In this document: positions 1 through 64,000 of the stretch, piece after piece
Numbering within the stretch: position 1 is the first letter of the stretch
Layout: each line of letters starts with the position of its first letter
Assembly: GCA_036250195.1 (NCBI GenBank)
Contig: JAVHZZ010000012.1
Coordinates: 92,757,615 to 92,821,614 of the forward strand
Reading direction: 5' to 3'
Length of the DNA stretch: 64,000 nucleotides
From: Mixophyes australis
Lineage: Eukaryota > Chordata > Amphibia > Anura > Limnodynastidae
Made by a program: the position numbers and the translations under genes
The notes under the pieces: generated by a model
The model's input: the letters and a program-made list of their open reading frames with translations, nothing else
The model's database searches: none
Told to the model about the DNA's origin: nothing

Positions 1-430
1 CCGCCGTGTATATATATCTATCTTACCTCACCCTGTATACCGCCGTACACCCCCTACATACCCCTTTATACCGCCGTGTATATTATATTATATATATATA
101 TCTCACCCTGTATTACGCCGTCCACCCCTACATACCCCTATATACCGCCGTGTATATAATATTATATATATCTCACCCTGTATAACGCCGTCCACCCCCT
201 ACATACCCCTATATACCGCCGTGTATATAATATTATATATATCTCACCCTGTATAACGCCGTACACCCCCTACATACCTCTATATACCCCTATAGACCGC
301 CGTGTATATAATATATATATATCTCACCCTGTATACCGCCGTACACACCCTACATACCTCTATATACCGCCGTGTATATATATCTATCTTACCTCACCCT
401 GTATACCGCCGTACACCCCTATATACCGCC

Positions 431-466
<36 letters not shown>

Positions 467-2040
467 ATCTATCTTGCCTCACCCTGTATACCGCCGTACA
501 CCCCCTACATACCCCTATATACCGCCGTGTATATAATATTATATATATCTCACCCTGTATAACGCCGTCCACCCCCTACATACCCCTATATACCGCCGTG
601 TATATAATATTATATATATCTCACCCTGTATAACGCCGTACACCCCTACATACCTCTATATACCGCCGTGTATATAATATTATATGTATCTCACCCTGTA
701 TAACGCCGTCCACCCCCTACATACCCCTATATACCGCCGTGTATATAATATTATATATATCTCACCCTGTATAACGCCGTACACCCCTACATACCCCTAT
801 ATACCGCCGTGTATATATATATATATATATATCTCCCCCTGTATAACGCCGTACACCCCCTACATACCCCTTTATACCGCCGTGTATATAATATTATATA
901 TATCTCACCCTGTATAACGCCGTACACCCCTATATACCCCTATATACTGCCGTGTATATAATATTATATACATATATTACCTCACCCTGTATAACGCCGT
1001 ACACCCCTTACATACCCCTTTATACCACCGTGTATATAATATTATATATATATATCTCACCCTGTATAAAGCTGTACACCCCCTATTTACCCTTCTATAT
1101 CGCCGTGTATAAAATATTATATACATATATTACCTCACCCTGTATAACGCTGTACACCCCCTACATACCCCTATATACCGCAGTGTATATAATATTATAT
1201 ATATCTCACCCTGTATAACGCCGTACACCCCCTACATACCTCTATATACCGCCGTGTATATAATATTATATACATATATTTTCACCCTGTATAACGCCGT
1301 ACACCCCTACATACCCCTATATACCGCCGTGTATATAATATTATATATATCTCACCCTGTATAACGCCGCACACACCCTACATACCCCTATATACCACCG
1401 TGTATATAATATATATATCTCACCCTGTATAACGCAGTACACACCTACATACCCCTATATACCCCTATAGACCGCCGTGTATATAATATATATATATCTC
1501 ACCCTGTATAACGCCGTACACACCTACATACCCCTATATACCGCGGTGTATATAATATTATATATATCTCACCCTGTATAACGCCGTACACCCCCTACAT
1601 ACCTCTATAAACCGCCGTGTATATAATATATATATCTCACCCTGTATAACGCCGTACACCCCTACATACCCCTATATACCGCCGTGTATATAATATATAT
1701 ATATCTCACCCTGTATAACGCCGTACACCCCTACATACCTCTATATACCGCTGTGTATATATTATTATATATATCTCACCCTGTATAACGCCGTACACCC
1801 CCTACATACCCCTATATACCGCCGTGTATATAATATATATATATCTCACCCTGTATAACGCCGTACACCCCTACATACCTCTGTATACCGCTGTGTATAT
1901 ATTATTATATATATCTCACCCTGTATAACGCCGTACACCCCTACATACCTCTATATATCGCTGTGTATATAATATATATATATCTCACCCTGTATAACGC
2001 CGTACACCCCTACATACCTCTATATACCGCAGTGTATCAC
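1..2040. repeat. 71-bp AT-rich minisatellite array (~28 copies)
   Basis: Period 71 bp (for example starts at 172 and 243). Unit: CTCACCCTGTATAACGCCGT, ACACCCCCTACATACCCCTA, TATACCGCCGTG, then a TATA-rich block holding the 16-bp palindrome TATATAATATTATATA. A pure TA run lies at about 434-464. It enters from the left window edge and decays to about 2225. Probably upstream of, or in a 5' UTR intron of, gon4l. Confidence 0.95.
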
Positions 2041-2549
2041 GTATATTTTGAGGCCCTGAGTGACACACTTGTATATCCCCAATTACCTCTGTATACACTT
2101 ATATGTTGTTATATACCCCTTCCTGGTACCCCTATATATAGTCCTGAGATCTCCCTGTATAACACTATATATCTCTATATAAACCCTATATACTGCTGTA
2201 TACCTTATATATATACATATATATAGTACATAGAACACCCTGTACAGTATTTTGTCTGTATAATTCACATTATTCTGTCTGTAGTTCATATAATACTCTA
2301 TGTACCCTTCTCAGAATGTATAATATGTTCCCTAACACCAACAGAACCCTAGGAAGATAATTGAGGAATTGCCCCCTCTATACCATAGCTGTAATGTTCT
2401 GTAGACCCGCTGTGAGGTGTGTATTAAGGGCTATGTAATGTTATATATATGCCTGTATGTACTATGGCTATACTAGTAAACCTCATGGTTACCAAGGACT
2501 GAATTCATATGTTGGGTAGATGTTTAAACATTGTTTTCCTTTTTTCCAG
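2041..2549. other. Array edge and flank left of gon4l exon 1
   Basis: 2041-2225 is a decayed remnant of the 71-bp array. The rest shows no gene, ending in the T-rich acceptor tract before 2549. Probably intronic if gon4l has upstream 5' UTR exons. Confidence 0.5.
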
Positions 2550-2634
2550 ACCAAATGTTTCCAATCTCTTCCAGGACCTGAATTAAGTTCATGTTATTTT
2601 ACACAAAGCGATGACCTCCTAGGTATCTGAGCTG
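2550..2634 (+). promoter_or_regulatory. gon4l: Putative 5' UTR part of gon4l exon with three short upstream ORFs
   Basis: Follows a strong pyrimidine tract and CAG at 2549. Upstream ATGs at 2555, 2591 and 2611 open reading frames that close at 2581, 2614 and 2622, all before the proposed start at 2635. The frame of the start codon has a stop at 2620-2622. If transcribed as 5' UTR, these uORFs could limit initiation. That role is inference. Confidence 0.4.
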
Positions 2635-3345
2635 ATGGAGAGACCACCAAGGACAGAGCCTCCATCTCATGTAAAATGTTCCCTCAGAATTGAGCCAAAT
2701 GCTCCAATTCAGAGACCGCCGAGGACTAGAAATCCAGGCCCCTTGCAGCAACCACCCATATGTGAGACTTCAGGTCCCATGCAAAGGGCACCAATGTCTG
2801 GCAGTGGAGGTGCCAAGCATATCGTTGTAGCTTCTGTCCAAAGACCACCCAGGTCAGAACCTCCTGGTCCAGTGCAGAGACCACCGAGAATAGAGCCGCC
2901 AGCCCGCATGACTAAAACATCCAAAGTGACTATTTCCACTATGGAGAGACCTCCGAGGACCGATGCTCCTGTTCCTGTGGAGAGACCTCCGAGGACCGTT
3001 GCTCCTGTTCCTGCAGACAGACCTCCAAGGGCTGATAATACAGTCCACATGCAGAGACCACCGAGGACTAATCCTCCTGCCCCCGTGCAGAGACCTCCGA
3101 GGACCGATGCTCCTCTCCAAAGTCCTACAATGGCTGTTCAAGGAGGCCTGAGGATGGATCCTGCAGTCTCCATGCAAAGACCACCAAGGACAGATAATCC
3201 TGCCCCTGTGAACTTGCCACCGAGGTATGAACTTTCTGGCCCTGTACATAGAACTCCAAGGTCTGATCCACCCAGACCCCCAAGGTCTGAACCACCTGGC
3301 CCCATCCAAAGACTCTTGAGAACCGAGCCACCAGGTCCTGTTCTG
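2635..3345 (+). repeat. Coding minisatellite, 36-bp unit (12-residue RPPR repeats)
   Basis: Tandem units of the form (V/M)(Q/E)RPPR(T/S)(D/E)xPxP. They are cleanest at 2941-3120, where five 36-bp units run without indels, and degenerate on both sides. The unit keeps the reading frame. It is unrelated in sequence to the 36-bp intronic array at 5487. I recall no such repeat in human GON4L. Confidence 0.85.
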
Positions 3346-3772
3346 AAGAACGTAGGGTCTGAATCTTCTGAAACAAAGCAGAAATCCGCCAAGACCGCTT
3401 CCTCTGACCGTCTGCAAAGACCGCCAAGAGGTGGTATTTTAGATCCAGCTTCCACGCATGGTGCTTACGGTAGAGAATCTTTACCTGCTGTGCAGACGCC
3501 TTCCACAACGGCAGATTTGTCTCCCAAAAAAGGTGACACTAGATCTCCCCCTCAGAGAACTGATGGAATTGAACATGTTGATCTTGGTGTTTGTGGAAAC
3601 AGTCAAACGTCTGAATTGACAGGTGATGGATCTAACACAGGTCTGATCCCTGGTGAACACAGCTGCCTGGACTCGGACCAGAGAGCTGAGGTTGGGGCTG
3701 AACTGGAACCAGCTAAAGCTGATGAGAACAGTCCTGATGACCCTCCACGTAGTCCTGAGAAGACAGATGCAG
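2635..3772 (+). CDS. gon4l: gon4l coding exon 1 (residues 1-379), Pro/Arg repeat exon
   Basis: Contains the proposed start ATG. It encodes 12 RPPR motifs, including five back-to-back 12-residue repeats at residues 103-162 (pattern [12 protein letters not shown]), then an acidic/Ser-rich stretch. It ends GCAG|GTGAGA in phase 1. A strong acceptor (T-rich tract then CCAG) at 2549 would make 2550-2634 5' UTR in the same exon. All three frames from 2550 close before 2635. A weaker alternative is an acceptor at 2621-2622 with entry at GTA 2623. Confidence 0.8.
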
Positions 3773-6700
3773 GTGAGAGATCCATGTGCAAAGTTGTTCT
3801 TGTAGTACTGGGCTCTGGGTGGTTTCCTTACAATGCAATATCTCTTCAGTGATTGGTAGCTCTGTACAACCTATGTTCTCCCAGCTTCGTGAAGCATCAA
3901 ATAATGTACTTCCTTGAGGAATAAGGTAAATCCTAGTAATAAAGTTATTACCCATGAATAAGGATGGTTCCCGTGTCACCATGAGCACAGTGCTATTAAG
4001 TAATAGGGGTAATTAGTGCCCTCAGTAATTAAAATAAATGGACTTTAAATTTAAATTGTAATTTTGGGTTGCATTCAGTATATTAAGCTAAAATACTTGG
4101 GGGAAGTTCAATGGTCTTGAAATCTAGTGGTCCCTAACCGCCCGATGGCTGATCTTGCTCTCCTATGCGCTTATGGCCTGGCAGCTTTTCTGGTGACGCC
4201 CTCCCATGAGAAAATTCCATTGATTCGTTGAGAAGAGACCTCTGGTACAATATACACAGTATTTTAACGTCACATTCTGAAAATATTAGATGATATTCCC
4301 TTTCAAAGCTCTGGGTTGATTGAACCATCCCCCTCAGTCGTCCAGTCTGGTGATGAACGCGTTTTCCATTCTGATGTGGGGTGAAGCGCCCAGGCAGAAC
4401 CACGGGTTCTCGGGCATCCGCTCTTCTTCTGGCTCATGGTGCATTGTAATTGTTATTGACTGGGGTTGTCATTTAGTGTATGGATAATGTATTTCAAGTG
4501 GCTTTACCATTATGTATAACTGTTTATTAAATCATTTATAGAATTGAGGTGATTGATAATTCATCCCATCTTTTTTATTTCTTTTTTTATTGATGTTTAT
4601 TTTTCATGTATTGATGTGATCTATATATGATCTATATTTTTATCTTGTCTTATGTTTGTATTTGACCTGCCGGGTCCTGTACTTTATTCCACATTTATGA
4701 AATGGCGCTGTAGGTGTTTTCTGATGCAGTAATGGCCATTGAGCTGCATGCAGTTACTATGGGATGGGTAACTTGTCATTTCTAGCAGCATGTATAGAAT
4801 AAAATCCCTACTTTTCTCTGCGTCTGTTTGTGCTGTTTTAGGTGGGCACCTTTCTCCTGGAAACAGCCCATTACCATCGGAGGAAGATTCGGAGCTGTTT
4901 ATCCCGTTGGGTAAGTGCAGACTTTCCGTCATTCTACTTCCTGGTATCCGGTTTCCAGGAGAAGGAGAAAGATTGAGCAGCATTATAGTAGTATAATAAT
5001 GAAGAAGTGTTATAGCGTTTATACATGTATCTTGTTAGATGTTTTATATTCCTAGTGTCTGTGGCTTTTCCGCTTCATGTAAATCTGTGACTATCCCTGA
5101 GAATATGACAGCATTTAGGAGATACATGCTGCTCCCTAACATCGCAGGGTAGAATAAGAGTTATCTCTGTACACCCTCATGGCAGGACTGGCATAACGCT
5201 GTGTACTCCGTATCTGTCACTTATCTCTTATTTTGGCAGAAGAACAGGGTGGAGGCGATGACCAACAGAAGAAGAGGAGGAAGAGGAAGGTTTTGGGGAA
5301 GAGGAAGCGAGAGAACAAGCAGGTGGAAGATAATGACCCTCTAACCTGTGACCTAGACCAAGACCTGGATCGGGCCCTGGAAGATAGGGCCAAACACCAT
5401 AATCTTACTGTGGTGAATGTCCGGAATATCCTTCATGTGAGTGGATCTCGTTACTGTATTACCGGGACTGATTCTTGTGTGTCTGTGCCACCCACCCACT
5501 GCTAGACCCAGGATTACACTGTGCCACCCACCCACTGCTAGACCCAGGATTACACTGTGCCAGCCGCCCGCTGCTAGAGCCAGGATTACGCTGTGCCAGC
5601 CGCCCGCTGCTAGAGCCAGGATTACGCTGTGCCAGCCGCCCGCTGCTAGAGCCAGGATTACGCTGCGCCAGCCGCCCGCTGCTAGAGCCAGGATTACACT
5701 GTGCCAGCACCCCGCTGCTAGAGCCAGGATTACGCTGCGCCAGCCGCCCGCTGCTAGAGCCAGGATTACGCTGCGCCAGCACCCCGCTGCTAGAGCCAGG
5801 ATTACACTGCCAGCCGCCCGCTGCTAGAGCCAGGATTACGCTGCGCCAGCCGCCCGCTGCTAGAGCCAGGATTACGCTGCGCCAGCCGCCCGCTGCTAGA
5901 GCCAGGATTACGCTGCGCCAGCCGCCCGCTGCTAGAGCCAGGATTACGCTGCGCCAGCCGCCCGCTGCTAGAGCCAGGATTACGCTGCGCCAGCACCCCG
6001 CTGCTAGAGCCAGGATTACGCTGCGCCAGCCGCCCACTGATAGAGCCAGGATTACGCTGCGCCAGCCGCCCACTGATAGAGCCAGGATTACGCTGCGCCA
6101 GCCGCCCACTGATAGAGCCAGGATTACGCTGCGCCAGCCGCCCGCTGCTAGAGCCAGGATTACGCTGCGCCAGCCGCCCGCTGCTAGAGCCAGGATTACG
6201 CTGCGCCAGCCGCCCGCTGATAGAGCCAGGATTACGCTGCGCCAGCCGCCCGCTGCTAGAGCCAGGATTACGCTGCGCCAGCCGCCCGCTGCTAGAGCCA
6301 GGATTACGCTGCGCCAGCCGCCCGCTGCTAGAGCCAGGATTACGCTGCGCCAGCACCCCGCTGCTAGAGCCAGGATTACGCTGCGCCAGCCGCCCGCTGA
6401 TAGAGCCAGGATTACGCTGCGCCAGCCGCCCGCTGCTAGACCCAGGATTACACTGCGCCAGCCGCCCGCTGCTAGAGCCAGGATTACACTGTGCCAGCCG
6501 CCCGCTGCTAGAGCCAGGATTACACTGCGCCAGCCGCCCGCTGCTAGAGCCAGGATTACGCTGCGCCAGCACCCCGCTGCTAGAGCCAGGATTACGCTGC
6601 GCCAGCCGCCCGCTGCTAGAGCCAGGATTACGCTGCGCCAGCACCCCGCTGCTAGAGCCAGGATTACGCTGCGCCAGCCGCCCGCTGCTAGAGCCAGGAT

Positions 6701-9700
6701 TACGCTGCGCCAGCACCCCGCTGCTAGAGCCAGGATTACGCTGCGCCAGCCGCCCGCTGCTAGAGCCAGGATTACGCTGCGCCAGCCGCCCGCTGCTAGA
6801 GCCAGGATTACGCTGCGCCAGCCGCCCGCTGCTAGAGCCAGGATTACGCTGCGCCAGCCGCCTGCTGCTAGAGCCAGGATTACGCTGCGCCAGCCGCCCG
6901 CTGCTAGAGCCAGGATTACGCTGCGCCAGCCGCCCGCTGCTAGAGCCAGGATTACGCTGCGCCAGCCGCCCGCTGCTAGAGCCAGGATTACGCTGCGCCA
7001 GCCGCCCGCTGCTAGAGCCAGGATTACGCTGCGCCAGCCGCCCGCTGCTAGAGCCAGGATTACGCTGCGCCAGCCGCCCGCTGCTAGAGCCAGGATTACG
7101 CTGCGCCAGCACCCCGCTGCTAGAGCCAGGATTACGCTGCGCCAGCCGCCCGCTGCTAGAGCCAGGATTACGCTGCGCCAGCCGCCCGCTGCTAGAGCCA
7201 GGATTACGCTGCGCCAGCACCCCGCTGCTAGAGCCAGGATTACGCTGCGCCAGCCGCCCGCTGCTAGAGCCAGGATTACGCTGCGCCAGCCGCCCGCTGC
7301 TAGAGCCAGGATTACGCTGCGCCAGCCGCCCGCTGCTAGAGCCAGGATTACGCTGCGCCAGCCGCCCGCTGCTAGAGCCAGGATTACGCTGCGCCAGCCG
7401 CCCGCTGCTAGAGCCAGGATTACGCTGCGCCAGCCGCCCGCTGCTAGAGCCAGGATTACGCTGCGCCAGCCGCCCGCTGCTAGAGCCAGGATTACGCTGC
7501 GCCAGCCGCCCGCTGCTAGAGCCAGGATTACGCTGCGCCAGCACCCCGCTGCTAGAGCCAGGATTACGCTGCGCCAGCCGCCCGCTGCTAGAGCCAGGAT
7601 TACGCTGCGCCAGCCGCCCGCTGCTAGAGCCAGGATTACGCTGCGCCAGCCGCCCGCTGCTAGAGCCAGGATTACGCTGCGCCAGCCGCCCGCTGCTAGA
7701 GCCAGGATTACGCTGCGCCAGCCGCCCGCTGCTAGAGCCAGGATTACGCTGCGCCAGCCGCCCGCTGCTAGAGCCAGGATTACGCTGCGCCAGCCGCCCG
7801 CTGCTAGAGCCAGGATTACGCTGCGCCAGCCGCCCGCTGCTAGAGCCAGGATTACGCTGCGCCAGCCGCCCGCTGCTAGAGCCAGGATTACGCTGCGCCA
7901 GCCGCCCGCTGCTAGAGCCAGGATTACGCTGCGCCAGCACCCCGCTGCTAGAGCCAGGATTACGCTGCGCCAGCCGCCCGCTGCTAGAGCCAGGATTACG
8001 CTGCGCCAGCCGCCCGCTGCTAGAGCCAGGATTACGCTGCGCCAGCCGCCCGCTGCTAGAGCCAGGATTACGCTGCGCCAGCCGCCCGCTGCTAGAGCCA
8101 GGATTACGCTGCGCCAGCCGCCCGCTGCTAGAGCCAGGATTACGCTGCGCCAGCCGCCCGCTGCTAGAGCCAGGATTACGCTGCGCCAGCCGCCCGCTGC
8201 TAGAGCCAGGATTACGCTGCGCCAGCCGCCCGCTGCTAGAGCCAGGATTACGCTGCGCCAGCCGCCCGCTGCTAGAGCCAGGATTACGCTGCGCCAGCAC
8301 CCCGCTGCTAGAGCCAGGATTACGCTGCGCCAGCCGCCCGCTGCTAGAGCCAGGATTACGCTGCGCCAGCCGCCCGCTGCTAGAGCCAGGATTACGCTGC
8401 GCCAGCCGCCCGCTGCTAGAGCCAGGATTACGCTGCGCCAGCCGCCCGCTGCTAGAGCCAGGATTACGCTGCGCCAGCCGCCCGCTGCTAGAGCCAGGAT
8501 TACGCTGCGCCAGCACCCCGCTGCTAGAGCCAGGATTACGCTGCGCCAGCACCCCGCTGCTAGAGCCAGGATTACGCTGCGCCAGCCGCCCGCTGCTAGA
8601 GCCAGGATTACGCTGCGCCAGCCGCCCACTGATAGACTCAGGCCCGGCCAGTGACCTTACACCAGGCACTGCCTGATCACACGGCCCTTGACACTTTGAT
8701 TGTTTTATTCAGCAAGCAGTCCTATTTTGTTGATAGCGGTCACCCCTCGTGCTCTGTAGGACAGATTTGCACAGTGGAGGCTGCCGCCCTGCCGGGGTAG
8801 TTATAAGTTGAGGAGTAGCAGGGTCTTATAGCGAGGAGGAGTCGTGTTTTTTTCCTTCTCCGCTGCCCCTCCTCCTAAGGGGTGAACATAACCCGCTTTA
8901 TGTGTATCCCTACAGACAAGGATTAGTGTCTGGTTGTGTTTATCATAGCGCTTCTTATTGAGGAAATGGTGAAACAATATAGATTTGGGGCAAGAGGTGT
9001 AGAATCATGAAGGGTGACAACGGTGAGATGACTAATTGCAATGTGTTACTATGTTTCTATCGCTGCAGGAAGTCATCACTAATGAACATGTTGTGGCGAT
9101 GATGAAAGCCGCCATTACGGACACTGAAAGCCTACCCATGTTTGTAAGTTACTGCTCTGTATAACATATGCCTGTGGGACGGAGGATTCCTCTACACTGT
9201 GGGGTGGCACAGTGGTTAGCAGAACTGTCTTACAGCGTTGGGGTCATGGATTCCACTATATGTGGAGTTTGTATGTTCTTCCCACGTTTGCGTGTGTTTC
9301 CCCCTGGAGTCCAGAAACATACCGTTAGCTTAGTATTTGTGTTTGTGCAGGGTAGAGAATATAAAGGAAGATCCACGTCACACAAACGCCCCGTTAATGC
9401 AGAAATACTACATTAGTGGCTGTATATACCACATTGCTGCCAGTAATTCTGTACAAATAGAAGAGACTAATAGGGATTAGAGATTATGGTAAATAAATGG
9501 CATATGCTATACGCTCCCCGTCTTCTCTTCTATTTAACTGTCTCCAGATTGCAGACAGAGCAGCTTTGATTATAAGCCAAGAAATTACATACTGGTTCTT
9601 TTGTTTTTTTATTAATATAAAAAATGACACAAAACGGAAGATGAAAAGCATCACTAAACCGGTGTATAATTATAACGTTTGTAAATTTGATCACTATGGA

Positions 9701-12700
9701 GCTTTGTCATTATTATGCATTAGAAAGAGAGCTCATCTGACAAACTTGTGATGTCATTTGTGGAGGGGCCGGAGCTCTGTCTCTACCGATTACTAAATGG
9801 TTAGAAAGATTTCTCTGTAAATGCAGAATAAAAAGACGCTTATTTGTCAGAGAACAGGGTTTATCTGCCGATTTGTGATGGATTGGAATCTACCGTACGA
9901 CTTGGAGAGCTGAGGTGACGTAACATCCTCCATTTTCTGTTTCAGGAGCCCAAGATGACTCGTTCCAAGCTGAAGGAGGTGGTAGAGAAAGGAGTGGTGA
10001 GTATCACAGGCTTGTGTCTGCCATATCTGAGGTGTAGACGTATGACGTAGGAAATAACTGGCCTCTTGTCTCTCAGGTCATTCCCACGTGGAATCTCTCT
10101 CCAATTAAGAAAGCCAACAAGATGCAGGTAAGAGATCTCCACCCCCTTTCTCAGCCCCTTCTCTTGTAAGACCCCTGTCCGTATGTCTCTGGAGGGTCCA
10201 AATACTCGCCTACCCCTCTCATAAATGGAATATGTTTCCTGCAGGTGCCTCAGTTTGTTGATATTCCCCTGGAAGAAGAAGATTCATCTGATGAAGAATA
10301 TCGTCCTGAAGAAGAGGAGGAGGATGAAACTGCCGAAGAGGTGGGTAGTCTTGTTCCACAAATCCAATTGGGCGCGGTTGCGATGTAAAGGAGCGTTCTG
10401 GTACTAGTGACTTAGCGCATAAGCCTCTCGGTGCTCACAAAGGAAGATGGTATCGTAGATAGATACGGAGCTCAGAAACATAGCGCACGGTGGGGCGATA
10501 TAAAAACTATCTTTACAAGTTAACAACTGGGTCCAGAAGAAGTTCCAGCAAAAATAAAGCCCTGCTTTGTCCAAGAGCCCAAAAGTTTTTGTTGTTATTT
10601 TTTAGATATCTCCCCGACTGGCTTAGTAGTGGCTTTCCCACCACCTGGACCTCTGTCATAAGCTCTCTCTGTGGGTCAATAACCACTAAGGGCACTGAAT
10701 GGCCAGCTGCCCTCATAGTATATAATATATACAATACATGCACACCATCCATCGCAGTGGTAGTCAGCTCTTGGTTGTTGTGAATGTTTCTGGCAGCTGG
10801 ACTCTGGTTAACGTGCTTGGTCGGAGGCCAATAGTTGCTGATGCCTCCGGTTGTATCTTCTCAGAGTCTGCTGGAGAGCGATGTGGAGAGCACGGCGTCC
10901 TCCCCTCGTGGACACAAACGACCAAGATTACAGCATTTATCCGAATCGCAAGAGGAGGAATCCATGGATTGCCATCAGGTCATTTATGTTTAGCTCTGCA
11001 GACTGGTGTGACCACCATAAGTACATTTGTGTTGGAGACACTAAATCCATTTTTGTTTGTAGTTCCAGCAACTGCCCCCTGCAGGGGTGAGACACATCAG
11101 TGCTGAAATGGTTCCTATGGGTCCACCTCCACCTCCCAAAGTGGGAAAACACATTCAGGACAGCAGCTTCATGGAGACACTCCATGCTGTGGACGAGGAG
11201 CTAGACAGTAATCCCGTCATTATGAATGCCTTCCAGGTGAGTGCCAGCTCTTGTCACCTACCTGATAGTGGTGGAATGGTCCTTGTGTGACTAATCTCTC
11301 TTCTTCTCCCAGACTTTGAATGACAGCCTCATCGCTTTCCGTACGCGTTCTAAAAGGCCTCTGAAGGATGTACCCATTGAGCAGCTAGAAGCTAAACTTC
11401 AAGCCCCGGATATCACTCCAGACATGTATGACCCCAACACGGCTGACGATGATAACTGGAAGATGTGGCTGCGCAGTCTGATGCAGGTTGATGTTGGAAA
11501 CGAGGGTGAGTGCAAAATGATTAATTGTTCTCCTTGTGTTCCTGATCTCTAGCTGTGTCTCATCTTACCAGGATAAAGTGAATAGTCCACTACTATCCAG
11601 ATCCAAAGCAGGTTGCAGGCCACCTTCACGAAGGCTTTACACCAATGTGTGGACGTTCACAGCTTCTGAGGAGGTGATGAACTCTCTCTTCTCTTCTAGA
11701 TGAAGCAGATGATGATGATGATCCAGAGTATAACATCCTGGAGGACTGGGATGAGCCAGATACAGAGGACCTACGTAATGATCGAGCTGTACGGATCACA
11801 AGTGAGTGGATATGCCGGTGGTGTGTGTGTGGCTTCTGGTGAAGTTTGACTAGCCTTGGCCCACGTGTGGTGACGCACTTCACCTTGTTTGTGTTTCTAA
11901 TTAACAGAGAAAGAAGTGAATGAGCTGATGGAGGAACTCTTTGAGACGGTGAGCGCTACGTAACCGATCGGTGAACCACTGCTCTTATCCTTTGTTTCAT
12001 ATTTATTCATTGTTCCTTTCTTGCTCCAGTTTCAGGATGAGATGGGGATCTCACATTTGGAAGACGAGGGGCCAGATGATGAGGACAGCAATACAGACCC
12101 CCTACCGAACTTCAACACTCCCCAGGCCATCAGGTAGACACTGTGCTGTGCTCGTTCAGCCTCTTCACTATGGGGCAGAGCAGCTACAGAAACTGCTGAA
12201 TCTGTTTGGGAAAGGAGGTAAATCAAAGTTGGGGTTCAGGCTTCCCCTCTTCACATGAGTTGTGTTGAACGGGGGATCCACACAACCCCCACATTAACCT
12301 ATTTGGATATCTAATTGACTAGTATTGTTCTATTCTGTAGTATAACATATATTTTCTCGTTACACCCTGTGATGTGTTTATCAGCTGAAGAAGGAATGCA
12401 TCTCCTGCTTCTGTTGTCCTTGATGGGAAAGACCACTTAGTAATGACATCCAGGACTGCCTGATACTTCACGCCTCCAAGGCAGAGGTGTATACAGTGTC
12501 ATGATGACCTAAACTTCCACCACCTCATGTGGGGAGCTAGAGATGGTCTTACCATGGCAGCAGAGATCTTCATCCATGAAGATGATGAGGGTTAGGGATT
12601 GTGGCAGATTCCTGATCCTCCTCTCCCGGTCCTCGAGTCAGTGACAATCATTAGAGAGGAGGATTTAATAAGCAGTAAAATCCCCTTATTATGTAATGGT

Positions 12701-15700
12701 TTAAGGCTCTGTCTTAGAGATGCCATGCTGGTCTCCTTGGTGTGTCTTCCCTGCTACCCTATTTTCACCTCATTTATCTTGTAGAGGACCAGAGGAGTAA
12801 GGGCGTCTAAGTGTTTCAGATACTCTTCTGTTGTCAGACTGCTGCGACCAGAGGCCCTATCTAGAGGTACTCTAGGTAGATTGTTCCTCATGGCTCGTCC
12901 ACTGTTTCAGATACTCTTCTGTTGTCAGACTGCTGTGACCAGAGGCCCTATCTAGAGGTACTCTAGGTAGATTGTTCCTCATGGCTCGTCCACTGTTTCA
13001 GATACTCTTCTGTTGTCAGACTGCTGTGACCAGAGGCCCTATCTAGAGGTACTCTAGGTAGATTGTTCCTCATGGCTCATCCACTGTTTCAGATACTCTT
13101 CTGTTGTCAGACTGCTGTGACCAGAGGCCCTATCTAGAGGTACTCTAGATAGATTGTTCCTCATGGCTCGTCCACTGTTTCAGATACTCTTCTGTTGTCA
13201 GACTGCTGTGACCAGAGGCCCTATCTAGAGGTACTCTAGATAGATTGTTCCTCATGGCTCGTCCACTGTTTCAGATACTCTTCTGTTGTCAGACTGCTGT
13301 GACCAGAGGCCCTATCTAGAGGTACTCTAGGTAGATTGTTCCTCATGGCTCGTCCACTGTTTCAGATACTCTTCTGTTGTCAGACTGCTGTGACCAGAGG
13401 CCCTATCTAGAGGTACTCTAGATAGATTGTTCCTCATGGCTCATCCACTGTTTCAGATACTCTTCTGTTGTCAGACTGCTGTGACCAGAGGCCCTATCTA
13501 GAGGTACTCTAGGTAGATTGTTCCTCATGGCTCGTCCACTGTTTCAGATACTCTTCTGTTGTCAGACTGCTGTGACCAGAGGCCCTATCTAGAGGTACTC
13601 TAGATAGATTGTTCCTCATGGCTCGTCCACTGTTTCAGATACTCTTCTGTTGTCAGACTGCTGTGACCAGAGGCCCTATCTAGAGGTACTCTAGGTAGAT
13701 TGTTCCTCATGGCTCATCCACTGTTTCAGATACTCTTCTGTTGTCAGACTGCTGTGACCAGAGGCCCTATCTAGAGGTACTCTAGATAGATTGTTCCTCA
13801 TGGCTCGTCCACTGTTTCAGATACTCTTCTGTTGTCAGACTGCTGTGACCAGAGGCCCTATCTAGAGGTACTCTAGATAGATTGTTCCTCATGGCTCGTC
13901 CACTGTTTCAGATACTCTTCTGTTGTCAGACTGCTGTGACCAGAGGCCCTATCTAGAGGTACTCTAAGTAGATTGTTCCTCATGGCTCATCCACTGTTTC
14001 AGATACTCTTCTGTTGTCAGACTGCTGTGACCAGAGGCCCTATCTAGAGGTACTCTAGATAGATTGTTCCTCATGGCTCATCCACTGTTTCAGATACTCT
14101 TCTGTTGTCAGACTGCTGTGACCAGAGGCCCTATCTAGAGGTACTCTAGGTAGATTGTTCCTCATGGCTCATCCACTGTTTCAGATACTCTTCTGTTGTC
14201 AGACTGCTGTGACCAGAGGCCCTATCTAGAGGTACTCTAAGTAGATTGTTCCTCATGGCTCATCCACTGTTTCAGATACTCTTCTGTTGTCAGACTGCTG
14301 TGACCAGAGGCCCTATCTAGAGGTACTCTAGATAGATTGTTCCTCATGGCTCATCCACTGTTTCAGATACTCTTCTGTTGTCAGACTGCTGTGACCAGAG
14401 GCCCTATCTAGAGGTACTCTAGGTAGATTGTTCCTCATGGCTCATCCACTGTTTCAGATACTCTTCTGTTGTCAGACTACTGTGACAGAGGCCCTATCTA
14501 GAGGTACTCTAGATAGATTGTTCCTCATGGCTCATCCACTGTTTCAGATACTCTTCTGTTGTCAGACTGCTGTGACCAGAGGCCCTATCTAGAGGTACTC
14601 TAGGTAGATTGTTCCTCATGGCTCATCCACTGTTTCAGGGCTGTTTCCTTTTGAAACAGGTTTTCTCTGAGATTTATCACAAGGTCATAGCTGGTCTCTT
14701 CTTCTCTTCATCCAATATTAGTGTTGACAAAGGATTGGCTTTAACAGCTAGATAGCATTGACCCCCCTTCCAACAGCTAGTTATTCTGCATGGGGTTGTC
14801 CTTTTTCATCCACCGTTTCTTCAGCCTGTCCTCCCTTGCTTCCCAACATTTGGACGGTTTTGCATGTTTGCTTGACCTTCAACAGAGATGAGCATAGAAG
14901 GATCTGAATATTATTACATTGTACATCTACCGTTGTTCCTATCACTTGTGAAGTCTCTGCTGTCCTGGGTGGTTCTCTTTGGTGCTCACTGTTACAGTGG
15001 TTTAATGTGACCATTCGACCACTAGATCAGTCTCTTTTATTTCAGCTGGTCTCGGAGTTGACATCTTAATGTGTCAAGTTGCTGAGGATCGTCTTTTGCC
15101 TAATTTTCGTTTTTTTGGTCATAACACTCCGGATGTGACTGTCAGGAGGCTTCTACTAGCAGTCGTAGACGCTTATACATCGTTCTATTTATTCCCTAGT
15201 TCTTTTGAACATTTCCATTCATTACCCGTCTGCCCCAGATGAATGGGGGAACAATGGACTTGTTACAAGGACTAGCCCTTGCTGGAATGTCCTGGCACTG
15301 CACGAGTGATGGTTGGATTGTTTCAGACTGTGGCCATCTCTCATTCTTGCTGTGAAGTATTTATGCAGCCCAGCTAATTAGCAGGAGGGGTTTCTGCACG
15401 TCCTCTTTGGTAGGACCATATGTCTTTTGCCCAGGTGGATATAAAGTCATGACATTATATTGTAGATGAGCACCATGTCCTTTTAAGGGGACGGATCTGC
15501 AAGTTGTCTTTTGTCCACTTTTCTATCTCATTCCTTCTCACCTGACGGTTTTAGGGATCTTGGTTCTCTCCTCACTTCCACGTCAGACGATAAATATACA
15601 GATGATGTTATGTAGTATGTCTGTTTTGTGTATATAATAGTACAACATGTCCATCGTAGGTTATAATAATTTTGCCATATCATCGGCACTAGGGATCATG

Positions 15701-16301
15701 GAGTGATATGATTGGCTGTACACTGCTCCATCTCCCTGTGTTCTTCTACTCTTCATGTATAATATCTTCTTGCCGTTGAGTGCAGGTTCGAGGAGCCCTT
15801 GGCTAACCTGCTCACTGAGCAGCATCGGACAGTGAGGGCTCAACTGGAGTTCCTGCGGATGAGGAAGTCTATGTTGAAGACAGAGGAGGACAGATCTCCC
15901 GTACGGGAACCAGAAATTCCCATACCTCCCGCACCCCCAAAATGTCCTCCCATCATGAGCCTGGACGCAGTGCAAAAGATCCGGCTGCAACAGCAAATGC
16001 AACAGGTGGGTTCTGTCCTGGCTCATAGTTCTGCTACTGGGTAGTCATATGATGGTCTATTAATTCTCCCTTCTGCTATGTCCCGCAGCATGTACAGCTC
16101 CTGACTCAGGTCCACCTCCTCACCTTCAGGAACCCGCGGCTAAGCCAGGAGGCCAGCACTGCGCAAATGTACCTGGTAATTGTGACAGTATAAATAGTGT
16201 TATTCATATGTCTGCTTTGTAATGTTCCGTCTTTAATTCTTTTTAGAATTAGGATCGGAAAGGGCCCTCCGTCGTTATTTAGGACTTCTCTAGACCCCCC
16301 C

Positions 16302-16332
<31 letters not shown>

Positions 16333-19300
16333 CATGACCTCCTGTATGTAGGATTTCTCTAGACCCTCTCGCCCCAGGACCTTCTGTATGTAGGACTCCT
16401 CTAGATCCCCTCCCCCCACAACTTCCTGTATGCAAGACTTCTCAGGAACCCCCACTACCTCTTGTATGTAGGACTTCTCTAGACCCCACACACACACACA
16501 CACCACGACCTCCTGTATGTAGGACTTCTCTAGACACCCCCTCCCCCCACGACCTCTGGTATGTAGGACTTCTCTAGACCACCTTCCCCCACGACCTCCT
16601 GTATGTAGGACTCCTCTAGACCCCCCCCCCCCTCCCACACACACACACACCACGACCTCCTGTATGTAGGACTTCTCTAGACCCCTCCACACACACACAC
16701 ACACACCACGACCTCCTGTATGTAAGACTTCTCCCTCCCTCCTAACCCCCGCTACCTGTGTGACACCTGTCTGGTTTATGTTGTTGTTTTTTCCTCAGGT
16801 TGAACTATCAAGCTTTGCAGAAAGTTCTGCCATGTCCCATCGTCCACTGAACTCTGACTTCCAGAGCATGTTTGAGGCCTGTAACCTGAAGGACGCCCTA
16901 CAGCTAATTCCCCTGGTCCACAGTCAAGTCCCAGAGGACACCGAGCCCCCTAAACCTCCAAAAAAGAAAGGTATGGTCCCTGCACTGGTCCATGATGATT
17001 CGTGCTTGGACTCGCCTCTGGTTTAAGAGAGACCAATGTAGTAAATGTCTAAAGGTTTCTAATTGTCCTCATCCTGCCCTCATTTGGGTGACTTGTAAAT
17101 CTTAGTAATCTTACGAAGTGTGGATTTTGTATGTCTAGAATGTGCCGCAGCTCTTGTGAGATCACATGGACAGTAATTAAAGCTTCAGCTTTCTTTCTTT
17201 GCAGTGAATGAAATGACCAACTTGCCCACACATGTTGCTTGGATCATGGCTACTCGCCCACTCTTCATGTATCCAGAGCTGCTCCCCATTTGTGCCATGA
17301 AAGCTAGAGGACCGAGGGACAGAGTCTTCTTCACCAAGGCTGAGGACAAGTGAGTATCCAGAGAGGGTGACATTCTCAGCATGCATTTGTTGTGTCCATA
17401 GCGGTAGAACCATAACCCCCCTGTACTAATGCTGATACTGTATCTCTCCTACCGCTCAGTTTACTAGCCTTAGGGTTGAAGCATTTTGAAGGTACAGACT
17501 TATCCAAGCAGCTGATCAGCAAGTACCTGTTAACCCCCAAAACCTCCCAGCAGCTGACCGTACGAATCAAGAATCTCATGAAGAAAGCACCGGAAAACAT
17601 CTTTAAGGTGGGTTTCTTCGGTTGTTGATGTCCCAATGTCCAGGAACGTGGGCTGGAAGGGCGTTTTGGAGCGGTGGTAGTCGCTGTTTTGCAAGGACTG
17701 ATTGCTCTGCTCTTTATTCATGGCAGTTTTACAAGAGAACCAATGTGTTGCCGGTACTGGGTAAATGTTGTGACGATGTCCAGGCTGAAGATGCCAAACC
17801 CGCCGTGGAAAGAGAAAAGCATCGTCTCCCGTTCTGGATCAAGGTAGATCAGACTTCTAGGTGTTGGGGTGGAATCTTTATATCGCACTTCTACACTTGG
17901 ATCCTTCTCTGCTGGAACTAGTGACAGAATCCTGTAACTTAAAGGACTTCAGAGAGTTAAGTGTATACATTATTGTATTGGTGACATAGAAGCATTTCAT
18001 GATGACCCTCTTTCCACAGGCCAGTCTGAGCAGCATTGAAGCAGAAATTAAAAAACTGGAGGAAGGCACAAAATCTGCAGACTCCAGATACCCTTTACTC
18101 ATTCCACTTGGTGTGACTCTCACGCTCAAGCCCCTCCCTAGAAGCTTTTATCGCAAAGCCTGGCGCCAGAAAAGATCCACTCTAAAACCACTTCTCATCC
18201 GCCCTAGCCCCAGCATCAACTGTGCGCCAAAACCACCAGCCAAGCCTCCTTCTCCACAGACCCTTCCCATCGGGATATTTGGACAGGTTCCGCCCGTTAT
18301 CCAGCCAGATGTGCCCGTACAAGGAATTGCCGGCTTACCAGTGGAGTGTAAAGTGCCCGAGGTGTGTGTACCCGTCCTTTCTCAGAAGCAACCCTCCCAA
18401 GTATCTACCGCTACGGTCACCCACGTTCCCTTGACCAAAATGGCTATGCCTCCTATAACTACCCAGAGGGTACGAAAGCCCCTTATTGGTGGTTTACCCA
18501 AAAGAAAGACTGTATCCAGAGCATCTGGGGCTAGGGCAGCTCCTCTTGTCCACTCAGGTCCACTTCTGTTTGCTGTGCCTAATGGAGCTCTAAAATTGGT
18601 CAGCCTGGGGACTCCTTGTAGTGTCCTTCAAGCAGTGAGCACTGGAAGCGGGGTCCATGTTGCTACCGTACTTCTCAATTCAACCCAAATGCCACTCAAC
18701 CAAACCTTCCCCCAGACCCTTGTGTCCATGCCCCGTGAGGTCCACGAAAACCACACCAGTCCCACAATGGAGGCAGATGTTGAAAGTATTGTGAAAAAAG
18801 AAGAGGATGAATGGGACTGTGTATCCATCACAATTAAAGTGAAGGCAGAAGGAAACCATTCTGCTGCTGGAGAAGGTGTAGAAGAAGAGGTGGGAGGTTC
18901 CAAGGGGACACCGAAAGGAAACAGCGGAGATTCTGAAGACCCTTCTCCTTCAGAGAATAAACCTTTGGAAGAGAGTGATTGCTCTGCTAATGTCAAAGAA
19001 CTTGTATCCCCAAATGAGGAAAAACCTGAATTAAAGACAGAGAGTGGTGAGGTAGATATTGTGCAGCCCGATTTTAAGGATGAACCTGGGGAACAGATCA
19101 CCAAGACTGAGAGTACGAATGCCGAGCCGGTAGATATGCAAGATCCCGAGGATGTTCCTGAGGATGACAGCACAGAGGTGAATGAACCTCAGAATCAGGA
19201 GACGGGAGGGGTGGGAGACTCCCCGAAAAACACATCATCCTCCACAGACGGTGACGTGGAAATGAGTAGTCCAGCTGGGATCCTCAGAGACTCCTCCAGT

Positions 19301-22300
19301 CCTCTAGATGGACAAGAGATGAGCAATGAGAAGGATGTCCCGGAGGACGAAGAGGAAGAAGAGTTTGATATGACTCAGGATGAGGATGAAATGTCTTCTG
19401 CCTCGGAGGAGTCTGTTCTGTCTGTGCCGGAGTTACAGGTGAGATCCAGTGAGCGTTAATGAGGACTAGGGACTGTAAGTGGAAGAACAGTCTCTGCTGT
19501 GTGTGCATATACGGTGCAAATAATGTGTGTGATACAATCTGCTCTACAAGAGTGACACATTGTCCTCATAGTACTGGTTAATGTGGACTTGTGTGGTATT
19601 GTCTATCGCGCAGATGGTGGTGTGCTTTTCTCCATGTGTAATTGTGTGCACATAAGTCATGTACAGTCTACTGATTCATATATGTACATTCATATCTATA
19701 CATACATACGGTGTGTGGTTGTGTTCTCACCCATGTGTTCACAATGTGTGTGTGTGTGCACGATGCATGTGTGACCTCGCTCTTGTGTGTGTGACCTCGC
19801 TATTGTGTGTGTGTGACCTCGCTATTGTGTGTGTGACCTCGCTATTGTGTGTGTGTGACCTCGCTATTGTGTGTGTGTGACCTCGCTATTGTGTGTGTGT
19901 GACCTCGCTCTTGTGTGTGTGTGTGTGTGTGTGTGACCTCGCTATTGTGTGTGTGTGACCTCGCTATTGTGTGTGTGACCTCGCTCTTGTGTGTGTGTGT
20001 GACCTCGCTCGTGTGTGTGCACGATGTGTGTGACCTCGCTCGTGTGTGTGTGCACTGTGTGTGTGACCTCGCTCGTGTGTGTGCACTGTGTGTGTGACCT
20101 CGCTGGTGTGTGTGCACGATGTGTGAGTGACCTCGCTCGTGTGTGTGTGCACGATGTGTGAGTGACCTCGCTCGTGTGTGTGTGTGTGACCTCGCTCGTG
20201 TGTGTGCACTGTGTGTGTGACCTCGCTCGTGTGTGTGCACGATGTGTGAGTGACCTCGCTGGTGTGTGTGTGCACGATGTGTGAGTGACCTCGCTGGTGT
20301 GTGTGTGCACTGTGTGTGTGACCTCGCTCATGTGTGTGCACTGTGTGTGTGACCTCGCTCGTGTGTGTGCACTGTGTGTGTGACCTCGCTCGTGTGTGTG
20401 CACGATGTGTGTGGGTGACCTCGCTGGTGTGTGTGATCTCGGTGTCACAGCTCCGCTCTCTGCTGCTAGGAGACCATGGAGAAGCTGACGTGGCTGGCTT
20501 CAGAGAGACGCCTTAGTCAGGAGGGAGATTCTGAGGATAATTCCCAGGAGGAGAATACGGAGCCTGAGGAGGAGGAAGAAGAGGAGGCAGAGAGTATAGA
20601 AGGATTATCACAGAAACCAGAAGGAATGACAGATGAAGCCAGCGAGGAGAGTGAGAAGCTGGTAACTAGTCACTTACGTGTTCCGTCACCAGCTCCGGTG
20701 GAGGCCTGTGTAGCTCCAGCGGGTGAGTCTCACACATGTATGTCAGTCTGTGTTCCTGGTCGCCACCTCTCATCCACATACACAATGCCAGTGCCTGCTG
20801 CCCACCCTCTGCCACCATCAACACTTCCTGTAACTACACAGTGCCCTGGTCCCTTCTCCCTGGCTACCTGTACTACCCCACTGCATATCCCAGATCCCCC
20901 AACCACCCCCTGCTCACACAGTGCCCTGGTCCTTCTCCCTGGCTACCTGTACTACCCCACTGCATATCCCCGATCCCCCAACCACCCCCTCCCCACACAG
21001 TGCCCTGGTCCTTCTCCCTGGCTACCTGTACTACCCCTCTGCATATCCCCGATCCCCCAACCACCCCCTCCCCACACATTGCCCTGGTCCCTTCTCCCTG
21101 GCTACCTGTACTACCCCACTGCATATCCCCGATCCCCCAACCACCCCCTCCCCACACAGTGCCCTGGTCCTTCTCCCTGGCTACCTGTACTACCCCACTG
21201 CATATCCCGATCCCCCAACCACCCCCTCCCCACACAGTGCCCTGGTCTTTCTCCCTGGCTACCTGTACTACCCCACTGCATATCCCCGATCCCCCACCCA
21301 CCCCCTCCCCACACAGTGCCCTGGTCCTTCTCCCTGGCTACCTGTACTACCCCACTGCATATCCCCGATCCCCCAACCACCCCCTCCCCACACAGTGCTC
21401 TGGTCCTTCTCCCTGGCTACCTGTACTACCCCACTGCATATCCCCGATCCCCCAACCACCCCCTGCTCACACAGTGCCCTGGTCCTTCTCCCTGGCTACC
21501 TGTACTACCCCTCTGCATATCCCCGATCCCCCAACCACCCCCTCCCCACACATTGCCCTGGTCCCTTCTCCCTGGCTACCTGTACTACCCCACTGCATAT
21601 CCCGATCCCCCAACCACCCCCTCCCCACACAGTGCCCTGGTCTTTCTCCCTGGCTACCTGTACTACCCCACTGCATATCCCCGATCCCCCACCCACCCCC
21701 TCCCCACACAGTGCCCTGGTCCTTCTCCCTGGCTACCTGTACTACCCCACTGCATATCCCCGATCCCCCAACCACCCCCTCCCCACACAGTGCTCTGGTC
21801 CTTCTCCCTGGCTACCTGTACTACCCCACTGCATATCCCCGATCCCCCAACCACCCCCTCCCCAAACAGTGCCCTGGTCCTTCTCCCTGGCTACCTGTAC
21901 TACCCCTCTGCATATCCCTGATCCCCCAACCACCCCCTCCCCACACAGTGCCCTGGTCCTTCTCCCTGGCTACCTGTACTACCCCACTGCATATCCCCGA
22001 TCCCCCAACCACCCCCTCCCCACACAGTGCCCTGGTCCTTCTCCCTGGCTACATGTACTACCCCACTGCATATCCCCGATCCCCCAACCACCCCCTCCCC
22101 ACACATTGCCCTGGTCCCTTCTCCCTGGCTACCTGTACTACCCCACTGCATATCCCCGATCCCCCAACCACCCCCTCCCCACACAGTGCCCTGGTCCTTC
22201 TCCCTGGCTACCTGTACTACCCCACTGCATATCCCCAATCCCCCAACCACCCCCTCCCCACACAGTGCTCTGGTCCTTCTCCCTGGCTACATGTACTACC

Positions 22301-25300
22301 CCACTGCATATCCCCGATCCCCCAACCACCCCCTCCCCACACATTGCCCTGGTCCCTTCTCCCTGGCTACCTGTACTACCCCACTGCATATCCCCGATCC
22401 CCCAACCACCCCCTCCCCACACAGTGCCCTGGTCCCTTCTCCCTGGCTACCTGTACTACCCCACTGCATATCCCCGATCCCCCAACCACCCCCTCCCCAC
22501 ACAGTGCCCTGGTCCTTCTCCCTGGCTACCTGTACTACCCCACTGCATATCCCGATCCCCCAACCACCCCCTCCCCACACAGTGCCCTGGTCTTTCTCCC
22601 TGGCTACCTGTACTACCCCACTGCATATCCCCGATCCCCCACCCACCCCCTCCCCACACAGTGCCCTGGTCCTTCTCCCTGGCTACCTGTACTACCCCAC
22701 TGCATATCCCCGATCCCCCAACCACCCCCTCCCCACACAGTGCTCTGGTCCTTCTCCCTGGCTACCTGTACTACCCCACTGCATATCCCCGATCCCCCAA
22801 CCACCCCCTGCTCACACAGTGCCCTGGTCCTTCTCCCTGGCTACCTGTACTACCCCTCTGCATATCCCCGATCCCCCAACCACCCCCTCCCCACACATTG
22901 CCCTGGTCCCTTCTCCCTGGCTACCTGTACTACCCCACTGCATATCCCGATCCCCCAACCACCCCCTCCCCACACAGTGCCCTGGTCTTTCTCCCTGGCT
23001 ACCTGTACTACCCCACTGCATATCCCCGATCCCCCACCCACCCCCTCCCCACACAGTGCCCTGGTCCTTCTCCCTGGCTACCTGTACTACCCCACTGCAT
23101 ATCCCCGATCCCCCAACCACCCCCTCCCCACACAGTGCTCTGGTCCTTCTCCCTGGCTACCTGTACTACCCCACTGCATATCCCCGATCCCCCAACCACC
23201 CCCTCCCCAAACAGTGCCCTGGTCCTTCTCCCTGGCTACCTGTACTACCCCTCTGCATATCCCTGATCCCCCAACCACCCCCTCCCCACACAGTGCCCTG
23301 GTCCTTCTCCCTGGCTACCTGTACTACCCCACTGCATATCCCCGATCCCCCAACCACCCCCTCCCCACACAGTGCCCTGGTCCTTCTCCCTGGCTACATG
23401 TACTACCCCACTGCATATCCCCGATCCCCCAACCACCCCCTCCCCACACATTGCCCTGGTCCCTTCTCCCTGGCTACCTGTACTACCCCACTGCATATCC
23501 CCGATCCCCCAACCACCCCCTCCCCACACAGTGCCCTGGTCCTTCTCCCTGGCTACCTGTACTACCCCACTGCATATCCCCAATCCCCCAACCACCCCCT
23601 CCCCACACAGTGCTCTGGTCCTTCTCCCTGGCTACATGTACTACCCCACTGCATATCCCCGATCCCCCAACCACCCCCTCCCCACACAGTGCCCTGGTCC
23701 TTCTCCCTGGCTACCTGTACTACCCCACTGCATATCCCCAATCCCCCAACCACCCCCTCCCCACACAGTGCCCTGGTCCTTCTCCCTGGCTACCTGTACT
23801 ACCCCTCTGCATATCCCCGATCCCCCAACCACCCCCTCCCCACACAGTGCCCTGGTCCTTCTCCCTGGCTACCTGTACTACCCCACTGCATATCCCCGAT
23901 CCCCCAACCACCCCCTCCCCACACAGTGCCCTGGTCCTTCTCCCTGGCTACCTGTACTACCCCACTGCATATCCCCGATCCCCCAACCACCCCCTCCCCA
24001 CACAGTGCCCTGGTCCTTCTCCCTGGCTACATGTACTACCCCACTGCATATCCCCGATCCCCCAACCACCCCCTCCCCACACAGTGCCCTGGTCCTTCTC
24101 CCTGGCTACATGTACTACCCCACTGCATATCCCCGATCCCCCAACCACCCCCTCCCCACACAGTGCCCTGGTCCTTCTCCCTGGCTACATGTACTACCCC
24201 TCTGCATATCCCCGATCCCCCAACCACCCCCTCCCCACACAGTGCCCTGGTCCTTCTCCCTGGCTACCTGTACTACCCCACTGCATATCCCCGATCCCCC
24301 AACCACCCCCTCCCCACACATTGCCCTGGTCCCTTCTCCCTGGCTACCTGTACTACCCCACTGCATATCCCCGATCCCCCAACCACCCCCTCCCCACACA
24401 GTGCCCTGGTCCTTCTCCCTGGCTACCTGTACTACCCCTCTGCATATCCCCGATCCCCCAACCACCCCCTCCCCACACAGTGCCCTGGTCCTTCTCCCTG
24501 GCTACCTGTACTACCCCACTGCATATCCCCGATCTCCCAACCACCCCCTCCCCACACAGTGCCCTGGTCCCTTCTCCCTGGCTACCTGTACTACCCCACT
24601 GCATATCCCCGATCCCCCAACCACCCCCTCCCCACACAGTGCCATGGTCCTTCTCCCTGGCTACATGTACTACCCCACTACATATCCCTGATCCCCCAAC
24701 CACCCCCTCCCCACACATTGCCCTGGTCCCTTCTCCCTGGCTACATGTACTACCCCACTACATATCCCCGATCCCCCAACCACCCCCTCCCCACACAGTG
24801 CCCTGGTCCCTTCTCCCTGGCTACCTGTACTACCCCACTACATATCCCCGATCCCCCAACCACCCCCTCCCCACACAGTGCCCTGGTCCCTTCTCCCTGG
24901 CTACCTGTACTACCCCACTGCATATCCCCGATCCCCCAACCACCCCCTCCCCACACAGTGCCCTGGTCCCTTCTCCCTGGCTACCTGTACTACCCCACTG
25001 CATATCCCTGATCCCCCAACCACCCCCTCCCCACACATTGCCCTGGTCCCTTCTCCCTGGCTACATGTACTACCCCACTGCATATCCCCGATCCCCCAAC
25101 CACCCCCTCCCCACACATTGCCCTGGTCCCTTCTCCCTGGCTACCTGTACTACCCCACTGCATATCCCCGATCCCCCAACCACCCCCTCCCCACACAGTG
25201 CCCTGGTCCCTTCTCCCTGGCTACCTGTACTACCCCACTGCATATCCCTGATCCCCCAACCACCCCCTCCCCACACAGTGCCCTGGTCCTTCTCCCTGGC

Positions 25301-28300
25301 TACCTGTACTACCCCACTGCATATCCCCGATCCCCCAACCACCCCCTCCCCACACAGTGCCCTGGTCCTTCTCCCTGGCTACCTGTACTACCCCACTGCA
25401 TATCCCCGATCCCCCAACCACCCCCTCCCCACACAGTGCCCTGGTCCTTCTCCCTGGCTACCTGTACTACCCCACTGCATATCCCCGATCCCCCAACCAC
25501 CCCCTCCCCACACAGTGCCCTGGTCCTTCTCCCTGGCTACATGTACTACCCCACTGCATATCCCCGATCCCCCAACCACCCCCCTCCCCACACAGTGCCC
25601 TGGTCCTTCTCCCTGGCTACCTGTACTACCCCACTGCATATCCCCGATCCCCCAACCACCCCCTCCCCACACAGTGCCCTGGTCCTTCTCCCTGGCTACC
25701 TGTACTACCCCACTGCATATCCCCGATCCCCCAACCACCCCCTCCCCACACAGTGCCCTGGTCCTTCTCCCTGGCTACATGTACTACCCCACTGCATATC
25801 CCCGATCCCCCAACCACCCCCTCCCCACACAGTGCCCTGGTCCTTCTCCCTGGCTACCTGTACTACCCCACTGCATATCCCCGATCCCCCAACCACCCCC
25901 TCCCCACACAGTGCCCTGGTCCTTCTCCCTGGCTACATGTACTACCCCACTGCATATCCCCGATCCCCCAACCACCCCCTCCCCACACAGTGCCCTGGTC
26001 CTTCTCCCTGGCTACATGTACTACCCCACTGCATATCCCCGATCCCCCAACCACCCCCTCCCCACACAGTGCCCTGGTCCTTCTCCCTGGCTACCTGTAC
26101 TACCCCACTGCATATCCCCGATCCCCCAACCACCCCCTCCCCACACAGTGCCCTGGTCCCTTCTCCCTGGCTACCTGTACTACCCCACTGCATATCCCCG
26201 ATCCCCCAACACAGTGCTGCCACGTGTTCCCCCTCCTCGCAGCTTGGTGCTACCACATGCTCCTCCCTGATTTCTATAGCGCATGTCTAAGTAGCTGTGT
26301 CCTGCCCTGTCTGGTATGGTATTGCGGAGTTCTGATGTGGGCTTTTCTTTCCAGGAGAGCGGCGGCGTGGAGGCAGCAAGGGCCAGAGCTCACATCGAGT
26401 TAGAAGCAGAAGAGGCCGGGCACGAGCGAGCAAAGATGCCTCCAAATTGCTTTTACTTTATGATGAGAAAATCTTGATGAAGGATCCTCTGAGAGAGCAG
26501 AAGGACATGGCGTTTGCCCAGTCATATCTGAGCAGGGTGAGCGCTCTTATAACGAGGTGTCCGGTCATATCTGAGCAGGGTGAGCACTCTTATAACGAGG
26601 TGTCCGGTCATATCTGAGCAGGGTGAGCTGTCTTATAACGAGGTGTCCGGTCATATCTGAGCAGGGTGAGCGCTCTTATAACGAGGTGTCCGGTCATATC
26701 TCATCTGGGTGAGCGCTCTTATAACGAGGTGTCCGGTCATATCTGAGCAGGGTGAGCGCTCTTATAACGAGGTGTCCGGTCATATCTGAGCAGGGTGAGC
26801 TGTCTTATAACGAGGTGTCCGGTCATATCTGAGCAGGGTGAGCGCTCTTATAACGAGGTGTCCGGTCATATCTGAGCAGGGTGAGCGCTCTTATAACGAG
26901 GTGTCCGGTCATATCTCATCTGGGTGAGCGCTCTTATAACGAGGTGTCCGGTCATATCTGAGCAGGGTGAGCTGTCTTATAACGAGGTGTCCGGTCATAT
27001 CTGAGCAGGGTGAGCGCTCTTATAACGAGGTGTCCGGTCATATCTCATCTGGGTGAGCGCTCTTATAACGAGGTGTCCGGTCATATCTGAGCAGGGTGAG
27101 CGCTCTTATAACGAGGTGTCCGGTCATATCTGAGCAGGGTGAGCGCTCTTATAACGAGGTGTCCGGTCATATCTGAGCAGGGTGAGCACTCTTATAACGA
27201 GGTGTCCGGTCATATCTGAGCAGGGTGAGCTGTCTTATAACGAGGTGTCCGGTCATATCTGAGCAGGGTGAGCGCTCTTATAACGAGGTGTCCGGTCATA
27301 TCTCATCTGGGTGAGCGCTCTTATAACGAGGTGTCCGGTCATATCTGAGCAGGGTGAGCGCTCTTATAACGAGGTGTCCGGTCATATCTGAGCAGGGTGA
27401 GCTGTCTTATAACGAGGTGTCCGGTCATATCTGAGCAGGGTGAGCTGTCTTATAACGAGGTGTCCGGTCATATCTGAGCAGGGTGAGCGCTCTTATAACG
27501 AGGTGTCCGGTCATATCTCATCTGGGTGAGCGCTCTTATAACGAGGTGTCCGGTCATATCTGAGCAGGGTGAGCGCTCTTATAACGAGGTGTCCGGTCAT
27601 ATCTGAGCAGGGTGAGCGCTCTTATAACGAGGTGTCCGGTCATATCTGAGCAGGGTGAGCGCTCTTATAACGAGGTGTCCGGTCATATCTGAGCAGGGTG
27701 AGCGCTCTTATAACGAGGTGTCCGGTCATATCTGAGCAGGGTGAGCTGTCTTATAACGAGGTGTCCGGTCATATCTGAGCAGGGTGAGCGCTCTTATAAC
27801 GAGGTGTCCGGTCATATCTGAGCAGGGTGAGCGCTCTTATAACGAGGTGTCCGGTCATATCTCATCTGGGTGAGCGCTCTTATAACGAGGTGTCCGGTCA
27901 TATCTGAGCAGGGTGAGCGCTCTTATAACGAGGTGTCCGGTCATATCTGAGCAGGGTGAGCGCTCTTATAACGAGGTGTCCGGTCATATCTGAGCAGGGT
28001 GAGCGCTCTTATAACGAGGTGTCCGGTCATATCTGAGCAGGGTGAGCGCTCTTATAACGAGGTGTCCGGTCATATCTCATCTGGGTGAGCGCTCTTATAA
28101 CGAGGTGTCCGGTCATATCTGAGCAGGGTGAGCGCTCTTATAACGAGGTGTCCGGTCATATCTGAGCAGGGTGAGCGCTCTTATAACGAGGTGTCCGGTC
28201 ATATCTGAGCAGGGTGAGCGCTCTTATAACGAGGTGTCCGGTCATATCTGAGCAGGGTGAGCGCTCTTATAACGAGGTGTCCGGTCATATCTCATCTGGG

Positions 28301-31300
28301 TGAGCGCTCTTATAACGAGATGTCCGGTCATATCTGAGCAGGGTGAGCGCTCTTATAACGAGGTGTCCGGTCATATCTCATCTGGGTGAGCGCTCTTATA
28401 ACGAGGTGTCCGGTCATATCTCAGCTGGGTGAGCTATCCTATAATCAGGAGTTGGGTCCTATATGAGCAGGTTATGGTCATGTATGAGACAGTATATGTT
28501 ACATGCAGCATTTAATCATATCTCCATTGTCACATGTAGGTGCGGGAGGCTCTGCAGTCCGTCCCTGGTACATATGAAGAGTTCCTCAACCTGATCTATG
28601 AATTTGAGACGAGAGGAGACAAGAGGACGGCGGTCGACCTATATGAGAGTCTACGGCAGCTCCTTCAGGATTGGCCTCAGTTGCTCAAGGACTTTGCTGC
28701 TTTTCTACTCCCAGAGCAGGCCCTGGAGTGTGGATTGGTCAGTGTCCTCTGTGGGAACATAGTGGGGTGACAGAGAGAGTCTAGGACAGGCCTGGCCAAT
28801 CCCCAGCATGCTGAGAGCTGGCCTGGGACCTGGAGAGCCACAAGTTGGCCAGGCCTGCTCCAGGACGTTATGTTTGGCTGAAGCTCTTTATTAGTGTGTG
28901 ACCTGTTAAACGTCTCTTCCCCAGTTTGAAGAGCAACAAGCCTTTGACAAGAGCCGAAAATTTCTCCGTCAGCTGGAGATCTGTTTTCTGGAAAACCCAG
29001 CACAACACCAGAAGATCATTAAACTGCTCCAGAGCTGCGCAGAATGTCCCCTACAGGAGATAGGAAAGGTTGGTATTCCCCATGCAGTGTGTTCTCTTGC
29101 CCCATGTCTGCCCCGTGCAGGGTTCTCACTTCATGTCATTGTTTTGCTGCAGCTGAAGACACAGATGTGGCAGCTCCTGAAAGGTCACATTCATCTCCAG
29201 GAAGAGTTTTCTCTCTTCTTCGACCAGCTCAGGCCACCAGCCAGTCGAATGGGGGATTTTGAAGTTATGAACTGGACCGAGGACAAGGAGTACAAGGTGA
29301 GTAGACGAGAACGGAGGGAACTTATACAGATATCATGGGACAATTCATTCTATATATTTAATGCATTCATGTATATCTGAAGAAACTGTGTAAAACTACC
29401 TGGGTGTCATTCACTCCCGATCTTTTTATACTAATATAATGTTTACTAGATCACTCTCATTTACATAAGGAAACTTCTGTTGGAAGATGAAGGAAATAAC
29501 AGTAATACAGCAATCATGATATATAGGCAATAATTTCTATGAGTGTAGTTATATACTAGTTATTGGTAACCTCCCGTTACTGGAAGGTAGATTGTGCTGT
29601 GCATATGGTTCTGTCCAGTGTTCTTCAACCAAGCTCTATGGTGTTATGAGAGGTATGGATGGCTACCTAAGAGATGACTAGCGCAATACAGTGCTCCCTG
29701 CACTGAGGGCACGCTCTCACTACAGCGAGGTGAGTGCAGTCATGGATTGTACTAAAGCTGTAAAACAACAAGTTGTGCACATAGGCATCACCGGAATTTT
29801 GTTGTTGAAGCTCCTGCCAGTACATGGGTTATTCAGACGTACTGATAGCTGCTCAGAAGACGGCTGACCTCTCTCTGGCATATATAAAGGTCCTCGTACC
29901 TGTGCTCAGCTGTGCCCAGTGGTGATTGGCTGCCATCCCTGGGGAGGAACAGCCTCCCATGTGTCCCTAGGAGCGTGGCACCGTTTTCTACATTGCTGTC
30001 GTTCCTGGAGTGTCAGACAGGACAGACAAATATTAAGGCTAGTGGATATGAGAGCTCCCTCTGGGTTATTCCCAAAGAGCCCGATCCATGCTCCAGGGTC
30101 TTTTGGACGCAACGGTTGGAGTGAAAACCCCATTTCCTTTTGAGGTTCCAGAACCAAACCTCTCTGGTGCCCAAGATAGCCAGTTACTTCCATCCAGTAT
30201 TGGACCTATAGCCCTCACAGAAGCGATTCAGGATGGAATGTGGTGTATTGGTGAGACATGAGAGAAGGGAGCTTCTGGCATCCTGGGATGTGAATGACAC
30301 AGATCTACACATCCTCATCTGGGGCGCACATGTCATTGGTTCGTTGGGTACTTACCAAGGTCATGGCTTTCACAGTACTAAATAAATAAATAAATAAAAA
30401 AATCGCCTTTATTTTTCTATTTAGTTTTCTGTGGGTAGATAAAATCTTTTTCATTGACCATAGCCCTTGGGTCAGTGTACAGGACAGTTGTGTAGCAGAT
30501 ACAGAGGTTGAGGTGTTGAGGTCCAAGTAATCGACTAATTGGATGTGTGTGGATTATGGATAGAACAGGACATTTGTGATGTGTTGTGCATGAAAATGGT
30601 TTTGTTTTGTTCTCCATAGTTTGATGGCTTTGAAGAAGTCACCCTACCGGATGATGAAGAGGAGGAGGAACAGAATAAGATGCCCTCCGCTCAGAGGAAC
30701 AAGAAACGGAAAGACCCTAGTCAAGGACAGGACAAGGTAAGGCGGAGCTGACCTCTGCAGGTCATGGACTGTCCTTCGCTCAGAAGTCAGACTGTCAATG
30801 GTGGTCTAGATCTTGAATCATTTGTGTAAAACACCTGCTAGGTTGTCGTATAACTGTGACATATTGCCGCCTAAAGTATGGATCATCGATCCCTATATAA
30901 AGATGGCACCAAAGTACATAGATTTAAAGTAAACGCTGCCTTTATGGTCCATCCAGCTCTAATAGTACGTACCAATGATGCATGACAAGTGGTCATGTTT
31001 CAGGACAGTTTTTGGATACACCCAGTCAGAGGCCATTCCAAGAAAAGAGGATTTTTTTTCTCCTTAATTTATTTTAATTCTTTAGGAGGCCTGTTATATC
31101 CATGTATTAGAACCCACCCGTTTCTTTCCCTTTAGATCGTATTTTCTTTTCTAGCAGAATAATTCTTCCTGTTCTTGACTCCACCTCGCTGTAGTGGGTG
31201 AGTTGTTCATTGCCCCCTGGTTATCCATAAGGGAAGACTGTGATATTACATATTAATGGTTAGCATCAGGCAACAGCTCAGGGTACAATGGGGTATCTGT

Positions 31301-34300
31301 GATTACCAAATATGGGACAGGGTCCACTCGTTACTGTAACACACAGACTCCGGTGTGGGATCGCTGCTTTCAGTGTATCTGTAATTGCAGGACGCGGACT
31401 GGATGGATGGTGGGAAAGATTGTCCATGTTCTTGTCATGAGGGTGGAACAGAGCAACGACTGAAGCGTTGTAAGAGAAGGATGTGCAGTCACTGCAGCAG
31501 TAAGGTGGGTGCCATAGTCTGATTTACTTCTAGAAATGATGTGGTCAACATGTAACGTGTCCTGTTCATGATTGTACTCCTTGTTCCCAGAAATCCACGG
31601 ATGTGGCAGGACCGCAGGCTGCTTTTCGACAGGGAACTTCCATGAAGGAACCAGGTGAGTTCCACTGGTGATCAGTACTTCCTGGCTGTCTCTGCATTCA
31701 GTCTGTGGTTACTATGTTAAGTCTTCATTTCTGTTCCAGGCTCAAAGAGCGTGTCCTCAGAGGACCGGCCAACCCCAGGGGCCCGAGGACCTGCAAGCAA
31801 CCGAGGGTTGTCCATTCCAGAGAGTAATGTGTCTGCACAGAGATCTCGCTCAGTATCTACCGCACGTGGGGTCCTAGGGACTGATAGTACCAGTAAACCA
31901 AGACCTCAGTCTAAGGACAATACCCGGACCACGTCCCGGGGTGGTCGGAGGCTTCACACAGTAAAGGGTCCACATCCTGCTGCAGTAGCAGAGAAAGATG
32001 AAGACACTGCTCAACCGAAGACAAATCCCTCCGTAGAAAGTGTTACGGATCACACAGAGACCTCTGTAGAGTGTCCCCCTCTATGTTCTACACTACCCAC
32101 CACCCCCTCTGTCTCTCACCTGGACGTAGACCTCTCCAGCACAACAGAGTCTCTCCAACCTTCTGATGCCAGCGAGCGGGAGGAACAGACCAACACTGTG
32201 TGCGCCAAGAACATTAAAGTCAGTTCTAGCGGTGAGAAGGTCATCCTGTGGACCAGGTAGGTGGTCATGTATGTGTCATACTACAGGCATCCATGTCCTG
32301 GGAGCTGAAGACCTTTATATATCAGATATACATACACGTAGCTTTAGAAGAGAATGGATACTAGCATAAAGGAGAAGTCTGCACCTGTAGTACTGCCACT
32401 AAAGTCCTAGCGCAGGCTGTGGGGTTTGTATTTTAGCGATTAATGGAGATACCTTTTATTAACTTGTAACTGCAGCCGCTCTGTAATGTGATCTCTGCTG
32501 CTAGTATGAATCCAGAGGGAGAGCGACTGATGTACTGTTAGTAGCCTGGGTGTTTCAGCATCGAGATGGCTCATAATAATGTCCGGCACTGATTACGTTC
32601 TGTATCGCCAAGCGCACGCTCCTCATGCCACAAAGAGGTTTCCAGGTGTAGTAGTTGAGAGAAGCAGGGTCAGCGCAGAGCACCGAGAGGGGAGAAATCA
32701 GACAGATGGGGCAATAGGACTGTTAGAAGGGTGTCAGCATAATAGCATATAAGGGTTCCCATGAAGATAGTCTCACGTGAGACTGCTACTTTCTACCCTC
32801 CCTCGGTCACCATCTATGAAGCTGGGAATGTGTCTCCAGGGACAACATTGTATCTGCCCTGTTCTATAATCCTTGTGTTGTGTTGTATCGTATGGTGAGG
32901 AAGTTGAGGGGTTTTGGACTCCCCTGATCTACTAAACAGAGCTCAATGGCCAGCGGGTATATTGGCAGTAATTAGGAGGATTTCTCCGGCTTTCTGGCCC
33001 TAGAGGAGTAGGGAGTTTTCTCTGGGCTGCGCTGTGCCTGCAGGGAGGGGGGGGGGGGGGGTGGGTGGTGGGGTGGGGTGGGGTGGGTGGTGGGTGGTGG
33101 GGTGCTAGAGTGCTAGAGCCCTTCAGGGTCCCCCTGTGGGGTTTGGAACATGTCCTGTGGGTCAGACTGTCCCAATACAGAGTACGGTTTGTGCTGTAAT
33201 TCTAAGGGTATGTTTTGTAGACGTTTAGATCTTCATTTACTCTATTTCTATTATGAAGATTTTCTCCAGGTTTTTTTTTTGGACAGGAGAATACTGTACC
33301 TATAATCTCCACTAAGAATAAGTTGAAGTAACTCTGAGATTATCTAGAATCACTTTACGCACAGTCCCTGGGTCAGTGATTGGGAGCGGGAGTGGCTGGG
33401 TCTGACAGGTCACTGACATGTTCTGTGTCTCACGTGTAGGGAGGCGGACAGAGTGATCCTCACCATGTGTCAGGAGAAAGGCGCCCACGACGAGACGTTT
33501 GAAGCCGTCTCCGTCCAGCTGGGAAACAAGAGCGCGTCTGAGGTGAGACCCCCAATCACGTTTTACACACCCATCCCTTGTGTTGTGAGTGAAGCTGCAG
33601 GTTATCTGGTCTAATTACTTTCTATTATCTAGGCAATATGTAAGAGAGAGCAGCCTGTCCGATAAGGGTCCACCTGCACCAGCATATTCCTAAGGATGTA
33701 AGCTCAGAGCGCTACTGCGCATGTTGGTGCTATAATACTGTGCTACCCCACCCCCGCCACTACTGCCAGGGGCCATGCAGCAGTTTATAGGGTGATTATA
33801 TAGCAACAAGGACAACCTACACCCAGTATATTCCTAAGGATGTAAGCTCAGAGCGATACTGCGCATGTTGGTGCTATAATACTGTGCTACCCCACCCCCG
33901 CCACTACTGCCAGGGGCCATGCAGCAGTTTATAGGGTGATTATATAGCAACAAGGACAACCTACACCCAGTATATTCCTAAGGATGTAAGCTCAGAGCGA
34001 TACTGCGCATGTTGGTGCTACCCCCCCCCCCCACTACTGCCAGGGGCCATGCAGCAGTTTATAGGGTGATTATATAGCAACAAGGACAACCTACACCCAG
34101 TATATTCCTAAGGATGTAAGCTCAGAGCGATACTGCGCATGTTGGTGCTACCCCACCCCCACTACTGCCAGGGGCCATGCAGCAGTTTATAGGGTGATTA
34201 TATAGCAACAAGGACAACCTACACCCAGTATATTCCTAAGGATGTAAGCTCAGAGCGCTACTGCGCATGTTGGTGCTATAATACTGTGCTACCCCACCCC

Positions 34301-35104
34301 CCCCCTACTGCCAGGGGCCATGCAGCAGTTTATAGGGTGATTATATAGCAACAAGGACAACCTACACCCAGTATATTCCTAAGGATGTAAGCTCAGAGCG
34401 CTACTGCGCATGTTGGTGCTATAATACTGTGCTACCCCACCCCCCCCTACTGCCAGGGGCCATGCAGCAGTTTATAGGGTGATTATATAGCAACAAGGAC
34501 AACCTACACCCAGTATATTCCTAAGGATGTAAGCTCAGAGCGCTACTGCGCATGTTGGTGCTATAATACTGTGCTACCCCACCCCCCCCTACTGCCAGGG
34601 GCCATGCAGCAGTTTATAGGGTGATTATATAGCAACAAGGACAACCTACACCCAGTATATTCCTAAGGATGTAAGCTCAGAGCGCTACTGCGCATGTTGG
34701 TGCTATAATACTGTGCTACCCCACCCCCCCCTACTGCCAGGGGCCATGCAGCAGTTTATAGGGTGATTATATAGCAACAAGGACAACCTACACCCAGTAT
34801 ATATTCTCATCCTGTCACTTTACTGCTTCCCAAGTGGGATCAGATGTAAGGAATTGTGGAAATATGCCGCCATTTCTGTGTATAATCTACACTTACATCT
34901 GTGCAGAGTATTTTACTGGCATTTATTTTTATTCTTAACAGAGACATAAACATTCTGATTTTCACACTTCCTCACCAGGTGTCTCAGCGTTTCCGAGAGC
35001 TGATTAACCTCTTCCAGACAGGATCCGTCACCAGCTCAGATGAGGAGGAAGAGGAAGAAAGTGCTGGGCTTGGCAATCAGATCGCCTCGGATCTGGACGA
35101 CTAG
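2635..35104 (+). CDS. gon4l: GON4L, gon-4-like nuclear transcription cofactor (gene span, 31 coding exons)
   Basis: Seen: 31 exons with consistent GT/AG borders and phases join into one open frame of about 2224 codons; exon positions are given in the separate entries. Translation matches remembered human GON4L from residue ~390 to the end, for example [54 protein letters not shown] and [16 protein letters not shown]-like stretches. Order: Pro/Arg repeats (1-260), basic nuclear-localisation cluster (~413-427), acidic segments, YARP core (~400-1100), acidic tail of exon 20, PAH-like pair (~1700-1870), Cys/His cluster (1928-1952), SANT/Myb-like domain (~2149-2200). Known for the family: nuclear regulator linked to YY1, SIN3A and HDAC1, needed for embryonic growth and lymphoid development (zebrafish udu, mouse Justy). 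The N-terminus is not alignable to human, so the start is inferred from an in-frame upstream stop at 2620-2622 and from total length. 5' UTR exons may lie left of the window. Confidence 0.95.
3773..4841 (+). other. gon4l: gon4l intron 1
   Basis: 1069 bp, AT-rich single-copy sequence. I see no repeat, RNA gene or conserved ORF in it. Confidence 0.8.
4842..4910 (+). CDS. gon4l: gon4l exon 2 (residues 380-402)
   Basis: Acceptor tgttttag|GTGGG and donor TTGG|GTAAGT; 69 nt, phase 1 to phase 1. Encodes [12 protein letters not shown], matching the human ..GGLFIPMEE region, the first segment clearly homologous to human. Confidence 0.9.
5240..5436 (+). CDS. gon4l: gon4l exon 3 (residues 403-468)
   Basis: Acceptor ttttggcag, donor CTTCAT|GTGAGT; 197 nt. 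Carries the Lys/Arg cluster KKRRKRK...GKRKRE (likely nuclear localisation) and [20 protein letters not shown], closely matching human. Confidence 0.95.
5487..8641. repeat. 36-bp minisatellite array in gon4l intron 3 (~87 copies)
   Basis: Unit GCCAGCCGCCCGCTGCTAGA + GCCAGGATTACGCTGC. Variants: CAGCACCCCGCTG, CCCACTGATAGAG (three in a row at ~6029-6120), and an older GCCACCCACCCACTGC form at the left edge. One unit near 5811 is 2 bp short. The period is a multiple of three and the unit lacks stops in several frames, giving ~1000-codon open frames on both strands with no coding meaning. Confidence 0.97.
8642..9068 (+). other. gon4l: Right part of gon4l intron 3
   Basis: Unique flank between the 36-bp array and exon 4. 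I see no gene or repeat of note. Confidence 0.7.
9069..9143 (+). CDS. gon4l: gon4l exon 4 (residues 469-493)
   Basis: 75 nt between gctgcag and GTAAGT. Encodes [16 protein letters not shown], nearly identical to human, starting the YARP core. Confidence 0.95.
9201..9345 (+). mobile_element. Degenerate SINE-like copy in gon4l intron 4
   Basis: Reads GGTGGCACAGTGGTTAGCAG, CTTACAGCGTTGGGGTCATG, GTGGAGTTTGTATGTTCTTC, CCAGAAACATACCGTTAGCT. These blocks match a SINE-like family I know from fish and amphibian genomes (GTGGCTCAGTGGTTAGCAC..., GTGGAGTTTGTATGTTCTCC...). The 3' end and tail are missing. Confidence 0.7.
9346..9945 (+). other. gon4l: Rest of gon4l intron 4
   Basis: About 600 bp AT-rich intron up to exon 5. 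No feature recognised. Confidence 0.6.
9946..9996 (+). CDS. gon4l: gon4l exon 5 (residues 494-510)
   Basis: 51 nt, 17 codons: [17 protein letters not shown], identical to human as remembered. Acceptor ctgtttcag, donor GTG|GTGAGT. Confidence 0.95.
10077..10127 (+). CDS. gon4l: gon4l exon 6 (residues 511-527)
   Basis: 51 nt, phase 0 both ends: [17 protein letters not shown], matching human VIPTWNISPIKKANE. Acceptor tgtctctcag, donor CAG|GTAAGA. Confidence 0.95.
10245..10340 (+). CDS. gon4l: gon4l exon 7 (residues 528-559), acidic
   Basis: 96 nt: [18 protein letters not shown] followed by a Glu-rich tract ending DETAEE. Matches human PQFVDIHLEEDDSSDEEY. Donor GAG|GTGGGT. Confidence 0.95.
10341..10864 (+). 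other. gon4l: gon4l intron 7
   Basis: 524 bp. It holds a short open frame without recognisable homology. No repeat array. Confidence 0.6.
10865..10978 (+). CDS. gon4l: gon4l exon 8 (residues 560-597)
   Basis: 114 nt: [16 protein letters not shown] then a less conserved stretch. Acceptor atcttctcag. The donor CAG|GTCATT is weak, and the following intron is only 84 nt. The exon is supported by homology and phase. Confidence 0.85.
11063..11236 (+). CDS. gon4l: gon4l exon 9 (residues 598-655)
   Basis: 174 nt: [32 protein letters not shown] and so on, matching human [18 protein letters not shown]. Acceptor tttgtttgtag, donor CAG|GTGAGT. Confidence 0.95.
11313..11505 (+). CDS. gon4l: gon4l exon 10 (residues 656-719)
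   Basis: 193 nt: [36 protein letters not shown], near identical to human. Ends GAGG|GTGAGT in phase 1. Confidence 0.95.
11700..11801 (+). CDS. gon4l: gon4l exon 11 (residues 720-753)
   Basis: 102 nt: [25 protein letters not shown]. Matches human [15 protein letters not shown]. Acceptor ctcttctag, donor A|GTGAGT. Confidence 0.95.
11908..11948 (+). CDS. gon4l: gon4l exon 12 (residues 754-767)
   Basis: 41-nt small exon: [14 protein letters not shown], identical to human. Acceptor taattaacag, donor ACG|GTGAGC. Confidence 0.95.
12030..12133 (+). CDS. gon4l: gon4l exon 13 (residues 768-802)
   Basis: 104 nt: [25 protein letters not shown]. Matches human FQDEMGFSNMEDDGP. Donor CAG|GTAGAC, phase 2. 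Confidence 0.95.
12134..12810 (+). other. gon4l: Left part of gon4l intron 13
   Basis: Unique sequence before the 91-bp array. No gene or known mobile element recognised. Confidence 0.6.
12811..14638. repeat. 91-bp minisatellite array in gon4l intron 13 (~20 copies)
   Basis: Period 91 bp (for example 12901 to 12992). Unit parts: GTTTCAGATACTCTTCTG, TTGTCAGACTGCTGTGACCA, CTATCTAGAGGTACTCTAGA, TTGTTCCTCATGGCTCGTCC. Most copies are near identical, differing at a few sites (GATAG/GGTAG/AGTAG; CGTCC/CATCC). Each unit contains a 10-bp inverted repeat around GTA. Confidence 0.97.
14639..15785 (+). other. gon4l: Right part of gon4l intron 13
   Basis: About 1.1 kb between the array and exon 14. Short open frames only, nothing recognised. 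A decayed mobile element cannot be excluded. Confidence 0.5.
15786..16005 (+). CDS. gon4l: gon4l exon 14 (residues 802-875)
   Basis: 220 nt: [16 protein letters not shown], a Pro-rich frog-specific middle, then [10 protein letters not shown]. The preceding 3.65-kb intron holds the 91-bp array. Confidence 0.95.
16089..16175 (+). CDS. gon4l: gon4l exon 15 (residues 876-904)
   Basis: 87 nt: [19 protein letters not shown], matching human HVQLLTQIHLLATCNPNL. Acceptor tcccgcag, donor CTG|GTAATT. Confidence 0.95.
16270..16735. repeat. CA-rich composite tandem repeat in gon4l intron 15
   Basis: About eight irregular units of ACCTCCTGTATGTAGGACTT + CTCTAGACCCC joined by variable poly-C and (CA)n tracts. 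The longest CA run is near 16303-16332. Confidence 0.9.
16799..16970 (+). CDS. gon4l: gon4l exon 16 (residues 905-961)
   Basis: 172 nt: [29 protein letters not shown]. Corresponds to human LKELGTFAQSS / FQTLFQPCNL. Ends AAAG|GTATGG, phase 1. Confidence 0.95.
17205..17349 (+). CDS. gon4l: gon4l exon 17 (residues 962-1009)
   Basis: 145 nt: [28 protein letters not shown]. Matches human [20 protein letters not shown]. Acceptor ttctttgcag, donor AA|GTGAGT. Confidence 0.95.
17460..17607 (+). CDS. gon4l: gon4l exon 18 (residues 1010-1059)
   Basis: 148 nt: [31 protein letters not shown]. Near identical to human. Acceptor taccgctcag, donor AAG|GTGGGT. Confidence 0.95.
17727..17843 (+). CDS. gon4l: gon4l exon 19 (residues 1060-1098)
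   Basis: 117 nt: [30 protein letters not shown]. Matches human [19 protein letters not shown]. End of the strongly conserved YARP core. Confidence 0.95.
18020..19438 (+). CDS. gon4l: gon4l exon 20 (residues 1099-1571), large variable exon
   Basis: 1419 nt in one frame. Opens with [16 protein letters not shown] and [16 protein letters not shown], then [20 protein letters not shown], all human-like. Continues as Pro/Ser-rich sequence and a Glu/Asp-rich tail ending [38 protein letters not shown] stretch resembles a sumoylation-type context, which is speculative. Confidence 0.95.
19745..20445. repeat. GT-rich composite tandem repeat in gon4l intron 20
   Basis: (GT)n blocks alternate with GACCTCGCT and, to the right, with GTGCACGATG / GTGCACTGTG. 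Period about 20-40 bp, ending 25 bp before exon 21. Alternating purine-pyrimidine sequence is Z-DNA prone. Confidence 0.9.
20470..20722 (+). CDS. gon4l: gon4l exon 21 (residues 1572-1655)
   Basis: 253 nt: [41 protein letters not shown]. Matches human [19 protein letters not shown]. Acceptor ctgctgctag. Donor GCGG|GTGAGT opens the 5.6-kb intron with the 79-bp array. The frame stays open through the donor into the array. Confidence 0.95.
21080..22342. repeat. Higher-order block, copy 1 (partner 22425-23687)
   Basis: Shares private variants with 22425-23687 at a constant offset of 1345 bp: a C-deleted CATATCCCGA, GGTCTTTCTCC, CCCACCCACC, GTGCTCTGG, CTGCTCACACAG and CCCAAACAGTG. A smaller ~395-bp duplication is nested inside both copies. 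Confidence 0.9.
22425..23687. repeat. Higher-order block, copy 2 (partner 21080-22342)
   Basis: Second copy of the 17-unit block, with the same variant series in the same order. Similarity ends at both sides where CACATTG and CACAGTG variants stop agreeing. Confidence 0.9.
26355..26536 (+). CDS. gon4l: gon4l exon 22 (residues 1656-1716), bracketed by arrays
   Basis: 182 nt: basic Arg/Ser stretch ([18 protein letters not shown]), [25 protein letters not shown], matching human [30 protein letters not shown]; start of the PAH region. Ends AGCAGG|GTGAGC. The last 16 nt of the exon and its donor are the first unit of the 43-bp array that follows. Confidence 0.95.
26521..28432. repeat. 43-bp minisatellite that includes the exon 22 end and 5' splice site (~45 copies)
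   Basis: Unit GTCATATCTGAGCAGGGTGA + GCGCTCTTATAACGAGGTGT + CCG, 43 bp. First unit starts inside exon 22 (26521-26536 is coding) and contains the genuine donor. The last unit start at 28413 is exactly 44 periods later, so no net indels. Variants: GAGCAGG or CATCTGG before GTGAG, and GAGCGCTC, GAGCACTC or GAGCTGTC after. Confidence 0.98.
28540..28737 (+). CDS. gon4l: gon4l exon 23 (residues 1717-1782), PAH1
   Basis: 198 nt: [40 protein letters not shown]. This is the SIN3-like paired amphipathic helix signature, near identical to human. Donor TTG|GTCAGT. Confidence 0.95.
28787..28857. mobile_element. Short hAT-type MITE in gon4l intron 23
   Basis: 71 bp with a perfect 13-bp terminal inverted repeat (CAGGCCTGGCCAA / TTGGCCAGGCCTG). 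The 8-bp flanks GTCTAGGA and CTCCAGGA agree at 6 of 8 positions, the target-site length of hAT elements. Internal GAGAGCCACAAG and CCCAGCATGCTGA resemble a family I associate with frog genomes. Confidence 0.75.
28925..29068 (+). CDS. gon4l: gon4l exon 24 (residues 1783-1830), PAH2 first half
   Basis: 144 nt: [34 protein letters not shown]. Matches human [20 protein letters not shown]. The donor AAAG|GTTGGT is off-consensus. Confidence 0.95.
29153..29296 (+). CDS. gon4l: gon4l exon 25 (residues 1831-1878), PAH2 second half
   Basis: 144 nt: [36 protein letters not shown]. Near identical to human. Acceptor ttttgctgcag, donor AAG|GTGAGT. Confidence 0.95.
29297..30619 (+). other. gon4l: gon4l intron 25
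   Basis: 1.3 kb, mostly unique. Short open frames on both strands at ~29906-30193 have no homology I recognise. A small (AAAT)n run lies near its right end. Confidence 0.6.
30379..30402. repeat. (AAAT)n microsatellite
   Basis: About five AAAT units followed by an A-run; possibly a decayed retroelement tail, not proven. Confidence 0.8.
30620..30736 (+). CDS. gon4l: gon4l exon 26 (residues 1879-1917)
   Basis: 117 nt: [18 protein letters not shown] then a basic stretch [10 protein letters not shown]. Matches human FDGFEEVALPDVEEEEEP. Donor AAG|GTAAGG. Confidence 0.95.
30737..31390 (+). other. gon4l: gon4l intron 26
   Basis: 654 bp. No gene, RNA or repeat recognised. Confidence 0.6.
31391..31504 (+). 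CDS. gon4l: gon4l exon 27 (residues 1918-1955), Cys/His cluster
   Basis: 114 nt. Encodes [10 protein letters not shown] and [12 protein letters not shown]. Cys at 1928, 1930, 1932, 1944, 1949 and 1952, with His at 1933 and 1951. Human has the same pattern (DCACSCHEGG, SCSHCSSK), suggesting metal binding. That function is inferred. Confidence 0.95.
31591..31654 (+). CDS. gon4l: gon4l exon 28 (residues 1956-1976)
   Basis: 64 nt: [20 protein letters not shown]. Low conservation, but both splice sites (cttgttcccag; CCAG|GTGAGT) and phases fit. Confidence 0.9.
31740..32256 (+). CDS. gon4l: gon4l exon 29 (residues 1977-2149)
   Basis: 517 nt: Ser/Thr/Pro-rich, weakly conserved, ending [20 protein letters not shown], matching human [20 protein letters not shown]. 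Donor CAG|GTAGGT, phase 2. Confidence 0.95.
32257..33439 (+). other. gon4l: gon4l intron 29
   Basis: 1.18 kb of unique sequence apart from the G-rich tract at 33043-33104. Confidence 0.6.
33043..33104 (+). repeat. G-rich simple repeat, predicted G-quadruplex tract
   Basis: A run of about 15 G followed by GTGGGTGGTGGGGTGGGG-type repeats. Many runs of 3-4 G with 1-4 nt loops on the RNA-like strand of gon4l satisfy the usual quadruplex pattern several times over. Confidence 0.9.
33440..33542 (+). CDS. gon4l: gon4l exon 30 (residues 2149-2183), SANT/Myb-like first half
   Basis: 103 nt: [32 protein letters not shown]. Matches the human SANT-like domain [20 protein letters not shown]. Donor GAG|GTGAGA. 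Confidence 0.95.
33661..34805. repeat. 128-144-bp tandem repeat in gon4l intron 30 (~8 copies)
   Basis: Starts at TATTCCTAAGGATGTAAGC: 33685, 33829, 33973, 34103, 34231, 34374, 34516, 34658. Copies differ mainly in a poly-C block (CCCCACCCCCGCC and so on) and in a 14-16-bp deletion around ATAATACTGTGCTA in two copies. Confidence 0.95.
34922..34933 (-). terminator. msto1: Candidate msto1 polyadenylation signal (overlapping AATAAA pair)
   Basis: On the minus strand the sequence reads AATAAAAATAAA, two overlapping canonical hexamers. I see no canonical hexamer between here and the msto1 stop, about 325 nt upstream. If used, the msto1 3' UTR covers all of gon4l exon 31 in antisense. Confidence 0.4.
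34979..35104 (+). CDS. gon4l: gon4l exon 31, terminal coding exon (residues 2184-2224)
   Basis: 126 nt with TAG stop: [13 protein letters not shown] completes the SANT/Myb-like fold (human VSHRFRELMQLF), then an acidic tail ending ASDLDD. Acceptor cttcctcaccag. Confidence 0.95.
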   Translation: MSQRFRELINLFQTGSVTSSDEEEEEESAGLGNQIASDLDD

Positions 35105-35185
35105 GATTGGGGCAGAGCGGACTCTTGTACAGATTAGTTTAGGATGTTTTGTTTGTGACATTAAAGTCGGCAGAAATGCTGGGAC
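35105..35185 (+). terminator. gon4l: gon4l 3' UTR with ATTAAA polyadenylation signal
   Basis: ATTAAA at 35160-35165, about 55 nt after the stop; cleavage expected 10-30 nt later. This leaves roughly 70 bp before the msto1 stop on the other strand. Confidence 0.55.
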
Positions 35186-35257
35186 TTGGAGGAACTGGTC
35201 TGTGTTTCCGCTTGCTGCAGCGTGGTTAGTACGGTTTGGGTGGTGGTCACTGTTTGC

Positions 35258-35484
35258 TCAGTCGCTGTCGTCATCAGTCTCCACCTCCCGTGTCCTATAG
35301 CAGTGAGAGAGGCTGCGCAGCTCGTTAACGGCCTCCGTAAAGTCCTCTTGTTCCACGCCGGCGGTCTCGAAGTTCACCCATCGCCTGATGTCCAGCTTGC
35401 TCACCTCGTCGCACAAGCTGCGTAGACTGTGGTGCAGTGCGCTGGGCGCCTGGAGAGCCGTCATTACCGGCACACGATCTACAA
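35258..35484 (-). CDS. msto1: msto1 exon 14, terminal (residues 490-564)
   Basis: 227 nt ending [47 protein letters not shown], acidic tail DDDSD. Two acceptors six nt apart (TTCCTCAG and TTGTAG) would differ by two residues. The upstream one gives the better human match. Confidence 0.95.
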
Positions 35485-38400
35485 CTGAGGAAAACCTTCA
35501 TCATACACGGGAGCCGCACTTAGTACTCGTGTCACCTTAAATAAGTGGCTGCAGATTATCACAGCTCAGTGTTTCTGTGTCCACTATTATAGAGTTCTCG
35601 GTGGTATAATATTATTACAGAAGCGTGGAACGGACGATAAGACCCTGAGCATCTCACCTGCTGGCCCTGGGTCCTCTGCCGTGAAGCCGTCTTTGGTCAC
35701 ATACGGAGAGAAGAACTGGGGGAACGTGGGTCCCAGCGTGGCGGGGGTCTGCAGCAGATGGGATACGCTGTGGGAGACAATGTTAGGGAACAAGTGGGAA
35801 AAGCAGACAAGACAGTCATTATAAAATGTAGTAGGGACTAGTCCCCTCCCACCTGGGACTAATATATTACAAGTAGAAATGTGGGGACAGTTCTATAGAT
35901 CTTTACCAACATAACAGAGGACAGTAACCTGTACCTTACAAATATCCCCCCTCCAAAGAATTACGCTGCACTCGGTACAATACACCGATCATTGCATCAA
36001 GAAATAACCCCAGCCTGGACTATACAGCACTAGGGCAGGTATAACTAGCTGATGTGGGTGATATACATTATAGGGGACACAATCATCGCTTTCCATTTTT
36101 ATCTTCACATATTCTTATAAACTAAAACAAAATACCACAAAACATTGGTCTGGTTGTTACTCCCAGCGTGCTGCAGCCCCTCCCTCTTGTCCTGGTCATG
36201 TGACAGCAGCACTGAGCATGCTCCCGCCAGTACACGGCTGTAACAGACGGCTAGTTACCTGTGGGTCAGGGCCGGTACAGACACCCAGCGCTAGGAGCTG
36301 CCCTTTCCAGGATCAGCGGGCCCCAGAATAACATGGAAGAGGTCTCGTACCTGACGGTTCGGGGGAAGAGCGCACTCAGGTAGCGCTGCACGACCTCCTC
36401 TCCGCTCCCACACGTGTGAAAAGACGACGGCTCTCGTGTCCCGGGAGGAAGGCGGCTATTGGCAGAGAATGGGTTAATGAATGATGGAGAAGCTTTACAT
36501 CCAATGTTTTTACAACGTCACTGGATCTGCAGGAAGATAACCAGTCCGTCTTCTCTGTGCCGGTGATCAATCACCTAATCTTACAGAGTAATCACCGGTA
36601 CATAAAAGGTGATAAAATGGCGGCACAGCGGCGCCTACGAATCAATAATAACAGAAGCTTGTACAGCAGACGGGAAACAATGGGGGGAATTCAATCGTTT
36701 TCAGCCTTCTACCCCATATACTCATCTTCCTATATTCTGCACCTGTCTTTATGCTAATGAGTAAAAAAAAAATGTGTGTGGTTAATTTAAATCTGATATA
36801 GATGTTTATCTATTAATATTCTATAATAGGGCAGCCTGTTGTGGTGTTTACTCATTAGCATAACAAGTCGGGGAAACATATCACAGAATATGGACTCTAC
36901 CCTCTGGTATAGAATATCCCGTTATTATGGAGCCACACACGGCATTACCAGCTCTGTCGCTCCTCGGGTATTCCTCTCAGCACCACAGACTGCGAGAAGA
37001 CGGTCCCTTCATCCGCACACACCGACAGAGAGCGCCAAGGAGCGGAGCGCAGGTGAGGGAGCAGAGCATCAGGTAGGAAGGTGGAGGAGCGGATCGGGAA
37101 CGGGACTGAGCAAGACACTGAAAGCACCTGCAGGAAGGAGACTTATTACATGTATGTCAAGGTACACGCCACATGCACTATGTATGTCACAGTACAAACC
37201 TTCCTTCCGCTGAAGTTTAGGGTCTCGGCAAGATGCATCATGGACAGACAGGGGGTGGACATCCGATAAGGAGACGTCAGTGTATCTAGCGCCACCGCTA
37301 AAACCGCGCTACTCTCATACTGCCGACTGGCCTGGGAGACAGGAGAGGAGTGACTGATGTATGGGGGTACCAGACAGCACTGGTAGAGCAGGAGGAGGAG
37401 AGGGGTACCAGACGGCACTGGTAGAGTGGGAGGAAGGAGGAGAGGGGTACCAGACAGCACTGGTAGAGCGGGAGGAAGGAGGAGAGGGGTACCAGACAGC
37501 ACTGGTAGAGCAGGAGGAGGAGGAGAGGGCTGCCAGACAGCACTGGTAGAGCAGGAGGAGGAGGAGGAGAGGGGAGCCAGACAGCACTGGTAGAGCGGGA
37601 GGAGAGGGCTGCCAGACAGCACTGGTAGAGCAGGAGGAGGAGAGGGCTGCCAGACGGCACTGGTAGAGCAGGAGGAGGAGAGGGCTGCCAGACAGCACTG
37701 GTAGAGCAGGAGGAGGAGAGGGCTGCCAGACGGCACTGGTAGAGCAGGAGGAGGAGAGGGCTGCCAGACGGCACTGGCAGAGCAGGAGGAGGAGAGGGCT
37801 GCCAGACGGCACTGGTAGAGCGGGAGGAAGGAGGAGAGGGGTACCAAACAGCACTGGTAGAGCAGGAGGAGGAGAGGGCTGCCAGACAGCACTGGTAGAG
37901 CAGGAGGAAGGAGGAGAGGGGTACCAAACAGCACTGGTAGAGCAGGAGGAGGAGAGGGCTACCAGACAGCACTGGTAGAGCAGGAGGAGAGGAGAGCCAG
38001 ACAGCACTGGTAGAGCGGGAGGAGGAGGAGAGGGGTGCCAGACAGCACTGGTAGAGCAGGAGGAGAGGAGAGCCAGACAGCACTGGTAGAGCGGGAGGAG
38101 GAGGAGAGGGGTGCCAGACAGCACTGGTAGAGCAGGAGGAGGAGAGGGCTACCAGACAGCACTGGTAGAGCAGGAGGAGGAGAGGGCTGCCAGACAGCAC
38201 TGGTAGAGCAGGAGGAGGAGAGGGCTGCCAGACAGCACTGGTAGAGCAGGAGGAGGAGAGGGCTGCCAGACAGCACTGGTAGAGCAGGAGGAGGAGAGGG
38301 CTGCCAGACAGCACTGGTAGAGCGGGAGGAAGGAGGAGAGGGGTACCAAACAGCACTGGTAGAGCAGGAGGAGGAGAGGGCTGCCAGACGGCACTGGTAG

Positions 38401-41400
38401 AGCGGGAGGAAGGAGGAGAGGGGTACCAAACAGCACTGGTAGAGCAGGAGGAGGAGAGGGCTGCCAGACAGCACTGGTAGAGCAGGAGGAGGAGAGGGCT
38501 GCCAGACAGCACTGGTAGAGCGGGAGGAAGGAGGAGAGGGCTGCCAGACAGCACTGGTAGAGCGGGAGGAGAGGGCTGCCAGACAGCACTGGTAGAGCGG
38601 GAGGAGAGGGCTGCCAGACAGCACTGGTAGAGCGGGAGGAGAGGGCTGCCAGACAGCACTGGTAGAGCAGGAGGAGGAGAGGGCTACCAGACAGCACTGG
38701 TAGAGCAGGAGGAGGAGAGGGCTACCAGACAGCACTGGTAGAGCAGGAGGAGGAGAGGGGTACCAGACGGCACTGGTAGAGCAGGAGGAGGAGAGGGCTG
38801 CCAGACGGCACTGGTAGAGCAGGAGGAGGAGTGGGCTACCAGACGGCACTGGTAGAGCAGGAGGAGGAGAGGGCTGCCAGACAGCACTGGTAGAGCAGGA
38901 GGAGGAGAGGGCTGCCAGACAGCACTGGTAGAGCAGGAGGAGGAGAGGGCTGCCAGACAGCACTGGTAGAGCAGGAGGAGGAGAGGGCTGCCAGACAGCA
39001 CTGGTAGAGCAGGAGGAGGAGAGGGCTGCCAGACAGCACTGGTAGAGCAGGAGGAGGAGAGGGCTGCCAGACAGCACTGGTAGAGCAGGAGGAGGAGAGG
39101 GCTGCCAGACAGCACTGGTCGAGCAGGAGGAGGAGAGGGCTACCAGACAGCACTGGTAGAGCAGGAGGAGAGGGCTATCAGACAGCACTGGTAGAGCGGG
39201 AGGAAGGAGGAGGAGAAGGGTACCAGACAGCACTGGTAGAGCGGGAGGAGGAGAGGGGTACCAGGCAGCACTGGTAGAGCGGGAGGAGGAGAGGGGTACC
39301 AGGCAGCACTGGTAGAGCGGGAGGAGGAGAGGGGTACCAGGCAGCACTGGTAGAGCGGGAGGAGGAGAGGGGTACCAGGCAGCACTGGTAGAGCGGGAGG
39401 AGGAGAGGGGTACCAGACAGCACTGGTAGAGCGGGAGGAGGAGAGGGGTACCAGACAGCACTGGTAGAGCGGGAGGAGGAGAGGGGTACCAGACAGCACT
39501 GGTAGAGCGGGAGGAGGAGAAGGGTACCAGACAGCACTGGTAGAGCGGGAGGAGGAGAGGGGTACCAGGCGACACTGGTAGAGCGGGAGGAGGAGAGGGG
39601 TACCAGACGGCACTGGTAGAGCGGGAGGAGGAGAGGGGTACCAGACGGCACTGGTAGAGCGGGAGGAGGATAGGGGTACCAGACGGCACTGGTAGAGCGG
39701 GAGGAGGAGAGGGCTGCCAGACAGCACTGGTAGAGCAGGAGGAGGAGAGGGCTGCCAGACAGCACTGGTTGAGCAGGAGGAGGAGAGGGCTACCAGACAG
39801 CACTGGTAGAGCAGGAGGAGAGGGCTATCAGACAGCACTGGTAGAGCGGGAGGAAGGAGGAGGAGAAGGGTACCAGACAGCACTGGTAGAGCGGGAGGAG
39901 GAGAGGGGTACCAGGCAGCACTGGTAGAGCGGGAGGAGGAGAGGGGTACCAGACAGCACTGGTAGAGCGGGAGGAGGAGAGGGGTACCAGACAGCACTGG
40001 TAGAGCGGGAGGAGGAGAGGGGTACCAGACAGCACTGGTAGAGCGGGAGGAGGAGAGGGGTACCAGACAGCACTGGTAGAGCGGGAGGAGGAGAGGGGTA
40101 CCAGGCGACACTGGTAGAGCGGGAGGAGGAGAGGGGTACCAGGCGACACTGGTAGAGCGGGAGGAGGAGAGGGGTACCAGACGGCACTGGTAGAGCAGGA
40201 GGAGGAGAGGGGTACCAGACAGCACTGGTAGAGCGGGAGGAGGAGAGGGGTACCAGACAGCACTGGTAGAGCGGGAGGAGGAGAGGGGTACCAGGCGGCA
40301 CTGGTAGAGCGGGAGGAGGAGAGGGGTGCCAGACAGCACTGGTAGAGCGGGAGGAGAGGGCTGCCAGACAGCACTGGTAGAGCAGGAGGAGGAGAGGGGT
40401 GCCAGACAGCACTGGTCGAGCAGGAGGAGGAGAGGGCTACCAGACAGCACTGGTAGAGCAGGAGGAGAGGGCTGCCAGACAGCACTGGTAGAGCGGGAGG
40501 AGAGGGCTGCCAGACAGCACTGGTAGAGCAGGAGGAGGAGAGGGGTACCAGACGGCACTGGTAGAGCGGGAGGAGGAGAGGGGTACCAGACGGCACTGGT
40601 AGAGCGGGAGGAGGAGAGGGGTACCAGACAGCACTAGTAGAGCGGGAGGAGGAGAGGGGTACCAGACGGCACTGGTAGAGCGGGAGGAGGAGAGGGGTAC
40701 CAGACAGCACTAGTAGAGAAGGAGGAGGGAGGTACCAGACATGGGTTCTAGTGTTATCATACACACGTGTTACTTACATCATACAACAGATAAGGAAAGC
40801 TAGCTGAGGGGCCTGGCCTCCGGCCTAGGCTGGAGTTTACAGATAAAGGGCAGAGAGCAGAGCTATGGCTGCTGAGTGACACTAGTGCCAGGATACAGTT
40901 CATCAGCTGGTACATGCCCTTGTGGAGATCCTATCAGAGAGAGCAGACAGACATTAGGACACCCAATGCGGGTTACTGCTCCCTTCCCAATAATAGGCCG
41001 TGTCTACCACCCTCACCCTCTCTCCTGTGGGTACAGGGCAGGTGCCGAAGCTCAGGATGCCACGCCCGGGGTACTCATCATGTAAGAGCTCTGCCATCCT
41101 GGCCCCAGCTCCAGAGAAGCCACTATGTAGGTCACAGAGTATCTGGAAACCCTGCAAGGTGGAACAACATCATAGCAGTGTCTAGATTCTTCCCCCCAAC
41201 CACCTACCTGTGTCCCCGCCACTCACCTGTAAGTAGTCACACTCCTCAGTAAAAAAATGCAGCCTGTCCTCGACCTCATCCAGCTGAGAGGACGCCTTGT
41301 AAAGTGCTTCACCCTGGCTGAAAGATTCCAGTCCGTCCATATCACTGCGGTAGAGAGGGGGGGGCGACGTTGTATGGAAGCCCAGGCCTCATTCACACTA

Positions 41401-44400
41401 CAAAGCCTACACATCTCAGGCCAGAGACGTAGTTCTACCTTCACCCCAACTAATCACTTACTGTCACCAGTGTAGCCCCATCTCCCCCAATCCCCACTCA
41501 CCCACCATGGCTGTGATGGTTCAGGACACACAACGATTTGGGGTGAAGCTGTGTCCGCAGATAGTCAGACCAGTCACCCTCACTGTTCTCTGGTTGATGT
41601 GTTTTCTCGCTTTTGGTTGTTACTTGTCGCCCCCTGTCGATTTCTGCAAAGAAATAAAGTTATTGGGCAAAATTATAGCATCTCTATCAACATCAGTTAT
41701 ACGTCCAGACCCTCAGCTCACACTGTCCTCCGAAAGTCATCCACACCCATCACACACGATGGCCAAGACTCCCACTCACACAGTAAATCCCAGCCTTATC
41801 TACATCACTCGGATGCCAACTAAAACCACCCCTCACACCACAAGTGTGTGTTATGGTCATAAATGTTACATAACAAATAGTTACTAACGCAAATCAGTCA
41901 TTTTATTAATGACTTAAGAACATTGATACATGGCCAGAAAGTAGATTTCCCGATTATCTCATGGTGATAACTCTGGAGCTGAGGGTCCTCCATTTACCGT
42001 CTGCACATCACACAGTAGACAGTGTTCCTGATACAACATTTAAATGGAGTCACTTTGTATATCACATTATCACAGCAGTATTAGGATAGCACCCGGGAGA
42101 CACAGAGAGCCCCGTCCTAGTGACTGGAGTTAAACCTGGTCCCCAAACAGGTCCAGATCTCTCTGAACACTAACTTGAATTTTACAGCACATAGGTCAGC
42201 AGATCTGGAAATAAAGCCGGCCCAGCTGACATAATGCCCATCGTCATCTCAGACCTTCATATATACAGAAACTTACCTCTGCCACCACCACCTCCTTCCG
42301 CCAGTGTTGTTCCCTAATAACAGATATAGATTCCAGTTCATATTCACATTCAAATCTGCTGCCCACCCCCCTATCTCAGCCCGAGGGGAACACGCCTCCA
42401 CGCCACTCAGCCCCAGGGGAACACGCCTCCACGCCACTCAGCCCCAGGGGAACACGCCTCCACGCCACTCAGCCCCAGGGGAACACGCCTCCACGCCACT
42501 CAGCCCCAGGGGAACACGCCTCCACGCCACTCAGCCCCAGGGGAACACGCCTCCACGCCACTCAGCCCCAGGGGAACACGCCTCCACGCCACTCAGCCCC
42601 AGGGGAACACGCCTCCACGCCACTCAGCCCCAGGGGAACACGCCTCCACGCCACTCAGCCCCAGGGGAACACGCCTCCACGCCACTCAGCCCCAGGGGAA
42701 CACGCCTCCACGCCACTCAGCCCCAGGGGAACACGCCTCCACGCCACTCAGCCCCAGGGGAACACGCCTCCACGCCACTCAGCCCCAGGGGAACACGCCT
42801 CCACGCCACTCAGCCCCAGGGGAACACGCCTCCACGCCACTCAGCCCCAGGGGAACACGCCTCCACGCCACTCAGCCCCAGGGGAACACGCCTCCACGCC
42901 ACTCAGCCCCAGGGGAACACGCCTCCACGCCACTCAGCCCCAGGGGAACACGCCTCCACGCCACTCAGCCCCAGGGGAACACGCCTCCACGCCACTCAGC
43001 CCCAGGGGAACACGCCTCCACGCCACTCAGCCCCAGGGGAACACGCCTCCACGCCACTCAGCCCCAGGGGAACACGCCTCCACGCCACTCAGCCCCAGGG
43101 GAACACGCCTCCACGCCACTCAGCCCCAGGGGAACACGCCTCCACGCCACTCAGCCCCAGGGGAACACGCCTCCACGCCACTCAGCCCCAGGGGAACACG
43201 CCTCCACGCCACTCAGCCCCAGGGGAACACGCCTCCACGCCACTCAGCCCCAGGGGAACACGCCTCCACGCCACTCAGCCCCAGGGGAACACGCCTCCAC
43301 GCCACTCAGCCCCAGGGGAACACGCCTCCACGCCACTCAGCCCCAGGGGAACACGCCTCCACGCCACTCAGCCCCAGGGGAACACGCCTCCACGCCACTC
43401 AGCCCCAGGGGAACACGCCTCCACGCCACTCAGCCCCAGGGGAACACGCCTCCACGCCACTCAGCCCCAGGGGAACCCGACTCCCTTCTCCTCAAAAAAT
43501 CTACCACCGCCTTCCCCTGCTGGCTCCAAGAAACCTGCCACAGATTTCCCACCAGCCCATGGGGACCCTGACGCAATCCCACCCTTTAGGAACACATATT
43601 ACTACCTCAAACCGCCACAGCCTGCCAACCGCAACACTGGATTCTCGGAGCAAGGGGAACCAGCCCCCCCCCCTCATCATCATCATCATCCCACCCCTGG
43701 CCCACAGAGAACATGCCCCCCACACCAGACACAAGATCACAAGATGGAGGGATCGATTATCCACCCCCAAGAGGACCTTGAACCAACATTTCCAGGACCT
43801 TAAAAGCAGTAACCTCCAACTAGTATGTTCTCTTTATACACTTGTATCGAACCACACTACACCCTCAGGACATAAATTATAGCGCACTCTACACCCGTCT
43901 ATTTGGAGCTCTTATCTCCCCATGTACCAGTTACTGGGTCCAGCACTGGCCTCACCTCCTCCATGCTGGGGTCATTCAGAGACGCGGCTTCCTCTCTGTG
44001 TATTGTCAGGTTCCCTCTCCTGAAATACAGACAGATTACACTCATCCTGACATTACTATCAGATAATTAGTATAATACATCCACCTTTTGTGTCTCTACA
44101 AGAGTCCTGTACAGCAGTCACTGTCACCCAGTGATATCTCTTCCTCTATACACTCAGTTATCCTGGATCACACTACCTAGACTATAGTCATTACTATCAG
44201 ATAATTAGTATAATACAGCCACCTATTGTGTCTTTACAAGAGCCCTGTACAGCAGTCACTGTCACCCAGTGATATCTCTTCCTCTATACACTCAGTTATC
44301 CTGGATCACACTACCTAGACTATAGACATTACTATCAGATAATTAGTATAATACATCCACCTATTGTGTCTCTACAAGAGTCCTGTACAGCAGTCACTGT

Positions 44401-47400
44401 CACCTGGTGATATCTCTTCCTCTATACACGGTTATCCTGGATCACACTACCTAGACTATAGACATTACTATCAGATAATTAGTATAATACAACCACCTAT
44501 TGTGTCTTTACAAGAGCCCTGTACAGCAGTCACTGTCACCCAGTGATATCTCTTCCTTTATACACTCAGTTATCCTGGATCACACTACCTAGACTATAGA
44601 CATTACTATCAGATAATTAGTATAATACATCCACCTATTGTGTCTCTACAAGAGTCCTGTACAGCAGTCACTGTCACCTGGTGATATCTCTTCCTCTATA
44701 CACTCAGTTATCCTGGATCACACTACCTAGACTATAGACATTACTATCAGATAATCAGTATAATACATCCACCTATTGTGTCTCTACAAGAGCCCTGTAC
44801 AGCAGTCACTGTCACCCAGTGATATCTCTTCCTCTATACACTCAGTTATCCTGGATCACACTACCTAGACTATAGACATTACTATCAGATAATTAGTATA
44901 ATACATCCACCTATTGTGTCTCTACAAGAGTCCTGTACAGCAGTCACTGTCACCTGGTGATATCTCTTCCTCTATACACTCAGTTATCCTGGATCACACT
45001 ACCTAGACTATAGACATTACTATCAGATAATTAGTATAATACAACCACCTATTGTGTCTCTACAAGAGTCCTGTACAGCAGTCACTGTCACCTGGTGATA
45101 TCTCTTCCTCTATACACTGAGTTATCCTGGATCACACTACCTAGACTATAGACATTACTATCAGATAATTAGTATAATACATCCACCTATTGTGTCTCTA
45201 CAAGAGCCCTGTACAGCAGTCACTGTCACCCGGTGATATCTCTTCCTCTATACACTCAGTTATCCTGGATCACACTACCTAGACTATAGACATTACTATC
45301 AGATAATTAGTATAATACAGCCACCTACTGTGTCTCTACAAGAGTCCTGTACAGCAGTCACTGTCACCCAGTGATATCTCTTCCTCTATACACTCAGTTA
45401 TCCTGGATCACACTACCTAGACTATAGTCATTACTATCAGATAATTAGTATAATACAGCCACCTATTGTGTCTCTACAAGAGTCCTGTTCAGCAGTCACT
45501 GTCACCCAGTGATATCTCTGCCTCTATACACTCAGTTATCCTGGATCACACTACCTGACTATAGACATTACTATCAGATAATTAATATAATACATCCACC
45601 TATTGTGTCTCTACAAGAGCCCTGTACATCAGTCACTGTCACCTGGTGATATCTCTTCCTCTATACACTCAGTTATCCTGGATCACACTACCTAGACTAT
45701 AGTCATTACTATCAGATAATTAGTATAATACAACCACCTATTGTGTCTCTACAAGAGCCCTGTACAGCAGTCACTATCACCTGGTGATATCTCTTCCTCT
45801 ATACACTCAGTTATCCTGGATCACACTACCTAGACTATAGACATTACTATCAGATAATCAGTATAATACAGCCACCTATTGTGTCTCTACAAGAGCCCTG
45901 TACAGCAGTCACTGTCACCCAGTGATATCTCTTCCTCTATACACTCAGTTATCCTGGATCACACTACCTAGACTATAGTCATTACTATCAGATAATTAGT
46001 ATAATACAGCCACCTATTGTGTCTTTACAAGAGCCCTGTACAGCAGTCACTGTCACCCGGTGATATCTCTTCCTCTATACACTGAGTTATCCTGGATCAC
46101 ACTACCTAGACTATAGACATTACTATCAGATAATTAGTATAATACATCCACCTATTGTGTCTCTACAAGAGTCCTGTACAGCAGTCACTGTCACCTGGTG
46201 ATATCTCTTCCTCTATACACTGAGTTATCCTGGATCACACTACCTAGACTATAGACATTACTATCAGATAATTAGTATAATACATCCACCTATTGTGTCT
46301 CTACAAGAGCCCTGTACAGCAGTCACTGTCACCTGGTGATATCTCTTCCTCTATACACTCAGTTATCCTGGATCATACTACCTAGACTATAGACATTACT
46401 ATCAGATAATTAGTATAATACAACCACCTATTGTGTCTCTACAAGAGTCCTGTACAGCAGTCACTGTCACCTGGTGATATCTCTTCCTCTATACACTCAG
46501 TTATCCTGGATCACACTACCTAGACTATAGACATTACTATCAGATAATTAGTATAATACAACCACCTATTGTGTCTCTACAAGAGTCCTGTACAGCAGTC
46601 ACTGTCACCTGGTGATATCTCTTCCTCTATACACTCAGTTATCCTGGATCACACTACCTAGACTATAGACATTACTATCAGATAATTAGTATAATACATC
46701 CACCTATTGTGTCTCTACAAGAGTCCTGTACAGCAGTCACTGTCCCCCACTGATATCTCTTCCTCTACACACTCATCCAGACTGTAATAATCAGCAGCCT
46801 GGTTCAGTGGCTGATTTGGTCAAGCGATACCAGTAAGAACGGTCAGTAACAGAAGCCCTATACATGGGGGTAACCAGCTGGGATGGCAGACTCGCCCATC
46901 ATGTCACACTGGAGTTCTAGTGAGGGTGGTATAAGGGGTAATGTATACGCTCCACCACCATATGAAGGCTGCGTAGCATTATACAGGTCACTGATCTCCG
47001 AGGAGACCCCAATATCATAATACATTTACTTTACACACATTCCTAATGAGCACTGGAGTGATGACATCACAACTCACCAATTATACATATGATTATATTA
47101 TAAATTGGACACTTTATTGCTTATACTAAAGCTGGCAGTTGATGTAGTTTTATTCTGCCTGTTATCATCTCTGGGGGCTGAGGAATATTCTGTACCCTGA
47201 CTGGGTCCAGTCTCCCTGTTATTTCTATAGCACCAATGTGACCTCTGACCGGGTCAGCTGTGATCATCTCTACATGTCTTCCTGTAATAAGGTCTCACCA
47301 TGCCGGAGTACGGTGCATCGTCTCCCGGTCCTCGTACAAACAGCCTTCTTCCCTCACCGAGCGGACACTCCCTAGAACACAGGAAGGGTAGTAAGGATCA

Positions 47401-50400
47401 CCCTTTATCACAGCGCTGACCCATACACCCGTCACTCACCCTTCACATCCAGGACAATGAGACGCGGCGTGTAGGTCTCCACCCCATGTAGCGTCATCCC
47501 GCGCCGGAATAGGACATTGCTGGAGATCTCCGGGTCCAAGCGTCGTCTGTCTGACTGGTGAGAGAGCTCTGCCTCCTGAGGGGGGAGATGGGGGAATGAG
47601 GGGTCCGAAACTCAACTTCTCTCCTCCACCTACCCGTGACCTTGGATCATTTACCTGATCTCTCTATACTCAAGTAGTCCACTTCTGCCCCCAGGGGCAC
47701 CTATTTCATACTACTGCCACCCTATCCGCCTGCAACACTGTGTACCTGCCCCTCCTACACCGCTTATTGCCCCATACTCCCCCCACAGTCTACCCCACCC
47801 TCCTGCCCCTCTCACACCGCTCATTGACCCATACTCCCCCCCCCCCACATTCTACCCCACCCTCCTGCCCCTCTCACACCGCTCATTGTCCCATACTCCC
47901 CCCACACGGTCTACCCCACCCTCCTGCCCCTCTCACACCGCTCATTGTCCCATACTCCCCCCACACGGTCTACCCCACCCTCCTGCCCCTCACACCGCTC
48001 ATTGTCCAATACTCCCCCCACACGGTCTACCCCACCCTCCTGCCCCTCTCACACCGCTCATTGTCCCATACTCCTCCCCACACGGTCTACCCCACCCTCC
48101 TGCCCCTCTCACACCGCTCATTGTCCCATACTCCCCCCACACAGTCTACCTCACCCTCCTGCCCCTCTCACACCGCTCATTGTCCCATACTCCCCCCACA
48201 CAGTCTACCCCACCCTCCTGCCCCCCTCACACCGCTCATTGTCCCATCCTCCCCCCACAGTCTATCCCACCCTCCTGCCCCCCTCACAACGTTCATTGTC
48301 CCATACTCCCCCCACACAGTCTATCCCACCCTCCTGCCCCTCTCACACCGCTCATTCTCCCATACTTCCCCCACACGGTCTACCCCACACTCCTGCCCCT
48401 CTCACACCGCTCATTGACCCATACTCCCCCCACACGGTCTACCTCACCCTCCTGCTCCTCTCACACCGCTCATTGTCCCATACTCCCCCCACACGGTCTA
48501 CCCCACCCTCCTGCCCCTCTCACACCGCTCATTGTCCCATACTCCCCCCACACGGTCTACCCCACCCTCCTGCCCCTCTCACACCGCTCATTGTCCCATA
48601 CTCCCCCCACACGGTCTACCCCACCCTCCTGCCCCTCTCACACCGCTCATTGTCCCATACTCCCCCCAAACGGTCTACCCCATCCTCCTGCCCCTCTCAC
48701 ACCGCTCATTGTCCCATACTCCCCCCACACGGTCTACCCCACCCTCCTGCCCCTCTCACACCGCTCATTGTCCCATACTCCCCCCAAACGGTCTACCCCA
48801 TCCTCCTGCCCCTCTCACACCGCTCATTGTCCCATACTCCCCCCACACGGTTTACCCCACCCTCCTGCCCCCCTCACACCGCTCATTGTCCCATACTCCC
48901 CCCCACACGGTCTACCCCATCCTCCTGCCCCCCTCACACCGCTCATTGTCCCATACTCCCCCCACACGGTCTACCCCATCCTCCTGCCCCTCTCACACCG
49001 CTCATTGTCCCATACTCCCCCCACACGGTCTACCCCATCCTCCTGCCCCTCTCACACCGCTCATTGTCCCATACTCCCCCCACACGGTCTACCCCACCCT
49101 CCTGCCCCTCTCACACCGCTCATTGTCCCATACTCCCCCCACACGGTCTACCCCACCCTCCTGCCCCTCTCACACCGCTCATTGTCCCATACTCCCCCCA
49201 CACAGTCTACCCCACCCTCCTGCCCCTCTCACACCGCTCATTGTCCCATACTCCCCCACACAGTCTACCCCACCCTCCTGCCCCTCTCACACCGCTCAGT
49301 GTCCCATACTCCCCCCACACGGTCTACCCCACCCTCCTGCCCCTCTCACACCGCTCATTGTCCCATACTCCCCCACACACAGTCTACCCCACCCTCCTGC
49401 CCCTCTCACACCGCTCATTGTCCCATACTCCCCCCACACGGTCTACCCCACCCTCCTGCCCCTCTCACACCGCTCATTGTCCCATACTCCCCCCACACGG
49501 TCTACCCCACCCTCCTGCCCCCCTCACACCGCTCATTGTCCCATACTACCCCCACACAGTCTACCCCACCCTCCTGCTCCTCTCACACCGCTCATTGTCC
49601 CATACTACCCCCACACAGTCTACCCAACCCTCCTGCCCACCTCACACCGCTCTTTGTCCCATACTCCCCCCACACAGTCTACCCCACCGTCCTGCCCCTC
49701 TCACACCGCTCATTGTCCCATACTCCCCCCACACAGTCTACCCCACCCTCCTGCCCCTCTCACACCGCTCATTGTCCCATACTCCCCCCACACAGTCTAC
49801 ACCACCCTCCTGCCCCCTCTCACACCGCTCATTGTCCCATACTCCCCCCCCCCCACACAGTCTACCCCATCCTCCTGCCCCTCTCACACCGCTCATTGCC
49901 CCATACTCCCCCCACACAGTCTACCCCATCCTCCTGCCCCTCTAACACCGCTCATTGCCCCATACTCCCCCCACACAGTCTACCCCATCCTCCTGCCCCT
50001 CTCACACCGCTCATTGTCCCATACTCCCCCCCCCCCCACACGGTCTACCCCATCCTCCTGCCCCTCTCACACCCCTCATTGTCCCATACTCCCCCCACAC
50101 AGTCTACCCCATCCTCCTGCCCCTCTCACACCGCTCATTGTCCCATACTCCCCCCCCACACGGTCTACCCCATCCTCCTGCCCCTCTCACACCCCTCATT
50201 GTCCCATACTCCCCCCCACACGGTCTACCCCACCCTCCTGCCCCTCTCACACCTCTCATTGTCCCATACTCCCCCACACAGTCTACCCCATCCTCCTGCC
50301 CCCCTCACACCGCTCATTGTCCCCATACTCCCCCACACAGTCTACCCCATCCTCCTGCCCCTCTCACACCGCTCATTGTCCCATACTCCCCCCACACAGT

Positions 50401-53400
50401 CTACCCCACCCTCCTGCCCCTATCACACCCCTCATTGTCCCATACTCCCCCCACACGGTCTACCCCACCCTCCTGCCCCTCACACCGCTCATTGTCCCAT
50501 ACTCCCCCCACACGGTCTACCCCACCCTCCTGCCCCTATCACACCGCTCATTGTCCCATACTCCCCCCCACACGGTCTACCCCATCCTCCTGCCCCTCTC
50601 ACACCCCTCATTGTCCCATACTCCCCCCCCACACGGTCTACCCCATCCTCCTGCCCCTCTCACACCCCTCATTGTCCCATACTCCCCCCCACACGGTCTA
50701 CCCCACCCTCCTGCCCCTCTCACACCTCTCATTGTCCCATACTCCCCCACACAGTCTACCCCATCCTCCTGCCCCCCTCACACCGCTCATTGTCCCCATA
50801 CTCCCCCACACAGTCTACCCCATCCTCCTGCCCCTCTCACACCGCTCATTGTCCCATACTCCCCCCACACAGTCTACCCCACCCTCCTGCCCCTCTCACA
50901 CCGCTCATTGTCCCATACTCCCCCCACACAGTCTACCCCACCCTCCTGCCCCTATCACACCCCTCATTGTCCCATACTCCCCCCACACGGTCTACCCCAC
51001 CCTCCTGCCCCTCACACCGCTCATTGTCCCATACTCCCCCCCACACGGTCTACCCCACCCTCCTGCCCCTATCACACCCCTCATTGTCCCATACTCCCCC
51101 ACACAGTCTACCCCATCCTCCTGCCCCTCTCACACCGCTCATTGTCCCATACTCCCCCCCACACGGTCTACCCCACCCTCCTGCCCCTCTCACACCCCTC
51201 ATTGTCCCATACTCCCCCCACACAGTCTACCCCACCCTCCTGCCCCTATCACACCCCTCATTGTCCCATACTCCCCCCACACGGTCTACCCCACCCTCCT
51301 GCCCCTCACACCGCTCATTGTCCCATACTCCCCCCACACGGTCTACCCCACCCTCCTGCCCCTATCACACCGCTCATTGTCCCATACTCCCCCCCACACG
51401 GTCTACCCCATCCTCCTGCCCCTCTCACACCCCTCATTGTCCCATACTCCCCCCCCACACGGTCTACCCCATCCTCCTGCCCCTCTCACACCCCTCATTG
51501 TCCCATACTCCCCCCCACACGGTCTACCCCACCCTCCTGCCCCTCTCACACCTCTCATTGTCCCATACTCCCCCACACAGTCTACCCCATCCTCCTGCCC
51601 CCCTCACACCGCTCATTGTCCCCATACTCCCCCACACAGTCTACCCCATCCTCCTGCCCCTCTCACACCGCTCATTGTCCCATACTCCCCCCACACAGTC
51701 TACCCCACCCTCCTGCCCCTCTCACACCGCTCATTGTCCCATACTCCCCCCACACAGTCTACCCCATCCTCCTGCCCCTATCACACCCCTCATTGTCCCA
51801 TACTCCCCCCACACGGTCTACCCCACCCTCCTGCCCCTCACACCGCTCATTGTCCCATACTCCCCCCACACAGTCTACCCCACCCTCCTGCCCCTATCAC
51901 ACCCCTCATTGTCCCATACTCCCCCACACAGTCTACCCCATCCTCCTGCCCCTCTCACACCGCTCATTGTCCCATACTCCCCCCTCAGTCTACCCCACCC
52001 TCCTGCCCCTCTCACACCGCTCATTGCCCCATACTCCCCCCACACAGTCTACCCCACCCTCCTGCCCCTCTCACACCGCTCATTGTCCCATACTCCCCCC
52101 ACACGGTCTACCCCACCCTCCTGCCCCTCTCACACCCCTCATTGTCCCATACTCCCCCCACACGGTCTACCCCACCCTCCTGCCCCTCTCACACCCCTCA
52201 TTGTCCCATACTCCCCCCACACGGTCTACCCCACCCTCCTGCCCCTATCACACCGCTCATTGTCCCATACTCCCCCCACACGGTCTACCCCACCCTCCTG
52301 CCCCTATCACACCGCTCATTGTCCCATACTCCCCCCTCACGGTCTACCCCAACCTCCTGCCCCTCTCACACCGCTCATTGTCCCATACTCCCCCCACACG
52401 GTCTACCCCACCCTCCTGCCCCTCTCACACCGCTCATTGTCCCATACTCCCCCCACACGGTCTACCCCATCCTCCTGCCCCTCTCACACCGCTCATTGTC
52501 CCATACTCCCCCCACACGGTCTACCCCACCCTCCTGCCCCTCTCACACCGCTCATTGTCCTATACTCCCCCCACACGGTCTACCCCACCCTCCTGCCCCT
52601 CTCACACCCCTCATTGTCCCATACTCCCCCCACACAGTCTACCCCACCCTCCTGCCCATCTCACACCGCTCATTGTCCCATACTCCCCCCACACGGTCTA
52701 CCCCATCCTCCTGCCCCTCTCACACTGCTCATTGTCCCATACTCCCCCCACACGGTCTACCCCATCCTCCTGCCCCTCTCACACCGCTCATTGTCCCATA
52801 CTCCCCCCACACAGTCTACCCCACCCTCCTGCCCCTCTCAAACCGCTCATTGTCCCATACTCCCCCCACACGGTCTACCCCACCCTCCTGCCCCTCTCAC
52901 ACCGCTCATTGTCCCATACTCCCCCCACACGGTCTACCCCACCCTCCTGCCCCTCTCACACCGCTCATTGTCCCATACTCCCCCCACACAGTCTACCCCA
53001 CCCTCCTGCCCCTCTCACACCGCTCATTGTCCCATACTCCTCCCCACACAGTCTACCCCACCCTCCTGCCCCTCACACCGCTCATTGTCCCATACTCCCC
53101 CCACACGGTCTACCCCATCCTCCTGCCCCTCTCACACCGCTCATTGTCCCATACTCCCCCCCACACAGTCTACCCCACCCTCCTGCCCCTCTCACACCGC
53201 TCATTGTCCCATACTCCCCCCTCACAGTCTACCCCACCCTCCTGCCCCTCTCACACCGCTCATTGCCCCATACTCCCCCCCACACAGTCTACCCCACCCT
53301 CCTGCCCCTCTCACACCGCTCATTGTCCCATACTCCCCCCCACACAGTCTACCCCACCCTCCTGCCCCTCTCACACCGCTCATTGTCCCATACTCCTCCC

Positions 53401-56400
53401 CACACAGTCTACCCCATCCTCCTGCCCCTCTCACACCGCTCATTGTCCCATACTCCCCCCACACGGTCTACCCCACCCTCCTGCCCCTCTCACACCGCTC
53501 ATTGTCCTATACTCCCCCCACACGGTCTACCCCACCCTCCTGCCCCTCTCACACCGCTCATTGTCCCATACTCCCCCCACACAGTCTACCCCACCCTCCT
53601 GCCCCTCTCACACCGCTCATTGTCCCATACTCCCCCCACACAGTCTACCCCATCCTCCTGCCCCTCTAACACCGCTCATTGCCCCATACTCCCCCCACAC
53701 AGTCTACCCCACCCTCCTGCCCCTCTCACACCGCTCATTGTCCCATCCTCCCCCCACAGTCTATCCCACCCTCCTGCCCCCCCTCACAACGTTCATTGTC
53801 CCATACTCCCCCCACACAGTCTATCCCACCCTCCTGCCCCTCTCACACCGCTCATTCTCCCATACTTCCCCCACACGGTCTACCCCACACTCCTGCCCCT
53901 CTCACACCGCTCATTGACCCATACTCCCCCCACACGGTCTACCTCACCCTCCTGCTCCTCTCACACCGCTCATTGTCCCATACTCCCCCCACACGGTCTA
54001 CCCCACCCTCCTGCCCCTCTCACACCGCTCATTGTCCCATACTCCCCCCACACGGTCTACCCCACCCTCCTGCCCCTCTCACACCGCTCATTGTCCCATA
54101 CTCCCCCCACACAGTCTACCCCATCCTCCTGCCCCTCTAACACCGCTCATTGTCCCATACTCCCCCCACAGTCTATCCCACCCTCCTGCCCCTCTCACAC
54201 CGCTCATTGCCCCCATACTCCCCCCACACGGTCTACCCCATCCTCCTGCTCCTCTCACACCGCTCATTGCCCCCATACTCCCCCCACACAGTCTACCCCA
54301 CCCTCCTGCCCCTATCACACCCCTCATTGTCCCATACTCCCCCCACACGGTCTACCCCACCCTCCTGCCCCTCACACCGCTCATTGTCCCATACTCCCCC
54401 CACACGGTCTACCCCACCCTCCTGCCCCTATCACACCGCTCATTGTCCCATACTCCCCCCCACACGGTCTACCCCATCCTCCTGCCCCTCTCACACCCCT
54501 CATTGTCCCATACTCCCCCCCCCCACACGGTCTACCCCATCCTCCTGCCCCTCTCACACCCCTCATTGTCCCATACTCCCCCCCACACGGTCTACCCCAC
54601 CCTCCTGCCCCTCTCACACCGCTCATTGTCCCATACTCCCCCACACAGTCTACCCCACCCTCCTGCCCCTCTCACACCGCTCATTGCCCCCATACTCCCC
54701 CCACACGGTCTACCCCACCCTCCTGCCCCTCTCACACCGCTCATTGTCCCATACTCCCCCCACACAGTCTACCCCACACTCCTGCCCCTCATTGTCCCAT
54801 ACTCCCCCCACACAGTCTACCCCATCCTCCTGCCCCCCTCACACCGCTCATTGTCCCATACTCCCCCCACACGGTCTACCCCACCCTCCTGCCCCTATCA
54901 CACCGCTCATTGTCCCATACTCCCCCCCCACACGGTCTACCCCATCCTCCTGCCCCTCTCACACCCCTCATTGTCCCATACTCCCCCCCCCACACGGTCT
55001 ACCCCATCCTCCTGCCCCTCTCACACCCCTCATTGTCCCATACTCCCCCCCACACGGTCTACCCCACCCTCCTGCCCCTCTCACACCGCTCATTGTCCCA
55101 TACTCCCCCACACAGTCTACCCCACCCTCCTGCCCCTCTCACACCGCTCATTGCCCCCATACTCCCCCCACACGGTCTACCCCACCCTCCTGCCCCTCTC
55201 ACACCGCTCATTGTCCCATACTCCCCCCACACAGTCTACCCCACACTCCTGCCCCTCACACCGCTCATTGTCCCATACTCCCCCCACACAGTCTACCCCA
55301 TCCTCCTGCCCCCCCTCACACCGCTCATTGTCCCATACTCCCCCCACACGGTCTACCCCACCCTCCTGCCCCCCTCACACCGCTCATTGTCCCATACTCC
55401 CCCACACAGTCTACCCCACCCTCCTGCCCCTCTCACACCGCTCATTGCCCCCATACTCCCCCCACACGGTCTACCCCACCCTCCTGCCCCTCTCACACCG
55501 CTCATTGTCCCATACTCCCCCCACACAGTCTACCCCACACTCCTGCCCCTCACACCGCTCATTGTCCCATACTCCCCCCACACAGTCTACCCCACCCTCC
55601 TGCCCCCCTCACACCGCTCATTGTCCCATACTCCCCCACACAGTCTACCCCACCCTCCTGCCCCTCTCACACCGCTCATTGCCCCCATACTCCCCCCCAC
55701 ACGGTCTACCCCACCCTCCTGCCCCTCTCACACCGCTCATTGTCCCATACTCCCCCCACACGGTCTACCTCACCCTCCTGCCCCTCTCACACCGCTCATT
55801 GTCCCATACTCCCCCCACACGGTCTACCCCACACTCCTGCCCCTCACACCCCTCATTGTCCCATACTCCCCCCCCACAACGGTCTACCCCATCCTCCTGC
55901 CCCCCTCACACCGCTCATTGTCCCATACTCCCCCACACAGTCTACCCCCATCCTCCTGCCCCTCTCACACCCCTCATTGTCCCATACTCCCCCACACGGT
56001 CTACCCCACCCTCCTGCCCCTCACACCGCTCATTGTCCCATACTCCCCCACACAGTCTACCCCACCCTCCTGCCCCTCTCACACCCCTCATTGTCCCATA
56101 CTCCCCCACACAGTCTACCCCACACTCCTGCCCCTCTCACACCGCTCATTGTCCCATACTCCCCCACACAGTCTACCCCATCCTCCTGCCCCTCTCACAC
56201 CGCTCATTGTCCCATACTCCCCCCACACAGTCTACCCCACCCTCCTGCCCCCCTCACACCGCTCATTGTCCCATACTCCCCCCACACGGTCTACCCCACC
56301 CTCCTGCCCCCCTCACACCGCTCATTGCCCCATACTCCCCCCCACACAGTCTACCCCATCCTCCTGCCCATCTCACACCGCTCATTGTCCCATACTCCCC

Positions 56401-59400
56401 CCCACACGGTCTACCCCATCCTCCTGCCCCTCTCACACCGCTCATTGTCCCATACTCCCCCCCCACACGGTCTACCCCACCCTCCTGCCCCTCTCACACC
56501 GCTCATTGCCCCATACTCCCCCCCCACACAGTCTACCCCATCCTCCTGCCCATCTCACACCGCTCATTGTCCCATACTACCCCCACACAGTCTACCCCAC
56601 CCTCCTGCTCCTCTCACACCGCTCATTGTCCCATCCTCCCCCCACACGGTCTACCCCATCCTCCTGCCCCTCTCACACCGCTCATTGTCCCATACTCCCC
56701 CCCTCACGGTCTACCCCCACCCTCCTGCCCCTCTCACACCGCTCATTGTCCCATACTCCCCCCCTCACGGTCTACCCCACCCTCCTGCCCCTCTCACACC
56801 GCTCATTGCCCCATACTCCCCCCCACACAGTCTACCCCACCCTCCTGCCCCTCTCACACCGCTCATTGCCCCATACTCCCCCCCACACAGTCTACCCCAT
56901 CCTCCTGCCCATCTCACACCGCTCATTGTCCCATACTACCCCCACACAGTCTACCCCACCCTCCTGCCCCTCTCACACCGCTCATTGTCCCATACTCCCC
57001 CCCTCACGGTCTACCCCACCCTCCTGCCCCTCTCACACCGCTCATTGTCCCATACTCCCCCCCTCCACGGTCTACCCCACCCTCCTGCCCCTCTCACACC
57101 GCTCATTGCCCCATACTCCCCCCCACACAGTCTACCCCACCCTCCTGCCCCTCTCACACCGCTCATTGTCCCATACTCCCCCCACACGGTCTACCCCATC
57201 CTCCTGCCCCCCTCACACCGCTCATTGTCCCATACTCCCCCCAACACGGTCTACCCCACCTCCTGCCCCTCTCACACCGCTCATTGTCCCATACTCCCCC
57301 CCACACGGTCTACCCCACCCTCCTGCCCCTCTCACACCGCTCATTGTCCCATACTCCCCCCTCACGGTCTACCCCACCCTCCTGCCCCTCTCACACCGCT
57401 CATTGTCCCCATACTCCCCCCACACGGTCTACCTCACCCTCCTGCCCCTCTCACACCGCTCATTGTCCCATACTCCCCCCACACGGTCTACCCCATCCTC
57501 CTGCCCCTCTCACACCGCTCATTGTCCTATACTCCCCCCACACGGTCTACCCCACACTCCTGCCCCTCACACCCCTCATTGTCCCATACTCCCCCCCCAC
57601 ACGGTCTACCCCATCCTCCTGCCCCCCTCACACCGCTCATTGTCCCATACTCCCCCACACAGTCTACCCCATCCTCCTGCCCCCTCTCACACCCCTCATT
57701 GTCCCATACTCCCCCACACGGTCTACCCCCACCCTCCTGCCCCTCACACCGCTCATTGTCCCATACTCCCCCACACAGTCTACCCCATCCTCCTGCCCCT
57801 CTCACACCCCTCATTGTCCCATACTCCCCCACACAGTCTACCCCATCCTCCTGCCCCTCTCACACCCCTCATTGTCCCATACTCCCCCACACAGTCTACC
57901 CCACACTCCTGCCCCTCACACCCCTCATTGTCCCATACTCCCCCCCCACACAGTCTACCCCACCCTCCTGCCCCTCTCACACCGCTCATTGTCCCATACT
58001 CCCCCCACACGGTCTACCCCATCCTCCTGCCCCTCTCACACCGCTCATTGTCCCATACTCCCCCCACACGGTCTACCCCACCCTCCTGCCCCTCTCACAC
58101 CGCTCATTGTCCATACTCCCCCCACACGGTCTACCCCACCCTCCTGCCCCTCTCACACCGCTCATTGTCCATACTCCCCCCACACGGTCTACCCATCCTC
58201 CTGCCCCTCTCACACCTCTCATTGTCCCATACTCCCCCCACACGGTCTACCCCACCCTCCTGCCCCTCTCACACCGCTCATTGTCCCATACTCCCCCCCA
58301 CACGGTCTACCTCACCCTCCTGCCCCTCTCACACCGCTCATTGTCCCATACTCCCCCCCACACAGTCTACCCCATCCTCCTGCCCCTCTCACACCGCTCA
58401 TTGTCCCATACTCCCCCCACACAGTCTACCCCACCCTCCTGCCCCTCTCACACCGCTCATTGTCCCATACTCCCCCCCACACAGTCTACCCCACCCTCCT
58501 GCCCCTCTCACACCGCTCATTGTCCCATACTCCCCCCCCACACAGTCTACCCCATCCTCCTGCCCCTCTCACACCGCTCATTGCCCCATACTCCCCCCAC
58601 ACGGTCTACCCCACCCTCCTGCCCCTCTCACACCGCTCATTGTCCCATACTCCCCCCACACAGTCTACCCCACCCTCCTGCCCCTCTCACACCGCTCATT
58701 GTCCTATACTCCCCCCCACACAGTCTACCCCATCCTCCTGCCCCTCTCACACCGCTCATTGCCCCATACTCCCCCCACACGGTCTACCCCATCCTCCTGC
58801 CCCTCTCACACCGCTCATTGTCCCATACTCCCCCCTCACGGTCTACCCCACCCTCCTGCCCCTCTCACACCGCTCATTGTCCCATACTCCCCCCACACGG
58901 TCTACCCCACCCTCCTGCCCCTCACACCGCTCATTGTCCCATACTCCCCCCACACGGTCTACCCCATCCTCCTGCCCCTCTCACACCCCTCATTGTCCCA
59001 TACTCCCCCCACACAGTCTACCCCACCCTCCTGCCCCTCACACCGCTCATTGTCCCATACTCCCCCACACAGTCTACCCCATCCTCCTGCCCCCTCTCAC
59101 ACCGCTCATTGTCCCATACTCCCCCACACGGTCTACCCCACCCTCCTGCCCCTCTCACACCGCTCATTGTCCCATACTCCTCCCCACACGGTCTACCTCA
59201 CCCTCCTGCCCCTCTCACACCGCTCATTGTCCCATACTCCCCCCCACACAGTCTACCCCATCCTCCTGCCCCTCTCACACCGCTCATTGTCCCATACTCC
59301 CCCCACACAGTCTACCCCACCCTCCTGCCCCTCTCACACCGCTCATTGTCCCATACTCCCCCCCCCACACAGTCTACCCCACCCTCCTGCCCCTCTCACA

Positions 59401-62400
59401 CCGCTCATTGTCCCATACTCCCCCCCACACAGTCTACCCCATCCTCCTGCCCCTCTCACACCGCTCATTGCCCCATACTCCCCCCACACGGTCTACCCCA
59501 CCCTCCTGCCCCTCTCACACCGCTCATTGTCCCATACTCCCCCCACACAGTCTACCCCACCCTCCTGCCCCTCTCACACCGCTCATTGTCCTATACTCCC
59601 CCCCACACAGTCTACCCCATCCTCCTGCCCCTCTCACACCGCTCATTGCCCCATACTCCCCCCACACGGTCTACCCCATCCTCCTGCCCCTCTCACACCG
59701 CTCATTGTCCCATACTCCCCCCTCACGGTCTACCCCACCCTCCTGCCCCTCTCACACCGCTCATTGTCCCATACTCCCCCCACACGGTCTACCCCACCCT
59801 CCTGCCCCTCTCACACCGCTCATTGTCCCATACTCCCCCCACACGGTCTACCCCACCCTCCTGCCCCTCACACCGCTCATTGTCCCATACTCCCCCCACA
59901 CGGTCTACCCCATCCTCCTGCCCCTCTCACACCCCTCATTGTCCCATACTCCCCCCACACAGTCTACCCCACCCTCCTGCCCCTCACACCGCTCATTGTC
60001 CCATACTCCCCCACACAGTCTACCCCACCCTCCTGCCCCTCTCACACCGCTCATTGTCCCATACTCCCCCCACACGGTCTACCTCACCCTCCTGCCCCTC
60101 TCACACCGCTCATTGTCCCATACTCCCCCCACACGGTCTACCCCACCCTCCTGCCCCTCTCACACCGCTCATTGTCCCATACTCCCCCCACACGGTCTAC
60201 CCCACCCTCCTGCCCCTCTCACACCGCTCATTGTCCCATACTCCCCCCACACGGTCTATCCTACCCTCCTGCCCCTCTCACACCGCTCATTGTCCCATAC
60301 TCCCCCCACACGGTCTATCCTACCCTCCTGCCCCTCTCACACCGCTCATTGTCCCATACTCCCCCCACACGGTCTACCCCATCCTCCTGCCCCTCTCACA
60401 CCGCTCATTGTCCCATACTCCCCCACACGGTCTACCCCATCCTCCTGCCCCTCTCACACCGCTCATTGTCCCATACTCCCCCACACGGTCTACCCCATCC
60501 TCCTGCCCCTCTAACACCGCTCATTGTCCCATACTCCCCCCACACGGTCTACCTCACCCTCCTGCCCCTCTCACACCGCTCATTGTCCCCATACTCCCCC
60601 ACACAGTCTACCCCACACTCCTGCCCCTCACACCGCTCATTGTCCAATACTCCCCCCACACGGTCTACCCCACCCTCCTGCCCCTCACACCGCTCATTGT
60701 CCCATACTCCCCCCACACGGTCTACCCCATCCTCCTGCCCCTATCACACCGCTCATTGTCCCATACTCCCCCCACACAGTCTACCCCATCCTCCTGCCCC
60801 TCTCACACCGCTCATTGTCCCATACTCCCCCCACACGGTCTACCCCATCCTCCTGCCCCTCTAACACCGCTCATTGTCCCATACTCCCCCCACACGGTCT
60901 ACCCCATCCTCCTGCCCCTCTCACACCGCTCATTGTCCCATACTCCCCCACACGGTCTACCCCATCCTCCTGCCCCTCTCACACCGCTCATTGTCCCATA
61001 CTCCCCCCACACGGTCTACCCCATCCTCCTGCCCCTCTCACACCGCTCATTGTCCCATACTCCCCCACACGGTCTACCCCATCCTCCTGCCCCTCTCACA
61101 CCGCTCATTGTCCCATACTCCCCCACACGGTCTACCCCATCCTCCTGCCCCTCTAACACCGCTCATTGTCCCATACTCCCCCCACACGGTCTACCCCACC
61201 CTCCTGCCCCTCTCACACCGCTCATTGTCCCATACTCCCCCCACAGTCTATCCCACCCTCCTGCCCCTCTCACACCGCTCATTGTCCCATACTCCCCCCA
61301 CAGTCTATCCCACCCTCCTGCCCCCCTCACACCGCTCATTGTCCCCATACTCCCCCCACACGGTCTACCCCACACTCCTGCCCCTCACACCGCTCATTGT
61401 CCAATACTCCCCCCACACAGTCTACCCCATCCTCCTGCCCCTCACACCGCTCATTGTCCCATACTCCTCCCCACACGGTCTACCCCATCCTCCTGCCCCT
61501 CTCACACCGCTCATTGTCCCATACTCCCCCCACACGGTCTACCCCATCCTCCTGCCCCTCTCACACCGCTCATTGTCCCATACTCCTCCCCACACAGTCT
61601 ACCCCACCCTCCTGCCCCTCTCACACCGCTCATTGTCCCATACTCCCCCCACACAGTCTACCCCACCCTCCTGCCCCCCTCACACCGCTCATTGCCCCAT
61701 ACTCCCCCCCACACAGTCTACCCCACCCTCCTGCCCCTCTCACACCGCTCATTGTCCCATACTCCCCCCCACACAGTCTACCCCACCCTCCTGCCCCTCT
61801 CACACTGCTCATTGTCCCCATACTCCCCCCACACAGTCTACCCCACCCTCCTGCCCCTCTCACACCGCTCATTGTCCCATACTCCCCCCCACACAGTCTA
61901 CCCCACCCTCCTGCCCCTCTCACACCGCTCATTGTCCCCATACTCCCCCCACACAGTCTACCCCACCCTCCTGCCCCCCTCACACCGCTCATTGTCCCAT
62001 ACTCCCCCCACACAGTCTACCTCACCCTCCTGCCCCTCTCACACCGCTCATTGTCCCATACTCCCCCCACATGGTCTACCTCACCCTCCTGCCCCTCTCA
62101 CACCCCTCATTGTCCCATACTCCCCCCACACAGTCTACCCCACCCTCCTGCCCCTCACACCGCTCATTGTCCCATACTCCCCCCCACACGGTCTACCCCA
62201 TCCTCCTGCCCCTCTCACACCGCTCATTGTCCCCATACTCCCCCCACACAGTCTACCCCACCCTCCTGCCCCTCTCACACCGCTCATTGTCCCATACTCC
62301 CCCCACACAGTCTACCCCATCCTCCTGCCCCTCTCACACCCCTCATTGTCCCATACTCCCCCCACACGGTCTACCCCACACTCCTGCCCCTCTCACACCG

Positions 62401-63594
62401 CTCATTGTCCCATACTCCCCCCACACGGTCTACCCCACCCTCCTGCCCCTCTCACACCGCTCATTGTCCCATACTCCCCCCACACGGTCTATCCCATCCT
62501 CCTGCCCCTCTCACACCGCTCATTGTCCCATACTCCCCCCACACAGTCTACCCCATCCTCCTGCCCCTCTCACACCCCTCATTGTCCCATACTCCCCCCA
62601 CACGGTCTACCCCACCCTCCTGCCCCTCTCACACCGCTCATTGTCCCATACTCCCCCCAAACGGTCTACCCCATCCTCCTGCCCCTCTCACACCGCTCAT
62701 TGTCCCATACTCCCCCCACACGGTCTACCCCACACTCCTGCCCCTCTCACACCTCTCATTGTCCCATACTCCCCCCCACACAGTCTACCTCACCCTCCTG
62801 CCCCTCTCACACCGCTCATTGTCCCATCCTCCCCCCACAGTCTACCCCATCCTCCTGCCCCTCTCACACCTCTCATTGTCCCATACTCCCCCCCACACAG
62901 TCTACCCCACACTCCTGCCCCTCTCACACCCCTCATTGTCCCATACTCCCCCCACACGGTCTACCCCATCCTCCTGCCCCTCTCACACCCCTCATTGTCC
63001 CATACTCCCCCCACACGGTCTACCCCACACTCCTGCCCCTCTCACACCGCTCATTGTCCCATACTCCCCCCACACAGTCTACCCCATCCTCCTGCCCCTC
63101 TCACACCGCTCATTGTCCCATACTCCCCCCACACGGTCTACCCCACACTCCTGCCCCTCTCACACCTCTCATTGTCCCATACTCCCCCCCCACACAGTCT
63201 ACCCCACCCTCCTGCCCCTCTCACACCGCTCATTGTCCCATCCTCCCCCCACAGTCTACCCCATCCTCCTGCCCCTCTCACACCTCTCATTGTCCCATAC
63301 TCCCCCCCACACAGTCTACCCCACACTCCTGCCCCTCTCACACCCCTCATTGTCCAATACTCCCCCCACACGGTCTACCCCACACTCCTGCCCCTCACAT
63401 TGCCTCTTCTACCCTCCTACCCTATACTTTATATGGCACAAGCCCCCATACCTCACACCCCCCCGGGTCACCCTCACATCCCCCAACCACTATCTGCCCC
63501 TAACACTAACCTGCAGGTTCCACCAATGAGTCCCCACGAAGTTCGCATAACTCCCGAGCTGTAGGGTCAGCACCTCCCCGCAGACACCGGCCAT
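35258..63594 (-). CDS. msto1: MSTO1, Misato mitochondrial distribution and morphology regulator (gene span, 14 coding exons)
   Basis: Seen: 14 minus-strand exons with canonical GT/AG borders and matching phases join to 1695 nt, 564 residues plus stop (human about 570). Recognisable blocks: [19 protein letters not shown] at the start, [107 protein letters not shown]. Known for the family: tubulin/FtsZ-like fold with a Misato segment, cytosolic or on the outer mitochondrial membrane, promoting mitochondrial fusion and distribution; human mutations cause myopathy with ataxia. The tubulin glycine loop is degenerate (SGFSGAGA, residues ~228-235). Over 22 kb of the gene is intronic minisatellite. 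It is convergent with gon4l. Confidence 0.96.
35658..35767 (-). CDS. msto1: msto1 exon 13 (residues 453-490)
   Basis: 110 nt: [20 protein letters not shown], aligning to human [20 protein letters not shown]. Acceptor gtctcccacag, donor GCAG|GTGAGA. Confidence 0.95.
35768..36350 (-). other. msto1: msto1 intron 12
   Basis: 583 bp between exons 12 and 13. No repeat or gene recognised. Confidence 0.6.
36351..36455 (-). CDS. msto1: msto1 exon 12 (residues 418-453)
   Basis: 105 nt: [17 protein letters not shown], aligning to human SALHACTTGEEILAQYL. Acceptor ctctgccaatag, donor CAG|GTACGA. Confidence 0.92.
36456..36948 (-). other. msto1: msto1 intron 11
   Basis: 493 bp. No repeat or gene recognised. 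Confidence 0.6.
36949..37127 (-). CDS. msto1: msto1 exon 11 (residues 359-418)
   Basis: 179 nt: [32 protein letters not shown], matching human [13 protein letters not shown]. Donor TG|GTAATG. Confidence 0.96.
37200..37331 (-). CDS. msto1: msto1 exon 10 (residues 315-358)
   Basis: 132 nt: [32 protein letters not shown], aligning to human SAILATALDTVTVPYRL. Acceptor ctgtctcccag lies about 40 bp from the end of the 38-bp array. Confidence 0.96.
37369..40740. repeat. 38-bp purine-rich minisatellite array in msto1 intron 9 (~88 copies)
   Basis: Unit (plus) CAGACAGCACTGGTAGAGCG + GGAGGAGGAGAGGGGTAC. Variants: AGCAGG, GGGCTGCC, GGCGGCAC, plus 3-bp GGA length changes and GGAAGG. The sense strand of msto1 reads a long pyrimidine tract ending GCTCTACCAG in every unit. 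Blocks repeat at an offset of about 650 bp near 39171 and 39821. Confidence 0.98.
40778..40930 (-). CDS. msto1: msto1 exon 9 (residues 264-314)
   Basis: 153 nt: [37 protein letters not shown], aligning to human NTAFGLVHLTAHSS and PPVSFPYLHYD. Donor GAT|GTAAGT. The 38-bp array begins 37 bp into the intron. Confidence 0.95.
41017..41151 (-). CDS. msto1: msto1 exon 8 (residues 219-263), tubulin-like glycine loop
   Basis: 135 nt: [30 protein letters not shown]. This is the counterpart of the tubulin GGGTGSG signature region but lacks the full motif, as in other Misato proteins. Confidence 0.96.
41227..41344 (-). CDS. msto1: msto1 exon 7 (residues 179-218)
   Basis: 118 nt: [30 protein letters not shown], nearly the human sequence. 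Donor CAG|GTGAGT. Confidence 0.96.
41502..41643 (-). CDS. msto1: msto1 exon 6 (residues 132-179)
   Basis: 142 nt: [19 protein letters not shown], aligning to human WSDFLRVHLHPRSICMI. Acceptor atttctttgcag, donor GG|GTGAGT. Confidence 0.95.
41644..42276 (-). other. msto1: msto1 intron 5
   Basis: 633 bp unique sequence. Nothing recognised. Confidence 0.6.
42277..42313 (-). CDS. msto1: msto1 exon 5 (residues 120-132), 37-nt Gly-rich exon
   Basis: 37 nt between gttattag and [18 protein letters not shown]. Weakly conserved in sequence, but the extra nucleotide is needed to link phase 0 of exon 4 with exon 6. The acceptor has a poor pyrimidine tract. Confidence 0.8.
42380..43476. repeat. 31-bp minisatellite array in msto1 intron 4 (~35 copies, highly uniform)
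   Basis: Unit CCCCAGGGGAACACGCCTCC + ACGCCACTCAG. From 42411 to 43464 there are exactly 34 periods with no net indel and no substitution I could see. The first unit at 42380 has CCCGAGGGG, and the right edge changes to AACCCGACTCCC. Confidence 0.98.
43477..43955 (-). other. msto1: Left-coordinate part of msto1 intron 4
   Basis: 479 bp between the 31-bp array and exon 4. It includes a short CAT run (43676-43690) and is otherwise C-rich. No gene seen. Confidence 0.6.
43956..44019 (-). CDS. msto1: msto1 exon 4 (residues 98-119)
   Basis: 64 nt: [19 protein letters not shown], aligning to human WQGKLTTHKEELYPKNP. Lies between the 138-bp array (intron 3) and the 31-bp array (intron 4). Confidence 0.93.
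44049..46780. repeat. 138-bp tandem repeat in msto1 intron 3 (~20 copies)
   Basis: Period 138 bp (GTACAG at 44109, 44247, 44385). Unit parts: GACATTACTATCAGATAATT, AGTATAATACATCCACCTAT, CTACAAGAGTCCTGTACAGC, GATATCTCTTCCTCTATACA, TTATCCTGGATCACACTACC. A few scattered substitutions and 1-2-bp gaps. Confidence 0.97.
46781..47298 (-). other. msto1: Rest of msto1 intron 3
   Basis: 518 bp unique sequence between the 138-bp array and exon 3. No gene seen. Confidence 0.6.
47299..47371 (-). CDS. msto1: msto1 exon 3 (residues 74-98)
   Basis: 73 nt: [17 protein letters not shown], aligning to human GSLSSLKEEGGLYRDKQ. Acceptor gtgttctag, donor TG|GTGAGA. Confidence 0.95.
47440..47575 (-). CDS. msto1: msto1 exon 2 (residues 29-74)
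   Basis: 136 nt: [32 protein letters not shown]. Acceptor cccccctcag, donor AAGG|GTGAGT. Confidence 0.96.
47745..63405. repeat. 59-bp minisatellite array filling msto1 intron 1 (~265 copies, 15.7 kb)
   Basis: Unit (plus) CTCATTGTCCCATACTCCCC + CCACACGGTCTACCCCACCC + TCCTGCCCCTCTCACACCG, 59 bp, with 58-62-bp variants from poly-C length. Variant sites: ACGG/ACAG, CACCC/CATCC/CACAC, CCGCTC/CCCCTC/CCTCTC, CTCTCACAC/CTCACAC. On the msto1 sense strand it is G-rich (GGGG, GGG, GGGG and GGGGGG per unit). It lies about 105 bp from exon 1 and 170 bp from exon 2. Confidence 0.98.
63511..63594 (-). CDS. msto1: msto1 exon 1 (residues 1-28), start
   Basis: 84 coding nt: [14 protein letters not shown] then [11 protein letters not shown], the Misato N-terminal tubulin-like motif. 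ATG at 63594-63592 in a good context (GCC before, GCC after). Donor CTGCAG|GTTAGT. Confidence 0.96.
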
Positions 63595-63900
63595 GGCCGC
63601 TCACGTGTCAGGAAACACCGAGGCCTCACTCAGTGACTAGGCCGAAGCCGGTACCATGACAGCCAGGAATCCGCGTCTGTGATTGGTCAGCGCGCTGTCA
63701 CTCAGAGCCTTCCTGTAGGCGGAGCGAGGAGGCCAAGCATTCTGCGATAGGCTGAGGCAGGAAGGCGTGGTTATATATAGCACGTGGTCCGCTCTAGTTC
63801 TGTTATTCGTGTAGTGTCGTCATAAGGGCGGCGGCCATCTTATTGGTTATCCAGCAGCATCAGTGTTAGTGTATGTGTGAGGTGTAAGACACAGATACTA
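63595..63900. promoter_or_regulatory. msto1 promoter region, possibly bidirectional
   Basis: Upstream of the msto1 ATG. Minus-strand CCAAT boxes lie at 63682-63686 and 63842-63846. A YY1-type AAGATGGC (minus) lies at 63834-63841. On the plus strand a TATA-like TTATATATAG at 63771-63780 is followed by the E-box CACGTG at 63781-63786. The region is GC-rich relative to its right flank. In human, MSTO1 is head-to-head with ASH1L/ASH1L-AS1 (recalled), so a rightward transcript may start near 63800. No coding exon is visible for it here. Confidence 0.5.
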
Positions 63901-63934
63901 GATGTCATACTGTGGTGGGACCTAGGATAGTGTC

Positions 63935-63980
63935 TGTCTCTCTCTCTCTCTCTCTGTATATATATATATTTATATATAGT
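63935..63980. repeat. (CT)n-(TA)n microsatellite at right window edge
   Basis: A CT run at about 63935-63955 followed by a TA run to about 63978. Confidence 0.9.
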
Positions 63981-64000
63981 ATCATCTCTCTCTGGATCCT

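Follow-up and report, generated by a model that had tools for sequence, protein, structure and literature searches.

A 43-bp minisatellite at a gon4l exon–intron border carries about 45 copies of a 5′ splice site

Results

Array anatomy

We analyzed a 64,000-nt stretch of Mixophyes australis DNA (the window) and found that a 5′ splice site of gon4l is amplified about 45-fold in near-identical context by a 43-bp minisatellite, as a preliminary description had proposed and as cutting the array unit by unit confirmed. Tandem Repeats Finder reports a period of 43 at 26521-28471, with 45.4 copies, 95% matches and 0% indels. Each unit combines 16 exon-derived nt, 27 intron-derived nt and one donor. 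Unit 1 straddles the modelled border with 16 exonic and 27 intronic nt, so that the last 16 coding nucleotides indeed lie inside the unit (Table 1). The array is probably a passenger minisatellite of the mirage type known from amphioxus, tolerated because the first donor wins.

Table 1 Features of the border-spanning array and its gene context (window positions)
Feature	Position	Strand	Basis
gon4l exon, 182 nt, 19th in the model (exon 22 of the preliminary description), ends ...TCATATCTGAGCAGG, phase 0	26355..26536	+	Open 28-exon model; relatives' protein continuous
Authentic 5′ splice site, AGG/GTGAGC	26537..26542	+	Open gene model
44 tandem units of 43 bp without register shift	26521..28412	+	Tandem Repeats Finder and unit-by-unit cut
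TGA in unit 3, reached via any of donors 3-45 (43 donors)	26615..26617	+	Frame reading
Decayed units 45 and 46	28413..28498	+	Unit matching to consensus and shuffles
Next gon4l exon, 20th in the model	28540..28737	+	Open gene model
TGA in next exon, reached by the donor 2 transcript, 35 nt in	28575..28577	+	Frame reading

The 44 units up to 28412 contain not one insertion or deletion, and 26 of them are identical to the consensus. The others fall into few classes that are interspersed along the array: nine C-T-T units (one with an additional change), seven TG units and two with a single A. On average, two units differ at 1.7 of 43 bases. Higher-order periodicity at lags 5 (P = 0.014) and 8 (P = 0.025) is unconvincing once corrected for the 15 lags tried. 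Beyond the regular units, unit 45 (28413-28455) still matches the consensus at 33/43 positions (10 mismatches) and unit 46 (28456-28498) at 25/43 (18 mismatches); none of 20,000 letter shuffles equalled either match. The next 43 bp match at 10/43 positions, which is chance level, and the 43 bp ahead of 26521 at 7/43. No further copy of the unit with at least 28/43 ungapped matches was found on the plus strand elsewhere in the window. In this one allele, decayed copies thus stand at the 3′ end, and the 5′ end unit equals the consensus. The strict register, the set of unit classes and the decay at the end are those of a minisatellite under turnover. The 43-bp spacing given in the preliminary description holds up to 28412, but the start it assigned, 26513, lies 8 nt too early.

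Gene model and relatives

The exon border of the preliminary description, at 26536/26537, is borne out by a gene model of 28 exons (9069 to 35105) that join into a single open frame of 1756 aa, and by the continuous protein of relatives. The intron between the 19th and 20th model exons measures 2003 nt and consists almost entirely of the array. Two upstream exons that fit the family (4842-4910 and 5240-5436) lie outside the model, and the designation exon 22 for the array-bearing exon, which the model counts as the 19th, is plausible. The last 569 aa carry PAH and Myb-like domains (PF02671, E = 3.2e-16; PF21227, E = 5.1e-25), and a SIN3 PAH of known structure can be aligned over the exon join with no gap.

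A homologue search with residues 1180-1460 yielded 537 proteins; among the 120 listed, the named ones are mostly GON-4-like. Over these residues, named frog GON4L proteins show 81-84% identity, and a Pseudophryne protein shows 91% identity over 262 aa. None of the 120 listed relatives has an array-sized insert at the exon join: 113 fit a junction motif allowing a few spare residues, and seven are unbroken by eye. In a second set of relatives, a looser junction motif was present in 28 of 44. A ten-row tree groups the window with the myobatrachid Pseudophryne corroboree with full support, and a twenty-row tree without Pseudophryne places it outside the sampled ranoid and hyloid frogs. On the evidence of this single gene, the DNA probably comes from a myobatrachoid of Australia.

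Position across the border

Preliminary reading of the window had singled out the border position as odd, on the premise that most tandem arrays avoid exon borders. The modelled gene has six arrays; we reduced each to one founder unit and placed these founders randomly 20,000 times. On average, 1.4 founders fell across a border, and the probability of at least one was 0.81. For founders whose exonic part is limited to 16, 20 or 30 nt, the calculated probability is 0.43, 0.50 or 0.64, respectively. One border-spanning array out of six is therefore what the null predicts, and the position is unsurprising. Border-spanning minisatellites have, moreover, already been described (PMC3087553, PMC3902484, PMC2812944). 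The window is very rich in arrays, with the main Tandem Repeats Finder rows totalling ~39 of 64 kb.

Donor copies

The donor GT is retained in all 45 of the clearest units and gone in unit 46. The donor 9-mer reads AGGGTGAGC (AGG/GTGAGC) in 35 of these 45 units and TGGGTGAGC (TGG/GTGAGC) in ten. With splice-site matrices whose training set was this gene alone (27 donors, 28 acceptors), the true donor ranks 18th of 27 in leave-one-out scoring, and 16th of 27 by U1 duplex energy. Within ~1935 nt, 35 GTs, counting the true donor itself, equal or exceed its score, against 2.1 expected from the 10 sites reaching that score in the 9343 nt of non-array intron sequence of the gene. Donor-like sites in the array thus exceed chance. 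The ten TGG copies fall 1.9 bits lower by the matrix, whereas their U1 duplex energy is no weaker (-9.3 against -9.0 kcal/mol).

Reading frame after downstream donors

We built a conceptual transcript for each of the 45 donors, ending the array-bearing exon at that donor and continuing with the next exon, and followed its frame. The frame stays open with donor 1 and with 0 of the 44 downstream donors, 43 of which run into the same TGA. The earlier expectation that every third copy keeps the frame is arithmetically right but of no use to the gene, since donors adding a multiple of three also stop at the TGA at 26615. A ladder of protein isoforms, which had been suggested, is therefore excluded for this allele. 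The outcome could be different in alleles whose units are arranged otherwise, because C-T-T units lack this TGA. In messages from later donors, eight or nine exon junctions lie 3′ of the stop. A premature stop with exon junctions downstream of it triggers nonsense-mediated decay (NMD), and these messages should be NMD targets.

Discussion

Proposed origin and splicing of the array

The array is most likely without function. A 43-bp stretch across the gon4l exon–intron border would have been duplicated as the founder, and its copy number would then have risen, most likely through replication slippage or unequal exchange; turnover would hold the units uniform while copies at the 3′ end decay. 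Splicing would go mostly to donor 1, because under exon definition the nearest adequate donor is paired with exonic signals and with the 3′ splice site upstream. Donor 1 would give the 182-nt exon, whereas exon lengths from later donors would run from 225 to 2,074 nt, and an occasional message from a later donor, carrying a premature stop, should be removed by NMD. Since the frame is intact, the protein frog-like and every other donor unproductive, productive splicing from donor 1 must be adequate. A preference for the first donor is what we infer from the intact gene together with the precedents discussed below. Against it stand the nine donor bases that donor 1 shares with 34 other copies, as well as the use of downstream repeat donors in human IFI6.

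What could mark donor 1

As 35 of the 45 copies have the same nine donor bases, choosing the first requires something besides donor sequence, and donor strength is ruled out as the cause. Folding predictions likewise give donor 1 no advantage and remove RNA structure as a candidate: its predicted unpairedness ranks 35th-39th of 45 under three settings, and of the 26 remaining donors in the gene, 7-11 are predicted to be less accessible. Folds of single units are no better than those of shuffled sequences; in the three unit classes tried, 196, 111 and 179 of 200 shuffles did equally well. A local hairpin is predicted at 26509-26546, where the exon stretch GGCGTTTGCCC could pair with GGGTGAGCGC at the first donor; for the 81-nt stretch containing it, 12 of 200 shuffles fold equally well. 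This predicted hairpin may partly bury donor 1 and, if real, would weaken it.

What is peculiar to copy 1 is the true exon upstream and its distance to the upstream 3′ splice site, which points to the principle of exon definition. A preference for the intron-proximal site, in contrast, would predict use of the last donors and so speaks against first-donor use. Such a preference has been described for two comparable donors, in a source that calls its mechanism unknown (PMC6002489, citing Roca et al. 2013). In DOK7 intron 4, the intron-proximal site yields the main transcript with help from SRSF1, but there it is also the stronger site (PMC5585400). If valid at the gon4l array, intron-proximal choice would leave hardly any protein from the gene; the locus thus pits two principles against each other. 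With 45 donors at a fixed 43-nt pitch and the first alone productive, it is a good natural test of donor choice: junction counts from frog RNA would give the steepness of the first-donor preference, and any copy-number variation between animals would supply a dose series.

Alternative readings

The later donors might instead be used in earnest, with their products lost to NMD, so that the array acts as a copy-number-dependent brake on gon4l. We consider this unlikely. It would agree with the premature stop reached from every later donor and with the intron-proximal preference described above; moreover, the 43-nt pitch exceeds the U1 footprint (23 nt upstream, 12 nt downstream, as given in PMC6002489), so that all donors could be occupied simultaneously. 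However, the amphioxus counterparts are reported or argued to leave splicing undisturbed, and neither placement nor anatomy of the array needs selection. That repeat number in each individual sets the GON4L dose is more doubtful still.

We judge it very improbable that the array length is an assembly artefact. Tandem repeats generally assemble less well, and the short-read draft genome of another Australian frog is described as having badly paired reads clustered at them (PMC9632003); but the 44 copies comprise several interspersed unit classes and end in decayed units, arrays of similar style occur elsewhere in the window, and 1.95 kb fits a single long read.

A cell holds roughly a million U1 particles, and 45 sites per transcript make the proposed titration of U1 snRNP unlikely. 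We hold it to be extremely improbable that the 45 donor-like sites in one intron form a local U1 depot, for example one protecting the transcript against premature polyadenylation. Suppression of polyadenylation by U1 is indeed known (PMC3826338), but the array-bearing intron contains no AATAAA or ATTAAA hexamer, and four overlapping ones lie three introns on, ~2 kb downstream. Least credible of all are functional longer protein isoforms, for which the donors are equivalent in sequence but none of the later ones leaves the frame open; moreover, no array-encoded peptide motif was found in 164 relatives.

Relation to known minisatellites

The array is known in kind and striking in degree. The IFI6 minisatellite has units of 12 nt, so extra units can keep the frame there, whereas with the 43-nt units of gon4l every later donor leads to a stop. 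Turri et al. (1995) reportedly described a minisatellite with multiple splice donors in this gene. Human IFI6 (6-16, G1P3) resembles gon4l in that a minisatellite supplies multiple splice donors to one exon, and produces three mRNA species, from the border donor and from two downstream repeat units (PMC4526556). The downstream donors of gon4l, by comparison, yield no coding isoforms.

The closer counterpart is the mirage, a tandem repeat over an exon–intron border that was named in amphioxus Adh3 and also found in globins (PMC3087553); amphioxus PGBD5 carries mirage minisatellites as well (PMC3902484). Like these, the gon4l array is a tandem repeat spanning a border, and its units contain splice signals, every one of the 45 clearest units having the GT in a donor context. 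Mirage genes named in these sources are Adh3, troponin C, the globins BflGb6 and BflGb9, and PGBD5. There, end copies are described as left out of homogenization, and regular splicing is reported, or argued, to go on unaffected (PMC3087553, PMC3902484). Copy numbers in the amphioxus cases given are small (3 and 6 in BflGb6; 2 or 7 and 3 or 6 in PGBD5), whereas the gon4l array comprises 44 near-identical units in a vertebrate gene, with downstream donors that are unproductive by frame.

In human segmental duplicates, variable internal tandem repeats occur at exon–intron borders, and minisatellite changes there are described as altering exon–intron structure; the units average 30 bp with 4 copies and lie in recently duplicated genes (PMC2812944), in contrast to the 44-copy row of one donor in the conserved gon4l gene. 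Passages on intron minisatellites of fish myostatin and earthworm metallothionein do not concern repeated donors. In the mainly open-access literature searched, we found neither a border-spanning case from an amphibian nor a described case of equally many near-identical donors.

Other arrays in the window

Several further arrays lie in the window. A 79-bp array (20836-26210, ~68 copies) occupies most of the intron before the 182-nt exon, which is thus flanked by two large arrays. We considered the 79-bp array as a possible mirror-image ladder of acceptors and rejected the idea: none of its 59 AGs reaches the 25th percentile of real acceptors, and two reach the weakest. In the 43-bp array, a single AG, at 28470 in the decayed unit 46, exceeds that percentile. 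A TG-rich imperfect array (19768-20441) stops 28 nt short of the acceptor belonging to the gon4l exon at 20470, near the expected position of the branch point.

Further upstream, a 36-bp array (5483-8636, ~88 copies) begins 47 nt past a likely gon4l donor at 5436; on each strand it is open over a stretch exceeding 1000 codons, since the unit length is divisible by three and the frames concerned are free of stops. A diverged 36-bp repeat (2942-3118) lies within a 409-codon open stretch (2623-3852), where it would encode a 12-residue proline/arginine-rich repeat, and may be a coding minisatellite belonging to an exon upstream. An array with a 59-bp unit covers 15.7 kb (47745-63396, ~265 copies) and contains very long open stretches in several frames.
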